38,764 nt of DNA from a virus. Made by a program: the position numbers and the translations under genes. Positions 1 to 38,764 of the stretch are shown here, piece after piece. Positions within the stretch are counted from its first letter, which is position 1. Every line of letters starts with the position of its first letter. The notes under the pieces are model-generated. The model saw only the letters and a program-made list of their open reading frames with translations, had not been told where the DNA came from and searched no databases. Location: IMG/VR virus record IMGVR_UViG_3300047552_002153, positions 1 through 38,764 of that record; one strand, given 5' to 3'.

Positions 1-61
1 CATGACGGTACGTAGGATTTACACAAGTATGCTCGCGGTATTTGTACATTACGCCTCCAAT

Positions 62-77
62 TGTTTCACGTGGAACA
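62..77. promoter_or_regulatory. parS: parS-like centromere site (ParB/Spo0J binding sequence)
   Basis: The sequence is TGTTTCACGTGGAACA; its reverse complement is TGTTCCACGTGAAACA, the well-known universal bacterial parS consensus, matched at all 16 positions. It lies in the 44-nt gap between the terS stop and the Shine-Dalgarno of the next leftward gene, so coding constraint does not explain it. I found no second copy apart from its duplicate in the assembly overlap, and no parA or parB gene in the genome. By chance a given 16-mer is expected about 2e-5 times in 38.6 kb on two strands. A host ParB (CTPase clamp) would be the expected ligand. Confidence 0.75.
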
Positions 78-79
78 TT

Positions 80-93
80 GTTGCGGCCGCAAC
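80..93. repeat. 14-bp perfect palindrome next to parS
   Basis: GTTGCGG followed by CCGCAAC is a perfect 14-bp palindrome containing a NotI site. It sits two bases from the parS-like site and abuts the terS stop codon. It is two head-to-head copies of the GCAAC word that is over-represented in the first 3.2 kb. It could be a protein-binding site or a small hairpin at the end of terS. Its function is unknown. Confidence 0.5.
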
Positions 94-831
94 TTAGTCA
101 GAATTAGGTTCCAGTTCATCGCCGCCGCAACTCGTATCGCTGCCGCAAATCTCACCCTCTACCACTTCGGCGGCGAGGGGGATAACTTTAGCATCCTCTG
201 TGCCGCCGCGCTGTCTAACTTGCAATTTAATTCCCACCACAACTGTATTGCCAGCAGCGGCGGAGCTCTCCTGCTTTGCATACTCTGCTGGGTACCGCCG
301 CTCAAGGTACCATGCGCTCGCTTGCCACGCCCTTTGCCCCCATTTGAGGACATTTTGCTCGCATAACTCCTTGGTTCTCTTGGCGGCATAGGCTAAATTT
401 CTTTTGACCAAAGAGGCATAAAGTCGCGTTTTTGCGACTGCAACTGGATCCTGGCTCTCATTTGCCGCTTCAGCATCGAGCCACCGCAAATGCGTTCCAA
501 TGCTAATTCCTTCATTTTCAACAGCTTGCGACTCACACTCCCCGCAACTGATACGCTGCAAAATTTTCTGCTGGACCTCGGAAAGGTCGCATAATTGCGA
601 CTGTTGCTCAGGAACGAGTGCAACGGGGGTGAAAGATACCGGAGTCCTTGCCCACATTTTATGCTTCTCAAAAGAGTTGTGGCTGATATCCGGATACAAA
701 CTGTGAAATTCGGCGAAGGAGATTGTATCCCAATCCTTTATGAGAGGGAACCGCAACTTTGGGTTCTGCTTCCGTTTGGAGATTTTCAGCTCAGCATCTG
801 TAGCATCTGTAGCAACTGTATCTATATCCAT
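94..831 (-). CDS. terS: putative terminase small subunit
   Basis: About 245 residues. The family assignment rests on two features. A helix-turn-helix-like stretch in the middle (ILQRISCGEC...ISIGTHLRWLDAEA) resembles the DNA-recognition domain of many small terminases. A C-terminal stretch ending WQASAWYLERRYPAEYAKQ is a very common signature of phage TerS proteins. TerS binds the packaging initiation site and hands DNA to TerL. On the circular map this is the first gene of the leftward late block, about eight small genes upstream of terL. I chose the ATG at 831; an in-frame TTG at 858 exists but has no Shine-Dalgarno. The ATG coincides with the start point predicted from the strong promoter at 866-838, so the message may be leaderless. 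The pac site may lie in or near this gene, as in P22. Function is inferred from local motifs only. Confidence 0.6.
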   Translation of the reverse strand: MDIDTVATDATDAELKISKRKQNPKLRFPLIKDWDTISFAEFHSLYPDISHNSFEKHKMWARTPVSFTPVALVPEQQSQLCDLSEVQQKILQRISCGECESQAVENEGISIGTHLRWLDAEAANESQDPVAVAKTRLYASLVKRNLAYAAKRTKELCEQNVLKWGQRAWQASAWYLERRYPAEYAKQESSAAAGNTVVVGIKLQVRQRGGTEDAKVIPLAAEVVEGEICGSDTSCGGDELEPNSD

Positions 832-837
832 ATACCT

Positions 838-866
838 AATATACAGCAGCGGCGTCAACTTGTCAA
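838..866 (-). promoter_or_regulatory. strong sigma70-like promoter for the leftward late block
   Basis: On the minus strand TTGACA (866-861) is followed by a 17-bp spacer and TATATT (843-838). This is a perfect -35 and a near-perfect -10 at optimal spacing. The expected start point, seven bases downstream, is 831, the A of the terS ATG. Two operator-like palindromes lie immediately upstream at 874-888 and 905-919. Confidence 0.7.
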
Positions 867-873
867 CCAGAAT

Positions 874-888
874 CGGTAAATATTACTG
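874..888. promoter_or_regulatory. operator-like inverted repeat, GGTAA family, site 1
   Basis: CGGTAA-ATA-TTACTG, one mismatch from symmetry. It lies 7 bp upstream of the -35 of the late promoter and about three helical turns from the related site at 905-919. The same core recurs at 34644-34658 in front of the portal gene. This is the expected layout for an activator or repressor acting on both leftward promoters. Confidence 0.6.
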
Positions 889-904
889 ATATCGGCCGTT
901 CCTT

Positions 905-919
905 CGGTAATTTTTACCG
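905..919. promoter_or_regulatory. operator-like inverted repeat, GGTAA family, site 2
   Basis: CGGTAA-TTT-TTACCG, a perfect 15-bp inverted repeat with its centre 31 bp from site 1. It lies between the divergent early and late transcription units. It could also fold as a short hairpin, but there is no U tract, so an operator is preferred over a terminator. Confidence 0.6.
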
Positions 920-966
920 GCCGCACCTTGGCCGCAACCAGCAAATTAAGTAACTTATTAAGTAGT

Positions 967-982
967 GATACAAATTTGTATC
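967..982. promoter_or_regulatory. operator-like palindrome, GATACA family, site 1
   Basis: GATACA-AATT-TGTATC is a perfect 16-bp palindrome. It is 19 bp centre to centre from site 2, about two helical turns, as in adjacent dimer-binding operators. It lies in the divergent control region upstream of the first rightward genes. Confidence 0.7.
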
Positions 983-985
983 GCT

Positions 986-1001
986 GATACATAATTGTAT
1001 C
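986..1001. promoter_or_regulatory. operator-like palindrome, GATACA family, site 2
   Basis: GATACA-TAAT-TGTATC. The 6-bp arms are identical to the other two sites and only the central four bases vary. Paired with site 1. Confidence 0.7.
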
Positions 1002-1053
1002 GACCCTTAAGTCCTTGAAAATCAGCAACTTACAGCATTTATCCTATTTTCCT

Positions 1054-1069
1054 GATACAAAATTGTATC
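1054..1069. promoter_or_regulatory. operator-like palindrome, GATACA family, site 3
   Basis: GATACA-AAAT-TGTATC, identical arms, 68 bp from site 2 and about 37 bp upstream of the -35 of the first rightward promoter candidate. Two clustered sites plus one distal site resemble a cooperative or looping operator arrangement. The cognate protein is unknown; the three small RHH proteins of this genome are candidates. Confidence 0.7.
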
Positions 1070-1105
1070 CTGGTTTAAACGTTTAACAGCAACTGTAGCC
1101 CTTGC

Positions 1106-1134
1106 TTGCATGTTGGCATGATACTTGCGTTATT
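1106..1134 (+). promoter_or_regulatory. candidate first rightward promoter
   Basis: TTGCAT (1106-1111), 17-bp spacer, GTTATT (1129-1134), within a GC-to-AT transition downstream of the GATACA operators. The -35 box with its GC context matches the promoter at 1385 (also GCTTGCAT). The -10 is poor, and an alternative reading (TTGGCA, 15 bp, TATATG at 1134-1139) overlaps it. It would drive the 51-residue gene at 1212. Confidence 0.4.
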
Positions 1135-1211
1135 ATATGGGTGTAAGCAACTGAGGCAAACGAGCACCGGAAACACCGCTGATCTCAAAGCCCCGCAACA
1201 AAGGAACTACA

Positions 1212-1367
1212 ATGAAACAGCAGCAACAGCTTCAAGATTTTGCTCAGGCCTATGCAACCGGAACCATGGAAAATTACTGGGAAAAATATCCAATTGATCT
1301 TGGCTTCTCAACAGCAACTGAATTCGAAAGTCCTTTTGCCCTTAGCAAAACATGCAGCCGCAACTAA
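1212..1367 (+). CDS. small early protein, 51 aa, unknown
   Basis: ATG at 1212 with an AAGGA Shine-Dalgarno eight bases upstream. The product begins with a glutamine run (MKQQQQLQDFAQAYATGTMENYWEKYP) and ends SKTCSRN. It is the first gene of the rightward early block, 140 bp downstream of the GATACA operators and just upstream of another promoter (1385). I recognise no domain. The position is typical of host-takeover or regulatory peptides, but nothing in the sequence proves that. Confidence 0.55.
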   Translation: MKQQQQLQDFAQAYATGTMENYWEKYPIDLGFSTATEFESPFALSKTCSRN

Positions 1368-1384
1368 AATAAATAAAATAATGC

Positions 1385-1413
1385 TTGCATACACGCATAC
1401 AATATAGTATATT
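1385..1413 (+). promoter_or_regulatory. sigma70-like promoter
   Basis: TTGCAT (1385-1390), 17-bp spacer, TATATT (1408-1413), in an AT-rich stretch. It shares the TATATT -10, preceded by (G)TAG, with the promoters at 3377 and 7627. Expected start point near 1420, about 50 nt upstream of the 114-residue gene. Confidence 0.65.
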
Positions 1414-1470
1414 TTAATAGCGACAAACACTAACCGCCGCAAGGCAAACACCAACCGAAGGAGCAGTAAA

Positions 1471-1815
1471 ATGAAAACAGCAACGGTAGTACCCGCAGCA
1501 GCAGCAAAGTCCGAAGGCACCCTTTTGGAGCAAGTACATGCAATGCGAGCAGCGAAAGCTTTTGTAAGTGTGGAAGAGCGACTTGCTGACGGGATAATCA
1601 AGACACAAATTGCAACCGAAAACTATCGGAACATGATTGCTTTCTACCCGAAACTGACAAAATGTTTCACAACGTGGTTTTCGGAGCAGCCTTATGCTTT
1701 TACCGAAGGAGCCCACATAGTGGAAATCATGCATGCTTTTACATGCCACTGCAACAGCTTGCCCGAAGCCGAAGCGGAAGAAGCCGGAATAAAAGTGCCC
1801 GTAATCGAAGACTAA
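1471..1815 (+). CDS. early hypothetical protein, 114 aa
   Basis: ATG at 1471 with GGAG seven bases upstream. The N-terminus is alanine-rich (MKTATVVPAAAAKSEG). The rest looks largely helical, with an aromatic stretch (YRNMIAFYPKLTKCFTTWFSEQPYAF) and an acidic end (EAEAEEAG...VIED). No membrane segment and no recognised family. It lies in a run of short genes, each with its own Shine-Dalgarno and short A-rich spacers, typical of phage early regions. Confidence 0.75.
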   Translation: MKTATVVPAAAAKSEGTLLEQVHAMRAAKAFVSVEERLADGIIKTQIATENYRNMIAFYPKLTKCFTTWFSEQPYAFTEGAHIVEIMHAFTCHCNSLPEAEAEEAGIKVPVIED

Positions 1816-1856
1816 TAACTAACTAACAACCAACCAACAACCAAAAGGAGAATATC

Positions 1857-2078
1857 ATGAAAATCGAAACTGAAATGACAGCGTTAGAATCCCAGCAGTA
1901 TCTTGATGCGATTGCTCAGCAAAACAAACTGTGGGAGGGGCTCATGCGCCTCCCCAACGCCAAAATTCACCTTCAAAATTTCTGGAAGCATGCAGAGGCT
2001 TCGTGGACAGCAACTGTGACTATGAGCAAGCTGATCGAAGCTTTTGAACAATACTTGGCATTCGAAGTCAAAAACTAA
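1857..2078 (+). CDS. early hypothetical protein, 73 aa
   Basis: ATG at 1857 with a strong AAAAGGAG Shine-Dalgarno. Predicted all-helical, soluble and mildly acidic, with a pattern that could form an amphipathic coiled coil (ESQQYLDAIAQQNKLWEGLMRL). No family recognised. It follows the 114-residue gene by 41 nt and shares an A/C-rich leader style (aacaaccaac) with the next gene. Confidence 0.7.
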   Translation: MKIETEMTALESQQYLDAIAQQNKLWEGLMRLPNAKIHLQNFWKHAEASWTATVTMSKLIEAFEQYLAFEVKN

Positions 2079-2111
2079 CTAACCAAAACAACAACAATCC
2101 AAGGAGGCTGT

Positions 2112-2294
2112 ATGAACGCAACAACAACTAAGATGTACAAAAACATTTCCAATGCTACAGGATTGCCTGTAGCAACGCTGGAAATTATGGCAGTAGACCT
2201 TTTGCTCAAGAAACTTTGCCCGCCCAAAACGGAAGCGGGGAAAACTTTGGCGAAAATCTATGCTCACAAGGAGGGTAAACGTGGAACAAAGTAA
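2112..2294 (+). CDS. early hypothetical protein, 60 aa
   Basis: ATG at 2112 with a perfect AAGGAGG site. The product starts with NATTTKMYKNISNATGLPVATLEIMAVDLLLKKL and has a basic tail (HKEGKRGTK). A short helix-turn-helix-like pattern (GLPVATLEIMAVDLLL) can be imagined but is not diagnostic. Its end overlaps the next gene by 14 nt, so the two are probably translated together. Confidence 0.65.
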   Translation: MNATTTKMYKNISNATGLPVATLEIMAVDLLLKKLCPPKTEAGKTLAKIYAHKEGKRGTK

Positions 2295-2478
2295 GAAATT
2301 TTGTCTCACATGCTACCATTGGGAATTGCCGGGCATGTGTAAGCGGCGGGCACCGACCCGGAATTTACAATGCACCGAATGCTGTTTTCCGCCAACCCCT
2401 GCTCTTGAGAGATGTGGGGAATGGGAACCGGCAACGGCTGAGACGATGGCACTCCGTAAACAAACTTTACGGGGCTGA
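2281..2478 (+). CDS. small cysteine-rich, zinc-binding-type protein, 65 aa
   Basis: Start taken as GTG 2281, preceded by AAGGAGGG at 2269-2276 inside the upstream gene. The product has CLTCYHW, then GMCKRRAP, then CTECCFPPT, then CGEWEP. This is the CxxC...C...C...C spacing of small phage proteins thought to bind zinc, often ending in a C-x-W-E motif. Function is unknown; such proteins are common in early regions and may bind host proteins or DNA. An upstream in-frame ATG at 2260 has no good Shine-Dalgarno. Confidence 0.6.
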   Translation: MEQSKKFCLTCYHWELPGMCKRRAPTRNLQCTECCFPPTPALERCGEWEPATAETMALRKQTLRG

Positions 2479-2481
2479 AAA

Positions 2482-2516
2482 CAGTAGCCTACTCGCGTAT
2501 AGCGATGCGGCTACTG
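2482..2516 (+). repeat. leader hairpin containing repeated CTACTCGCGT element, copy 1
   Basis: CAGTAGCC (2482-2489) and GGCTACTG (2509-2516) form a perfect 8-bp stem around a loop holding CTACTCGCGTATAGC (2489-2503). A near-identical 15-mer recurs at 2860-2874. It precedes the Shine-Dalgarno of the membrane-protein gene by about 25 nt and may regulate its translation or mark a processing site. Confidence 0.5.
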
Positions 2517-2548
2517 ATAACCTGGACACCTGAGCAAAGGAGAATTTT

Positions 2549-2785
2549 ATGCAAGTACTGAAAGATCTGTTTTACCTCTTATGTTGGATTTTTGGCATCG
2601 GAACTGTCATTCTACTTCTGATTGGAGCCGCTAATTTGGTTCAGTGGGAGCAGCAACAGATGAAAATCGTACACACCCTCCACAAAGAAGTCCGTACCTA
2701 TGGCACACCTGTAAAAATTGAAGCTATGTGGGACGGGACGGATACGACATGGCTGTATAACGGGATTGAATACAACTTTAAATAA
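2549..2785 (+). CDS. small single-pass membrane protein, 78 aa
   Basis: ATG at 2549 with AAAGGAG. A strongly hydrophobic segment at residues about 7-30 (LFYLLCWIFGIGTVILLLIGAANL) is followed by a soluble C-terminal part (WEQQQMKIVHTLHKEV...). The topology is probably N-in or signal-anchor. Candidate roles for such early membrane proteins include superinfection exclusion and membrane takeover; a holin is less likely in an early unit. No family recognised. Confidence 0.7.
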   Translation: MQVLKDLFYLLCWIFGIGTVILLLIGAANLVQWEQQQMKIVHTLHKEVRTYGTPVKIEAMWDGTDTTWLYNGIEYNFK

Positions 2786-2859
2786 GGAGAGACTATTACC
2801 AGATGACCAGAGGCAAACTGTAACCCATGGTCCTGATATCCGATATCATTAAAACTCGT

Positions 2860-2874
2860 CTACTCGCGTGTAGC
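2860..2874 (+). repeat. CTACTCGCGTGTAGC leader element, copy 2
   Basis: This 15-mer differs from 2489-2503 at one base. Here CTAC...GTAG can pair as a 4-bp stem with loop TCGCGT. It lies 20-odd nt upstream of the RHH gene at 2898. Recurrence at the same place relative to two successive genes suggests a shared post-transcriptional signal. Confidence 0.5.
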
Positions 2875-2897
2875 ATCATCAAACAAAGGAGCAGCAA

Positions 2898-3074
2898 ATG
2901 AGCGAAGCAAAACATATACTGACAGCCCGGATATCCCGGGATAATTATGAAAAGTTGATCAATCTGTGCATCGAAAAGCATAAAACTATCACCGAATTGA
3001 TCAATATTTACATCGAAACTACACCTCTGGAAGCCAAAACAGCAACAGTTACAACGGCACAGCAGGAAAGTTGA
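2898..3074 (+). CDS. RHH-type small DNA-binding protein candidate, 58 aa
   Basis: ATG at 2898, Shine-Dalgarno AAAGGAG at 2884-2890. The product pattern is a short beta strand (HILTARIS), then helix 1 (DNYEKLINLCIEKHK), a turn, then helix 2 (TITELINIYIE). This is the Arc/CopG ribbon-helix-helix arrangement. A threonine- and glutamine-rich tail follows. RHH dimers bind palindromic operators with short half sites, and several such palindromes occur within 2 kb. It is one of three RHH-like proteins in this genome. It is the last gene before a 359-bp non-coding stretch containing two more palindromes. Confidence 0.6.
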   Translation: MSEAKHILTARISRDNYEKLINLCIEKHKTITELINIYIETTPLEAKTATVTTAQQES

Positions 3075-3095
3075 GGAAAATGAGCGGTGGGCAAC

Positions 3096-3117
3096 TATAT
3101 TTACTGGAGTAAATATA
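3096..3117. promoter_or_regulatory. 22-bp operator-like palindrome
   Basis: Arms TATATTTACT and AGTAAATATA (10 bp each, perfect) separated by GG. Flanking GCGG/CCGC blocks extend the symmetry loosely. It is located just after the stop of the RHH-like gene at 2898, and no T-run follows, so a binding site is favoured over a terminator. Confidence 0.55.
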
Positions 3118-3174
3118 TACCCCGCCGCAACAAAAAGCAAGTGAAAAATGAATAAAAATTTAGGTACTACCGTC

Positions 3175-3203
3175 TTGTCAAGAAAAAAAAGTGAAATTAT
3201 CTG
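3175..3203 (+). promoter_or_regulatory. weak promoter candidate
   Basis: TTGTCA (3175-3180), 17-bp purine-rich spacer, TATCTG (3198-3203). Good -35, mediocre -10. No gene starts for 230 nt downstream, so it would give a long leader to the gene at 3434. Confidence 0.3.
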
Positions 3204-3301
3204 TAACTCATTATTAGGACTCAAGATCTGCGTCCCGACAGTTTCAAATTTCGCGTATGATCTATGCCATCCATAGAGATGAAATCTAAGAGTTTATAGA
3301 G

Positions 3302-3327
3302 ATACAGTATAAAAGTATACAGTATAC
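3302..3327. promoter_or_regulatory. tandem ATAC/GTAT palindromes
   Basis: ATAC-A-GTAT (3302-3310) is followed after four A residues by GTATAC-A-GTATAC (3315-3327), a perfect 13-bp palindrome. The pair ends 49 bp upstream of the -35 of the promoter at 3377. The half site GTATAC is related to, but not the same as, the GATACA arms at 967-1069. Confidence 0.45.
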
Positions 3328-3376
3328 GCCGGATTCCAAGGTCTATAAAAACGATACTAAATATTTAAAATATATG

Positions 3377-3405
3377 TTGAATTTAAATATCAAATGTAGT
3401 ATATT
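3377..3405 (+). promoter_or_regulatory. sigma70-like promoter for the replication block
   Basis: TTGAAT (3377-3382), 17-bp spacer ending TGTAG, TATATT (3400-3405). The TGTAG-TATATT block is shared exactly with the promoter at 7627, and nearly with the one on the minus strand at 34694-34666. Expected start near 3412; the Shine-Dalgarno of the next gene follows at once. Confidence 0.7.
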
Positions 3406-3433
3406 TAAAACGAATATTAACCAAGGAGGAAAT

Positions 3434-3631
3434 ATGCAATTGAATTTGAAGCGTGTAGTGGATCCCACAGTTCCTTTTTACCTTAACCTCTATGGCAGCA
3501 CACTTAAGGCATTACAGCACATCTGTGACGCTGAGGGTATAAAGATGACCCACCTTATTAGACACGCCTGTAATGAGGTAATAGACGCGTACAATGCCTC
3601 GCATCCTATTACTCCGGATACTAAGGATTAA
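3434..3631 (+). CDS. RHH-type small regulator candidate, 65 aa
   Basis: ATG at 3434 chosen because AAGGAGGA (3423-3430) lies immediately upstream; a longer frame from 3374 would begin before the promoter. A beta-like segment (NLKRVVDPTVPFYLNLYG) precedes two helices (STLKALQHICDAEG and KMTHLIRHACNEVIDAYN), which resembles ribbon-helix-helix proteins. The C-terminus is short and polar. It is the first gene after promoter 3377 and probably co-transcribed with the helicase and polymerase, so it may be an autoregulator of the replication block. RHH assignment is by pattern only. Confidence 0.6.
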   Translation: MQLNLKRVVDPTVPFYLNLYGSTLKALQHICDAEGIKMTHLIRHACNEVIDAYNASHPITPDTKD

Positions 3632-3634
3632 ATT

Positions 3635-3916
3635 ATGGTTACTGGAGCTCGGATAGAGTATATAAGGCTTTGGTTGAGCGTACCGGAGAATATGAAGATA
3701 GCTCTTACATATTCGTCCGGATACGGTCTTAAGCATCGTATCGAAAATGATTACATGTTATTTATGCGTACCCAATTAGCGGAAGAAATATTCAATGAAT
3801 TCAAAGATCGATATAGCTATATCCCGGAAGAAGCCATTTATGTAACGTTAAATACTCCATTATCTGTTCAAGAGAATAGGCGTTACGCACCGTTACGTAA
3901 ACTATACAACCTATAG
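3635..3916 (+). CDS. hypothetical protein, 93 aa
   Basis: ATG at 3635, three bases after the previous stop, with AAGGA inside the end of the previous gene, so the two are coupled. The product is soluble, mixed alpha/beta and rich in aromatic residues and arginine (RIEYIRLWLSVPENMKIALTYSSGYGLKHRIENDYMLFMRTQLAEEIFNEFKDRY). No motif recognised. Its place directly ahead of the helicase suggests a replication accessory role, which is inference from position only. Confidence 0.6.
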   Translation: MVTGARIEYIRLWLSVPENMKIALTYSSGYGLKHRIENDYMLFMRTQLAEEIFNEFKDRYSYIPEEAIYVTLNTPLSVQENRRYAPLRKLYNL

Positions 3917-3924
3917 GACCAACC

Positions 3925-5487
3925 ATGCAACTGCACCCAGATACTCGATCTTGTTCCCCAGCTCCGGAAAAAGATGCTATAGATATCATCGAAGAACTGC
4001 AACTTGGAGATGTTCGATTAAATAAAACCGGTACAGGAATTATGATTAATACAACGTATTTACGTCCAGTTATCCTTGAGAAAGCATATATAGATAGTAG
4101 AGGGCGTAGATTTGCAGACATACAACCATATCAAATCCCATCTGTACTAATGGCCAATTTAATGGCTGTTTTAAATCGGTCTAAAGATTTATATAGTAAA
4201 GAAAAGCATCAAACAGCATTAATTTATGATACACCTATGGATTTTGTTAAAATACAAATTGAAGAAATAATGCGGATACGTATTACTGAAGATGATTTGA
4301 TTATCCGGGGTGAAGGTATTGAAGCTAAAGATATCTCTTTGGCACAGTTGGTTATGGAACTCCGTTATGCAGCACGGGAATATAACAAGACTCTTGACAA
4401 AGAGACACGGATAACCACACTATCAATGGAAGCTGTTAATGACACCGCGTCGATTTATATCGAACAAATGCGTAATGATCGACACATACAATTACGCAAA
4501 ATGATTGCCTATGATCCGGATGTAGCTTCCCATGTAAATGTAGATAAATTCATTGAAGGCCTCCTGGCCATATATCTTAAAACCCCAAGATATATAGATA
4601 TACTGATGTTCAAGCATATGATATGGCAAATTAAACGTAAAATATTTGCACTTAAACGCCCCTATTCATTGATGTACTTCATGTATTCCAAGACACAAGG
4701 CTACGGTAAAACTACTTTCTTCCAGATGCTCTTCAAACATTTTCAATGGGCATGGAGCAAACATGGAGACATTGCTAAAATGGTGGATACTAATAACCGC
4801 AAAGCTCTTATAAATAATAAGTATCTTGTTGACTGTCAAGAAACAGCTCTGGGAGGATACGAAGGTACTGATTTGGCGGATATATTAAAAATGGTGATTG
4901 AAGAGGATACCGTATCTCAACGACAGATGTATGGCACAACAGCGGAAGTAATACGAAATCCAGCGACTTTCGTTTCTACTACCAATAAACACGTATGGGA
5001 TGTTATAAAAGATACCGGGATGCGTCGATACTGGGAATGGGAATGCTCGGAAGAAGTACTTAAGGCTGATAAACAATTCTTCCTGCAATCAAAAGAGTAT
5101 TTCGACGATATCCTTGTTCTTTGGAGATCGATAGATGAAACTAATAATGAAGGGTTCTATCACCCCACTGTTCCTGGGTACGAAGAGGTTTGCGAATGTC
5201 AGCGGCTATATTGCAACAAACACTCTTTCTTCGTGATGTTGGATAAATATAAATGGTCTATTACTAAAGCCGACAATCCAGCAGCAGTTACAGTTGCTGC
5301 TTCGGAATTGCTGAATGTTTACAATAGATATATGGGATTTTTAGATCCTAAAGATAAATACAAACTTGCTGAATTACGTTACGCAATACGCAATAACGAT
5401 TTCGGGGATAGTACCATTATAGAAAAAGACGGACATAAATCCGAAGTATACTATTTATTAGGATACACGAAAGGAACAGTAAAATGA
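3925..5487 (+). CDS. phage replicative helicase, SF3 / DUF5906-like ATPase
   Basis: 520 residues. The C-terminal half is a P-loop ATPase: Walker A SKTQGYGKTT (about residues 255-264), acidic Walker B-like YLVDCQET (about 300-307), sensor-like FVSTTNKH (about 349-356), and a conserved GMRRYWEWEC (about 365-374) that would supply the arginine finger. This order is that of superfamily 3 helicases such as phage primase-helicases of the D5/VirE-like group. The N-terminal ~220 residues show no primase zinc finger or DxD motif that I can recognise, so primase activity is uncertain. It overlaps the polymerase gene by four bases (ATGA), so the two are coupled. Role: unwinding at the phage origin ahead of the polymerase. 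Confidence 0.8.
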   Translation: MQLHPDTRSCSPAPEKDAIDIIEELQLGDVRLNKTGTGIMINTTYLRPVILEKAYIDSRGRRFADIQPYQIPSVLMANLMAVLNRSKDLYSKEKHQTALIYDTPMDFVKIQIEEIMRIRITEDDLIIRGEGIEAKDISLAQLVMELRYAAREYNKTLDKETRITTLSMEAVNDTASIYIEQMRNDRHIQLRKMIAYDPDVASHVNVDKFIEGLLAIYLKTPRYIDILMFKHMIWQIKRKIFALKRPYSLMYFMYSKTQGYGKTTFFQMLFKHFQWAWSKHGDIAKMVDTNNRKALINNKYLVDCQETALGGYEGTDLADILKMVIEEDTVSQRQMYGTTAEVIRNPATFVSTTNKHVWDVIKDTGMRRYWEWECSEEVLKADKQFFLQSKEYFDDILVLWRSIDETNNEGFYHPTVPGYEEVCECQRLYCNKHSFFVMLDKYKWSITKADNPAAVTVAASELLNVYNRYMGFLDPKDKYKLAELRYAIRNNDFGDSTIIEKDGHKSEVYYLLGYTKGTVK

Positions 5488-7625
5488 AAAACGTAGCGAT
5501 TGATTTTGAGTACAATCATCCGTCTGACCCTGGCATGGGATTGCTGTCATGCGCTTTGCAAGTAGAGAAAGGCGTTACTCTAACGTATTGGCTGGCGGAT
5601 CCATTGCAGAAGGAAGGCTTAATAACTATCCTTAATCAGCTCAAAAAGGATCACGTATTCATCGGCTATGAGATCCATCTTGCCGAGGCTCGTTGTTTTG
5701 CGGCATTAGGGATGAATCCTAATGATTTTAAATGGAGAGATTTAATGGCGGAATGGCGTTGGCTCAGGTCCGAAACCAATGAGTACAAGTATGGGCACAT
5801 AGTTAAGAACAACGTGGCCATGTTCACTATCCCTAAACAAGTACGTTTACAGAAGCGTATGACGGATGACGAGTTGGAGCTTGCAAATGAAGTTAATACC
5901 GCCCAACTTGCTGACGCTCAGGAAGACTGTGATGTAGAGGTGGCCTTTGACGAAGCCGGATATTCGTTGCTGGATTGCTGTTATTTCTTTGAGACCATTA
6001 CTTTGGATGATTATCGTGCTGCTGCAAAGGTAAAAGAGACTATCAGAGACGGGTTGATTATGAGCTGTAACGCTGAACTTATCGAGAGCCGGAAGCATGA
6101 GATACTTTCATACAATGCAGCGGATATAAAGGACATGCATATACTCGCTGCAAAACTCACGGAGGAAATGCACAAAGTTTCCGAAGATATACATATCCAA
6201 CTTAAAGACGGATACGTTGACAGTAAAGAACTTGATATAGCAACCATACAGTTGAATCTCGGGGATTGGTGTGCGAGGACAGCCAAGTATGCATATCGCG
6301 GTATACCTATTAACAAGACCCGGCTTGAAACATTTCTTAAAATAGTTCCTACTTTGACCCAGGAAATTAAAGAGACTTGGAACAGAGATTATCCTGCGGA
6401 ACCTTTGTATCGTGTAGGCTTAGGGGGTACGATACTTAAGGCACGTAAAAGTATGGCGAACAATAGCCCATATAAAACAGGTACGCTGACAAAAGATACA
6501 GCTATGCTGCAGGATCTGATCGCCAATTATTGCAAAGCCAATGATATTGACAATTGGCCTAAGACCCGCAAAGGAGTATACTCTACGGATAAGAAAACAG
6601 TTTCAACTTTTGCTTCGGCTGAAAATATCATTAAACAGTATGAACGTCATTCAGGGAAACTATCAAACTTAAAGGCTTTCAGTGTTGGTAAAGACGGTAA
6701 AGTGGATGCGCTACGCTATATTGGTTCTGACAGTCGTCAGAGACCGGATTTTGCACCGCATGGCACACAAACCGACCGCAATGCACATAAGGCCAAAAGT
6801 TTAATTTTTGCTATGACTCATTGGATGCGTATCCTTATGGATCCGGAACCCGGTATGGCTTTTGTCGAATGCGACTATGGCTCGGAAGAAATCTTTATAG
6901 CGGCTGTGTTACATGGTGACCGAGTGATGGAACAAGCCTATGCTACTCATGATTTTTATGTCGCTTACGCCCAACTGGTTGGTATGTATCCTTCGGATTT
7001 ACCTATCCCAACAGAAGCTGAACGTGAAGCAAAAGCAGAATGGTGGCAACCGTATGCAGGTATACGTACTATTACTAAAACTCTCTGTTTAAGTTTACAA
7101 TATGGAGCGGGTTATAAATCTGTTGCTCAGGCTATTGCAATAGCTACCAAAGAGCCTATTGATGTCGACGCCGCTAAACAACTTGTAGCAGAGTATCATG
7201 ATACTTATCAGGATTTGACCTCCAGTATAGGGAGACTAAAGGCGGAGTATCAATCTAAAGTCAATATCGTATTGCCTAATGGATGGCGTTTAGGTAAAGA
7301 CTCTCAAAGTATTTTATCCGCCTGTAATGTCCCTGTACAAGGTACCGGTTCCTGTATTTTGCAGGAAGCATGTAAACGTATAGATGATGCGGGTATCGAT
7401 GTCATAGCCACAATGCATGATGCTATAACTGTATATTGTAAAGAAGCAGAAGCTGAGACAGTTGCTGAGACTATGAAACAGCAAATGATTGACGCCGCCG
7501 AAGCTGTGCTTGGTAAAAGAGGTATGAAAGTAGGAGCTCCGGAGATTATCAAACATGGTGATTGGTGGCAGCATGGCAGCAAAGGCAAGAAAGATTGGGA
7601 ATTATATAAGAAATATTTTATTTAG
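5484..7625 (+). CDS. polA: family A DNA polymerase with 3'-5' exonuclease domain
   Basis: 713 residues, T7-like in size. Exo I is AIDFEY (D7, E9) and Exo III is YNAAD (Y210, D214); Exo II is degenerate (GYEIHLAEARCF, about 61-72). Polymerase motif A is VECDYGSEEI (catalytic D464, steric-gate E469). Motif B is R528-xxx-K532-xxx-L536-xxx-Y540-G. Motif C is MHDA (H645, D646). Two points are unusual. The residue equivalent to E. coli Phe762 is Leu536, a variant known from environmental phage polymerases. Motif C reads HDA where HDE is usual. It follows the helicase with ATGA overlap and is transcribed from promoter 3377. With the SSB and 5'-3' exonuclease downstream it forms a T7-style replication set. 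Confidence 0.93.
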   Translation: MKNVAIDFEYNHPSDPGMGLLSCALQVEKGVTLTYWLADPLQKEGLITILNQLKKDHVFIGYEIHLAEARCFAALGMNPNDFKWRDLMAEWRWLRSETNEYKYGHIVKNNVAMFTIPKQVRLQKRMTDDELELANEVNTAQLADAQEDCDVEVAFDEAGYSLLDCCYFFETITLDDYRAAAKVKETIRDGLIMSCNAELIESRKHEILSYNAADIKDMHILAAKLTEEMHKVSEDIHIQLKDGYVDSKELDIATIQLNLGDWCARTAKYAYRGIPINKTRLETFLKIVPTLTQEIKETWNRDYPAEPLYRVGLGGTILKARKSMANNSPYKTGTLTKDTAMLQDLIANYCKANDIDNWPKTRKGVYSTDKKTVSTFASAENIIKQYERHSGKLSNLKAFSVGKDGKVDALRYIGSDSRQRPDFAPHGTQTDRNAHKAKSLIFAMTHWMRILMDPEPGMAFVECDYGSEEIFIAAVLHGDRVMEQAYATHDFYVAYAQLVGMYPSDLPIPTEAEREAKAEWWQPYAGIRTITKTLCLSLQYGAGYKSVAQAIAIATKEPIDVDAAKQLVAEYHDTYQDLTSSIGRLKAEYQSKVNIVLPNGWRLGKDSQSILSACNVPVQGTGSCILQEACKRIDDAGIDVIATMHDAITVYCKEAEAETVAETMKQQMIDAAEAVLGKRGMKVGAPEIIKHGDWWQHGSKGKKDWELYKKYFI

Positions 7626-7626
7626 C

Positions 7627-7655
7627 TTGCGCGCATGCAATTATTGTAGTATATT
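7627..7655 (+). promoter_or_regulatory. sigma70-like promoter downstream of polymerase
   Basis: TTGCGC (7627-7632), 17-bp spacer ending TGTAG, TATATT (7650-7655), beginning two bases after the polymerase stop. The upstream half contains GCGCGC and GCATGC symmetry. It should feed the RHH-like gene at 7681 and the SSB, giving these products an extra supply relative to the polymerase. Confidence 0.7.
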
Positions 7656-7680
7656 AGTAGTACACAAGGAAGGAGGATAT

Positions 7681-7830
7681 ATGAGTAAAGCGACAACGGT
7701 TTTATACTTGAGAGTAGATCCGGAACTTTTTGAGTGGATCGAGAAGCAAGCGGACGCAAAGGGGATATCGTTAAACCTGTATGCAACAGCAATCCTTACC
7801 GACTACAAACAGAAACACAAACAGCAGTAA
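7681..7830 (+). CDS. Arc-like ribbon-helix-helix protein, 49 aa
   Basis: ATG at 7681 preceded by AAGGAGG. The product is a textbook short RHH: beta strand TTVLYLRVDPE, helix FEWIEKQADAKG, helix SLNLYATAILTDYKQKHKQQ. At 49 residues it matches Arc-family repressors in size. It has its own promoter 25 nt upstream and sits directly before the SSB gene. Likely a DNA-binding dimer of dimers, possibly controlling its own promoter or the operators at 874-1069. The target is not determined. Confidence 0.75.
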   Translation: MSKATTVLYLRVDPELFEWIEKQADAKGISLNLYATAILTDYKQKHKQQ

Positions 7831-7843
7831 CTCTTACAGGCAC

Positions 7844-7859
7844 CGAAGCGAATGCTTCG
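7844..7859. repeat. short hairpin ahead of SSB gene
   Basis: CGAAGC-GAAT-GCTTCG, a perfect 6-bp stem with a 4-base loop, between the RHH-like gene and the SSB Shine-Dalgarno. No U-run follows, so it is more likely an operator or mRNA-stability element than a terminator. Confidence 0.4.
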
Positions 7860-7899
7860 CTTAGCTTAAAAAGAGTAACCTTATTAAAGGAGCAGTATC

Positions 7900-8688
7900 A
7901 TGGCTACAGCAGCAGAAATTAGGGCACGTATCGCAAGCGGGCAGGTTAAGAGTTCCGCAGGATCTTCCACTCCGTTGCCGGAAGGCAATTATGCAGTTCA
8001 GATCGAGTCGGCTGAGTACGGTCCTGGAGAGAACGGCAGCAAACGGGGTAAACTCGTTTGTAAAGTAATTGGAGCCGAGAATCCGGCCAATGTCGGCAAG
8101 CACTTCAACTATTACATTCAGACTCGTCACCAGGAATACATGGAGCGGACGATTGCTGAGTTCACTGATCACTGCAAAGTATGGGGAATTAGTGAAGAGA
8201 GATTGTATGATCGTGCGGATACCGGTGAGGATATTATCGTCAACCTTATGGGCGAAATGAATCGTCTTGCCATTAAAGGTTTGCTCATCGGTCAAGTAGA
8301 ACGTAAAGCCTCTGGTAAAATGAGCCCCAAAGGTCAGCCGCTTTATTGGATCAACTGGACTAAAGTTGCGCTGTCCCCGACTCCTTTGGCTGTTACCAAG
8401 ACTGAAAAGTTTGATGCACCTATGGATCCTTCAACGCAGTCCAATATCATAGCGCAGGTCATGGAGTCGCTTGCGGATAAAAAGGTTACTCTGGGAGACG
8501 TAGTGGATAAAAAGGTTACTCTGGGAGACGTAGTGGATATCCCCTCAGTAGCGGATATCGATAGTATCCTTGATGACTACAAGGCTCCTGCTACTGTTGC
8601 AACTCCCCCTGTTGCAGCAGTTGTGGTTCCGCCTACGCCAGTTGCAGCCGCCCCCGTTGCTGCAAAGAAGAAAGCCTGGGAGATCTAA
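7900..8688 (+). CDS. ssb: single-stranded DNA-binding protein, DUF669-like
   Basis: 262 residues, ATG at 7900 with AAAGGAG. The first ~170 residues resemble the phage DUF669 ssDNA-binding family: LPEGNYAVQIESAEYGP, then GKLVCKVIGAENPANVGKHFNYYI, then YWINWTKVALSP. The remainder is a low-complexity hinge rich in Ala, Val and Pro ending AAKKKAWEI. SSB tails often recruit the polymerase, although this one is basic-hydrophobic, not strongly acidic. At 8476-8535 an exact 30-bp unit is tandemly duplicated in frame and repeats DKKVTLGDVV. The gene lies between the RHH-like protein and the 5'-3' exonuclease in the replication block. Confidence 0.7.
   Translation: MATAAEIRARIASGQVKSSAGSSTPLPEGNYAVQIESAEYGPGENGSKRGKLVCKVIGAENPANVGKHFNYYIQTRHQEYMERTIAEFTDHCKVWGISEERLYDRADTGEDIIVNLMGEMNRLAIKGLLIGQVERKASGKMSPKGQPLYWINWTKVALSPTPLAVTKTEKFDAPMDPSTQSNIIAQVMESLADKKVTLGDVVDKKVTLGDVVDIPSVADIDSILDDYKAPATVATPPVAAVVVPPTPVAAAPVAAKKKAWEI
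8476..8535 (+). repeat. two identical 30-bp tandem units inside SSB gene
   Basis: Units 8476-8505 and 8506-8535 are identical at every base and add ten residues (DKKVTLGDVV twice) in the linker of the SSB. Perfect identity at third positions means the duplication is recent. Confidence 0.9.
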
Positions 8689-8694
8689 TCAACC

Positions 8695-8718
8695 GGAGCC
8701 CCGTTAATGCGGGGCTCC
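8695..8718 (+). terminator. strong hairpin after SSB gene
   Basis: GGAGCCCCG (8695-8703) and CGGGGCTCC (8710-8718) form a perfect 9-bp GC-rich stem with loop TTAATG, followed by TCTTCATC. The U tract is poor, so this may be a leaky terminator or an mRNA-stabilising 3' end. It would let SSB transcript exceed that of the downstream exonuclease. Confidence 0.6.
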
Positions 8719-8738
8719 TCTTCATCAAGGAGCATAAA

Positions 8739-9683
8739 ATGTCACAACAACAGACAGTAGTAGTGGATTTTCGCAACGTTGCAAAAATTGCCAGTTACTC
8801 AATCCTCTCAGGTACTGTAGTTTGTACTTTCCCTACGGAACTGGAAGAGATCGCTCATCGATTGGTAAAGAGGTTACTGTGCATCCGTCTCGACTTTCCA
8901 GAGGCTAAGATTTACTTTGCAAATGATATGCAACCTTATTGGCGTACCGCGTATATTAATAAATGGTACGAGAACCAGAATAAAGAACCTGTAGTATATA
9001 AAGGTAATAGAATCGGCAGGCCTTGGCCTTTCGCATCGTCAGAAGAGGATATGGAAGCTATGTATGCCAAAGTCAAGCAGGATATGGCTTATATCCTCGA
9101 AGCTACTATATGTGAAGATACCGGCCTCGAAGCAGATGATATTTGGGGGTTACTGGCTGCTACCAGTACCGTATCTATTTTGGGGATATCCAGCGACAGT
9201 GATTGGCGGCAACTTTGCAGTGATAAAATATCCGTACTCGACCCGGCAACGAATACCATTTGCAACGAACCCTATGACATCAGGTTGAAATGGATGTGCG
9301 GAGATCGGGGCGATAACGTAATGGGGTGCCCTAAACGTAAGAAGGATGGTACTTTAAGCGGAACCAATTGGGGTGAAGCAGGAGCCAAGAAGCTAATTGC
9401 GGAACAAACAATTGTTAATGGGCAACCAAACTGGCTATTACGCATGGATCCGGATATCTATGCCCGGAATAAAATATTAACGACGCTTCCTTGCCCTCTT
9501 TGGAACGTTGCAGAGGCTCGGGAACAGCTACCAGAGTTGCAGGCTGTCGAAGGTAACGGACTCGATTTTTATGGGGTCACCGCTCCGATTCGACAGGCTA
9601 TGCGGAATAAGGTTGCCCGGGACGCTTGGATCAGCCAACTGAGAGCTAATTTACAGTTGAAAAATAAGGAGGCAGAGGTATGA
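8739..9683 (+). CDS. 5'-3' exonuclease, PIN/FEN-like
   Basis: 314 residues, ATG at 8739 with AAGGAG. The acidic metal-binding signature of FEN-type nucleases is visible: VVVDFRN near the N-terminus, GLEADDIWG about 130-138, SSDSDWRQL about 151-159, and GDRGDNVMGC (H3TH-type GDxxDN) about 191-200. In Pol I these activities are fused; in T7-like phages the exonuclease is separate, as here. It would remove primers or degrade host DNA. It overlaps the next gene by four bases (ATGA). Confidence 0.82.
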   Translation: MSQQQTVVVDFRNVAKIASYSILSGTVVCTFPTELEEIAHRLVKRLLCIRLDFPEAKIYFANDMQPYWRTAYINKWYENQNKEPVVYKGNRIGRPWPFASSEEDMEAMYAKVKQDMAYILEATICEDTGLEADDIWGLLAATSTVSILGISSDSDWRQLCSDKISVLDPATNTICNEPYDIRLKWMCGDRGDNVMGCPKRKKDGTLSGTNWGEAGAKKLIAEQTIVNGQPNWLLRMDPDIYARNKILTTLPCPLWNVAEAREQLPELQAVEGNGLDFYGVTAPIRQAMRNKVARDAWISQLRANLQLKNKEAEV

Positions 9684-10141
9684 GGAAAATTCTCTTACTT
9701 CTGCTAATTTGTTGCGTTACTTGTTTCTCTCAGGATTTATTTAAAGCCATGACGAGGGATTGCATATTTACTCATACAGTTGAGTTGGTATGCAATTATA
9801 AAATTATAACCATGTTCCCTCGCGGTACCCCTGTAACGATCAATGGGGTTAAATACACTGCAAAAGGAGAAATATTCGGGTATAAAGGTAATCGTACGGT
9901 CTATATGTACTTTAGATACAAATTTGAAGATGGATCACCAGAAAATATGGATTACTTTCAGATGGATATGGATGATACTGCTCAATGTAAAGGGATAAAT
10001 ATGTTTCATCCGGCTAATATAACTTTCTATCCAAATGGCACTTTTGTTCTCATTCAAGAGTATACGGAAACTGTCCCTTTTTCTGAAGTAATGAGTGTGG
10101 GGACATTCACTATCACTGCTAAACGCAAAAGAGGAAACTAA
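9680..10141 (+). CDS. exported protein of unknown function, 153 aa
   Basis: Begins MRKILLLLLICCVTCFSQDL, a classic signal peptide with a basic N-terminus, a hydrophobic core and a plausible cleavage site after CFS. No strict lipobox. The mature part is beta-rich with the paired cysteines of DCIFTHTVELVC. The product would act in the periplasm or outside; superinfection exclusion and lysis control are candidate roles without direct support. It is coupled to the exonuclease (ATGA) and to the next gene (TAATG). Confidence 0.65.
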   Translation: MRKILLLLLICCVTCFSQDLFKAMTRDCIFTHTVELVCNYKIITMFPRGTPVTINGVKYTAKGEIFGYKGNRTVYMYFRYKFEDGSPENMDYFQMDMDDTAQCKGINMFHPANITFYPNGTFVLIQEYTETVPFSEVMSVGTFTITAKRKRGN

Positions 10142-10287
10142 TGGATAATCCAGAAGATGAAAGCACAGAGTTTATGTATCAGCCTTCAATGAAGCGCAAG
10201 TATATCCCACAAAAGGATCCTATGTGGTGGGCGATGAAAGAAGCTATTGAACGAGACGACGATAGAGAGGAGCGGAAAAATGGGTGA
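10141..10287 (+). CDS. small charged protein, 48 aa
   Basis: The ATG at 10141 shares one base with the preceding stop (TAATG). The product is MDNPEDESTEFMYQPSM followed by KRKYIPQKDPMWWAMKEAIERDDDREERKNG, short and highly charged with a WW pair. It overlaps the next gene by eight bases. Its coding status is supported by the chain of overlaps and by a Shine-Dalgarno inside it serving the next gene. No family recognised. Confidence 0.5.
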   Translation: MDNPEDESTEFMYQPSMKRKYIPQKDPMWWAMKEAIERDDDREERKNG

Positions 10288-10450
10288 ATTTATTATGTGG
10301 GTGGTATTTATTGCAATTTTTCTCATAGTGTTTTTTGCAGTGTATCCTTATATCATGGCAGGAGGAGCTGCGGTACAGCCGGTGCTGCAGGATGCGGTAC
10401 AGAATTATAACCACAACTATGTCCAGCCTATTTTGGACAGCCTAAAGTAA
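10280..10450 (+). CDS. small single-pass membrane protein, 56 aa
   Basis: Start taken as ATG 10280 because GAGAGGAG lies just upstream; a longer frame from 10247 would use a poor start. One hydrophobic segment (residues about 5-26, IMWVVFIAIFLIVFFAVYPYIM) is followed by a short polar C-terminus (QPVLQDAVQNYNHNYVQPILDSLK). The size and topology resemble small phage membrane proteins of the holin or antiholin kind, but one segment alone is not diagnostic. Confidence 0.6.
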   Translation: MGEFIMWVVFIAIFLIVFFAVYPYIMAGGAAVQPVLQDAVQNYNHNYVQPILDSLK

Positions 10451-10461
10451 AAGGAGAAATT

Positions 10462-10905
10462 ATGTTTTGGAAGAAAAAAGTTGCACCCGCCCCTATTACT
10501 CAACAGGAACTGATTACTCAACAGGAACTGAAAGAGTCTGACTGGGCTGCCACTCGTAAACAGAAGGTAGTTGAGTGGGCAGACGAACGGTTAAAGTGGG
10601 CTATATCCCATTTAGCCGAAGCAGAATATCAAACTGAGCGTTACAAACGGGTAATACAGGCGTATATTGATCATTTAAATGCAGTAAAAAACGAGGAATT
10701 CCCGTTTACGGTTAAGACTAAAGATAATGACGTTTTAACCGTAACGGACTACCTTGGTTATTGGAGCTGTGTAGTGAATGATCATTATTCCCATTGTGTT
10801 GAGGGCAAAGTTCCAGAAATGATTGCATATGAGAAAGTTGCGGAAGAACGGAAGGCTGAGGACTTTCAAAAGTTCAATGAAAAAGTGAAAGAGATTTTAA
10901 AATAA
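10462..10905 (+). CDS. hypothetical protein, 147 aa, tryptophan-rich helical
   Basis: ATG at 10462 with AAAGGAG. The N-terminus has an exact tandem repeat of ITQQEL (18-bp units 10495-10512 and 10513-10530), then long charged helices (RKQKVVEWADERLKWAISHLAEAEYQTERYKRVIQAYIDHLNAV) likely to form a coiled coil. The C-terminus is also helical and lysine-rich. No family recognised. Confidence 0.65.
   Translation: MFWKKKVAPAPITQQELITQQELKESDWAATRKQKVVEWADERLKWAISHLAEAEYQTERYKRVIQAYIDHLNAVKNEEFPFTVKTKDNDVLTVTDYLGYWSCVVNDHYSHCVEGKVPEMIAYEKVAEERKAEDFQKFNEKVKEILK
10495..10530 (+). repeat. two identical 18-bp tandem units in 147-aa gene
   Basis: ATTACTCAACAGGAACTG occurs twice back to back, in frame. 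It is the second exact in-frame tandem duplication in this early unit, the other being in the SSB gene. Confidence 0.9.
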
Positions 10906-10906
10906 A

Positions 10907-11701
10907 ATGGAACCAATAGATAAAATCTGCATAGCATGTCAGCGACCGTTTTCAGCAATTTCGGAAACGATTGATACGTGTACACAGTGTCTATTACGCC
11001 CTGAAAGAAAGGAACCAAAAACAACTTTACAGTATAAGCGTATTTGCGGTGAATGTGGAACAGAGTTTAATACTCCTGTCAAAGAACGAGCATTGTGTTT
11101 AGTTTGTGAAGCTGCAGTGGAACTGAGTGCAACTCATCCAGTGCATATGATGCATGAAGGCACCGACAAAGTAGTTAATGCTGCTGCTAAAGATATTGAT
11201 GGGGTCAAAGGTGGAGGCCGTACCGGATTCCATATCCCAGGTACAGCCATACACGCCTCTAATCATTCTCGCAGGGCATATAGGTATGCTGACAAAAAGT
11301 GTAGCGTCTGCCATACTACCTTTACACCTGAAGGACCAAATCATAAGAGGTGTCCTAAGTGTATGCCAACGCTAGAGGAGATTCAGCGCAAAAATGCAGA
11401 AAAGTATGATGTGAGACTTGCAACCCAGAATAAGAGGTACAAGCTTATGGCAGAACAACCTGAAGCACCTACTACTACTCCGCCTCCACATTTTCAAGGT
11501 ATTGAGGGGCGGGTACTTAAGTTTTACATTGGGCAAGAGGTAATCATTAACGGTATAACCCAATCAGGTAGAGTGGTCAAGATAATATTGGACGGTAAAA
11601 ATACATGGTACAATGTCCAGTATTGGTGGGAAGGTCGGCTAAATTTTGTAGATTTAGCCGATGATGAGATGACATCTAAAGACGAAGAGTATCGTCCTTA
11701 A
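10907..11701 (+). CDS. multi-zinc-ribbon protein with C-terminal SH3/KOW-like domain, 264 aa
   Basis: Three CxxC-pair modules are visible: CIACQRPF with CTQC (about 8-33), CGECGTEF with CLVC (about 47-67), and CSVCHTTF with CPKC (about 131-152). A proline-rich linker (PTTTPPPH) leads to a compact beta-rich domain (GQEVIINGITQSGRVVKIILDGKNTWYNVQYWWEGRLNFVDLADDEM) that looks like an SH3/KOW or Tudor-like barrel. Stacked zinc ribbons suggest binding to nucleic acid or to host RNA polymerase, but no family is recognised. It is the last rightward gene; its stop overlaps the stop of the convergent gene at 11847-11698. Confidence 0.65.
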   Translation: MEPIDKICIACQRPFSAISETIDTCTQCLLRPERKEPKTTLQYKRICGECGTEFNTPVKERALCLVCEAAVELSATHPVHMMHEGTDKVVNAAAKDIDGVKGGGRTGFHIPGTAIHASNHSRRAYRYADKKCSVCHTTFTPEGPNHKRCPKCMPTLEEIQRKNAEKYDVRLATQNKRYKLMAEQPEAPTTTPPPHFQGIEGRVLKFYIGQEVIINGITQSGRVVKIILDGKNTWYNVQYWWEGRLNFVDLADDEMTSKDEEYRP

Positions 11702-11847
11702 GTTTGTAATTGCAGTATGTCTATGGGTTCAAATTTTTCTATCGGAGGAAGTTTACAGTGTATCTTTTCGTAGCAGTCAAAATTGTCGCAAACTCCAAAA
11801 TTATCAGTTTCTTGTAACGGTTTGCCGCAGGCTTCACAGTATTCCAT
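11698..11847 (-). CDS. small zinc-ribbon protein, 49 aa
   Basis: ATG at 11847 with CGGAG eight bases upstream. The product begins MEYCEACGKPLQETDNFGVCDNFDCYEKIHC, two CxxC-type pairs forming a minimal zinc ribbon, with an acidic-hydrophobic tail. It ends head-to-head with the 264-residue zinc protein; the two stop codons overlap over four bases. It is the last leftward gene and lies beyond a strong hairpin (11876-11920), so its expression needs read-through or a local promoter (a TATAAT lies just ahead of its ATG). Confidence 0.6.
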   Translation of the reverse strand: MEYCEACGKPLQETDNFGVCDNFDCYEKIHCKLPPIEKFEPIDILQLQT

Positions 11848-11875
11848 ATTATACTCCGTTGGGTAGACGGAAATA

Positions 11876-11920
11876 CAATAGGGCGCAGAGGCTAAGAATA
11901 TCTTAGCTTACGCCCTATTG
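11876..11920. terminator. nested inverted repeat, probable bidirectional terminator
   Basis: The outer arms CAATAGGGCG (11876-11885) and CGCCCTATTG (11911-11920) are perfect. Inside them GCTAAGA and TCTTAGC (11891-11907) form a second perfect stem around ATA. On the plus strand TTATTTGT follows; on the minus strand TATTT follows. It lies where the early (+) and late (-) transcription units meet, as expected for a bidirectional stop. Confidence 0.65.
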
Positions 11921-11940
11921 TTATTTGTAAATCGATGCAT

Positions 11941-12090
11941 TTACTTAGGAGGCAGTGTTACTTTTTTAGGTTTACTGGTATGCCAGTGGCCGATGATATA
12001 TGTCACTATGCTGGCCACAATCGGCCAGACAGTGTTGATCACCTGCACTATAGCATTACCAGTAGAAACCACAGCAGTTGAATCTACCAT
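11941..12090 (-). CDS. small membrane protein, 49 aa, holin candidate
   Basis: ATG at 12090 with TAGGAG upstream. Residues about 13-35 (AIVQVINTVWPIVASIVTYIIGH) form one membrane span, followed by a basic tail (WHTSKPKKVTLPPK). The late position, size and basic C-terminus fit a small holin, and it lies at the end of the structural block where lysis genes often sit. No endolysin is adjacent. The role is inferred. Confidence 0.55.
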   Translation of the reverse strand: MVDSTAVVSTGNAIVQVINTVWPIVASIVTYIIGHWHTSKPKKVTLPPK

Positions 12091-12121
12091 AGTATCTCCT
12101 ATCTTATTTGTTAAAGTTTAC

Positions 12122-13087
12122 TTAAGATCCATACGTGTAACTCCAGTAATTTACTTGATACCCTACCGTTTGCGTAGAACCTAAGCGATTGATAAGTTCC
12201 AACTGGGAACTTGTACCATCAGCCGCTTCCGTTCCGATCAGACACAGATTATACGTTGAGTCTGTATTGGCAACCGGACCTGAAGTATTCGCCAACGTTA
12301 CATAATTGTTGTTGAATACGAAGGTAGCATGGGTAGTCTTAATAGTAGGATCCGCTGTCGTACCCCAAATGAATCCATGCCCTGTGTAATAGTTACTACC
12401 AGATTCTCCACCGACAAGGGTCAAATGACCTTCGTCAGTAAGAGTACCTTTATCCTGCCTAACAAAAGCAGAAGACGGTATGCCTGTATAAATACCAGTG
12501 GATCCAGCAGCATTACCGTATCCGCCTTTGATTGCTGTACCATCATAAATCACCGGGCTGTTTCCATAAATAGCCATATCACCATTCGTATACATAAGAA
12601 GATGACCATTGGTACCGCTCCACCCACCATCAGTTCCTGCAAGGCCAGTGTAGCCTTGGATCCCCTGGATACCGGTTGCTCCTGTAGCGTCCAGTCCATT
12701 GAGCCCAGTAACTCCCTGGATCCCTTCAAGTCCTGTAACTCCTTGAAGTCCGTCAAATCCTGTTACTCCTTGGATCCCTTCAAGTCCTGTTGCTCCGGTA
12801 GTATCAAGCCCATTGAGTCCAGTTACACCCTGAATACCCTGAAGCCCTGTTACTCCGGTTGCATCAGTTCCATTAACTCCATTAAAACCAGTTACTCCCT
12901 GAGGACCTCGTATCCCGGTGATACCAAAATCATCAGAAGCTGTCGCGTAGCGAAATTTTCCTGTAGTAGCGTCTGCAGCGAGAATTCCACCAACGCCTCC
13001 TTTGAAGCAAGGCAAAAATGCTCCATCCAAATTACCAAAACCAATTTGCTCCAGATATTCTTCGTTTTCTGGAATTATTGTAGGCAT
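12122..13087 (-). CDS. collagen-like tail fibre / adhesin, 321 aa
   Basis: ATG at 13087 with AGGAGG. An N-terminal segment (MPTIIPENEEYLEQIGFGNLDGAF) precedes about 95 residues of G-x-y collagen-like repeats dominated by GLQGIQGVTGLNG (roughly residues 78-160). A beta-rich C-terminal domain of about 160 residues (GWSGTNGHLLMYTNGDMAIYGNSP...) then follows. Such proteins trimerise through the collagen-like stem and present a receptor-binding head. It is one of three collagen-like genes in this 5-kb adhesin cluster. The repeats are also visible as DNA repeats and could promote recombination between the genes. Confidence 0.75.
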   Translation of the reverse strand: MPTIIPENEEYLEQIGFGNLDGAFLPCFKGGVGGILAADATTGKFRYATASDDFGITGIRGPQGVTGFNGVNGTDATGVTGLQGIQGVTGLNGLDTTGATGLEGIQGVTGFDGLQGVTGLEGIQGVTGLNGLDATGATGIQGIQGYTGLAGTDGGWSGTNGHLLMYTNGDMAIYGNSPVIYDGTAIKGGYGNAAGSTGIYTGIPSSAFVRQDKGTLTDEGHLTLVGGESGSNYYTGHGFIWGTTADPTIKTTHATFVFNNNYVTLANTSGPVANTDSTYNLCLIGTEAADGTSSQLELINRLGSTQTVGYQVNYWSYTYGS

Positions 13088-13099
13088 AATATCCTCCTG

Positions 13100-13369
13100 T
13101 TAAATTGTAGGTTCAGTGTTAGCTTTAGGTACAACTCCCTCATACCAAGCCTGTTCGTCTTCTTTTCCTTCGTTATATACAAAGTAAACCACATTCTTGC
13201 GATTGCCAACCGGCTTATCATTGGCATCAACTCCGGTTTCATTAACATTAATTAGATATTTGGTTACTCCATTTACTTCACCTTCGTTATTGGGGTTGAC
13301 CGAAGTTCCAACGCCGATATAGGTTGCGGCGATATCCGCGAGTAAATCTACTTTTGTCCATGTTGCCAT
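13100..13369 (-). CDS. small tail-cluster protein, 89 aa
   Basis: ATG at 13369 with TAGGAG. The product is MATWTKVDLLADIAATYIGVGTSVNPN... with a beta-rich C-terminus (VVYFVYNEGKEDEQAWYEGVVP). It sits between two adhesin genes with spacers of only 8-12 nt, so it is probably a structural or assembly partner of the fibres. No family recognised. Confidence 0.6.
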   Translation of the reverse strand: MATWTKVDLLADIAATYIGVGTSVNPNNEGEVNGVTKYLINVNETGVDANDKPVGNRKNVVYFVYNEGKEDEQAWYEGVVPKANTEPTI

Positions 13370-13377
13370 AATATCTC

Positions 13378-15654
13378 CTAAGGTTTAAAAAAGTTTAAGA
13401 ATGTTCCGAACCAAGGTGCCTCTACAGGGGAACCAGATATAAGAAAAGTTTCAGGTGCATTTTGGGAAGCATAGTTTGCCGCTTCCCAGGCATCAGATTT
13501 TACTACTGTTGATATTCTCATTTCGTCTATGTATCCGTCATAATAAAAACTCTGTCCTGGATATCCACCAATCCAAACTGCATCCGCTGATGTTGTAATT
13601 GTTTTTGTTTTACCCGTTCCTGATGCTACGAGAGTACCATTACAATAGGCACTCATATTGCCGGATACATTATCATGCCTAATATACCAGTAGTTCCATT
13701 GACCTTTGATCTGTGCAGTTGTCATTGCACCTGAGATACGGTCATAACCACTTGACCCGAAATCAAAGTACCCATTGGAATCATCCCAAGGAACGTGTGC
13801 TAAAAGTAAATGATCTCCGATGGAATCAATTGCACCATATATGGTGGATTGAGCGGGTAAAGTAGCTTTGCCATAAGCCCAGAATTCAAAAGTGCAAGTT
13901 CCACCTGATATTACCCCAGCCGTATACTCTAAATAAGTTGAACTGGCTGCTGTAAATTCTCGACAATGTCCAATTTTTCCGGGATTATCGGTTGTACCAT
14001 GATTAATAAGAGCTGTTGAATTTGATGGCTCTGTCATATGCCAAACAGTGCTGTAATTTGGCCCCCAAACATTATTAAGACCGTAGGTGGCGTTATCAGC
14101 ATAATTACGCACACCATATGCATACATATAATCTGCTTCTACCCAATAATTTGATGAACTTGCATTTTTTGTTCCAGTTACTCTTATTTTTAAAGTGTGA
14201 TACCCGAGAGTTAATACAGCACTTGTATAGAGTAATTGTTGATATATATTGGAGGCATTATATTGATCTACATTGGTTTCTGCACCTCCATCAATTGAAT
14301 ACGCCCCTATTCCCAAATCATTGTTTTTTCTTGCAGATATTTGTATCTGTGTGCCATAAAATCTTATCTGATAATAATTGTCTGTTGTATTGGAATATGT
14401 TCGCAGACCTTGGGAAGCACCAGCGTCGGCATAAGCTGTCCAATTTCCTACAAATTCAAATTGTCCGAGTCCTGTACCTGTTATACCATTATAAGTATAT
14501 TCAGTATTTTTAAGAACTATACAAAAATCCACATCTGTATAATATCCTGTTGATGTAGGATTCTTAGTTCCTGTTATTCTTGCTTTTAATATATGATCAC
14601 CCGTTTTAAGTACCGGGCTTAGGTACATCAATTGACCACGTATCCGAGTTGCGTTTAAGTGGTCAACTAAAGTCTCTGCACCTCCGTCAATCGAATAGGC
14701 CATAATCCCATGACCATCATTCCGCGAATTATAAACCATTATTTGAGTACCATTAAACCGTACTTGATAATAGGCATCGGTCTCAGTGCCATAATGGAAA
14801 CTTCCACCATAGTATTCGTTGTCTGGAGAATATGTACTCCAAGTGCCAACAAACTCATATTGATTAAGCCCAGTACCAGTTGTGGCATCATCTATAACTG
14901 TAGTTGATACCTCTTGGTTATGATACCACATATAAAATGGAGTATCAGTTGCCGATGATACTGATGGCAATCCTACCCAAATTTCAACCCGTGCCACAGA
15001 CACAGGTAAAAATGGATGAAAATCAACTATCTCAAATGGAAGTTCATTTAAACCTTGCGGATCAGAGGTAAAACGTATATCATGTCCTTGGGTCTCTACT
15101 CCGAAAGCGTCAACGGCAATATAGTTACCAAGGGATGATCCATTGTTTGCACCTTTGACAACTATCTTAATTGTATGATTACCTCTTGTTAATTGTGTTT
15201 TACTATACACAATAGTTTGAGGTTGATAAATACCGCTCAAATAAGTGTCAACGTTAGACCGATCAAGCACTCCGTCAATATAAACATCGGCATAACCAGC
15301 ATATGTTGTTGCCCATGTTTTCCAATGAATACCCGTGCCAAAGAATGAAAACTCACAGTAGTCATTTGCATTCGCAGAATAGTGACTGTCATGATTGACA
15401 AACCCATCGCGTGAATCCGTAGCCCACGATCCAGCATAACCCTCGTAATACACTATCGTTGCATAATCATCATTGTACCATTGGATGATCCTGTTCTGCG
15501 GTGACAATGAACTATCGTTATATACCTCGGCAGGGATATTTCCGGTCGTACCATTCCAATGAAGTAGGGTCTGGAAATCAGTAACATCCCCAGTCAGCTT
15601 TGTATGGTCAACGGTAAGCTTGACCATTCTCTCCCATGGATAATTTACAGACAT
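13378..15654 (-). CDS. large carbohydrate-binding adhesin with LamG domain, 758 aa
   Basis: ATG at 15654 with AGGAAG. The N-terminus (MVKLTVDHTKLTGDVTDFQTLLHWNG) resembles DUF2341-type domains, and its partner segment recurs around residue 210. Three repeats of a ~110-residue galactose-binding-like fold follow; their shared features are (Y/F)xGxW near the start, YYQ(V/I)RFxGTQI, a SIDGGAET or VYIDG strand, then LxxGxHxLK(I/A)x(V/I)xGTKN and a VDxxxxY end. The last ~200 residues look like a LamG/concanavalin jelly roll (GTCTFEFWAYGK...WIGGYPG...YDGYIDEMRIS). All of this points to glycan binding, presumably to capsule or LPS. No catalytic residues are obvious. Confidence 0.75.
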   Translation of the reverse strand: MSVNYPWERMVKLTVDHTKLTGDVTDFQTLLHWNGTTGNIPAEVYNDSSLSPQNRIIQWYNDDYATIVYYEGYAGSWATDSRDGFVNHDSHYSANANDYCEFSFFGTGIHWKTWATTYAGYADVYIDGVLDRSNVDTYLSGIYQPQTIVYSKTQLTRGNHTIKIVVKGANNGSSLGNYIAVDAFGVETQGHDIRFTSDPQGLNELPFEIVDFHPFLPVSVARVEIWVGLPSVSSATDTPFYMWYHNQEVSTTVIDDATTGTGLNQYEFVGTWSTYSPDNEYYGGSFHYGTETDAYYQVRFNGTQIMVYNSRNDGHGIMAYSIDGGAETLVDHLNATRIRGQLMYLSPVLKTGDHILKARITGTKNPTSTGYYTDVDFCIVLKNTEYTYNGITGTGLGQFEFVGNWTAYADAGASQGLRTYSNTTDNYYQIRFYGTQIQISARKNNDLGIGAYSIDGGAETNVDQYNASNIYQQLLYTSAVLTLGYHTLKIRVTGTKNASSSNYWVEADYMYAYGVRNYADNATYGLNNVWGPNYSTVWHMTEPSNSTALINHGTTDNPGKIGHCREFTAASSTYLEYTAGVISGGTCTFEFWAYGKATLPAQSTIYGAIDSIGDHLLLAHVPWDDSNGYFDFGSSGYDRISGAMTTAQIKGQWNYWYIRHDNVSGNMSAYCNGTLVASGTGKTKTITTSADAVWIGGYPGQSFYYDGYIDEMRISTVVKSDAWEAANYASQNAPETFLISGSPVEAPWFGTFLNFFKP

Positions 15655-15657
15655 AAA

Positions 15658-17028
15658 TTATGCTTCCTGTGCAATAGCGATAAGTTGCCATTTGTTAAGA
15701 GAGTTGGCTGTGTTATAAATAAATCCAAGATTCAGAATTTTGGAAATTACCGTGGTACTCGGCAAAGGGATTCCACCCGCCGTGTAATTGGTTCCCCAAG
15801 CTATCGACCTTGCCGTACCATTATCTTTTACTCGGATAATGATCTTCTGAAAATTAACGGGAGAGCCACTTGGGTTTGCAAAGGTTACTCCCTGAGCCAA
15901 GGCTGTCACATCAACCGCATCATTGGTATCCGCTGCCGGGGTCACCGTTGCGGCATCTGTTACGGATTGTACCCGAGTTGTTGCGCTGATACCGGTAACA
16001 CCTTGGTCACCTTTAATGCCAGTGACGCCCTGAATCCCTTGAATCCCAGTAACTCCTTGAATACCCTGTATTCCCTGGATACCTGTTGCTCCTTGATCTC
16101 CTTTACCAATTGTAGAAGTGAGATAGGAAGCATGGGTTGTGCCAGCATAATAATAAGTTACTGTCCTACTGGTTGCATTAGCGTTTTGGACAGCCCACTG
16201 CCTTGCAACAAGCCGATCCGTTGTATTGATTGTTAACGGGGCAGATTGAGTATAAGTTGTTGTATAAAGGTCTGTCGTCGTTGTCAATGGATCTGAAACC
16301 GCAGAACGAAATAGTGAAGTTACAGTCCCCGCAGCATCTCTTTTTAATATCTCTGTTGCAATTGTGCTTACAGTACCTCCAACTACCGAGGATGTTTTTG
16401 CCCAAATATAAAAAGTCCAGGTACCAGCTTGGATAGTTGCAACACCTGGGACACCAATAGGGGTTAAATATGGGCTACCCATTTGAAGCCCTGTGGCTCC
16501 TTGAGCATTGCTCACTGTAGCTGTATCTGAATCCTCTGTTCCCGCATCCGGGTTACGGGATAGCACTTCATATCCCCCAATATCTGATGCTGCGTTTTGA
16601 AAATAAAAAGGAGTACCAAATCCACCTATACCTTGCACTCCAGTATAACCCTGGGCTCCAGTTATTCCTTGAATACCTTGGATACCCGTATTACCTTGAA
16701 GCCCTTGAATACCCGTATCTCCCTGGAGCCCTTGTATACCAGTTTCTCCCGTCAATCCTTGAATTCCAGTTTCTCCAGTTAATCCCTGGATACCGGTATC
16801 CCCAGTGAATCCTTGGATCCCTGTGATTCCTTGGATGCCCTGAATCCCCTGGATACCTGTAGCTCCTGCAGTCCCCCAATAGGGTAAATCTCGCCAATAG
16901 GTTATTCCGTCACCAATTTTAAAAGTAAACGTATCTAATTCATACCCGTACTCCCCTTGGGCAAGTAAAGGATTCGTAAATGTCCAGTTGTCCGCTAAGT
17001 CTCTTCTTAATTGTATAATATTAGCCAT
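15658..17028 (-). CDS. collagen-like tail fibre with Mtd-type N-terminal domain, 456 aa
   Basis: Start taken as ATG 17028 (MANIIQLRRD). The first ~50 residues (IIQLRRDLADNWTFTNPLLAQGEYGYELDTFTFKIGDG) match the conserved N-terminal attachment domain of phage tropism determinants and tail fibres. A long collagen-like region (GIQGIQGITGIQG and variants, about 55-130) and a second short one (about 315-350) surround a beta-rich middle domain. It overlaps the upstream 112-residue gene by eight bases. No reverse transcriptase or template repeat is present, so it is not a diversity-generating retroelement target despite the Mtd-like N-terminus. Confidence 0.75.
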   Translation of the reverse strand: MANIIQLRRDLADNWTFTNPLLAQGEYGYELDTFTFKIGDGITYWRDLPYWGTAGATGIQGIQGIQGITGIQGFTGDTGIQGLTGETGIQGLTGETGIQGLQGDTGIQGLQGNTGIQGIQGITGAQGYTGVQGIGGFGTPFYFQNAASDIGGYEVLSRNPDAGTEDSDTATVSNAQGATGLQMGSPYLTPIGVPGVATIQAGTWTFYIWAKTSSVVGGTVSTIATEILKRDAAGTVTSLFRSAVSDPLTTTTDLYTTTYTQSAPLTINTTDRLVARQWAVQNANATSRTVTYYYAGTTHASYLTSTIGKGDQGATGIQGIQGIQGVTGIQGIQGVTGIKGDQGVTGISATTRVQSVTDAATVTPAADTNDAVDVTALAQGVTFANPSGSPVNFQKIIIRVKDNGTARSIAWGTNYTAGGIPLPSTTVISKILNLGFIYNTANSLNKWQLIAIAQEA

Positions 17029-17359
17029 TTGCGTCACCACCGTCTAAAAGTTGTATCGGTATGTAAACCGAATTGGCAAATCCCCCATCAGCGAGGATAT
17101 CAGACACCGGACCTTCAGGACCAGTAGCTCCAGGTATTCCTGGAACTCCTTGTATCCCTTGTATCCCTTGCGCTCCTGGAGGACCTTGAGGTCCTGCGAT
17201 TGAGCCTCCAGACCCAGCAATCGCTGATTCCTGTCCCACTAAATATAAATATAAATCACTGAACCACCTTTGCCAGATGTGGTTCAGTGTGTTTTTATCA
17301 GCATCCGTCAATGGAGTTTTAGTTGACGGTGGGGATAGTTTAGTTGGTAGAATATTCAT
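17021..17359 (-). CDS. short collagen-like protein, 112 aa
   Basis: Start taken as ATG 17359, immediately after the tailspike stop at 17362; a longer frame from 17398 overlaps the tailspike by 37 nt and is less likely. A helical N-terminal part (ADKNTLNHIWQRWFSDLYLYLVG) precedes about 35 residues of G-x-y repeat (GPQGPPGAQGIQGIQGVPG). The end (PIQLLDGGDANG) overlaps the next gene. No Shine-Dalgarno is visible, so it probably relies on re-initiation after the tailspike. It may be a trimeric stem or adaptor for the next fibre. Confidence 0.6.
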   Translation of the reverse strand: MNILPTKLSPPSTKTPLTDADKNTLNHIWQRWFSDLYLYLVGQESAIAGSGGSIAGPQGPPGAQGIQGIQGVPGIPGATGPEGPVSDILADGGFANSVYIPIQLLDGGDANG

Positions 17360-17361
17360 AA

Positions 17362-19410
17362 TTACGGAGCAGTCGTGAAGCTGAATACTCCTGTCCATTT
17401 CCCGGCTATGCCGTTATTTTCGACACGTACTCTCCAGTACCAGAGGTTACCATCCCCCCATCCTGCATAAGCGTACAAAGGATCGGCGGTAGTGGTATTG
17501 ACGGTTATGGTAGTAAAATTCACATCCTGTGTTGCTTGCACCCGATATACTTCCGCCCCTGTAACTGCACCCCAATAAAGGGTGACGTTATTAGCAACTA
17601 ACGTGGCACCATTTAAAGGTAAACTCAAAGTTGCCACCGGGTATATCGGATAGGATACAGACATAGCATTTGATCCTCGATATCCGTCTATTGGGAAATT
17701 TAAATAATTAACATATTTGTAATCAAATATAGTAGTATTTATATCCGCTTGTAATCTCTTCCATTGGATATCCCCGGTAGGAAGAATAAACATCATACCC
17801 GGATGAGCCGTTAACACGTTAAGAGAAGGATCCCAGATAACATCACATCCAAAACCTATTTGTTTTGTAGGACGTAATTCCGATGGGATCGGGTGATTGG
17901 TGGTCTGAAAATATACCTCAGCTCCCGCTGCTTTTCCATAATTATAGTCTGTAGAAATAGTGACTATCGTCGGCTCAATAGCCGGATCCGCTGGAGGAGT
18001 TTTCTTCCAGTTAATGGTTGTATGTTCATCATCAGCATAATAAAACTGAGGATCATCAACCGTGGCGTATTCCGCTGCAACGTTCGCACTCGTAATAATA
18101 GTTGCGGAAGATGTACGAGACAATTCCACCCAACATGGAGGATCGATTGTCATATCAAGTATTAAAGTAATAGTATCATCAGCTGACATCGCATAGTCCT
18201 GAGCACCCCGTAACCGTAATACTGCCTGCGGCAAGGTAACTCCTGGAGCCTGATCCTTCAGTACTACACCATCATCGGAGTATAACTTTACAACGGATCC
18301 TGTTTGCCACTGGTAAGTGTCAATGCTTTGGATAGTTGTAGAACCAGTTATATGTGTATAGTTGCCTGTAGAATTAAGTGCGATATCCGCGATAGCCGCC
18401 GTTTCACCATTGCTACTTTCCTGGAACCGAGTATGCATTATACCATTAAACGCATTATCCTCTAAAGTAGTTACTCGAACATCAAGTGCGGTCGTATCAG
18501 TCTGCAACGTGGTAATATCCATTCCTAATGTACTCTGATACCATCCAGGAGTCGTGCCATCCATCCAGACGTTTTTGATTTCAGCGTATGCTCCCGTCAC
18601 ATTTGCTGCAAATACCGGCTCATCCCCGGTTCCAAAGAAGAAGTGGCGTTTGGTATCTGATACAGGAATTATAGGATTTAGGGTAGGTTTGAATCCGCTC
18701 CACTTCAGGATAGCATCCTCAAAGATTACAGGGATTGTCAAATTGAACCCTGGATCCGATGCTAAAGTAAACGTACCATTATCAAGGATGATCCCGGTCA
18801 AATTCGCAGTAGCATAGTTAATAGCTGATTGAAACGCCCCAGCATCATCGGATCCATCCGCTTTGGCTCCAAACCATCTTACATTCACATTCCCTGAGAA
18901 CATCCGGTGCCATCTACCACTTGTAGAGGTGGTCGGTTTAATTATGATACCATAATCTTCATCGGAAGTGTTTGCAGCATCCCAGTAAAAGATATCCCCA
19001 CCCCCATCACCAGGAGTGTAGTACCCTTGTACCAGAACGAAAGCTGCACTATTTTCCGATAAACTTCGCAAAGAGGCTATGGATGCTACAGTAGTAAATG
19101 TACCAAACGCATCCGTATATCCTACACCATTCCGTTGCCAAATCACCACGCCTTCAATTGTACTTGGATCAAATATGGTTGCTCCATATCCATCCGTGAA
19201 GATCATAGTATATGCACCAGAGTCCTGCTTAATCGTTGCTCGTCCTTCGGAATCGAAAACCACCGGATTTGAGTTCGGAGCATCGTTTTCGTCATATGTA
19301 ACTTTTGGCGTGGTCGTTCCAGATTCAAAAGTATAGAGTAAACCCCCGGCATACGGGCGACCGAGTCCATTAGATTCTTGCCAAATTGGTAGAGGACTGT
19401 AGAGTGCCAT
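17362..19410 (-). CDS. tailspike with beta-helix-type entry motif and Fn3-like C-terminus, 682 aa
   Basis: ATG 19410 chosen because AAGGAGAAG lies upstream; the frame extends to 19497 but that part overlaps the preceding gene. The N-terminus (SPLPIWQESNGLGRPYAGGLLYTFESGTTTPKVTYDEN) is a typical virion-attachment domain of podovirus tailspikes. GRWHRMF followed by VRWFGAKADGSDDAGAFQSAINYA (about 190-215) is the entry motif of pectate-lyase-like beta-helix tailspikes. The C-terminal ~90 residues (LSLPLNGATLVANNVTLYWGAVTGAEVYRVQ...) look like a fibronectin type III domain. It probably binds and may cleave surface polysaccharide; catalytic residues cannot be assigned from sequence alone. Confidence 0.75.
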   Translation of the reverse strand: MALYSPLPIWQESNGLGRPYAGGLLYTFESGTTTPKVTYDENDAPNSNPVVFDSEGRATIKQDSGAYTMIFTDGYGATIFDPSTIEGVVIWQRNGVGYTDAFGTFTTVASIASLRSLSENSAAFVLVQGYYTPGDGGGDIFYWDAANTSDEDYGIIIKPTTSTSGRWHRMFSGNVNVRWFGAKADGSDDAGAFQSAINYATANLTGIILDNGTFTLASDPGFNLTIPVIFEDAILKWSGFKPTLNPIIPVSDTKRHFFFGTGDEPVFAANVTGAYAEIKNVWMDGTTPGWYQSTLGMDITTLQTDTTALDVRVTTLEDNAFNGIMHTRFQESSNGETAAIADIALNSTGNYTHITGSTTIQSIDTYQWQTGSVVKLYSDDGVVLKDQAPGVTLPQAVLRLRGAQDYAMSADDTITLILDMTIDPPCWVELSRTSSATIITSANVAAEYATVDDPQFYYADDEHTTINWKKTPPADPAIEPTIVTISTDYNYGKAAGAEVYFQTTNHPIPSELRPTKQIGFGCDVIWDPSLNVLTAHPGMMFILPTGDIQWKRLQADINTTIFDYKYVNYLNFPIDGYRGSNAMSVSYPIYPVATLSLPLNGATLVANNVTLYWGAVTGAEVYRVQATQDVNFTTITVNTTTADPLYAYAGWGDGNLWYWRVRVENNGIAGKWTGVFSFTTAP

Positions 19411-19411
19411 A

Positions 19412-21091
19412 TTATTTCTTCTCCTTGCGTTTATTACTATTTGTATCAAGCATATTTTGAAGCGTTGTTGTAGTAAGAGCTGCGGCTCCTGCAGCATTCA
19501 TGGGCGTTGATAATTTATATGGAGCAGCCTTAGATCCCCCTACACGGCGAGTTAAATCAGCCGTCGTTTTATATTTTAAATTCTCTCCCATATTCTCCAT
19601 AGCGGAAGAAAGTCGCCCTTTTCCTGCATATTTGAACGCCCCCTTCCCGATGAACGGAGCTGCGAATAACCCCGCAGATACTATAGGATTATGATGTTGA
19701 AGAGGGAGCGCAAGATGTGTTCCTAAAAGCCCGAGCCCTGCTACTGCTGTTTTAAACTCTAACTTTTGTTTCTTAGGTAAAGATTGTAATACATTCATAG
19801 CAGTCGCATGTGCCATCGCTTGTTTATTCATTTCAGCATTAACTTGAGTATATTCTGGAAATATCTCTTCCCCTTTTTGCTTAACATCTGAGACTAACTT
19901 ATTATAAATATCCACTTTTATCCGTTCAGCCGGAGCAGCTCCCGCTTTTACAGGCAAAGGTACCAACTCTTTCAGCCCTCTCTTAGTAATACCTGAACTT
20001 TTAGGAAGCTGCAAAACTTCTTCTACAAAGGTATTTAACCTATCAGCAGTAACAGGGTTATGGGTTAATATTTTGCTGCCCGCTGTCCATTGTCCTTTTG
20101 CATTTTTAGTCTGCTGAGAAATTTCATTTGAATACTCTAATTGTTTAGCTCGATTTTTTAATTCATCAATAACCTTTTTTGCTTCCGGAATACGTTCCGT
20201 TGTTTTTATAAAACTTGCCGGTTGAAACCCATGCCCAGCTTCTGTTAAATTATCAAATAAAATATTACTATGCATGACTTTCCATTTATCAAATGTTGCT
20301 TTTGCTGGAGCTAAATTCTTTAAAGTTTTATTAAAATCCCCAGGGACTAATCCTTGTTTTATTACATCTAAAACTTCAGGAGCCGTAACGGCTTCCAGTG
20401 AAGGATCTAACTCCCCTTTAAGTTGGGATTTAAGCTTTATTTCAGGGAGTGCTTTTTTTAAATTTAAATTTTTTGATAATAATGCGTCACTTGCTTTAAT
20501 CATTGCCGATCCGACAGGCTCTGTTAATTTCGAAGCCCCCCGAACCATAGAATTAAGAGATCCTCCCGGAAGAGTGGAAGCTACATTCAGCGCATCCCCA
20601 GTGAATCCACGAATAGATTCTGGAAGTTTGTTATATGTAGGTCCTACTGTACTCGCTACTGCAGCCACAGGAGGAGTGATCATTTCTTTTAACGATTGGC
20701 TGGCCGCAGGAAACGCTGACCCCAAAGCACTCAGGGTCATGTTAGGAATAGCTCCGCCAATCTGTCCTGCCAATCCCCCTAAACTGCGGGTATACGCCCG
20801 TATAGGATGTCCGGATGTCCAGAGATCCGATACTTCCTCCATATTTTTTACTTGGCGTTCTCTTGCAGCAGGAATTCCTAATCCTCCACTAAATGGATTA
20901 CCAAACCAAGCGGGCTTCGTAGCAGCAGTAGTCTCGGATTTTTTTAAAGCTTGCGCCCGAGCCTCTGCATCCACAGTGTCTTGATGAGTGGCTTGAATAT
21001 TCCGTTTTCGTAGAAACTCATCAGGATCAAATCCAGCAGGTTGGGAGTTTTTACGACTAGCTAAAAATTTGTCTGGATCAAATTTGCTCAT
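19412..21091 (-). CDS. ejection (internal virion) protein candidate, 559 aa
   Basis: ATG at 21091 overlapping the previous stop, with GGGGATG upstream. The N-terminus carries two copies of FDPD(K/E)FL(A/R) (residues 4-11 and 20-28), a motif I associate with internal or ejected proteins of podoviruses. A hydrophobic, alanine- and glycine-rich central stretch (IPNMTLSALGSAFPAASQSLKEM...PVAAVASTVG) could insert in a membrane, and the C-terminus is basic. By position it corresponds to P22 gp16, injected with the DNA to form a channel. Sequence similarity to gp16 itself is not claimed. Confidence 0.6.
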   Translation of the reverse strand: MSKFDPDKFLASRKNSQPAGFDPDEFLRKRNIQATHQDTVDAEARAQALKKSETTAATKPAWFGNPFSGGLGIPAARERQVKNMEEVSDLWTSGHPIRAYTRSLGGLAGQIGGAIPNMTLSALGSAFPAASQSLKEMITPPVAAVASTVGPTYNKLPESIRGFTGDALNVASTLPGGSLNSMVRGASKLTEPVGSAMIKASDALLSKNLNLKKALPEIKLKSQLKGELDPSLEAVTAPEVLDVIKQGLVPGDFNKTLKNLAPAKATFDKWKVMHSNILFDNLTEAGHGFQPASFIKTTERIPEAKKVIDELKNRAKQLEYSNEISQQTKNAKGQWTAGSKILTHNPVTADRLNTFVEEVLQLPKSSGITKRGLKELVPLPVKAGAAPAERIKVDIYNKLVSDVKQKGEEIFPEYTQVNAEMNKQAMAHATAMNVLQSLPKKQKLEFKTAVAGLGLLGTHLALPLQHHNPIVSAGLFAAPFIGKGAFKYAGKGRLSSAMENMGENLKYKTTADLTRRVGGSKAAPYKLSTPMNAAGAAALTTTTLQNMLDTNSNKRKEKK

Positions 21092-22917
21092 TTTATCATC
21101 CCCAAATGACGGTATATTTCTGTTGCCCGAGGATCGGTTGGATTTTCATGCGCCCATTTTAATGACTGACGCTCCTCCATAGTAAATCGTCTGGTAGTAA
21201 TTGGTACGAGAGTATTTCCACCTTTACGCTCTAAATCATCCATCGTCACACTGTAGTTTCTATAACTTTGCCCGAAATCCGTTTCTTCAAATCGTCTAGC
21301 CGCTCCACCATGTTTTCCTTGAGCATCATACCCATTAAGCATAGGTAACCAATTATCTTTTTTCTGTTGGAGAGCACCATTAGCGATATCCTCCGCAACT
21401 CCTCCCTGACCATCAATAAGATCCTTAGTATACTTAATAACCTCTGTCGGTACCGTTGCTCCTGGATGGCTGGATACATACTGAAATATTTCAGTTAAAT
21501 CCTGCATTAATGTGTTAATAGCCAAATCTTGCCGCTGACCCTCTGACCCTTGTCCAGATGAACCTAACATAGCCGCCAATGAAGTGATAAGATCAGTATA
21601 TAAAGCTTTGTTCATGTGATACTCTACTTTACCTCCCTTTAATACTGCGCTTCGGGCAATAGCATTTCGGGCATGCATTGCATTATCCATCTTTTTCAAC
21701 TGAGTTCCCACGACACCCTGGGCACTGGTTGCAGTTTTCGTAAGATCCTGAACCGCTGAAACTTCATTCGTTACGCCTTGTCGGCCTTCCGTGGATGCTT
21801 GGGTCTGACCAAATGCATACTTAAAGTCTTTTTCATTTACTTGGCGGGCAACATCTATCCCAGTTGCATCGTACATTTCAGGGCTCATGTAAGTAGATAG
21901 AGCCAACGTTTTATCGCTTCTATTAAAATCCGACATAATTTTCTGCATCGGTATCCCAGCCTGAATACTCTTCCGAATGGCATCAAACGCCGATCCGCCT
22001 GGCTGAAATTCAGCAGGATCCGTTTGCCCCGCCCGGAGTGTTGCACTCGAATGAAGCATCTTATAAATATTTTCAGCATTAGCATCAGTTTTTAAAGCCG
22101 GTTCCGCTTGGGTCATAGACTCCCGAGTCGGGCTTGCTGCATAAAGGAAACGACGGCGTAACATCTCTTTATCCGCAGCAGCCACTGCATCTTCCGGTAA
22201 ACCTCCATTTGTGACCATATCCCCTAATGTAGCCCCATTACTTGGGGCTACTCCTCCATATAGAGATTGATCCTCGGCTGATAGAGTATTACTTAATTCA
22301 GGACGTTCTTGCATTTGCTGCAATGTCTGATCCTGCATCTGTTCTAAACTTGTTGAAGGCGGAGGAGCTCCCCGATAATACGCCGCTTCAGGAGTCTCAG
22401 GTGACTGTCCCTGAACCGTGGGTTCCTCGGCTACCACATCCCCCATTGGAACTTGCTGTTGAGGCTCCGGTACAGTTTGCTGAGGTTCTGGTGCAGGAGC
22501 TTCAATCATTGGAGATTGAGAATATATGTCTTTATAAGGACCATACCCTTCTTGAGCCTGCTGATTATATTTATATCGCTGAGCCTCAGGATAATCCCGG
22601 ATGTTTCCTTCGGACACTAATCCTTTATGTACTGATAGCATATGCTCCGCATGGTCTTTTACAAATTGATCCGCCATATCCGGAGAGTATTCATAAAGTT
22701 CCCTTGTTGCTCCAACAGGATCCAGAATACCCTCTTTCATGTGCTTTTTGATAATACTCTGAGCAGTATTATACTTTTTCTGCTTCTCAACTTCAATAGC
22801 AGTATTCAAATTAGCAGCATCGGCTGCGGCTAAAGACTTCCGCATATCTGTTGCTTGTATGAAGGGACTGGTTCCATAATTCATACTCATTGGGATCATA
22901 GGATTAATGTCGGCCAT
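21088..22917 (-). CDS. ejection (internal virion) protein candidate, 609 aa
   Basis: ATG at 22917 with GAGGT. A long soluble protein with helical ends and a proline/glutamine/glutamate-rich middle (EAPAPEPQQTVPEPQQQVPMGDVVAEEP, about 145-175). It lies between the DNA-transfer protein and the 559-residue protein, the position of P22 gp20. It overlaps the downstream gene by four bases. No lysozyme or transglycosylase motif was found, although ejection proteins sometimes carry one. Confidence 0.55.
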   Translation of the reverse strand: MADINPMIPMSMNYGTSPFIQATDMRKSLAAADAANLNTAIEVEKQKKYNTAQSIIKKHMKEGILDPVGATRELYEYSPDMADQFVKDHAEHMLSVHKGLVSEGNIRDYPEAQRYKYNQQAQEGYGPYKDIYSQSPMIEAPAPEPQQTVPEPQQQVPMGDVVAEEPTVQGQSPETPEAAYYRGAPPPSTSLEQMQDQTLQQMQERPELSNTLSAEDQSLYGGVAPSNGATLGDMVTNGGLPEDAVAAADKEMLRRRFLYAASPTRESMTQAEPALKTDANAENIYKMLHSSATLRAGQTDPAEFQPGGSAFDAIRKSIQAGIPMQKIMSDFNRSDKTLALSTYMSPEMYDATGIDVARQVNEKDFKYAFGQTQASTEGRQGVTNEVSAVQDLTKTATSAQGVVGTQLKKMDNAMHARNAIARSAVLKGGKVEYHMNKALYTDLITSLAAMLGSSGQGSEGQRQDLAINTLMQDLTEIFQYVSSHPGATVPTEVIKYTKDLIDGQGGVAEDIANGALQQKKDNWLPMLNGYDAQGKHGGAARRFEETDFGQSYRNYSVTMDDLERKGGNTLVPITTRRFTMEERQSLKWAHENPTDPRATEIYRHLGMIK

Positions 22918-22941
22918 ATTTACCTCTATATTTAAAATGTA

Positions 22942-23829
22942 TTAAGCTAATCCACTCACTTGATTTGATGCTCCACTATCATATACCGAAGAAGGCTGTC
23001 GGGTAACTGCCGGAGCTGAAGATCCTGCTTTAGGGTACCCGAGTAATCCTGCTAAAGTTTGCCACCCCCCTTGCAATCCTCCAAATCCTCCAGCGAGATT
23101 ATTAATACCCGTCTGAGCCGCTTGTCCTACTCCCATGTAACCAGCAGCTTGGGCGTTGCCCATATTACCCCATTGTCCTGCCATATTTTGCCCATAATTG
23201 CTGGCTAAATTTGACAAATAATTTCCAGCATTTACCCCCATATTTGCTAATCCGGACTGAGCAGTATATTGATTTTGCGCTTGCTGATTACGGGCAGTAT
23301 ACTGGTTCATTGCATTACTCATCCCAGCAGTGGTACCAAATTCATACTGCCCTTGATTAAAAGCACGGTTCTTATTATACCGGTCATAGGCATTCCCATA
23401 CTCATTTGATGCAAAATTCTGACCGTAGCGTTGCAGTGCTTTTTGAGTAGCTCCGGATAACTGTCCACCAGCCGCTGCCGCTCCTGAATTTAAACTATTA
23501 GCTCCCTGTTGCATCCGGAACTGATAGCCTGGATCCGTTTGGAATTTAAATTGATCATTTGGAGCTTGCCCTATTTGATAGTTATAAGGGTCTACCTTAT
23601 AAGCTCCACTATTTACCATTTGATCCAGGGTTGATAAATTCCTCATCCCCGTATCATATGTTGGTTGCTGATATCCTTTCGCCTGATTATAGGAACTGGT
23701 TAAAGCATCCCTAGCTTTACCCGCAGCTTTTTGCTGTGCCCGAGAAGCCAACGCGGAAGTTACTCCGCCTACTATTCCTCCAGCTACTACCCCAGCCCCA
23801 GGAATTATTCCATCTAATAAGCTAGCCAT
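22942..23829 (-). CDS. DNA transfer (ejection) protein, P22 gp7-like position, 295 aa
   Basis: ATG at 23829 with GAGGAG. A hydrophobic glycine-rich N-terminus (LLDGIIPGAGVVAGGIVGGVTSALASRA, about 3-32) is followed by FQTDPGYQFRMQQGANSLNSGAAAAGGQLSGATQKALQRYGQNFASNEYGNAYDRY. This is a highly recognisable signature of phage DNA-transfer proteins: DPGYxFR...G...L...A...G...SG...KAL..YGQ..A..EY..A..R. The rest is Asn/Gln/Gly/Ala low complexity. It acts in the ejected channel through the cell envelope. It follows the gp10-like gene, as gp7 does in P22-like late regions. Confidence 0.75.
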   Translation of the reverse strand: MASLLDGIIPGAGVVAGGIVGGVTSALASRAQQKAAGKARDALTSSYNQAKGYQQPTYDTGMRNLSTLDQMVNSGAYKVDPYNYQIGQAPNDQFKFQTDPGYQFRMQQGANSLNSGAAAAGGQLSGATQKALQRYGQNFASNEYGNAYDRYNKNRAFNQGQYEFGTTAGMSNAMNQYTARNQQAQNQYTAQSGLANMGVNAGNYLSNLASNYGQNMAGQWGNMGNAQAAGYMGVGQAAQTGINNLAGGFGGLQGGWQTLAGLLGYPKAGSSAPAVTRQPSSVYDSGASNQVSGLA

Positions 23830-23831
23830 AC

Positions 23832-25358
23832 TTAACTCCTCTCGGCTTCGATTGCAGCCCGAGCTCCGGTTAAAACTATTTTTACAGGATCCGTAATAGT
23901 TAAACGATATACTCGGTCTCTGGAATAACCAAGCCTGGTTGTTCTTGCACGAGTAAATGTTTTCCCTATCGCCCCTATATTCAGTTGTCTGTCATTGCCA
24001 AAAGTTTTGCCACCATCATCCGAAAACGAAAGATTAATATGCGGCCTTGACCCTTGACCCACATTCAATCCAACACCGCGTTCAAGATCAACTTCGAATT
24101 CGGAATGAAACAAACGTAGTCGATCTTTTCGGATATGAGGTCCTGTGCGCTGTCTACGGATTGGATCCCCATTATCCGTATAGGTATTAAGATCAAGCAC
24201 ATATAAATTTGTATTTGCATAATCCGCAACAAACACTTTATCAAAACAGAATGTGCAGTAGTCTCCCCGATGCCGTTCCGCTACGTTTTTATTTGCATTC
24301 CAGTAGCTTCGTTCATGCCACATATCTGTATCCACATCATATACTAATGTACGATTTCCGGCTGTAAAATTCAACACGTAATACGTGTGACCCTCTTGCT
24401 GATAGCAGTACCCTTTTGCATCGGATATGCTCGACATCTGCGAAATTACATATTCAATCGCATGGGTACTTATCCGTTTTGGCTGATAACTCGTGGCCAT
24501 GTAAACTATACCTTGCCCCACGTTATCGGATCCTAACCAGAAAATTTTATCCCCCAGTGCAGCATTTGACCATGCAGCAGCGATACCTATATCCAAGAAT
24601 CCTTGTTGTATCCGCTGAAACTGGTTGTCATAGTTTCCGGTATTGTACCAAATTTCAGTTGTACGAGGTCCAAATAACCAAATTTCGTTATTGATCTTTC
24701 CAATGCTCAGGATATTATCCGGAGTACCTTCTGCAGTGGCGTAACTTAATAAATCCCAACTGTTTCCATCTCTAAGATAGCTCCAGAAGAATCGACCACT
24801 ATTGATCTCATTGCAAATGAAAAATCCATCTAAAGTAATTGCATGGGTTGCGCTTTTGAATCCACCATCCACTAAAGATTCAACGTTAATTATTGCTCCG
24901 GATCCATTAACTGAAGTAGTTGTTTTATCTCCAGTGGTATACCCCCGCCCTTTTGCAACTATCGTTACTCCAGCTTGGGCAATTTCTCCTCCATCATTAA
25001 TTGCAAATACGGACACGGTACAGGCGACTCCATTTACAGGAGTTGCTAAAGTAACTATATCCCCGACACGATAATTTGTTCCGCCATCGGTAATCGCTAC
25101 AGTTTCCACCATATTGTTGTAATTAATAATCTGAGTCAGTGTGTTGGCAAGCAAGTCATATATCCACCCATCCTGCCCATCTACCAATAGTAATTGTGTC
25201 TCAGTTTCAGTAATAGCTACCGGTCCGGCTACCGTTCTAATTTGTCCTCGCTCTAACCAGGAAGCATCCGCAAATATTTCGTAGAATCGAGTTCCTACTA
25301 CGCTGAACATCCGGTCAAGCGATGAAGAATAAAGAGCTCTATAATTTCCTGATGCCAT
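23832..25358 (-). CDS. gp10-like tail protein, C-terminal portion of a split gene, 508 aa
   Basis: The ATG at 25358 shares one base with the preceding stop (TAATG). The product begins directly at the segment RALYSSSLDRMFSVVGTRFYEIFADASW and contains repeated propeller-like strands (LLLVDGQDGWIYDL, DGFFICNEINSGRFFWS, NEIWLFGPRTTEIWYNTGN). This matches the P22 gp10-type packaged-DNA stabilisation / tail hub family from about residue 60 onward. The family N-terminal segment (GGSYxxRS...NxYPE...TPGL) is missing here. It is encoded separately at 28008-27835, upstream of two inserted genes. A lone domain without its N-terminus would be unusual, so the two pieces probably assemble. Confidence 0.75.
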   Translation of the reverse strand: MASGNYRALYSSSLDRMFSVVGTRFYEIFADASWLERGQIRTVAGPVAITETETQLLLVDGQDGWIYDLLANTLTQIINYNNMVETVAITDGGTNYRVGDIVTLATPVNGVACTVSVFAINDGGEIAQAGVTIVAKGRGYTTGDKTTTSVNGSGAIINVESLVDGGFKSATHAITLDGFFICNEINSGRFFWSYLRDGNSWDLLSYATAEGTPDNILSIGKINNEIWLFGPRTTEIWYNTGNYDNQFQRIQQGFLDIGIAAAWSNAALGDKIFWLGSDNVGQGIVYMATSYQPKRISTHAIEYVISQMSSISDAKGYCYQQEGHTYYVLNFTAGNRTLVYDVDTDMWHERSYWNANKNVAERHRGDYCTFCFDKVFVADYANTNLYVLDLNTYTDNGDPIRRQRTGPHIRKDRLRLFHSEFEVDLERGVGLNVGQGSRPHINLSFSDDGGKTFGNDRQLNIGAIGKTFTRARTTRLGYSRDRVYRLTITDPVKIVLTGARAAIEAERS

Positions 25359-25930
25359 TAGAAACTCACCTTTAGTTGTAATTCGCCTTTATCATCTTTA
25401 CTAATTGTATAATCCTTAGTACCGTAATTACTGAATCCAGCCCCAGCAAATATCGCGTGGCTCAACTCACAATGCACAAAATATTCTTTGGGCAAGTATT
25501 CTATTTTCCCTTCCCCATGCTTAAACAGCAACCTTTGCAGCCACCCGGGATAATCCAACTCTTCAGTTTGTTCATAGATCCTCCAGAGCTTTGCAAAGAA
25601 CTCCGTGCATCCATTTACTATAATTACGGATGCTGTTCGATCATTGATATAAACTTTCCCGGGCAATAGATCAAAATCAATCCATTTCTTAATCAGCACA
25701 TCTGAATCCAGCCAAATCATATTTGGTTGTGCTGCGGCCTGATTCAACCTAATAATATCCGACATAGCCCTGTAATCATTGTTGCGAGGCTTATGGTGAC
25801 TATAGGTAATAAGCATATAGTCCACTGTCGCCGGAAGCTTATTCTTCGCCTGGGCTATGCATTGCTGATAAATGGGACGAAGCCCATCATCATATTGCAC
25901 AACGTTAAAGTATTTCGTAGATGAAGGCAT
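25358..25930 (-). CDS. glycosyltransferase-like protein, 190 aa
   Basis: ATG at 25930, overlapping the adhesin gene by 26 nt. MIWLDSDVLIKKWIDFDLLPGKVYIND contains the DxD signature (D-S-D) of GT-A fold glycosyltransferases in the expected hydrophobic context. The surrounding sequence resembles small-domain sugar transferases (NDYRAMSDIIRLNQAA before it, and a late EYFVHCELSHAIF). The protein is short and may be a minimal or degraded catalytic domain. It lies inside the interruption of the gp10-like gene with its stop coupled to the second half. A role in modifying host surface glycans is possible, but the acceptor is unknown. Confidence 0.55.
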   Translation of the reverse strand: MPSSTKYFNVVQYDDGLRPIYQQCIAQAKNKLPATVDYMLITYSHHKPRNNDYRAMSDIIRLNQAAAQPNMIWLDSDVLIKKWIDFDLLPGKVYINDRTASVIIVNGCTEFFAKLWRIYEQTEELDYPGWLQRLLFKHGEGKIEYLPKEYFVHCELSHAIFAGAGFSNYGTKDYTISKDDKGELQLKVSF

Positions 25931-27833
25931 GCTTAGTTTCCGTTATTTCATTGCCACTGTGATCTGTAATCGTTAACGTTACATCCGTCCATCTTGCCGG
26001 TACAGCTTCCATACCCGTAATAGGCAAATCCCCTGTAGTCAGCAACCAAGTATCTTTATTCACTAAATCGTAAATATGTTCCGTTTCTTTATCAATGGTG
26101 ATGCAGCCGATCCCATCCCCGAAGTCCCACTCTAACTGTTTATAAGGGATAGCTACATCTGCATAAAATTTTATGGTCATGCGCTTCTGATTAGTTGACG
26201 CTGCAATATTTATGTATGGAAATCCTTCTGATACTGATTGTCCATAATGATTCTTATGATAGGATCTCATAAGAGTAGAGACATCTTCGACTACATCCGT
26301 GTACGGAGGCTCCGTACCTGTATTCCCCTGGGATTTAAGGATATGATGGGAAATCTCATGGATCGTTGCTCCGAAATCCGCTTCATTAGGCGGCTCAGGG
26401 ATCTCTTTAAAATTGGCCAGCAATGTCGCGTCGCTATAAACATATACTGAAGTTGTAGCGGAATAGCGATCCGCTATGTATACCCCCCCTGAAACAACTG
26501 ACCAATTATCAAATACGTAACCGGTATTCGCAATCGCATAAATAGCCTGAGTATAGGGATAATAAACCGTGATAACCGGTACTGGAGGTAAAGTAGTACC
26601 ATTGCCATCATTTGTCATTGTTAATAAATACGTAGGTTTGGTGAGGAATTTAACCACCAAAGTATGATCGGATAGTATGGGTTGCCGAACGCCGGGTGAG
26701 AATGAGGTTCTGCCTTCAGGACAAAACATCTCTCCTTCCGTATCGTATTGCCAGCTATAACAGTAATTTCCAGGATCTGCATACATCGTGAAACTGTAAC
26801 CATTTCCATTCAGTACATATGTAATTCCAGGTTCTACGATATCCCCATTTGCGATTATTGACCCTCCACCCCCATCTACGGAGTCCGTAATTTCCCAATA
26901 TATGACAGGAGCAGGAGTAGTAGGTGCAGCAGTTGTTGGGCTTTCAGTTGTGGTGGTTTCACTATATTCCGTATACCATACGTCATTATACGCAGCTTCC
27001 CCGGATCCACCGAGTAGATAACTAATCCCTAACGTTCCAGAAGGGACAGACGTAACTAATTGAGCATAGGCTCTTGCCTGGTAAGTAACACCAGAGGTAG
27101 CCAATTCCCATAAAATTCCGTCCTCTGAAACCCATGTATAATTGCTCACCGCATCAAGATAGTCCCGCCCGGAAGTAAAAATAAATCGGTGTCCATCATG
27201 TCCAACTACGGAGTCTTGTTCCGCCCCCCATTGGGAAGTATAAGGTATCCAGGATGTGCCATAATCATCCGAGTAGTAATTATTAGTAGATCCACTAATA
27301 ATAACCAATCGACCCCAGGCTCCAACCATGCAACAGTTTCGTATTTCCGCTGGTAAAGAAGTTACTTGAGTCCATGCAGCTCCATCTACGGAGTACCATA
27401 CTTCATTCGATTTAGCTTCAGGACCGTCGTTATCATTACCTCCTGCAACCCAGATAGTTCCATCATATGCGGTATACGCAAATGCATCCCTTCCTGTCCA
27501 AATAGTGGAAGTAGTAACTTGTGTCCAGCTTATACAATCATCCGAAACCCAGACGTCATTAAGGAATGATCCGCCTGCACTACCTCCGAATACATAATAT
27601 TTGCTATTTACATATACAAAACCAAAGAATGAACGGGCTGACCATTCCGCATGTTCTTTGGCTAATTCCCAAGTTATTCCTAAATCATCACTTCTCCATA
27701 TATCATTTACGGCTGCTGAAGTAAATCCACCAGCTACCCACATATACGTACCGTCATAAATAGCACGATGGCCTATACGAGCCGCCCATGACGTATTCGG
27801 ATTTATTTCATACCAGTCAGCAGTAGCGGTCAT
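25905..27833 (-). CDS. large adhesin: kelch-type repeats, InlB-like repeat, PKD-like domain, 642 aa
   Basis: ATG at 27833, two bases after the preceding stop. Residues about 1-285 form kelch-type repeats, each with a YxFGG or WVAGG strand and a (D/E)VWxSxDxxxWTQ strand. A threonine/proline linker (TTTTESPTTAAPTTPAP) leads to repeats of divergent InlB type (GYVFDNWSVVSGG), then HEISHH (an HExxH-type pattern near residue 500) and a PKD-like end (LEWDFGDGIGCITIDKETEHIY). It looks like a secreted or virion adhesin. It is inserted between the two parts of the gp10-like gene. The kelch domain may bind glycan; protease activity is unproven. Confidence 0.7.
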   Translation of the reverse strand: MTATADWYEINPNTSWAARIGHRAIYDGTYMWVAGGFTSAAVNDIWRSDDLGITWELAKEHAEWSARSFFGFVYVNSKYYVFGGSAGGSFLNDVWVSDDCISWTQVTTSTIWTGRDAFAYTAYDGTIWVAGGNDNDGPEAKSNEVWYSVDGAAWTQVTSLPAEIRNCCMVGAWGRLVIISGSTNNYYSDDYGTSWIPYTSQWGAEQDSVVGHDGHRFIFTSGRDYLDAVSNYTWVSEDGILWELATSGVTYQARAYAQLVTSVPSGTLGISYLLGGSGEAAYNDVWYTEYSETTTTESPTTAAPTTPAPVIYWEITDSVDGGGGSIIANGDIVEPGITYVLNGNGYSFTMYADPGNYCYSWQYDTEGEMFCPEGRTSFSPGVRQPILSDHTLVVKFLTKPTYLLTMTNDGNGTTLPPVPVITVYYPYTQAIYAIANTGYVFDNWSVVSGGVYIADRYSATTSVYVYSDATLLANFKEIPEPPNEADFGATIHEISHHILKSQGNTGTEPPYTDVVEDVSTLMRSYHKNHYGQSVSEGFPYINIAASTNQKRMTIKFYADVAIPYKQLEWDFGDGIGCITIDKETEHIYDLVNKDTWLLTTGDLPITGMEAVPARWTDVTLTITDHSGNEITETKHAFIYEIL

Positions 27834-27834
27834 A

Positions 27835-28008
27835 TTATGATTCCAAATTGGTAAAGAGTATAAGTCCGGGTGTTGGGATTAAAATGAGCTTTACATCATT
27901 ATTCCCAGTGGGTTCTTCCGATACTTCAGGATACCAATTAACGGTTTCCTGCCCATCGGCTGCAATGCTGCGACCCTTATAACTTCCACCTAAGAAATTT
28001 ATATCCAC
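27835..28008 (-). CDS. gp10-like tail protein, N-terminal fragment, 57 aa
   Basis: The GTG at 28008 overlaps the stop of the 88-residue gene by one base (TAGTG); an AGGG lies eight bases upstream. The product reads DINFLGGSYKGRSIAADGQETVNWYPEVSEE, then KLILIPTPGLILF. This is the conserved N-terminal segment of P22 gp10-like proteins: GGSYxxRS, then Q.xVNxYPE, then TPGL. Those proteins normally continue with RGLYxSSxGxLFxVxGxxxYxI, which is exactly where the separate 508-residue gene at 25358 begins. The frame ends in a clean TAA, not a frameshift, so the fragment is a discrete short protein. Confidence 0.7.
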   Translation of the reverse strand: MDINFLGGSYKGRSIAADGQETVNWYPEVSEEPTGNNDVKLILIPTPGLILFTNLES

Positions 28009-28274
28009 TATTTTTGCCCTAGTTGTGCGATTAAATAGTCCAGTTTCCGATTGATATCTGCATCTATCTTATTCAATTTACATTCATTATCCGTGGTCTT
28101 CTCTTTGACCGTAGCCAAAGAAGTACTATTGGTAATGGCATAGGTTACAGCTGTACTTAATCCCGCTAATACGATCCCTGCTGCAATATAAAGTACCGTC
28201 AGAGCCCTACTTATGGTCAAAAACGTCGCTTTACACAGAGGGGGAATTTCTTCGGTTGTTGATGGTTCAGTCAT
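28008..28274 (-). CDS. membrane protein with coiled-coil tail, XhlA-like, 88 aa
   Basis: ATG at 28274 with AAGGGAG. One transmembrane segment (ISRALTVLYIAAGIVLAGLSTAVTYAIT, about 21-48) is followed by a charged C-terminal helix (VKEKTTDNECKLNKIDADINRKLDYLIAQLGQK) with heptad spacing. This layout, inverted relative to classical XhlA, is common in phage holin-associated or spanin-like small proteins. It is the better lysis candidate in the late block along with the 49-residue protein at 12090, but a structural tail role cannot be excluded given its neighbours. Confidence 0.5.
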   Translation of the reverse strand: MTEPSTTEEIPPLCKATFLTISRALTVLYIAAGIVLAGLSTAVTYAITNSTSLATVKEKTTDNECKLNKIDADINRKLDYLIAQLGQK

Positions 28275-28296
28275 GTATTCTCCCTTGTTAACTAAA

Positions 28297-29025
28297 TTAT
28301 TGATAACTCCCTGTAAGTATATTGAATGTTCGTTTCGGTAACAATGCTGTATCCGTCTTCATGTATGAAATTGTGTGATTTGTTCGCATGATAGCCGCTT
28401 TAGTCTCGTTGGCTTTATCATAGATAATTTGATCGATTTGCTTTCCATACTCTGGCGCAATCTCCACAGCCAGATTATATGATAAAGCACTTTCATACCC
28501 TGGAGGCATATCGATATCCTGAATCAAATTGGTAAACTGAAGAATCTGATTCCAGGAAGACAGTCCCAGGGAACATGCTTGAGAAGGATATGGATACAAA
28601 GTAATCGTCCCAAGCGGAAATTTGTTATCGTAGAATAAGTAAATAGGATACGTAACCGTAAGTTGTTTTAGAAAAATTTCCTGATACTTATCATTAGGCA
28701 CGATTTCTAGTTGATAGTCATACTGAAAAGTATTTAACCCCGAAGGATTATAGCGTACAAATGCTCGTACGATCTTCTGCGGGCGAACGGTATCAATATC
28801 ACCCCCTGGTCCAATGGTATAGACCCCCGTAGTCGGTATCAATGGAAACAACTCATTCATGTACCCGTAGAGCATCAGGGATTCATTATTCCATTGCCCG
28901 ATCATCATGTTCAACACTGAAAATGCATCAGCGGCTTCAGCGGAACTGGCTGTTTCACTTGTCTGGGCAACTCCGATTAATCTTAGAGCCCGGTTGATTA
29001 TATTCAGTACTGACTGTTGTGCCAT
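28297..29025 (-). CDS. P22 gp4-like head completion / tail accessory factor, 242 aa
   Basis: ATG at 29025 with TAAGGA. The beginning SVLNIINRALRLIGVAQTSETASSAEAADAFSVLNMMIGQWN is the characteristic start of P22 gp4-type accessory factors (A-L-R-L-I-G...A..AL..LN.M...W). Later segments (PQKIVRAFVRY...YPIYLFYDNKFPLGTITLYPYP and MPPGYESALSYNLAVEIAPEYG) also follow the family. The protein binds beneath the portal to seal the packaged DNA and form the tail neck. It lies upstream of the gp10-like parts, as in P22. Confidence 0.85.
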   Translation of the reverse strand: MAQQSVLNIINRALRLIGVAQTSETASSAEAADAFSVLNMMIGQWNNESLMLYGYMNELFPLIPTTGVYTIGPGGDIDTVRPQKIVRAFVRYNPSGLNTFQYDYQLEIVPNDKYQEIFLKQLTVTYPIYLFYDNKFPLGTITLYPYPSQACSLGLSSWNQILQFTNLIQDIDMPPGYESALSYNLAVEIAPEYGKQIDQIIYDKANETKAAIMRTNHTISYMKTDTALLPKRTFNILTGSYQ

Positions 29026-29035
29026 AAATTAATCC

Positions 29036-29704
29036 TTATTCCGGTTGCGGTTGCTTGAGTAGATACTCATGCATGTTACCCTTAAATTGTATCAGCCCTG
29101 TATGCGTAAAATTTATGTTCGGCTCAATCCACATTTCTCCACCAGCTTTTTGCCACCGGCGACAGAAGACTATGTCCTCGCCATACCACATATTATCATC
29201 CGGATAGACCATTCCAAGATCAAAGAAATTATACATCCCAATATGATCTTGGCGGACTTGATCCGAAGTGAGTATCTTTTCAAATACCGAACGAGATAAG
29301 CACCCTAATCCTACAGGCACCATATCCGCCTGGACTAATCCGTCTTTGACTACCGGTCTCCCAGTATTGTCGGAATTAATGATACACGGATACTTTTCAT
29401 CCCCTTGCAATTTACACGGATAAACTCCAACTACAAATTCTTTGTCGCGGTTGACGAGCTTCAACATAGCATCATCATCAAACCCAACATCCCAGTCGAC
29501 AAATACCATTTTGTCGGCTCCGGATTTGAGAAATAGATGACTACAAAGATTTCTTGATCGGGAAATTTGGCAATCGTTAAAGTTGAAATAAACTTTAACC
29601 GTGTGGCCGGAGTCACGTAGAATATGACTATTCTTCAGAACTGCTTCTGCAGTTTCGATGAATATTTTCCGGTCGCCCGAAGTTACCGCTATAAATATGT
29701 TCAT
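29036..29704 (-). CDS. glycosyltransferase-like protein, about 222 aa
   Basis: The start is uncertain: the frame opens at 29758, but MNIFIAVTSGDR at 29704 looks like the natural beginning and lies after a hairpin (29721-29740). Neither has a clear Shine-Dalgarno. MVFVDWDVGFDDDAMLKLV contains an acidic DxD-type metal site, and GEDIVFCRRWQKAGGEMWIEPNINFTHTG resembles the C-terminal GEDxxFCxR...G...H motif of GT-A enzymes; phage copies of this type are known near capsid genes. The substrate is unknown. It may glycosylate the virion or the host surface. Confidence 0.65.
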   Translation of the reverse strand: MNIFIAVTSGDRKIFIETAEAVLKNSHILRDSGHTVKVYFNFNDCQISRSRNLCSHLFLKSGADKMVFVDWDVGFDDDAMLKLVNRDKEFVVGVYPCKLQGDEKYPCIINSDNTGRPVVKDGLVQADMVPVGLGCLSRSVFEKILTSDQVRQDHIGMYNFFDLGMVYPDDNMWYGEDIVFCRRWQKAGGEMWIEPNINFTHTGLIQFKGNMHEYLLKQPQPE

Positions 29705-29720
29705 TGTGTGTAGTTTAACC

Positions 29721-29740
29721 GGAGGTGATTGCTCACCCCC
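29721..29740 (-). repeat. hairpin with GCAA tetraloop upstream of glycosyltransferase
   Basis: Read on the minus strand, GGGGGTGA and TCACCTCC pair over eight positions (one G-U) around the loop GCAA, a stable GNRA-type tetraloop. It lies just before the preferred ATG at 29704 and contains a purine-rich stretch that could be a hidden Shine-Dalgarno, so it may limit translation of the enzyme. Alternatively it is a weak terminator after the small head gene. Confidence 0.5.
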
Positions 29741-29764
29741 GGCTACCCCTATCATCACAACAAC

Positions 29765-29965
29765 TTAAGCAGTAATACCGAGATTATCGCATGCCGTTTT
29801 AAGTGCATTCGCCAAAGTAATTACGGTTGCAGCATCCGTTGCAGCCGCAGCAGTTGCCTGCCGAACTACAGGAGTTGCACCATAAAAACCAACTTTATCT
29901 GTAGCAGCCCCACCGACTTTAATACCGTCAGGGTTCCGCGCTCCAGCCTGTTCATAATCAGCCAT
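29765..29965 (-). CDS. small head protein (head-fibre/decoration-like), 66 aa
   Basis: ATG at 29965 with AGAGGT. The product contains DKVGFYGATPVVRQATAAAATDAATVITLANALKTACDNLGI. The motif KVGFYGATPV(V)xQ followed by an alanine-rich helix and an L-A-x-A-L-x-x-x-x-x-x-L-G-(L/I) end is common in small phage proteins encoded next to capsid genes and often annotated as head fibre or minor structural. It lies directly downstream of the coat gene and its terminator hairpin. Confidence 0.6.
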   Translation of the reverse strand: MADYEQAGARNPDGIKVGGAATDKVGFYGATPVVRQATAAAATDAATVITLANALKTACDNLGITA

Positions 29966-29992
29966 AATATACCTCTTGTTTTAGATGTTTAA

Positions 29993-30014
29993 GACCGGCT
30001 CCGAAGAGCCGGTC
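29993..30014 (-). terminator. UUCG-tetraloop hairpin after coat gene
   Basis: On the minus strand GACCGGCTC and GAGCCGGTC form a perfect 9-bp stem capped by TTCG, one of the most stable RNA tetraloops, followed by TTAAACATCTAAAAC. It lies 15 nt after the coat stop. It is a good candidate for partial termination or for protecting the abundant coat mRNA from 3' decay. Confidence 0.7.
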
Positions 30015-30028
30015 TCAGTTCAGTTCAA

Positions 30029-31297
30029 TTAGACATGCAGGATTTTGCAAGCCCAATCCCGACGAAGTTCCGCAAGTCCAAAGAAAATATCCATACGGCT
30101 AAGATATCTTGCATTGGCAATGTCGTAACCACGGAGGAACCGGATGTTGAAATTATCCTGGCTGACGGAAGCACCTTTGATGTATTCCGGCATACGAAGC
30201 GGAACCGACGCAAACGCAAACGACTTCGGTGAGAACACAAGGTTCATACCATAAGCAGTTGACGCAGCTGTCGGAACAGCAGTCGTTCCGTCAAGAGCAC
30301 CAAGGGTGATTGTGCTGGATCCCAGTGTCGGTGCAGCAGAAACGTTCTGCAACGGACCGGAAGTATAAATCGGAGGTTCGAAAGTGATCGTACCTTCGCC
30401 ACCTGAAGACGTAACATCAGCAGTAACCACGCAGAATTGTTTAAGATACGACAGAGTCTGCTTGGTCTCATAGTTAACAGCCTTGACACCGCTGATGGTA
30501 AAACATTCACCGACTTTGATCGTACCAGTTGTGGTAGAATCCGAGTCGTAAACGAGTGTACCGGGAGCAGCAGCAAGCCAACCAGTCGTCGCTTTAACCC
30601 GAAGGCCATCCGCAACGTGGTCGGAACTACCAGTGGTAAGTGTCGGAAGAATCTGGCTCATGTACCAATCAAACCCAGCAGCCATACTCATCTGACCTTT
30701 GAGGAACAACTCACTGATGTTCTGCATCGGGTTGTACTGTCCAGCAAGTCCATTGACAATCTTGCGCTCAGAAACAGGATCGATAATAGCACAAAGGCCA
30801 CTTTCGACTGGGACGAGGTTGGATTTCAATTTAGAACCGGCTTCCAGGTATGTATCGATGGTCGTCGGAACAGCAAGAGCTGTAGCGGCAACAGTGTTGG
30901 CAATACGGTCTGCCATAAACTGAGCGCACTGAGCATCAACTGCCGCTGCGAGACGTTTTGCAGGCACTTCGATATAACGTTTCTCGAAGTCGTCGATAGT
31001 AGTAGCCATATCTGCGTCACTGAATTTAAGATCCACACCATAGACAGTGTCAATGGTAAGAGTCTTGTATGTTTCAGTGATATCCTGTTGCTGCATTCCC
31101 CAACCTGAACGGACAGTAGTCTGGATAGGCTCTCTCACGTTAAGGACAGGTCCGATTTTCTGACCTTCGAAACCAACTTGGGTTCCGAAATTCTTTTCAT
31201 AGCTATGGTCAAGGTTTTTGGCAATGACCAAATTGCTATGGAACACTTCCAGGAACTGCCTGGTAATGTCCAAATTGGTTACTCTTGTATCGCCCAT
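30029..31297 (-). CDS. major capsid protein, P22 gene-5-type, 422 aa
   Basis: ATG at 31297 with AAGGA. Length and features match the P22 coat family (about 430 residues). The N-terminal part is NLDITRQFLEVFHSNLVIAKNLDHSYEKNF, with G-x-K-x-G-x-V-x-N-V-R-x-P. The middle has VPAKRLAAAVDAQCAQFMADRI, and the family's late signature MPEYIKGASVSQDNFNIRFLRGYDIANARYLSRMDIFFGLAELRRDWACKIL closes the protein. An inserted domain is expected around 220-340, as in P22. It assembles with scaffold and portal into the procapsid. The phage GroES homologue may help fold it. Confidence 0.92.
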   Translation of the reverse strand: MGDTRVTNLDITRQFLEVFHSNLVIAKNLDHSYEKNFGTQVGFEGQKIGPVLNVREPIQTTVRSGWGMQQQDITETYKTLTIDTVYGVDLKFSDADMATTIDDFEKRYIEVPAKRLAAAVDAQCAQFMADRIANTVAATALAVPTTIDTYLEAGSKLKSNLVPVESGLCAIIDPVSERKIVNGLAGQYNPMQNISELFLKGQMSMAAGFDWYMSQILPTLTTGSSDHVADGLRVKATTGWLAAAPGTLVYDSDSTTTGTIKVGECFTISGVKAVNYETKQTLSYLKQFCVVTADVTSSGGEGTITFEPPIYTSGPLQNVSAAPTLGSSTITLGALDGTTAVPTAASTAYGMNLVFSPKSFAFASVPLRMPEYIKGASVSQDNFNIRFLRGYDIANARYLSRMDIFFGLAELRRDWACKILHV

Positions 31298-31309
31298 GAT
31301 TATTAGTCC

Positions 31310-32194
31310 TTATTTAAGTTTGTACTTCTGTCGTCTACGCCAAACCATCCATTCCGCATCGGACATTTTACTCGGGTCGACATTGCCCGAATCCGCCTTT
31401 GATGCGAGTGGTTTGATCGGAGCAGGAGCTTTCGATACTTGTTTGGCTGCTGGTATCGATTTGCGTCCTTTCTCTGCTTCGAGTCTAACCTCCAGTTTAC
31501 CTAATTCCTTGATCGCTAAGTGAGGCTCAAGCTTAGAGATCCGTTCGGCCAAGTCCTCGTCTTTTGCTAAAGCGTAAATCAACTCTGCGGAAACATCCGA
31601 ATCAATTATTGATCGCTGCACAACAGGAATAAATTGCACTGTTGATTCACTAACCACTTCATCGAAATCCGGGTGTTCTTTTCTCGCTTCATTGGTCTTA
31701 CTCTCCAACACTTTCCGAGACTCTTGAACCTTTTGCTCATTAAACTTCTGCTCAAATTCCGCCCTTACAATTGAAATATTGTAAAGGTTTACAGCATTAT
31801 AATATTCGGCATCACTATTAAACTGATTCCGCTCAGGGATATCTGCCTGTTGCGGTTGTGCTGCCTGTTGTTGCTCAATTTTCTCCTTGGCTGCTAATTT
31901 CGCCTCGGCTTCAAAAGCCCGCTGCATGAACTTCTTCATGCGTCGCTTATCATGCAAATCGTCTGGGTCGGGCTGTACATCCTCCGGTTTTAGTGGAACC
32001 GTTAAAGGATCGATTTCTTTTTTAGCTTCATCAGTTTTTGCTGATTCAGCTTCAACTTGTTCTGTCTCACCCCTATCCGCTTTATTTTCAGCGGCTGCTT
32101 TTACTTCATGTTCAAGTGTTTCAACTGATACATCTGTACTACCTTTTACCTCAGGCGTTGCCTGGGATGTTGGCTCCAAAGTTTGCTGTTCCAT
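31310..32194 (-). CDS. scaffolding protein, 294 aa
   Basis: ATG at 32194, inside the last 44 bases of the portal gene. The composition is that of a scaffold: acidic, helical, rich in Glu, Lys, Ala and Gln, no cysteine. An acidic proline-rich segment (PLKPEDVQPDPDDLHDKRRMKKF) is followed by coiled-coil (EAKLAAKEKIEQQQAAQ and FEQKFNEQKVQESRKVLESKTNEARKEH). The C-terminus MSDAEWMVWRRRQKYKLK is a basic helix-turn-helix like the coat-binding end of P22 gp8. The gene order portal-scaffold-coat confirms the role. It should be released from the procapsid during packaging. Confidence 0.8.
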   Translation of the reverse strand: MEQQTLEPTSQATPEVKGSTDVSVETLEHEVKAAAENKADRGETEQVEAESAKTDEAKKEIDPLTVPLKPEDVQPDPDDLHDKRRMKKFMQRAFEAEAKLAAKEKIEQQQAAQPQQADIPERNQFNSDAEYYNAVNLYNISIVRAEFEQKFNEQKVQESRKVLESKTNEARKEHPDFDEVVSESTVQFIPVVQRSIIDSDVSAELIYALAKDEDLAERISKLEPHLAIKELGKLEVRLEAEKGRKSIPAAKQVSKAPAPIKPLASKADSGNVDPSKMSDAEWMVWRRRQKYKLK

Positions 32195-34607
32195 AATACG
32201 GTCCTGACTCGGATTCCTCCGGCGTTACTGTCTCACCTGACCTGGTGGAAGGTTGCTGCATCGCAGCTATCTTAACCGCAGCATTCAGCCCGTGAGCATG
32301 CGAAGCCCCCTGCTGCTTTAATTGCTCTTTTACTAAATCCAGTTGTGCTTTATATGCATCCGCTTGAGTTTTCATATGTTGCACCTGCAACCTTGCTGAA
32401 ATTTCAGCGGATTTATCCTGCAACTGTTGCTGAGCTTGCTGCAACATTTGGCTTAGTTGCTGCTTCTGTTGATCATCGACCTGGGTCTGCTGCATCAGTT
32501 TTTGGATATCCCCCGTCATCTGTTGGACCTGTGCTTTGAGTTGTTGCTCCGGAGTGCCAAGTTCCTCTTGATCCAACAGACCAGGGTATGTCATATTCAG
32601 GAATTTCTTCATACGAGCAACGATCTTATCGCTACCCGGTATGTCAGAAACCTGAGCAAAAATGTCAATAAGTACCATAGAAAGTTGCGGTGCCGTCTGC
32701 ATAAGCATCCCAAGCATATCCTGGGTTTCCTGACGGCGAGTATCGTAGTTCGGACCTGAAGTTACGATTACACTGTATTTTCCAACGGTCAAATCATAAA
32801 GTCGGTCGTTATCCTCAAGATCCTTATGTACCTGATTAACCTGGATAACCCGATCCGTCATGTCTTCACCAACTATGCGGAGTACCCGGGGAGTATCATA
32901 GATTACCGGGATTACATCAACTAAATAGTTCCCAAGGGAGCGGATAGCACGTTCGTAACTGTTAACAAAATGATAAGTAGCCAATGCGCCTTGATTTGCA
33001 CGAGCCTGAATAGCTTTTCCGGTACGTTCATTACTCGTTGCCCCCATGCTGGCATCATGCAACCCGGAAACATCTTTCATAAATTCACCAGCATATTGGA
33101 TACCGCTAAGGATAGCCGTACCAACTTCTGGAGGAGTTATGCGAGAAGGCGGGGGTACTTGATTGCCTTTAAGATCCGTGGCTTTATAGGGTAAATAGGG
33201 TAAAGGCTTATTTGCGTTGTCCCAGAATTCCTTATACCCAGTAATTTGATTCTCTTCTACTAAAAATGGAGCTTTAGGTGCATTTGCAATAATTTCTGTG
33301 AATGCCGAATACCAAAAATTCAGCATCTTTTGCGGCTCTTTGAGATAACGAGTTAGGGAAATGTAGTGCTTAATCCCATCAACAATTGATTCTTTACCTA
33401 CGATGGGGAATATAGGAATAATTTTGCCGGGTAACTTACGAGACTCAAGGATTTCAAATTGGGTAATTAAATACCAATTTATTTCCTTTCTACATACGTC
33501 TCTTTCCTGAAGCGGAGTTACATCTTTGGGAATTTCAGTGGAAAATGCAGGAGGTTCCCCATTTTCCCCAGGCAATAGATATAATTTTTCAATTTTATCT
33601 TCAACAACGAAATATTCAGCGAGATAAATGTTATCTTTATCCGTCCAACGATCATCCCCAACGCCTTGGACATCAAAAGTCTTGAAATCATCAACTTTAT
33701 CTGGATATTTTTTCTTGAAATCCGCTTTACTCATCTTTTGACGCACGAAACAATACGGAGCATCAGCGAAATCCAACGTTTTCATGGTATGTAGAGGGAA
33801 ATATACTGAACATGGGTTCTCTACACGGTCAATTCGGATCTCTTGATCGAATGAATCATCATCGCAGTAGTCAGTAAGAGCCCTGAAATAACCAAATCCA
33901 CCTGATACTGCATAATCATATGCTGTATCTAATGCACTTTTGCTGTCACCCTGATTCAAAATGTGCCGGATAATACCAGAAATCACATCCGCCGTAGCTG
34001 GATCCGTTACAGAGTCCACTGGACGAACCCGAACCCCTGGAGTATTCTGAAGCCCTTGGTTTACAACGATATTGATGAAAGAATCTATGCGGTTAATCGT
34101 CTGCATCGGGCGTTGATCCCGTTGCCGTTCCTGTGCGGAACTCTCCGGCCATTGCATACCAGCTTTAAACTTAATATCATCAACGAATTCCGCTCGCATT
34201 TGATCAGTATGATCGCAAATGTCGGTATACCGGGTCATCGCTGTAGCAAGAAACTCAGTTTTCTCAGCCTCCGTCATTTTTGGAGGGGGAACTGTATGCT
34301 GCAACTGTGCATATTCGGATTTTAACACATAAATTTGAAGGGTATACTCATCAATTTGAACTTGTGTGCGGTTGTATTCGGTATTAAATTCATCGAGGGA
34401 TTTTATCTCTTCATCACTAACTTGTACAATTTTACCGAGTACTATCGAGCGAGGATCCTGTACAAGAGTTGCAAATTCCCCCTCTTGCTCCGTCCTAAAT
34501 CCATGCAACACTGCCTCTTCAACCAATATTTCAATCGCGTCATTACCAATACCTTTCTTACTAAGTCCCATCTGCTTGAAAGGTACGTATGTAAACAGTT
34601 GCGGCAT
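32151..34607 (-). CDS. portal protein, P22-type, 818 aa
   Basis: ATG at 34607 with GAGG. A P22-type portal core runs from about residue 150 (FKAGMQWPESSAQERQRDQRPMQTINRIDSFINIVVNQGLQNTPGVRVRPV) through DTAYDYAVSGGFGYFRALTDY and MSKADFKKKYPD. It ends in a long Gln-rich coiled coil (QQVDDQQKQQLSQMLQQAQQQLQDKSAEISARLQ, about 695-730) equivalent to the P22 barrel. The N-terminal ~125 residues add a further helical region. At 818 it is longer than P22 gp1 (725). It forms the dodecameric DNA channel, docks TerL and later the gp4-like factor. It has its own promoter and operator upstream (34694-34641). Confidence 0.9.
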   Translation of the reverse strand: MPQLFTYVPFKQMGLSKKGIGNDAIEILVEEAVLHGFRTEQEGEFATLVQDPRSIVLGKIVQVSDEEIKSLDEFNTEYNRTQVQIDEYTLQIYVLKSEYAQLQHTVPPPKMTEAEKTEFLATAMTRYTDICDHTDQMRAEFVDDIKFKAGMQWPESSAQERQRDQRPMQTINRIDSFINIVVNQGLQNTPGVRVRPVDSVTDPATADVISGIIRHILNQGDSKSALDTAYDYAVSGGFGYFRALTDYCDDDSFDQEIRIDRVENPCSVYFPLHTMKTLDFADAPYCFVRQKMSKADFKKKYPDKVDDFKTFDVQGVGDDRWTDKDNIYLAEYFVVEDKIEKLYLLPGENGEPPAFSTEIPKDVTPLQERDVCRKEINWYLITQFEILESRKLPGKIIPIFPIVGKESIVDGIKHYISLTRYLKEPQKMLNFWYSAFTEIIANAPKAPFLVEENQITGYKEFWDNANKPLPYLPYKATDLKGNQVPPPSRITPPEVGTAILSGIQYAGEFMKDVSGLHDASMGATSNERTGKAIQARANQGALATYHFVNSYERAIRSLGNYLVDVIPVIYDTPRVLRIVGEDMTDRVIQVNQVHKDLEDNDRLYDLTVGKYSVIVTSGPNYDTRRQETQDMLGMLMQTAPQLSMVLIDIFAQVSDIPGSDKIVARMKKFLNMTYPGLLDQEELGTPEQQLKAQVQQMTGDIQKLMQQTQVDDQQKQQLSQMLQQAQQQLQDKSAEISARLQVQHMKTQADAYKAQLDLVKEQLKQQGASHAHGLNAAVKIAAMQQPSTRSGETVTPEESESGPYYGTANFGANIPGNA

Positions 34608-34640
34608 GTGTAATCCTCGGTTTTCGGTAAAATTGCCCGA

Positions 34641-34661
34641 TATAGGTAATAATTACCTATA
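34641..34661. promoter_or_regulatory. operator-like palindrome at portal promoter, GGTAA family, site 3
   Basis: Arms TATAGGTAAT and ATTACCTATA (10 bp each, perfect) around a single A. The core GGTAA-TAA-TTACC is the same as in the sites at 874-888 and 905-919. It spans about +1 to +20 of the promoter at 34694-34666, the classical place for a repressor to block initiation. A half-matching CGGTAA lies at 34625-34630. Confidence 0.65.
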
Positions 34662-34665
34662 CTTT

Positions 34666-34694
34666 ATAATACTACATTTTGCAAGAAAAATCAA
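34666..34694 (-). promoter_or_regulatory. sigma70-like promoter for portal and downstream genes
   Basis: On the minus strand TTGATT (34694-34689), a 17-bp spacer ending TGTAG, then TATTAT (34671-34666), followed by AAAG. The TGTAG-TAT block matches the early promoters at 3377 and 7627. It gives the head genes a second promoter in addition to the one at 866. The 90-bp gap between terL and portal contains only this promoter and its operator. Confidence 0.65.
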
Positions 34695-34697
34695 CTA

Positions 34698-36317
34698 CTA
34701 ATTGCTCATCCACGAATCCGACCCACCTTCGCGTTCCCTACGCCCAAATGTATAAGTGATTGGCGAGTGTGATTTTCCAGGTTCCGCCCACTTGTATTTC
34801 GGATCCGCCATCCCCGCATACATTATCCGTAGAGTGTCGCTCATGTCTTTATATTTCGGATGTTCGGCCTCGGACTTCTCTTCCAATCTATGGTTCCGCA
34901 TAGACTGAATTAAGTTGACACATGCAGGATCGATGTATAAATTACTATGATTAGTTGCGGACGTATCCAATAAGATATTGACTTCCATATCTTTAATGAT
35001 ATTCATCCGCTGCAAGTCAATCACATTCACCGGTGGACACTCGAAACTCAACCCGCCGTTCTCATGCTTCAGAAACTCCTCAACGATACCTGATGTAGAA
35101 TTCGACCATATTGCGACACCGCCCGACCCTGTCGCAAAGCGTGTATCTATGAATCGTGCTTTCATTTCCAACCCGAACTCTTTCTCTCCACCCCGATGCA
35201 TAAACTTCGTTGCTAAGTCCTTAATTGTTCCAGTGTAAAGTAACGTGGTACGCAGTTTTGAATAGTAGTCGCTGAAATCATCATAGGAAGGATACTCCGC
35301 ATAAACGTATCGAATCATTTCCCCATACTCATCCGGGAAATGCGCCATCCATAAACAAGCAGGGTGATACTTTTGTGCCGGATCCATCGCCATGAAGAAA
35401 TTTGCTTTGGATTTCAACTGCAATAAATCAAAGTGCCGAACATGTCTATCCTCGTTGAACATCGGATAGATCTTCCGCCCCGCCATAAGAGGCTCACCTA
35501 ACCAGACATTATCATACTCCCATCGCCTATGAGCAAAATCATTCTCACGGTTCTTCTTGGCTTCCGGAGTCAAATACGCTTCAACTGGATTCCCATCTTC
35601 CCCCACCTGCAGGATTGGCTTGCCTTCAGCATCTATCCTGACGTTACCCTTTTCATCTACTTCCTCTTTGTAAAACCCTTCAATATCATGGGAGTTGATC
35701 TTCTTTACAATTGCATCTTTAGGCGGAGTAACTACCCAACGTTGATACGTTGGGTCATCCTGATAGCGGGTATTGAATGAAATCAGGATCTCGGAACCCG
35801 GGGCACGTATCGTCGGGATCAGGTGTTTCCAGGAATCCTCGGAAACGTTTTCAGCTTCTACTACTCGGGCAAGGGTGATACCCTCCATCGATTTCAGGTT
35901 ATGGGGATCCCGATATAACCCTGCAAAACAGAACAAAGACCCATTGATGCAGGCTATCTGGTCATCCCGGAACACCCATTTCTTGCTTAACCCCAGCTCG
36001 AAAATTCTATCCTTGATCGTCTGGTATACTGATCTTTTTATGGACGTCATTACTTCTCGTCCATACAGGATACGATGGGGCTTCCGCAACGATCTTTCGA
36101 TCAATCCGGTTTTGATCCCGTATCCTCTTCCTATGTCTTTTGCTATCGCTTTTATGTCCGCTTCGGTATACTTCGGATCATACAGCATCGCCAGCAAAAG
36201 ATCACAGTGGATAGTATTCCAGTCCTTTCCCGCATTACGACCTCCGTAAATCACTTTGTATCTGGAGGGCTCCAACAGGAATAGATATGGTTGGGGGATA
36301 TCGATTACAGCATCCAT
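34698..36317 (-). CDS. terL: terminase large subunit, Sf6/PBSX-type (Terminase_3)
   Basis: 539 residues. Walker A is VIYGGRNAGKD (residues 22-32), Walker B ITLARVVEAEN (about 147-157), followed by SEDSWKHLIPTIRAPGSEILISFNTRYQDDPTYQRWV, the highly conserved coupling region of this family. The C-terminal nuclease has FFMAMDPAQ (D312) and ARFIDTRFATG (D391). An odd feature is Asp32 where the P-loop normally has Ser or Thr after GK. An acidic hydrophilic insertion (about 219-246) separates the domains. This class usually packages headfuls from a pac site, consistent with the circular assembly. The ATG overlaps the previous stop by one base (TAATG). Confidence 0.92.
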   Translation of the reverse strand: MDAVIDIPQPYLFLLEPSRYKVIYGGRNAGKDWNTIHCDLLLAMLYDPKYTEADIKAIAKDIGRGYGIKTGLIERSLRKPHRILYGREVMTSIKRSVYQTIKDRIFELGLSKKWVFRDDQIACINGSLFCFAGLYRDPHNLKSMEGITLARVVEAENVSEDSWKHLIPTIRAPGSEILISFNTRYQDDPTYQRWVVTPPKDAIVKKINSHDIEGFYKEEVDEKGNVRIDAEGKPILQVGEDGNPVEAYLTPEAKKNRENDFAHRRWEYDNVWLGEPLMAGRKIYPMFNEDRHVRHFDLLQLKSKANFFMAMDPAQKYHPACLWMAHFPDEYGEMIRYVYAEYPSYDDFSDYYSKLRTTLLYTGTIKDLATKFMHRGGEKEFGLEMKARFIDTRFATGSGGVAIWSNSTSGIVEEFLKHENGGLSFECPPVNVIDLQRMNIIKDMEVNILLDTSATNHSNLYIDPACVNLIQSMRNHRLEEKSEAEHPKYKDMSDTLRIMYAGMADPKYKWAEPGKSHSPITYTFGRREREGGSDSWMSN

Positions 36318-36481
36318 TAAATATGCCCGTCCAGCATGATCTTGGATAACGTTTTCGGTTTCTCTTTGACTACCACCGGACGCTTTACCGGTGTCTGCTT
36401 CGGCTCCTTCGGAAACTTTTCAGCCTCCCAAGTCATCCCTTTTGCCCGAGCCTCTTTATCCCGCTTCGTTACTATAGCCAT
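36317..36481 (-). CDS. small basic protein, 54 aa, WEAEKFP motif
   Basis: The ATG at 36481 shares one base with the upstream stop, and its own stop shares one base with the terL start, so it is locked between two TAATG junctions. The product MAIVTKRDKEARAKGMTWEAEKFPKEPKQTPVKRP is basic and proline-rich. The segment TWEAEKFP also occurs in the adjacent 79-residue protein (SWEAEKFP), suggesting a shared binding motif or duplication. Function unknown; its place next to TerL suggests packaging. Confidence 0.6.
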   Translation of the reverse strand: MAIVTKRDKEARAKGMTWEAEKFPKEPKQTPVKRPVVVKEKPKTLSKIMLDGHI

Positions 36482-36720
36482 TAGTCTTTCTCCTTTTCAG
36501 AAGCATCCTCTTTCTCGCCACCCATTTCATCTTCGTAATACTCAGGATCCATGGATAAATGATCCTTCACTAACCGCTTAACCTGGGAAGCATCCAGCCA
36601 ACTATGTTCCTTCGCTTCCTCTTTCAAAGCAAATTCATACGCTTCCCGATCCTTCTCATCGATACCGTCATCATCCGGAAATTTCTCCGCTTCCCACGAC
36701 TGCTTCGCTTTTGTTGCCAT
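36481..36720 (-). CDS. small acidic protein, 79 aa, WEAEKFP motif
   Basis: The ATG at 36720 lies within the end of the 160-residue gene (50-nt overlap). The product MATKAKQSWEAEKFPDDDGIDEKDREAYEFALKEEAKEHSWL... is strongly acidic and helical, ending EKEDASEKEKD. It shares SWEAEKFP with the basic 54-residue protein immediately downstream. The opposite charges of the two make a physical interaction plausible. No family recognised. Confidence 0.65.
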   Translation of the reverse strand: MATKAKQSWEAEKFPDDDGIDEKDREAYEFALKEEAKEHSWLDASQVKRLVKDHLSMDPEYYEDEMGGEKEDASEKEKD

Positions 36721-37153
36721 ACCGTTCCTCCCGCATAAGTTGAAAAGTTGTGAGCGGTCTGGCTTGGATCATCGATGAAGCCTTCCGCCGTTTTGCCATC
36801 GCCTGCCTGGATATCGGTTTACCCGTCAAAGGATTAATCGGTACCGCAGGTTTGCTCAACAAAGTATCAGTTAAGTGCCGGATCCTTTTAATCAAGTCAT
36901 CCAAATCCTCAGAGTTCTTGATGGCCAGGATCGACATATCATGTGTCCGGTAAAATTTCAACAGCCGACACAATTCCAGTACCACCGCCTTAAACAATTC
37001 AGGCGGAACCTGCAACACGGTTACTGTCTTGGTAACAGTAACCGTAGTAGGAACCGCCGCAACCGTTACAGGTTTAATTACTACAGGAACCTGTACCGCT
37101 GTATCTATATACTCTTTTGGCAGTGGATAAGGATATGGAACCGTACTGCTCAT
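36671..37153 (-). CDS. hypothetical protein, 160 aa
   Basis: The ATG at 37153 shares one base with the previous stop. The N-terminal third is a run of Val/Thr/Pro-rich beta-type sequence (VPVVIKPVTVAAVPTTVTVTKTVTVLQVP), followed by a helical part (ELFKAVVLELCRLLKFYRTHDMSILAIKNSEDLDDLIKRIRHLTDTLL) and a basic end with PINPLTGKPISRQAMAKRRKASSMI. The valine/threonine repeat is mirrored in the DNA as short inverted GTAAC/GTTAC words. No family recognised; probably late. Confidence 0.6.
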   Translation of the reverse strand: MSSTVPYPYPLPKEYIDTAVQVPVVIKPVTVAAVPTTVTVTKTVTVLQVPPELFKAVVLELCRLLKFYRTHDMSILAIKNSEDLDDLIKRIRHLTDTLLSKPAVPINPLTGKPISRQAMAKRRKASSMIQARPLTTFQLMREERYGNKSEAVVGSGEISG

Positions 37154-37296
37154 TATCCTTTTACCTTTTTCAGCTTGGGGTTTGCCTTCTTTGCCGCAGG
37201 TGACGCCTTACGTGTTGCACTCGCCAAAATTGCACCAGCAGCAGCTTTACTGTATCCCGACTTCTCAATCTTCTTCTGAACAGCTTTGAACGACAT
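37153..37296 (-). CDS. small basic conserved phage protein, 47 aa
   Basis: ATG at 37296 with GGAGG. The product MSFKAVQKKIEKSGYSKAAAGAILASATRKASPAAKKANPKLKKVKG has the pattern FKAVQ..I.....s...AGAILA..TRKAS..AK..NP.LK.VKG. I recall this pattern in many phage and prophage proteins of about 50 residues near terminase genes. It is highly basic, so it may bind DNA or another acidic protein. Function unknown. Confidence 0.65.
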   Translation of the reverse strand: MSFKAVQKKIEKSGYSKAAAGAILASATRKASPAAKKANPKLKKVKG

Positions 37297-37310
37297 ACTT
37301 CCTCCAAAGG

Positions 37311-37586
37311 TTAAATGATTACAAGGACATCCGTATCAGCCATTACATTGTACTTTTTACCCTCTACATCTATCTGATTATTTACCCGGGGATACATGAC
37401 TACATCCCCAACTTTTACCTGCAACGGTAACACAGCACCGTTCGTAGTCGTTGCCCCCGGACCTACCACCACCACTTTACCAGTTGCTGTAAACTTCTGA
37501 ACCGTTCCAGGACGCACTAATCCATTTACAATTTGATCTTCATCCGGAAATTGCTCTACCATGATCTTGTTAGACGTTGTCCGCAT
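37311..37586 (-). CDS. groES: phage-encoded GroES-type co-chaperonin, 91 aa
   Basis: ATG at 37586 with AGAGGA. Length and sequence fit the Cpn10 family (about 95 residues): KIMVEQFPDEDQIVNGLVRP (equivalent to KVLVKRxExEEKTxGGIVLP), a GKVVVVGPGATTTNGAVLPLQVKVGDVVMYPRVNNQIDVEGKKYNVM core, and the terminal strand TDVLVII. The mobile loop and the GDxVxY motif are visible. There is no GroEL gene, so it must work with the host GroEL, like T4 gp31, probably widening the cage for the coat protein. Its late position upstream of terL and capsid genes supports that. Confidence 0.85.
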   Translation of the reverse strand: MRTTSNKIMVEQFPDEDQIVNGLVRPGTVQKFTATGKVVVVGPGATTTNGAVLPLQVKVGDVVMYPRVNNQIDVEGKKYNVMADTDVLVII

Positions 37587-37589
37587 AAA

Positions 37590-38003
37590 TTATTCCTCTC
37601 CAGTCTTAGGTTTCGGTTTGAGAATTGCACACATCACAGGTCCTGGGTTCGGATACTCAGTACCATCTACACATTCCACCCACCTCAGTCTTCCGCAACT
37701 TCGGAACTCAGCACCAGCTTCAATTAACAAATTTGTGTATAAAGTTGTTGGCAACAGCAGGACACTGGTCCTACCCAATTTTTGCTCTTCAATCGCCTTC
37801 CGCACGAAGGCCGTCGGTCCAGCTTTAAATTTGATATCATCACGACGGAACGGAGGATTAACAAAGTTACTACGCCCCCAAGCACCAGCCACCCCATTGT
37901 ATCCCTCCACATGCGGAAATGGACACGGATCATGGTCAAACCGGAACTCAGTATCCAAGGATTTGTACAACGCCGGTGGAGTCAACCAGTATCTCTTCTT
38001 CAT
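37590..38003 (-). CDS. DNA N6-adenine methyltransferase, phage Dam-like (DUF/PF05869 type)
   Basis: Start taken as ATG 38003 (137 residues) with GGGGG six bases upstream; the frame extends to a TTG at 38096, but that part is made of DNA repeats. Motifs: YWLTPPALYKSLDTEFRFDHDPCPFP (the usual TP..L...L...F..D..A N-terminus), and GRSNFVNPPFRRDD with the catalytic NPPF tetrapeptide (DPPY variant). FVRKAIEEQK follows, then SVLLLPTTLYTNLLIEAGAEFR with RLRWVE. This is the standard order of the family. It presumably protects phage DNA from host restriction or marks it for packaging or replication. No restriction enzyme partner is present. Confidence 0.82.
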   Translation of the reverse strand: MKKRYWLTPPALYKSLDTEFRFDHDPCPFPHVEGYNGVAGAWGRSNFVNPPFRRDDIKFKAGPTAFVRKAIEEQKLGRTSVLLLPTTLYTNLLIEAGAEFRSCGRLRWVECVDGTEYPNPGPVMCAILKPKPKTGEE

Positions 38004-38041
38004 CGGAACCCCCGTTGCTGGATCAGCAAATCCATTTAGGT

Positions 38042-38109
38042 GGATTTGGGATAAAAGTTCAAAAGTTGTAAATTTGGATTTAGGATAAAGTTCCAAAAGT
38101 TGACAATTT
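38042..38109. repeat. two imperfect 34-bp direct repeats
   Basis: Units 38042-38075 and 38076-38109 both begin GGATTT and contain GGATAAA and CAAAAGTTG at matching positions; they differ by a few substitutions and one shifted base. A third copy begins GGATTT at 38110 and breaks off. They cover the extra 5' part of the methylase reading frame, which argues that this part is not coding. Confidence 0.75.
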
Positions 38110-38206
38110 GGATTTGCGGCTCCCGGCCTTTCCTACCGCTGCCTCGCTAAGGCCGAGCCCCCCGCCCCCTCTTTCAAGTTGCTTCGCAGAGTTGGTTGAG
38201 AGGGCG

Positions 38207-38250
38207 TTACTATTATCCTAATAGTAATTGCGTTGGCAATTACTATTAGG
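38207..38250. promoter_or_regulatory. mutually exclusive hairpins, attenuator-like element
   Basis: TTACTATTA (38207-38215) pairs with TAATAGTAA (38219-38227). The longer arm CCTAATAGTAATTGC (38217-38231) pairs perfectly over 15 bp with GCAATTACTATTAGG (38236-38250) around GTTG. The middle arm cannot pair with both, so two alternative structures compete, as in attenuators. The same symmetry works on both strands. Confidence 0.55.
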
Positions 38251-38322
38251 TTTCTTATCCTAAGTTATACATATACCATACGCGCCATAGACACACCTGG
38301 GTTCTGGGCATTGCGCTGCAAC

Positions 38323-38520
38323 TTATACCTTTGGCTGACGCGGCGGCAGCAAAGGGTTAAGTGGATCCGCCGCTCTCAGCTCATCGATTAAGCGGTTAAT
38401 AGCGGCATATTGCGCCAGTATCATCTTACACAGCTCCGCCTTGCCTATAGTCGCCATAGGCTTGGAGAACATCATGGCCACGCGCTCACACGCATCGCCT
38501 TCTATTGTTCCGTTAACCAT
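38323..38520 (-). CDS. hypothetical protein, 65 aa
   Basis: The ATG at 38520 overlaps the upstream gene by eight bases, and a GGAG lies upstream in that gene (GACAGGAGCAACTC). The product MVNGTIEGDACERVAMMFSKPMATIGKAELCKMILAQYAAINRLIDELRAADPLNPLLPPRQPKV is helical with a proline-rich end and no membrane span. No family recognised. It is the third leftward gene on the circle. Confidence 0.6.
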   Translation of the reverse strand: MVNGTIEGDACERVAMMFSKPMATIGKAELCKMILAQYAAINRLIDELRAADPLNPLLPPRQPKV

Positions 38521-38686
38521 TGAGTTGCTCCTGTCCTATCCTCGCATGTCCCGGATTTGCATCAAGCTCTTTACCTATCTCTTCCGGATACCAAAAATAC
38601 CCGCATAAATTACATCGGTACATATCTTCAAAATCATCATGACGGTACGTAGGATTTACACAAGTATGCTCGCGGTATTTGTACAT
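38513..38686 (-). CDS. small zinc-ribbon-like protein, 57 aa (spans the assembly overlap)
   Basis: ATG at 38686 (equivalent to position 49 in the left copy) with a GGAGG site. The product MYKYREHTCVNPTYRHDDFEDMYRCNLCGYFWYPEEIGKEL has HTC...CNLC spacing suggesting one zinc site. On the circle it is the second leftward gene, after terS. The parS-like site lies just upstream of its Shine-Dalgarno, so a bound ParB could influence its expression or that of the whole late block. It is interrupted in the linear listing only by the choice of contig ends. Confidence 0.65.
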   Translation of the reverse strand: MYKYREHTCVNPTYRHDDFEDMYRCNLCGYFWYPEEIGKELDANPGHARIGQEQLNG

Positions 38687-38764
38687 TACGCCTCCAATTG
38701 TTTCACGTGGAACATTGTTGCGGCCGCAACTTAGTCAGAATTAGGTTCCAGTTCATCGCCGCCG
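38638..38764. repeat. terminal direct repeat, right copy (assembly overlap)
   Basis: Second copy of the 127-bp overlap. It carries duplicates of the parS-like site (38699-38714) and of the NotI-type palindrome (38717-38730). It also completes the reading frame of the small gene that starts at 38686. Confidence 0.9.
38699..38714. promoter_or_regulatory. parS: parS-like site, duplicate in assembly overlap
   Basis: This is the same site as 62-77, repeated only because the circular contig overlaps itself by 127 bp. It should be counted once. Confidence 0.7.

Follow-up and report, generated by a model that had tools for sequence, protein, structure and literature searches.

Phage phi29 is carried into the Bacillus spore by a host centromere-binding protein. 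Specifically, the part of PMC9437464 that cites Meijer 2005 relates that the phi29 genome enters the spore by means of the host protein Spo0J. Phi29 is virulent and has no ParB of its own, and we found four copies of an identical parS 16-mer in its genome and no ParB match. The viral use of a host centromere, which the sequence-only reading of the DNA analysed here had presented as a new strategy, is therefore not new. A related arrangement is found in the integrative element SGI1, which lacks ParAB and stabilises itself via its parS copies and the ParAB of an IncC plasmid acting in trans; in the same system, extra parS copies destabilise the ParABS replicon that serves as the helper (PMC10954446). 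According to published biochemistry, ParB is loaded at parS as a CTP-dependent clamp, slides along the DNA, and makes contacts with ParA and SMC. Our literature search for orphan parS sites on phages, which covered few subscription papers, returned nothing beyond phi29 and SGI1. A different solution is seen in P1, N15 and other phage-plasmids, which have their own ParA, their own ParB and their own parS.

We analysed a stretch of 38,764 nucleotides, IMG/VR virus record IMGVR_UViG_3300047552_002153, which is hereafter called the window. The window phage is a P22-like podovirus. The two ends of the window are a perfect direct repeat of 127 bp, and the genome is therefore a circle of 38,637 bp in which the parS-type sequence found at both ends is one and the same site. 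The features that matter for the analysis are the following:

1..127 (= 38638-38764): terminal direct repeat, perfect, representing the contig overlap of the circular map
62..77: parS site, with a second reading at 38699..38714 via the 127-bp terminal repeat
94..858, minus strand: terminase small subunit (terS), which opens the leftward late block (phrog_4102, E=4.4e-12)
838..866, minus strand: promoter-like TTGACA-17-TATATT ahead of terS (consensus match only)
967-982, 986-1001 and 1054-1069: operator-like array of three perfect palindromes GATACANNNTTGTATC in the divergent early/late control region
3925-5487: VapE-like helicase of the replication block
5484..7625, plus strand: family A DNA polymerase, part of the phage's own replication block
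7555..7830, plus strand: Arc-like ribbon-helix-helix protein of the early block (phrog_582, E=1.1e-5; weak phrog_876 matches)
8739-9683: 5'-3' exonuclease of the replication block
30029..31297, minus strand: P22-type coat protein (phrog_283, E=9.7e-57)
32151..34607, minus strand: P22-like portal protein (tblastn, 37% to P22-like portals, E=2e-111)
34698..36317, minus strand: terminase large subunit (phrog_3717, E=2e-30)
38513..38686, minus strand: small ORF (57 aa) downstream of parS, matching no family

The late block runs leftward from terS through terL, portal, scaffold, coat and an Hc3 head closure protein to the DNA ejection and tail proteins, and the early block with the helicase, polymerase and exonuclease runs rightward. 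The terS product also matched PF20901 (Sf6_terminase) at E=5.5e-5, which is under the family cut-off, and this gene more likely begins with an ATG at about 831 than with the TTG at 858. Early and late genes diverge from a control region that spans approximately 860-1200, and the operator-like array within it lies ∼0.9-1.0 kb from parS. The three GATACANNNTTGTATC palindromes are probably operators of a phage repressor. The Arc-like protein, which probably starts at an internal ATG, is one repressor candidate, and weak repressor-like small proteins are also encoded at 2898-3074 and 3374-3631. The late block downstream of parS additionally encodes a GroES-like co-chaperonin (37311-37586; phrog_3188, E=1.1e-12) and a protein with a weak match to Dam-type DNA adenine methyltransferases (37590-38096; PF05869, E=2.2e-4, under the cut-off). 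Two short words are locally enriched: GCAAC on the plus strand, with 29 of its 74 copies within the first 4 kb of the window, and likewise CCGCAA, with 11 of 22 copies in positions 1-4000. No tRNA genes were found in the window.

The 16-mer TGTTTCACGTGGAACA at positions 62-77 reads TGTTCCACGTGAAACA on the minus strand and is an exact match to the 16-bp near-palindrome TGTTNCACGTGNAACA of chromosomal-type parS, the loading site of ParB/Spo0J. It is the sole site in the genome within 3 mismatches; at that tolerance the real window gave 4 matches, compared to a mean of 0.3 in 100 dinucleotide shuffles. From the base composition, 1.9e-5 occurrences of the exact 16-mer are expected, and 0.8-0.9e-4 when degenerate forms are allowed. 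The site is located in a 44-nt gap (50-93) between the terS stop (94) and the start of the next late gene (38686 = 49), at 17 nt from terS and 12 nt from the ATG of the 57-aa gene, with a GGAGG ribosome-binding site in between. On the minus (sense) strand the terS stop is followed by TGTTCCACGTGAAACA, ATTGGAGGCGTA and ATG, in that order, which means that parS lies immediately 5' of the ribosome-binding site. The sequence-only reading thus held: a perfect consensus parS, in a 44-nt intergenic gap, with about 2e-5 copies expected by chance. We are confident in predicting that the site is a genuine ParB loading site.

Profiles for ParB (PF02195, ParB_N) and ParA (PF13614, ParA-type AAA_31) gave no match in the six frames of the window, even at E ≤ 1, in agreement with the earlier statement that this phage has neither parA nor parB. 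A centromere on a phage genome is thus shared with P1 and N15, but the phage-encoded ParA and ParB that characterise phage-plasmids are absent. Neither tyrosine (PF00589) nor serine (PF00239) recombinases, by which an integrating temperate phage would be recognised, were found in the window, and the window proteins that were scanned included no recognisable plasmid-type Rep. As in phi29, parS is present without a phage ParB (in the window, ParA is absent as well), and the 16-mers of the two phages are identical to the letter. The differences are that phi29 has a linear, protein-primed genome of 19 kb with four sites and infects a sporulating host, whereas the window phage has a P22-like circular genome of 38.6 kb with one site, beside terS, instead of several. 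Like the window phage, SGI1 is a mobile element that lacks ParAB, and its parS serves the ParAB of another replicon (as is predicted for the window), but it employs a plasmid-type parS and a plasmid ParB, and it is an integrative element rather than a phage. The same 16-mer is also present in the Otagovirus phages of Pseudomonas syringae (the phiPsa374 group), which at 98 kb are unrelated to the window phage. PhiPsa374 carries it once per copy of its terminal repeat and has no ParB; this position at the genome terminus is comparable to that of the window site beside terS.

Searches for relatives gave little. No close relative was found in IMG/VR with the window TerL, TerS and DNA polymerase as queries, and no prophage relative in GTDB genomes with the portal. 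A coat-protein profile search returned distant P22-like loci only, with major capsid proteins at most 36% identical, and TGTT[TC]CACGTG[AG]AACA was absent from 80 of these distant loci and from four isolates. The best match of the DNA polymerase (27.5%) was to a Silvanigrella phage, which we considered and dropped as a pointer to the host. Beyond this weak polymerase match, none of the 23 window proteins tested has a counterpart in that phage, which also lacks parS. For these reasons no host is named.

The parS 16-mer is widespread in viral DNA. IMG/VR contains it in at least 120 stretches of DNA; the reversed word was found in 1 stretch, and a control word in which CACGTG was kept and the arms were permuted was found in 4. 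Among the matches listed, 46 of the 50 longest IMG/VR carriers had no ParB_N above the family cut-off. Only 48% of the IMG/VR sites listed were inside ORFs of at least 100 aa, compared to 79% of random positions, and the sites displayed a symmetric flank preference, A at -1 and T at +1, that was absent from the query. The ORF avoidance and the flank preference are both signs of selection on the sites.

Two further observations concern the orientation of the sites. Among intergenic sites between co-directional ORFs in the IMG/VR loci listed, 21 read TGTTCCACGTGAAACA in the sense direction, like the window, and 8 do not; this bias is modest and was seen post hoc, and a DNA palindrome should be indifferent to orientation. 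The other observation is a tailed phage of 116,662 bp and ∼65% GC, IMGVR_UViG_3300037518_000322 (terL, portal, head protease, tape measure, DNA polymerase and primase), which has 24 exact parS sites in a single orientation, clustered at 91.7-95.7 kb and 105.8-112.4 kb, and no ParB above the cut-off. In the printed flanks its sites are located in gaps between minus-strand genes, just 5' of ribosome-binding sites and start codons. This layout is similar to that of stoperator arrays.

Isolated phages were searched as a set of 50,697 records (2.3 billion bases). The 16-mer with three flank versions (18-mer queries) matched 92, 125 and 80 records, and the reversed control none; these counts are lower bounds since only matches of at least 17 bases were detectable, and many of the records are near-identical strains. 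Of the other parS 16-mers, the palindromic variant matched 198 records and the TGTTCCACGTGGAACA variant 41. Relative to the control words, parS sites are thereby over-represented in phages 30- to 120-fold or more. The carriers named include phages of Pseudomonas, Bacillus, Stenotrophomonas, Listeria, Acinetobacter, Arthrobacter, Microbacterium, Gordonia, Lactobacillus and Enterocloster, as well as microviruses. Ten of the 11 isolated carriers that were checked in full had no ParB match, and several of the carriers are, like the window phage, single-site. The inovirus bajarodino virus 3 (PQ006097.1) has six canonical palindromic parS sites in 6.2 kb without a ParB, and related bajarodino viruses are alike, with 10-12 matches when both strands are counted. 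Enterobacterial phages make up a large share of the isolated-phage collection, and Enterobacteriaceae are not known to have chromosomal ParABS. The enterobacterial carriers among the matches listed were a single Klebsiella group, mostly jumbo phages, with the TGTTCCACGTGGAACA variant in coding sequence. As a contrast this scarcity, which is based on the names among the matches listed, is suggestive only.

In some carriers the site is near a genome end: at 389 of 98,287 in phiPsa374, ∼1 kb from the right end in DrRobert, and at ∼0.1 kb in Emotion and ∼2.3 kb in Woes. In NoPa and Paschalis it is located elsewhere. The near-end trend is a post hoc observation rather than a test. The pac site of P22-like phages is usually in or near terS.

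A markedly different result was obtained for plasmids. In a set of 7.3 billion bases, the 18-mer query that matched 92 phage records matched only 12 records, most of which are chromosome-sized replicons. Plasmids are thus practically without this type of parS, an indication that stable maintenance is poorly served by a borrowed host centromere.

The window site is very likely an orphan parS meant for host ParB. Both the phi29 precedent and the enrichment of unrelated phages in orphan parS sites lend good support to this part of the sequence-only reading, in which a phage with neither ParA nor ParB offers a parS to the ParB of its host. Given the known biochemistry, host ParB is predicted to load on the phage DNA at parS. 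Once the genome has been injected and has circularised, ParB-CTP clamps of the host would load at the lone site beside terS and slide across the neighbouring few kilobases. The infecting genome could then travel as a passenger of the host segregation machinery, i.e. ParA and the nucleoid and, through ParB, the SMC complex. The likeliest benefit would be that the phage DNA is kept and correctly placed when a slow, starving or dividing cell is infected and lysis is deferred, which would make the strategy of the window phage a generalised form of the use that phi29 makes of Spo0J. We consider the chances evenly balanced that this explanation, with host ParB loading in trans and the phage DNA retained or placed via host segregation, is correct in full. 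The spore inheritance of phi29 and the stabilisation of SGI1 by parS led us to rank tethering or inheritance during deferred lysis first among the possible uses, although we propose this as the main use of the site only tentatively. Counting against the explanation are the distant P22-like loci, which lack the site, the near absence of the site from plasmids, which makes a simple maintenance benefit less likely, and the presence of one site as opposed to four in phi29.

The plasmid result bears on two other explanations in opposite ways. The sequence-only reading had proposed that the phage persists outside the chromosome as a stable, plasmid-like prophage and relies on the host ParABS system for its segregation. 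In line with this, the genome is circular, no tyrosine or serine recombinase was found, and there is an Arc-like repressor candidate together with an operator-like array. However, a plasmid-type Rep was not seen among the proteins scanned, replication is served by a polymerase, a helicase and an exonuclease that the phage itself encodes, and bona fide plasmids almost never carry this type of parS. The lack of an integrase fits the proposal, the plasmid contrast weakens it, and such a lifestyle seems improbable. The same contrast keeps alive the idea that the site acts as a decoy in a takeover of the host, where replicated parS copies would soak up ParB and ParA/SMC and thereby disturb host segregation or free the nucleoid. 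Plasmids must spare the host chromosome and practically lack the site, and phages have it in abundance. Phages with many copies exist as well (24 in the 116-kb tailed phage and 6 in the 6.2-kb inovirus), but inoviruses usually leave their host alive, and a single site per genome would be a weak decoy before replication. In the SGI1 system, a ParABS replicon is destabilised by extra parS copies (PMC10954446), while the phi29 data (PMC9437464) favour segregation into the spore. On balance, a decoy function is possible but rather doubtful.

The position of the site among the late genes, near the divergent control region, also keeps a regulatory role alive. ParB spreading from parS, which is situated between late genes 1 and 2 and ∼0.9 kb from the region with the three operator-like palindromes, could cover terS and the divergent region at ∼0.86-1.2 kb and damp or delay the late genes, perhaps together with the Arc-like repressor. 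The ParB of P. aeruginosa is reported to repress promoters adjacent to parS3 and parS4 (PMC5521831). The single-orientation sites just 5' of ribosome-binding sites and start codons in the 24-site phage and the 21:8 sense bias of the IMG/VR loci listed would also fit such control, but this bias is modest and post hoc, and about half of the phage sites listed are inside ORFs. Transcription control is unlikely as the explanation of the site. The 16-mer could also be a chance word without function. No relative close enough for a comparison of conservation was found, the search of many windows for many known motifs leaves room for lucky matches, and the coding parS-like word of the Klebsiella jumbo-phage group may be such a case. 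Against this, only ∼2e-5 copies were expected, the site is intergenic, and it belongs to a class whose frequency exceeds that of the controls 30- to 120-fold or more; we regard chance as very improbable.

Beyond the window, the recruitment of host ParB by an orphan parS might be recurrent in phages at large, including virulent tailed phages, inoviruses and microviruses from many bacterial groups, and be selected in phages and counter-selected in plasmids; we see this as neither more nor less probable than its opposite. The window phage would then be a P22-like example with the site by its packaging gene. The viral use of a host centromere was already known from phi29 and Spo0J, and the surprising part is its apparent breadth in phages combined with its near absence from plasmids. 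This contrast between phages and plasmids hints at a benefit during infection rather than in long-term maintenance. Tractable pairs of host and phage are available in P. syringae/phiPsa374, P. putida/NoPa, B. subtilis/phi29 and Arthrobacter/DrRobert. If ParB is indeed loaded on phage DNA in many hosts, a supposed housekeeping protein would be a common phage target, and non-sporulating hosts would have a counterpart of the use of Spo0J by phi29.

Follow-up and report, generated by a model that had tools for sequence, protein, structure and literature searches.

In this study, we analysed one entire IMG/VR virus record of 38,764 bases, here called the window, in which a tail gene of the P22 gp10 family is divided between two open reading frames (ORFs) with a putative adhesin gene in the gap. 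We consider it probable that this arrangement is an inherited, functional split of a P22-gp10-type tail-tube protein whose pieces reassemble in trans. From profile matches and gene order, the head and tail genes lie on the minus strand in a P22-like order, running from terminase, portal, scaffold and coat through a small protein, adaptor and gp10 to the ejection proteins and then fibre-type genes. Within this order, and all on the minus strand, a 242-aa tail adaptor (gp4-like; 28297..29025; phrog_12985, E=7e-50; phrog_637, E=2e-11) is followed by an 88-aa ORF with a hydrophobic segment and weak family matches (28008..28274), whose stop is overlapped by the GTG start of the 57-aa N-terminal piece, gp10-N (27835..28008). 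The insert then comprises a putative adhesin of 642 aa (25905..27833) and a 190-aa protein (25358..25930), after which come the 508-aa gp10-C with the predicted remainder of the beta-propeller and the C-terminal domain (23832..25358) and, directly 3' of it, a 295-aa DNA ejection protein (22942..23829; phrog_598, E=1e-23). At the junction of gp10-N and the adhesin, TAATATG (27831..27837, minus strand), the stop and the ATG are separated by a single nucleotide. ORFs, coordinates and the junctions TAGTG, TAATATG and TAATG were all recovered as an earlier note on this DNA had described them. The gene order flanking the split gp10 is that of intact relatives, where an adaptor homologue lies immediately upstream of gp10 and an ejection-protein homologue comes next after it.

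Two further features of the head-tail module were observed. The terminase large subunit (34698-36317, minus strand) is matched by known terminases over its first ~274 residues only and seems longer than these, its C-terminal part giving a weak match to dCTP deaminase (PF22569, E=0.005) below the cut-off. Just upstream of the adaptor, many relatives encode a phrog_1574 protein with conserved DxD-type and GEDxxFC motifs, found in the window at 29036-29758 and at locus L171 at 11233-11958 (both minus strand) as well as at L106, L130, L144, L009, L010 and L015, and its motifs suggest that it is possibly a GT-A-type enzyme encoded within the head-tail module.

Both pieces match the profile phrog_578 (head closure Hc3, equal to P22 gp10; 486 positions), gp10-N at positions 5-55 with E=6.5e-5 and gp10-C at positions 59-472 with E=5e-97. 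Proteins of phrog_578 are usually encoded as single polypeptides, whereas here two ORFs lie 2.5 kb apart. In virions the family is known as a hexamer located between the adaptor and the needle/ejection proteins, a position with which the gene order here agrees. Aligned with the intact gp10 of phages P26218, DSL-LC05, ctfPj964 and PAE2 and of the nearest relatives (L106, L130, L121, L144 and L173), the two pieces placed end to end lack no residue. The assignment of the 57-residue product to the conserved N-terminal segment of gp10, made in the earlier note together with the proposal that the 508-residue product begins where this segment ends, is therefore borne out, and intact homologues do not begin at the start residue of the 508-residue product. 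The motifs GGSYxGRS, NWYPE and TPGLxLF of intact gp10 are retained in gp10-N, and a tblastn search with this piece against 50,697 phage records matched 8 records, every match lying within gp10 genes, including that in phiAX1, which was inspected individually. No further gp10 gene was found in the window record or in the record of the second split phage discussed below. As a separate observation, gp10-C carries an extra in-frame domain of ~80 residues at about residues 83-165 (24870-25110), of the YRVGD..RGYTTGD type, which is absent from four intact phage homologues and from the second split phage and matches virion-structural and head-decoration families (phrog_6005, E=3e-6; phrog_9703, E=4e-4).

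The gp10 of a second phage, IMGVR_UViG_3300049893_000558 (G001; loci L133, L171 and L172; 24,505 bases), is cut at the same residue. Its ORFs follow each other in the order 57, 578, 803 and 220 aa, then the 426-aa gp10-C; the 57-aa ORF ends in PTPGLKLFTTV before its stop, and gp10-C starts with MAYGNYRTLYS, where the window has MASGNYRALYS. Between the two phages the N pieces are 72-73% and the C pieces 59% identical. The inserts differ in size, with 4.8 kb in G001 against 2.5 kb in the window, and in content, since a 578-aa PKD adhesin, an 803-aa depolymerase-like protein (with a weak, C-terminal phage-depolymerase match) and a 220-aa protein stand where the window encodes the kelch/InlB adhesin and the 190-aa protein. 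The junction of gp10-N and adhesin in G001, TAAAATG, again consists of a stop, 1 nt and an ATG. The 88-aa ORF of the window (28008-28274), with its hydrophobic helix, is absent from the equivalent place in G001.

In the gp10 tree, the two split forms branch together (100/100) from within the intact forms (100/99), so that the split is a derived state and has been inherited rather than generated by an assembly error. Since both records are uncultivated and metagenome-derived, an assembly artefact or chimeric contig might be suspected, but the stops and starts at both junctions are clean, the flanking gene order is conserved, and the same cut recurs in a phage that is only 59% identical and carries another insert with a common adhesin domain, which renders an artefact barely credible. 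The simplest history is that gp10 was split once, before the two lineages diverged, and that the insert was later exchanged while the C-terminal domain of the adhesin was retained, the exchange being read from one comparison between two split phages that are both metagenomic contigs.

We surveyed 216 loci with a gp10 homologue, drawn from viral contigs, bacterial genomes and phage records. The split site is crossed in one frame at 204 of these: 197 loci encode the N-terminal segment and the C part in a shared frame, and 7 more lie on contigs that end only after the frame has crossed this site. The other 12 consist of loci truncated by a contig end, drafts that are divergent or frameshifted, and a pair of overlapping loci from G001, which is thus represented twice and is the only other split contig in the survey. 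A search for relatives with an unsplit gene, as the earlier note had proposed, thus yielded 204 loci. It should be noted that the collections omit records very near the window, so same-split close relatives may exist unseen. Single-protein scans of viral contigs with gp10-C, the adhesin, the 190-aa protein and the coat protein returned no close relative, and G001 surfaced only through the DNA pattern VNWYPE[VILM] and then again through two-sequence alignments. Three records in which the gp10 match covers two annotated features (phiAX1, ctkAd229 and CBW1004C-Prop1) proved unsplit on inspection, and at L096:6679-7654, where the N and C parts of gp10 lie in two overlapping frames of a low-coverage MAG draft, a frameshift is likelier than a split. 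In the literature searched we found no published split gp10 and no naturally split propeller; as far as this literature shows, the split-gp10 arrangement is previously undescribed.

Both pieces are under selection. Between the window and G001, gp10-N shows a dN of 0.23, a dS of 1.33 and therefore a dN/dS of about 0.17, and it is the most conserved of six segments compared, with dN values of 0.38 for gp10-C, 0.50 for the ejection protein and 0.66 for the adaptor, in all of which dS is saturated. Its mean identity to intact homologues is 0.367, against 0.372 for intact pairs at equal C-part identity. These figures indicate ordinary purifying selection rather than a remnant, and suggest that the two pieces of gp10 continue to be produced and to cooperate. 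It could be argued that gp10-C alone is the tail-tube protein, as it contains most of the propeller and in both phages has its own conserved start, MAxGNYRxLYS; it might then fold without gp10-N, which would be a dead remnant or might have acquired another role. A remnant is contradicted by the low dN/dS, the 72% identity and the highest conservation among the compared segments. Co-option retains some probability, but the motifs kept in gp10-N are those of intact gp10. We regard this explanation as unlikely, though it is the most serious of the alternatives considered here, and retain that of two cooperating pieces.

Upstream of gp10-C, Shine-Dalgarno (SD) sites are found in both phages, AAAGGTGAG with -6.9 kcal/mol before the ATG in the window and TAAGGA with -5.9 kcal/mol in G001, to be read at consensus level against a background with a median of -2.9 and a best tenth of -6.6. 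The first insert gene has no SD of note and in both phages starts one base after the stop of gp10-N, a spacing which suggests that stop-restart coupling drives its translation. The earlier note had left open whether the locus encodes a split tail-hub protein or a splicing system. In the latter case, an intron- or intein-like element carrying the adhesin genes would rejoin the halves at the RNA or protein level, in line with their adding up to a complete gp10. However, no Rfam ribozyme was detected at gathering scores in either genome stretch, and the insert proteins of neither phage contain an intein domain, in agreement with the lack of an intein motif stated before. The window insert is coding from wall to wall and leaves no non-coding room, direct repeats able to excise it occur at chance level only, with no pair flanking both junctions, and in both phages, whose inserts differ, each end is delimited by in-frame stops and starts and an SD precedes gp10-C. 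Rejoining is consequently highly improbable. The split tail-hub alternative is favoured instead by G001, where gp10 is divided at the same point around another insert, and by the large number of unsplit loci.

The same junction could also permit fusion of gp10-N to the adhesin through frameshifting, resulting in a tail-anchored adhesin. In both phages exactly 175 nt separate the start of the adhesin from that of gp10-N, with the same relative frame, the stop is followed by 1 nt and an ATG with a weak SD, and the adhesin frame is open upstream for 15 codons in the window and 7 in G001. Yet no recognisable slippery site is present, the spacing is explained by stop/restart coupling, and the domain common to both adhesins is at the opposite, C-terminal end, leaving such a fusion with a small chance of being correct. 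In our preferred reading, the two gp10 pieces would be translated separately, gp10-N from a start that is coupled to the upstream stop or closely follows it, and gp10-C from its own SD site.

For a structural view of the cut, we used the nearest intact relative, L106, whose C part is 44-48% identical to that of the window and whose AlphaFold model has a pLDDT of 90. This model aligns with the solved chains of Pan3, P22 gp10, Sf6 gp8 and Pam1 with Z scores of 33-37 (36.6 for P22 gp10, 8eap). The cut corresponds to L106 residues 51-56, a turn between strands 44-50 (GLKLFCT) and 57-62 (IRGCYV), so that strands 37-41 and 44-50 precede it. Dozens of unrelated propellers, among them RACK1 and the virginiamycin B lyase Vgb, align to L106 residues from about 41 to 398, which places strand 44-50 within the propeller; gp10-N is therefore predicted to comprise an N-terminal arm along with the propeller's first strand, and the aligned ranges point to a pairing of strand 44-50 with the last blade. 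In most propellers, N-terminal strands complete the last blade in a 'velcro closure' (PMC5456268), and gp10 is described as a propeller lining the tail tube (PMC10386132). On the basis of the model, the 57-aa gp10-N would probably supply the propeller-closing strand in trans.

The adhesin of the window carries a kelch beta-propeller in its N-terminal half (PF24681, E=1e-18, 67.7 bits against a cut-off of 50), an InlB-type repeat at residues 402-478 (PF18998, E=5e-8, 33.2 bits against 23.6) and a C-terminal domain at about residues 487-642. Of the kelch/InlB/PKD architecture proposed earlier, the kelch and InlB-type parts are thus confirmed above the Pfam cut-offs, while Pfam finds no PKD domain in the 642-aa protein, only in its 578-aa counterpart in G001. 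The two adhesins have only their last ~150 residues in common (residues 487-642 against the 578-aa protein, E=4e-17, 31% identity, BLASTP). No phage match was obtained for either adhesin, and a comparison of the C-terminal domain with phages returned a single tail spike hit at E=0.8. A variable front joined to a common C-terminal domain is the pattern of receptor-binding proteins; the common domain probably docks to the virion, and the putative adhesin would sit on the tail. The 190-aa protein, previously labelled a glycosyltransferase, contains a DxD-like motif (WLDSDV), which is insufficient for this label: no Pfam, PHROG or solved-structure match was found, NCBIfam gave nothing beyond chance, no relatives appeared in phages or viral contigs, and a single-sequence structure model reached a pLDDT of 37. 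It may be GT-A-like, which is unproven. As for the notion of a receptor/serotype cassette, an exchangeable receptor cassette agrees with the same split and other insert in G001, while the term 'serotype' is unproven. The gp10 insert is also not the sole host-binding module, since a second tail set lies downstream (12122-19497, minus strand) with ORFs of 711, 460, 758 and 321 aa that include depolymerase-like, collagen-like and lectin-like proteins.

We propose a model in which gp10 was broken, in an ancestor common to the window phage and G001, in the turn after the first propeller strand, and adhesin genes were inserted into the gap. The two pieces would most likely come together again through non-covalent contacts, gp10-N bringing the N-terminal arm and the 'velcro' strand and gp10-C the rest. 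The insert would be exchangeable, its first gene encoding an adhesin with a common C-terminal domain and a variable N-terminal part, kelch in the window, and PKD together with a distinct beta-rich region in G001. That the 57-residue peptide closes the propeller and the gap forms a heritable socket for swapped receptor genes, the adhesin perhaps docking on the hub, is put forward tentatively, as a proposal that is close to evenly balanced and leans slightly towards doubt.

By sequence, the protein belongs with P22 gp10, Sf6 gp8 and the needle-head or stabilisation proteins of Pam1 and Pan3 (Hc3, phrog_578, PF11134), with which it has in common its place between adaptor and ejection protein and, judging from the intact relative L106, probably also its fold. 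By analogy with the P22 family, its role in tail assembly would be the same. The members of that group are single chains, in contrast to the window, where the cut precedes the second propeller strand and the gap is filled with receptor-type genes. Closure of a propeller blade by a strand of another polypeptide has a parallel in a model of Utp4, whose second propeller is proposed to have its last blade completed in trans by Utp8 (PMC5456268), although these are eukaryotic ribosome assembly factors with no split gene. A review of T4-like phages (PMC2988022) ties split genes to mobile elements, likewise with one ancestral gene in two parts and DNA between them; no endonuclease or intron is seen here, and the cargo consists of host-binding genes that vary by phage. 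Other podoviruses carry cargo at the gp10 locus, with an esterase after gp10 in DSL-LC05 (L002, 5208-5771), a glucanotransferase before it in phiAX1 (L252, 685-2505) and a collagen-like fibre after it at L173 (L173:6023-7273). In these, the cargo adjoins an intact gp10, whereas in the window it sits inside; with fibre, esterase and glucan-modifying genes adjoining intact gp10, the locus seems to accommodate host-interaction genes in general.

The family is thus that of P22 gp10, and the novelty lies in the arrangement, in which an essential tail gene is divided and an exchangeable cassette occupies the gap. Across a large group of short-tailed phages, gp10 closes the head and contributes to the channel through which DNA leaves, and one would expect an interruption of its gene to be lethal. 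The split has outlasted divergence of the C half to 59% identity while the inserts were replaced, and host-range genes would thereby have a stable point of insertion within an essential virion gene. At the same time, the split gp10 provides a natural test of propeller ring closure by a separate peptide.
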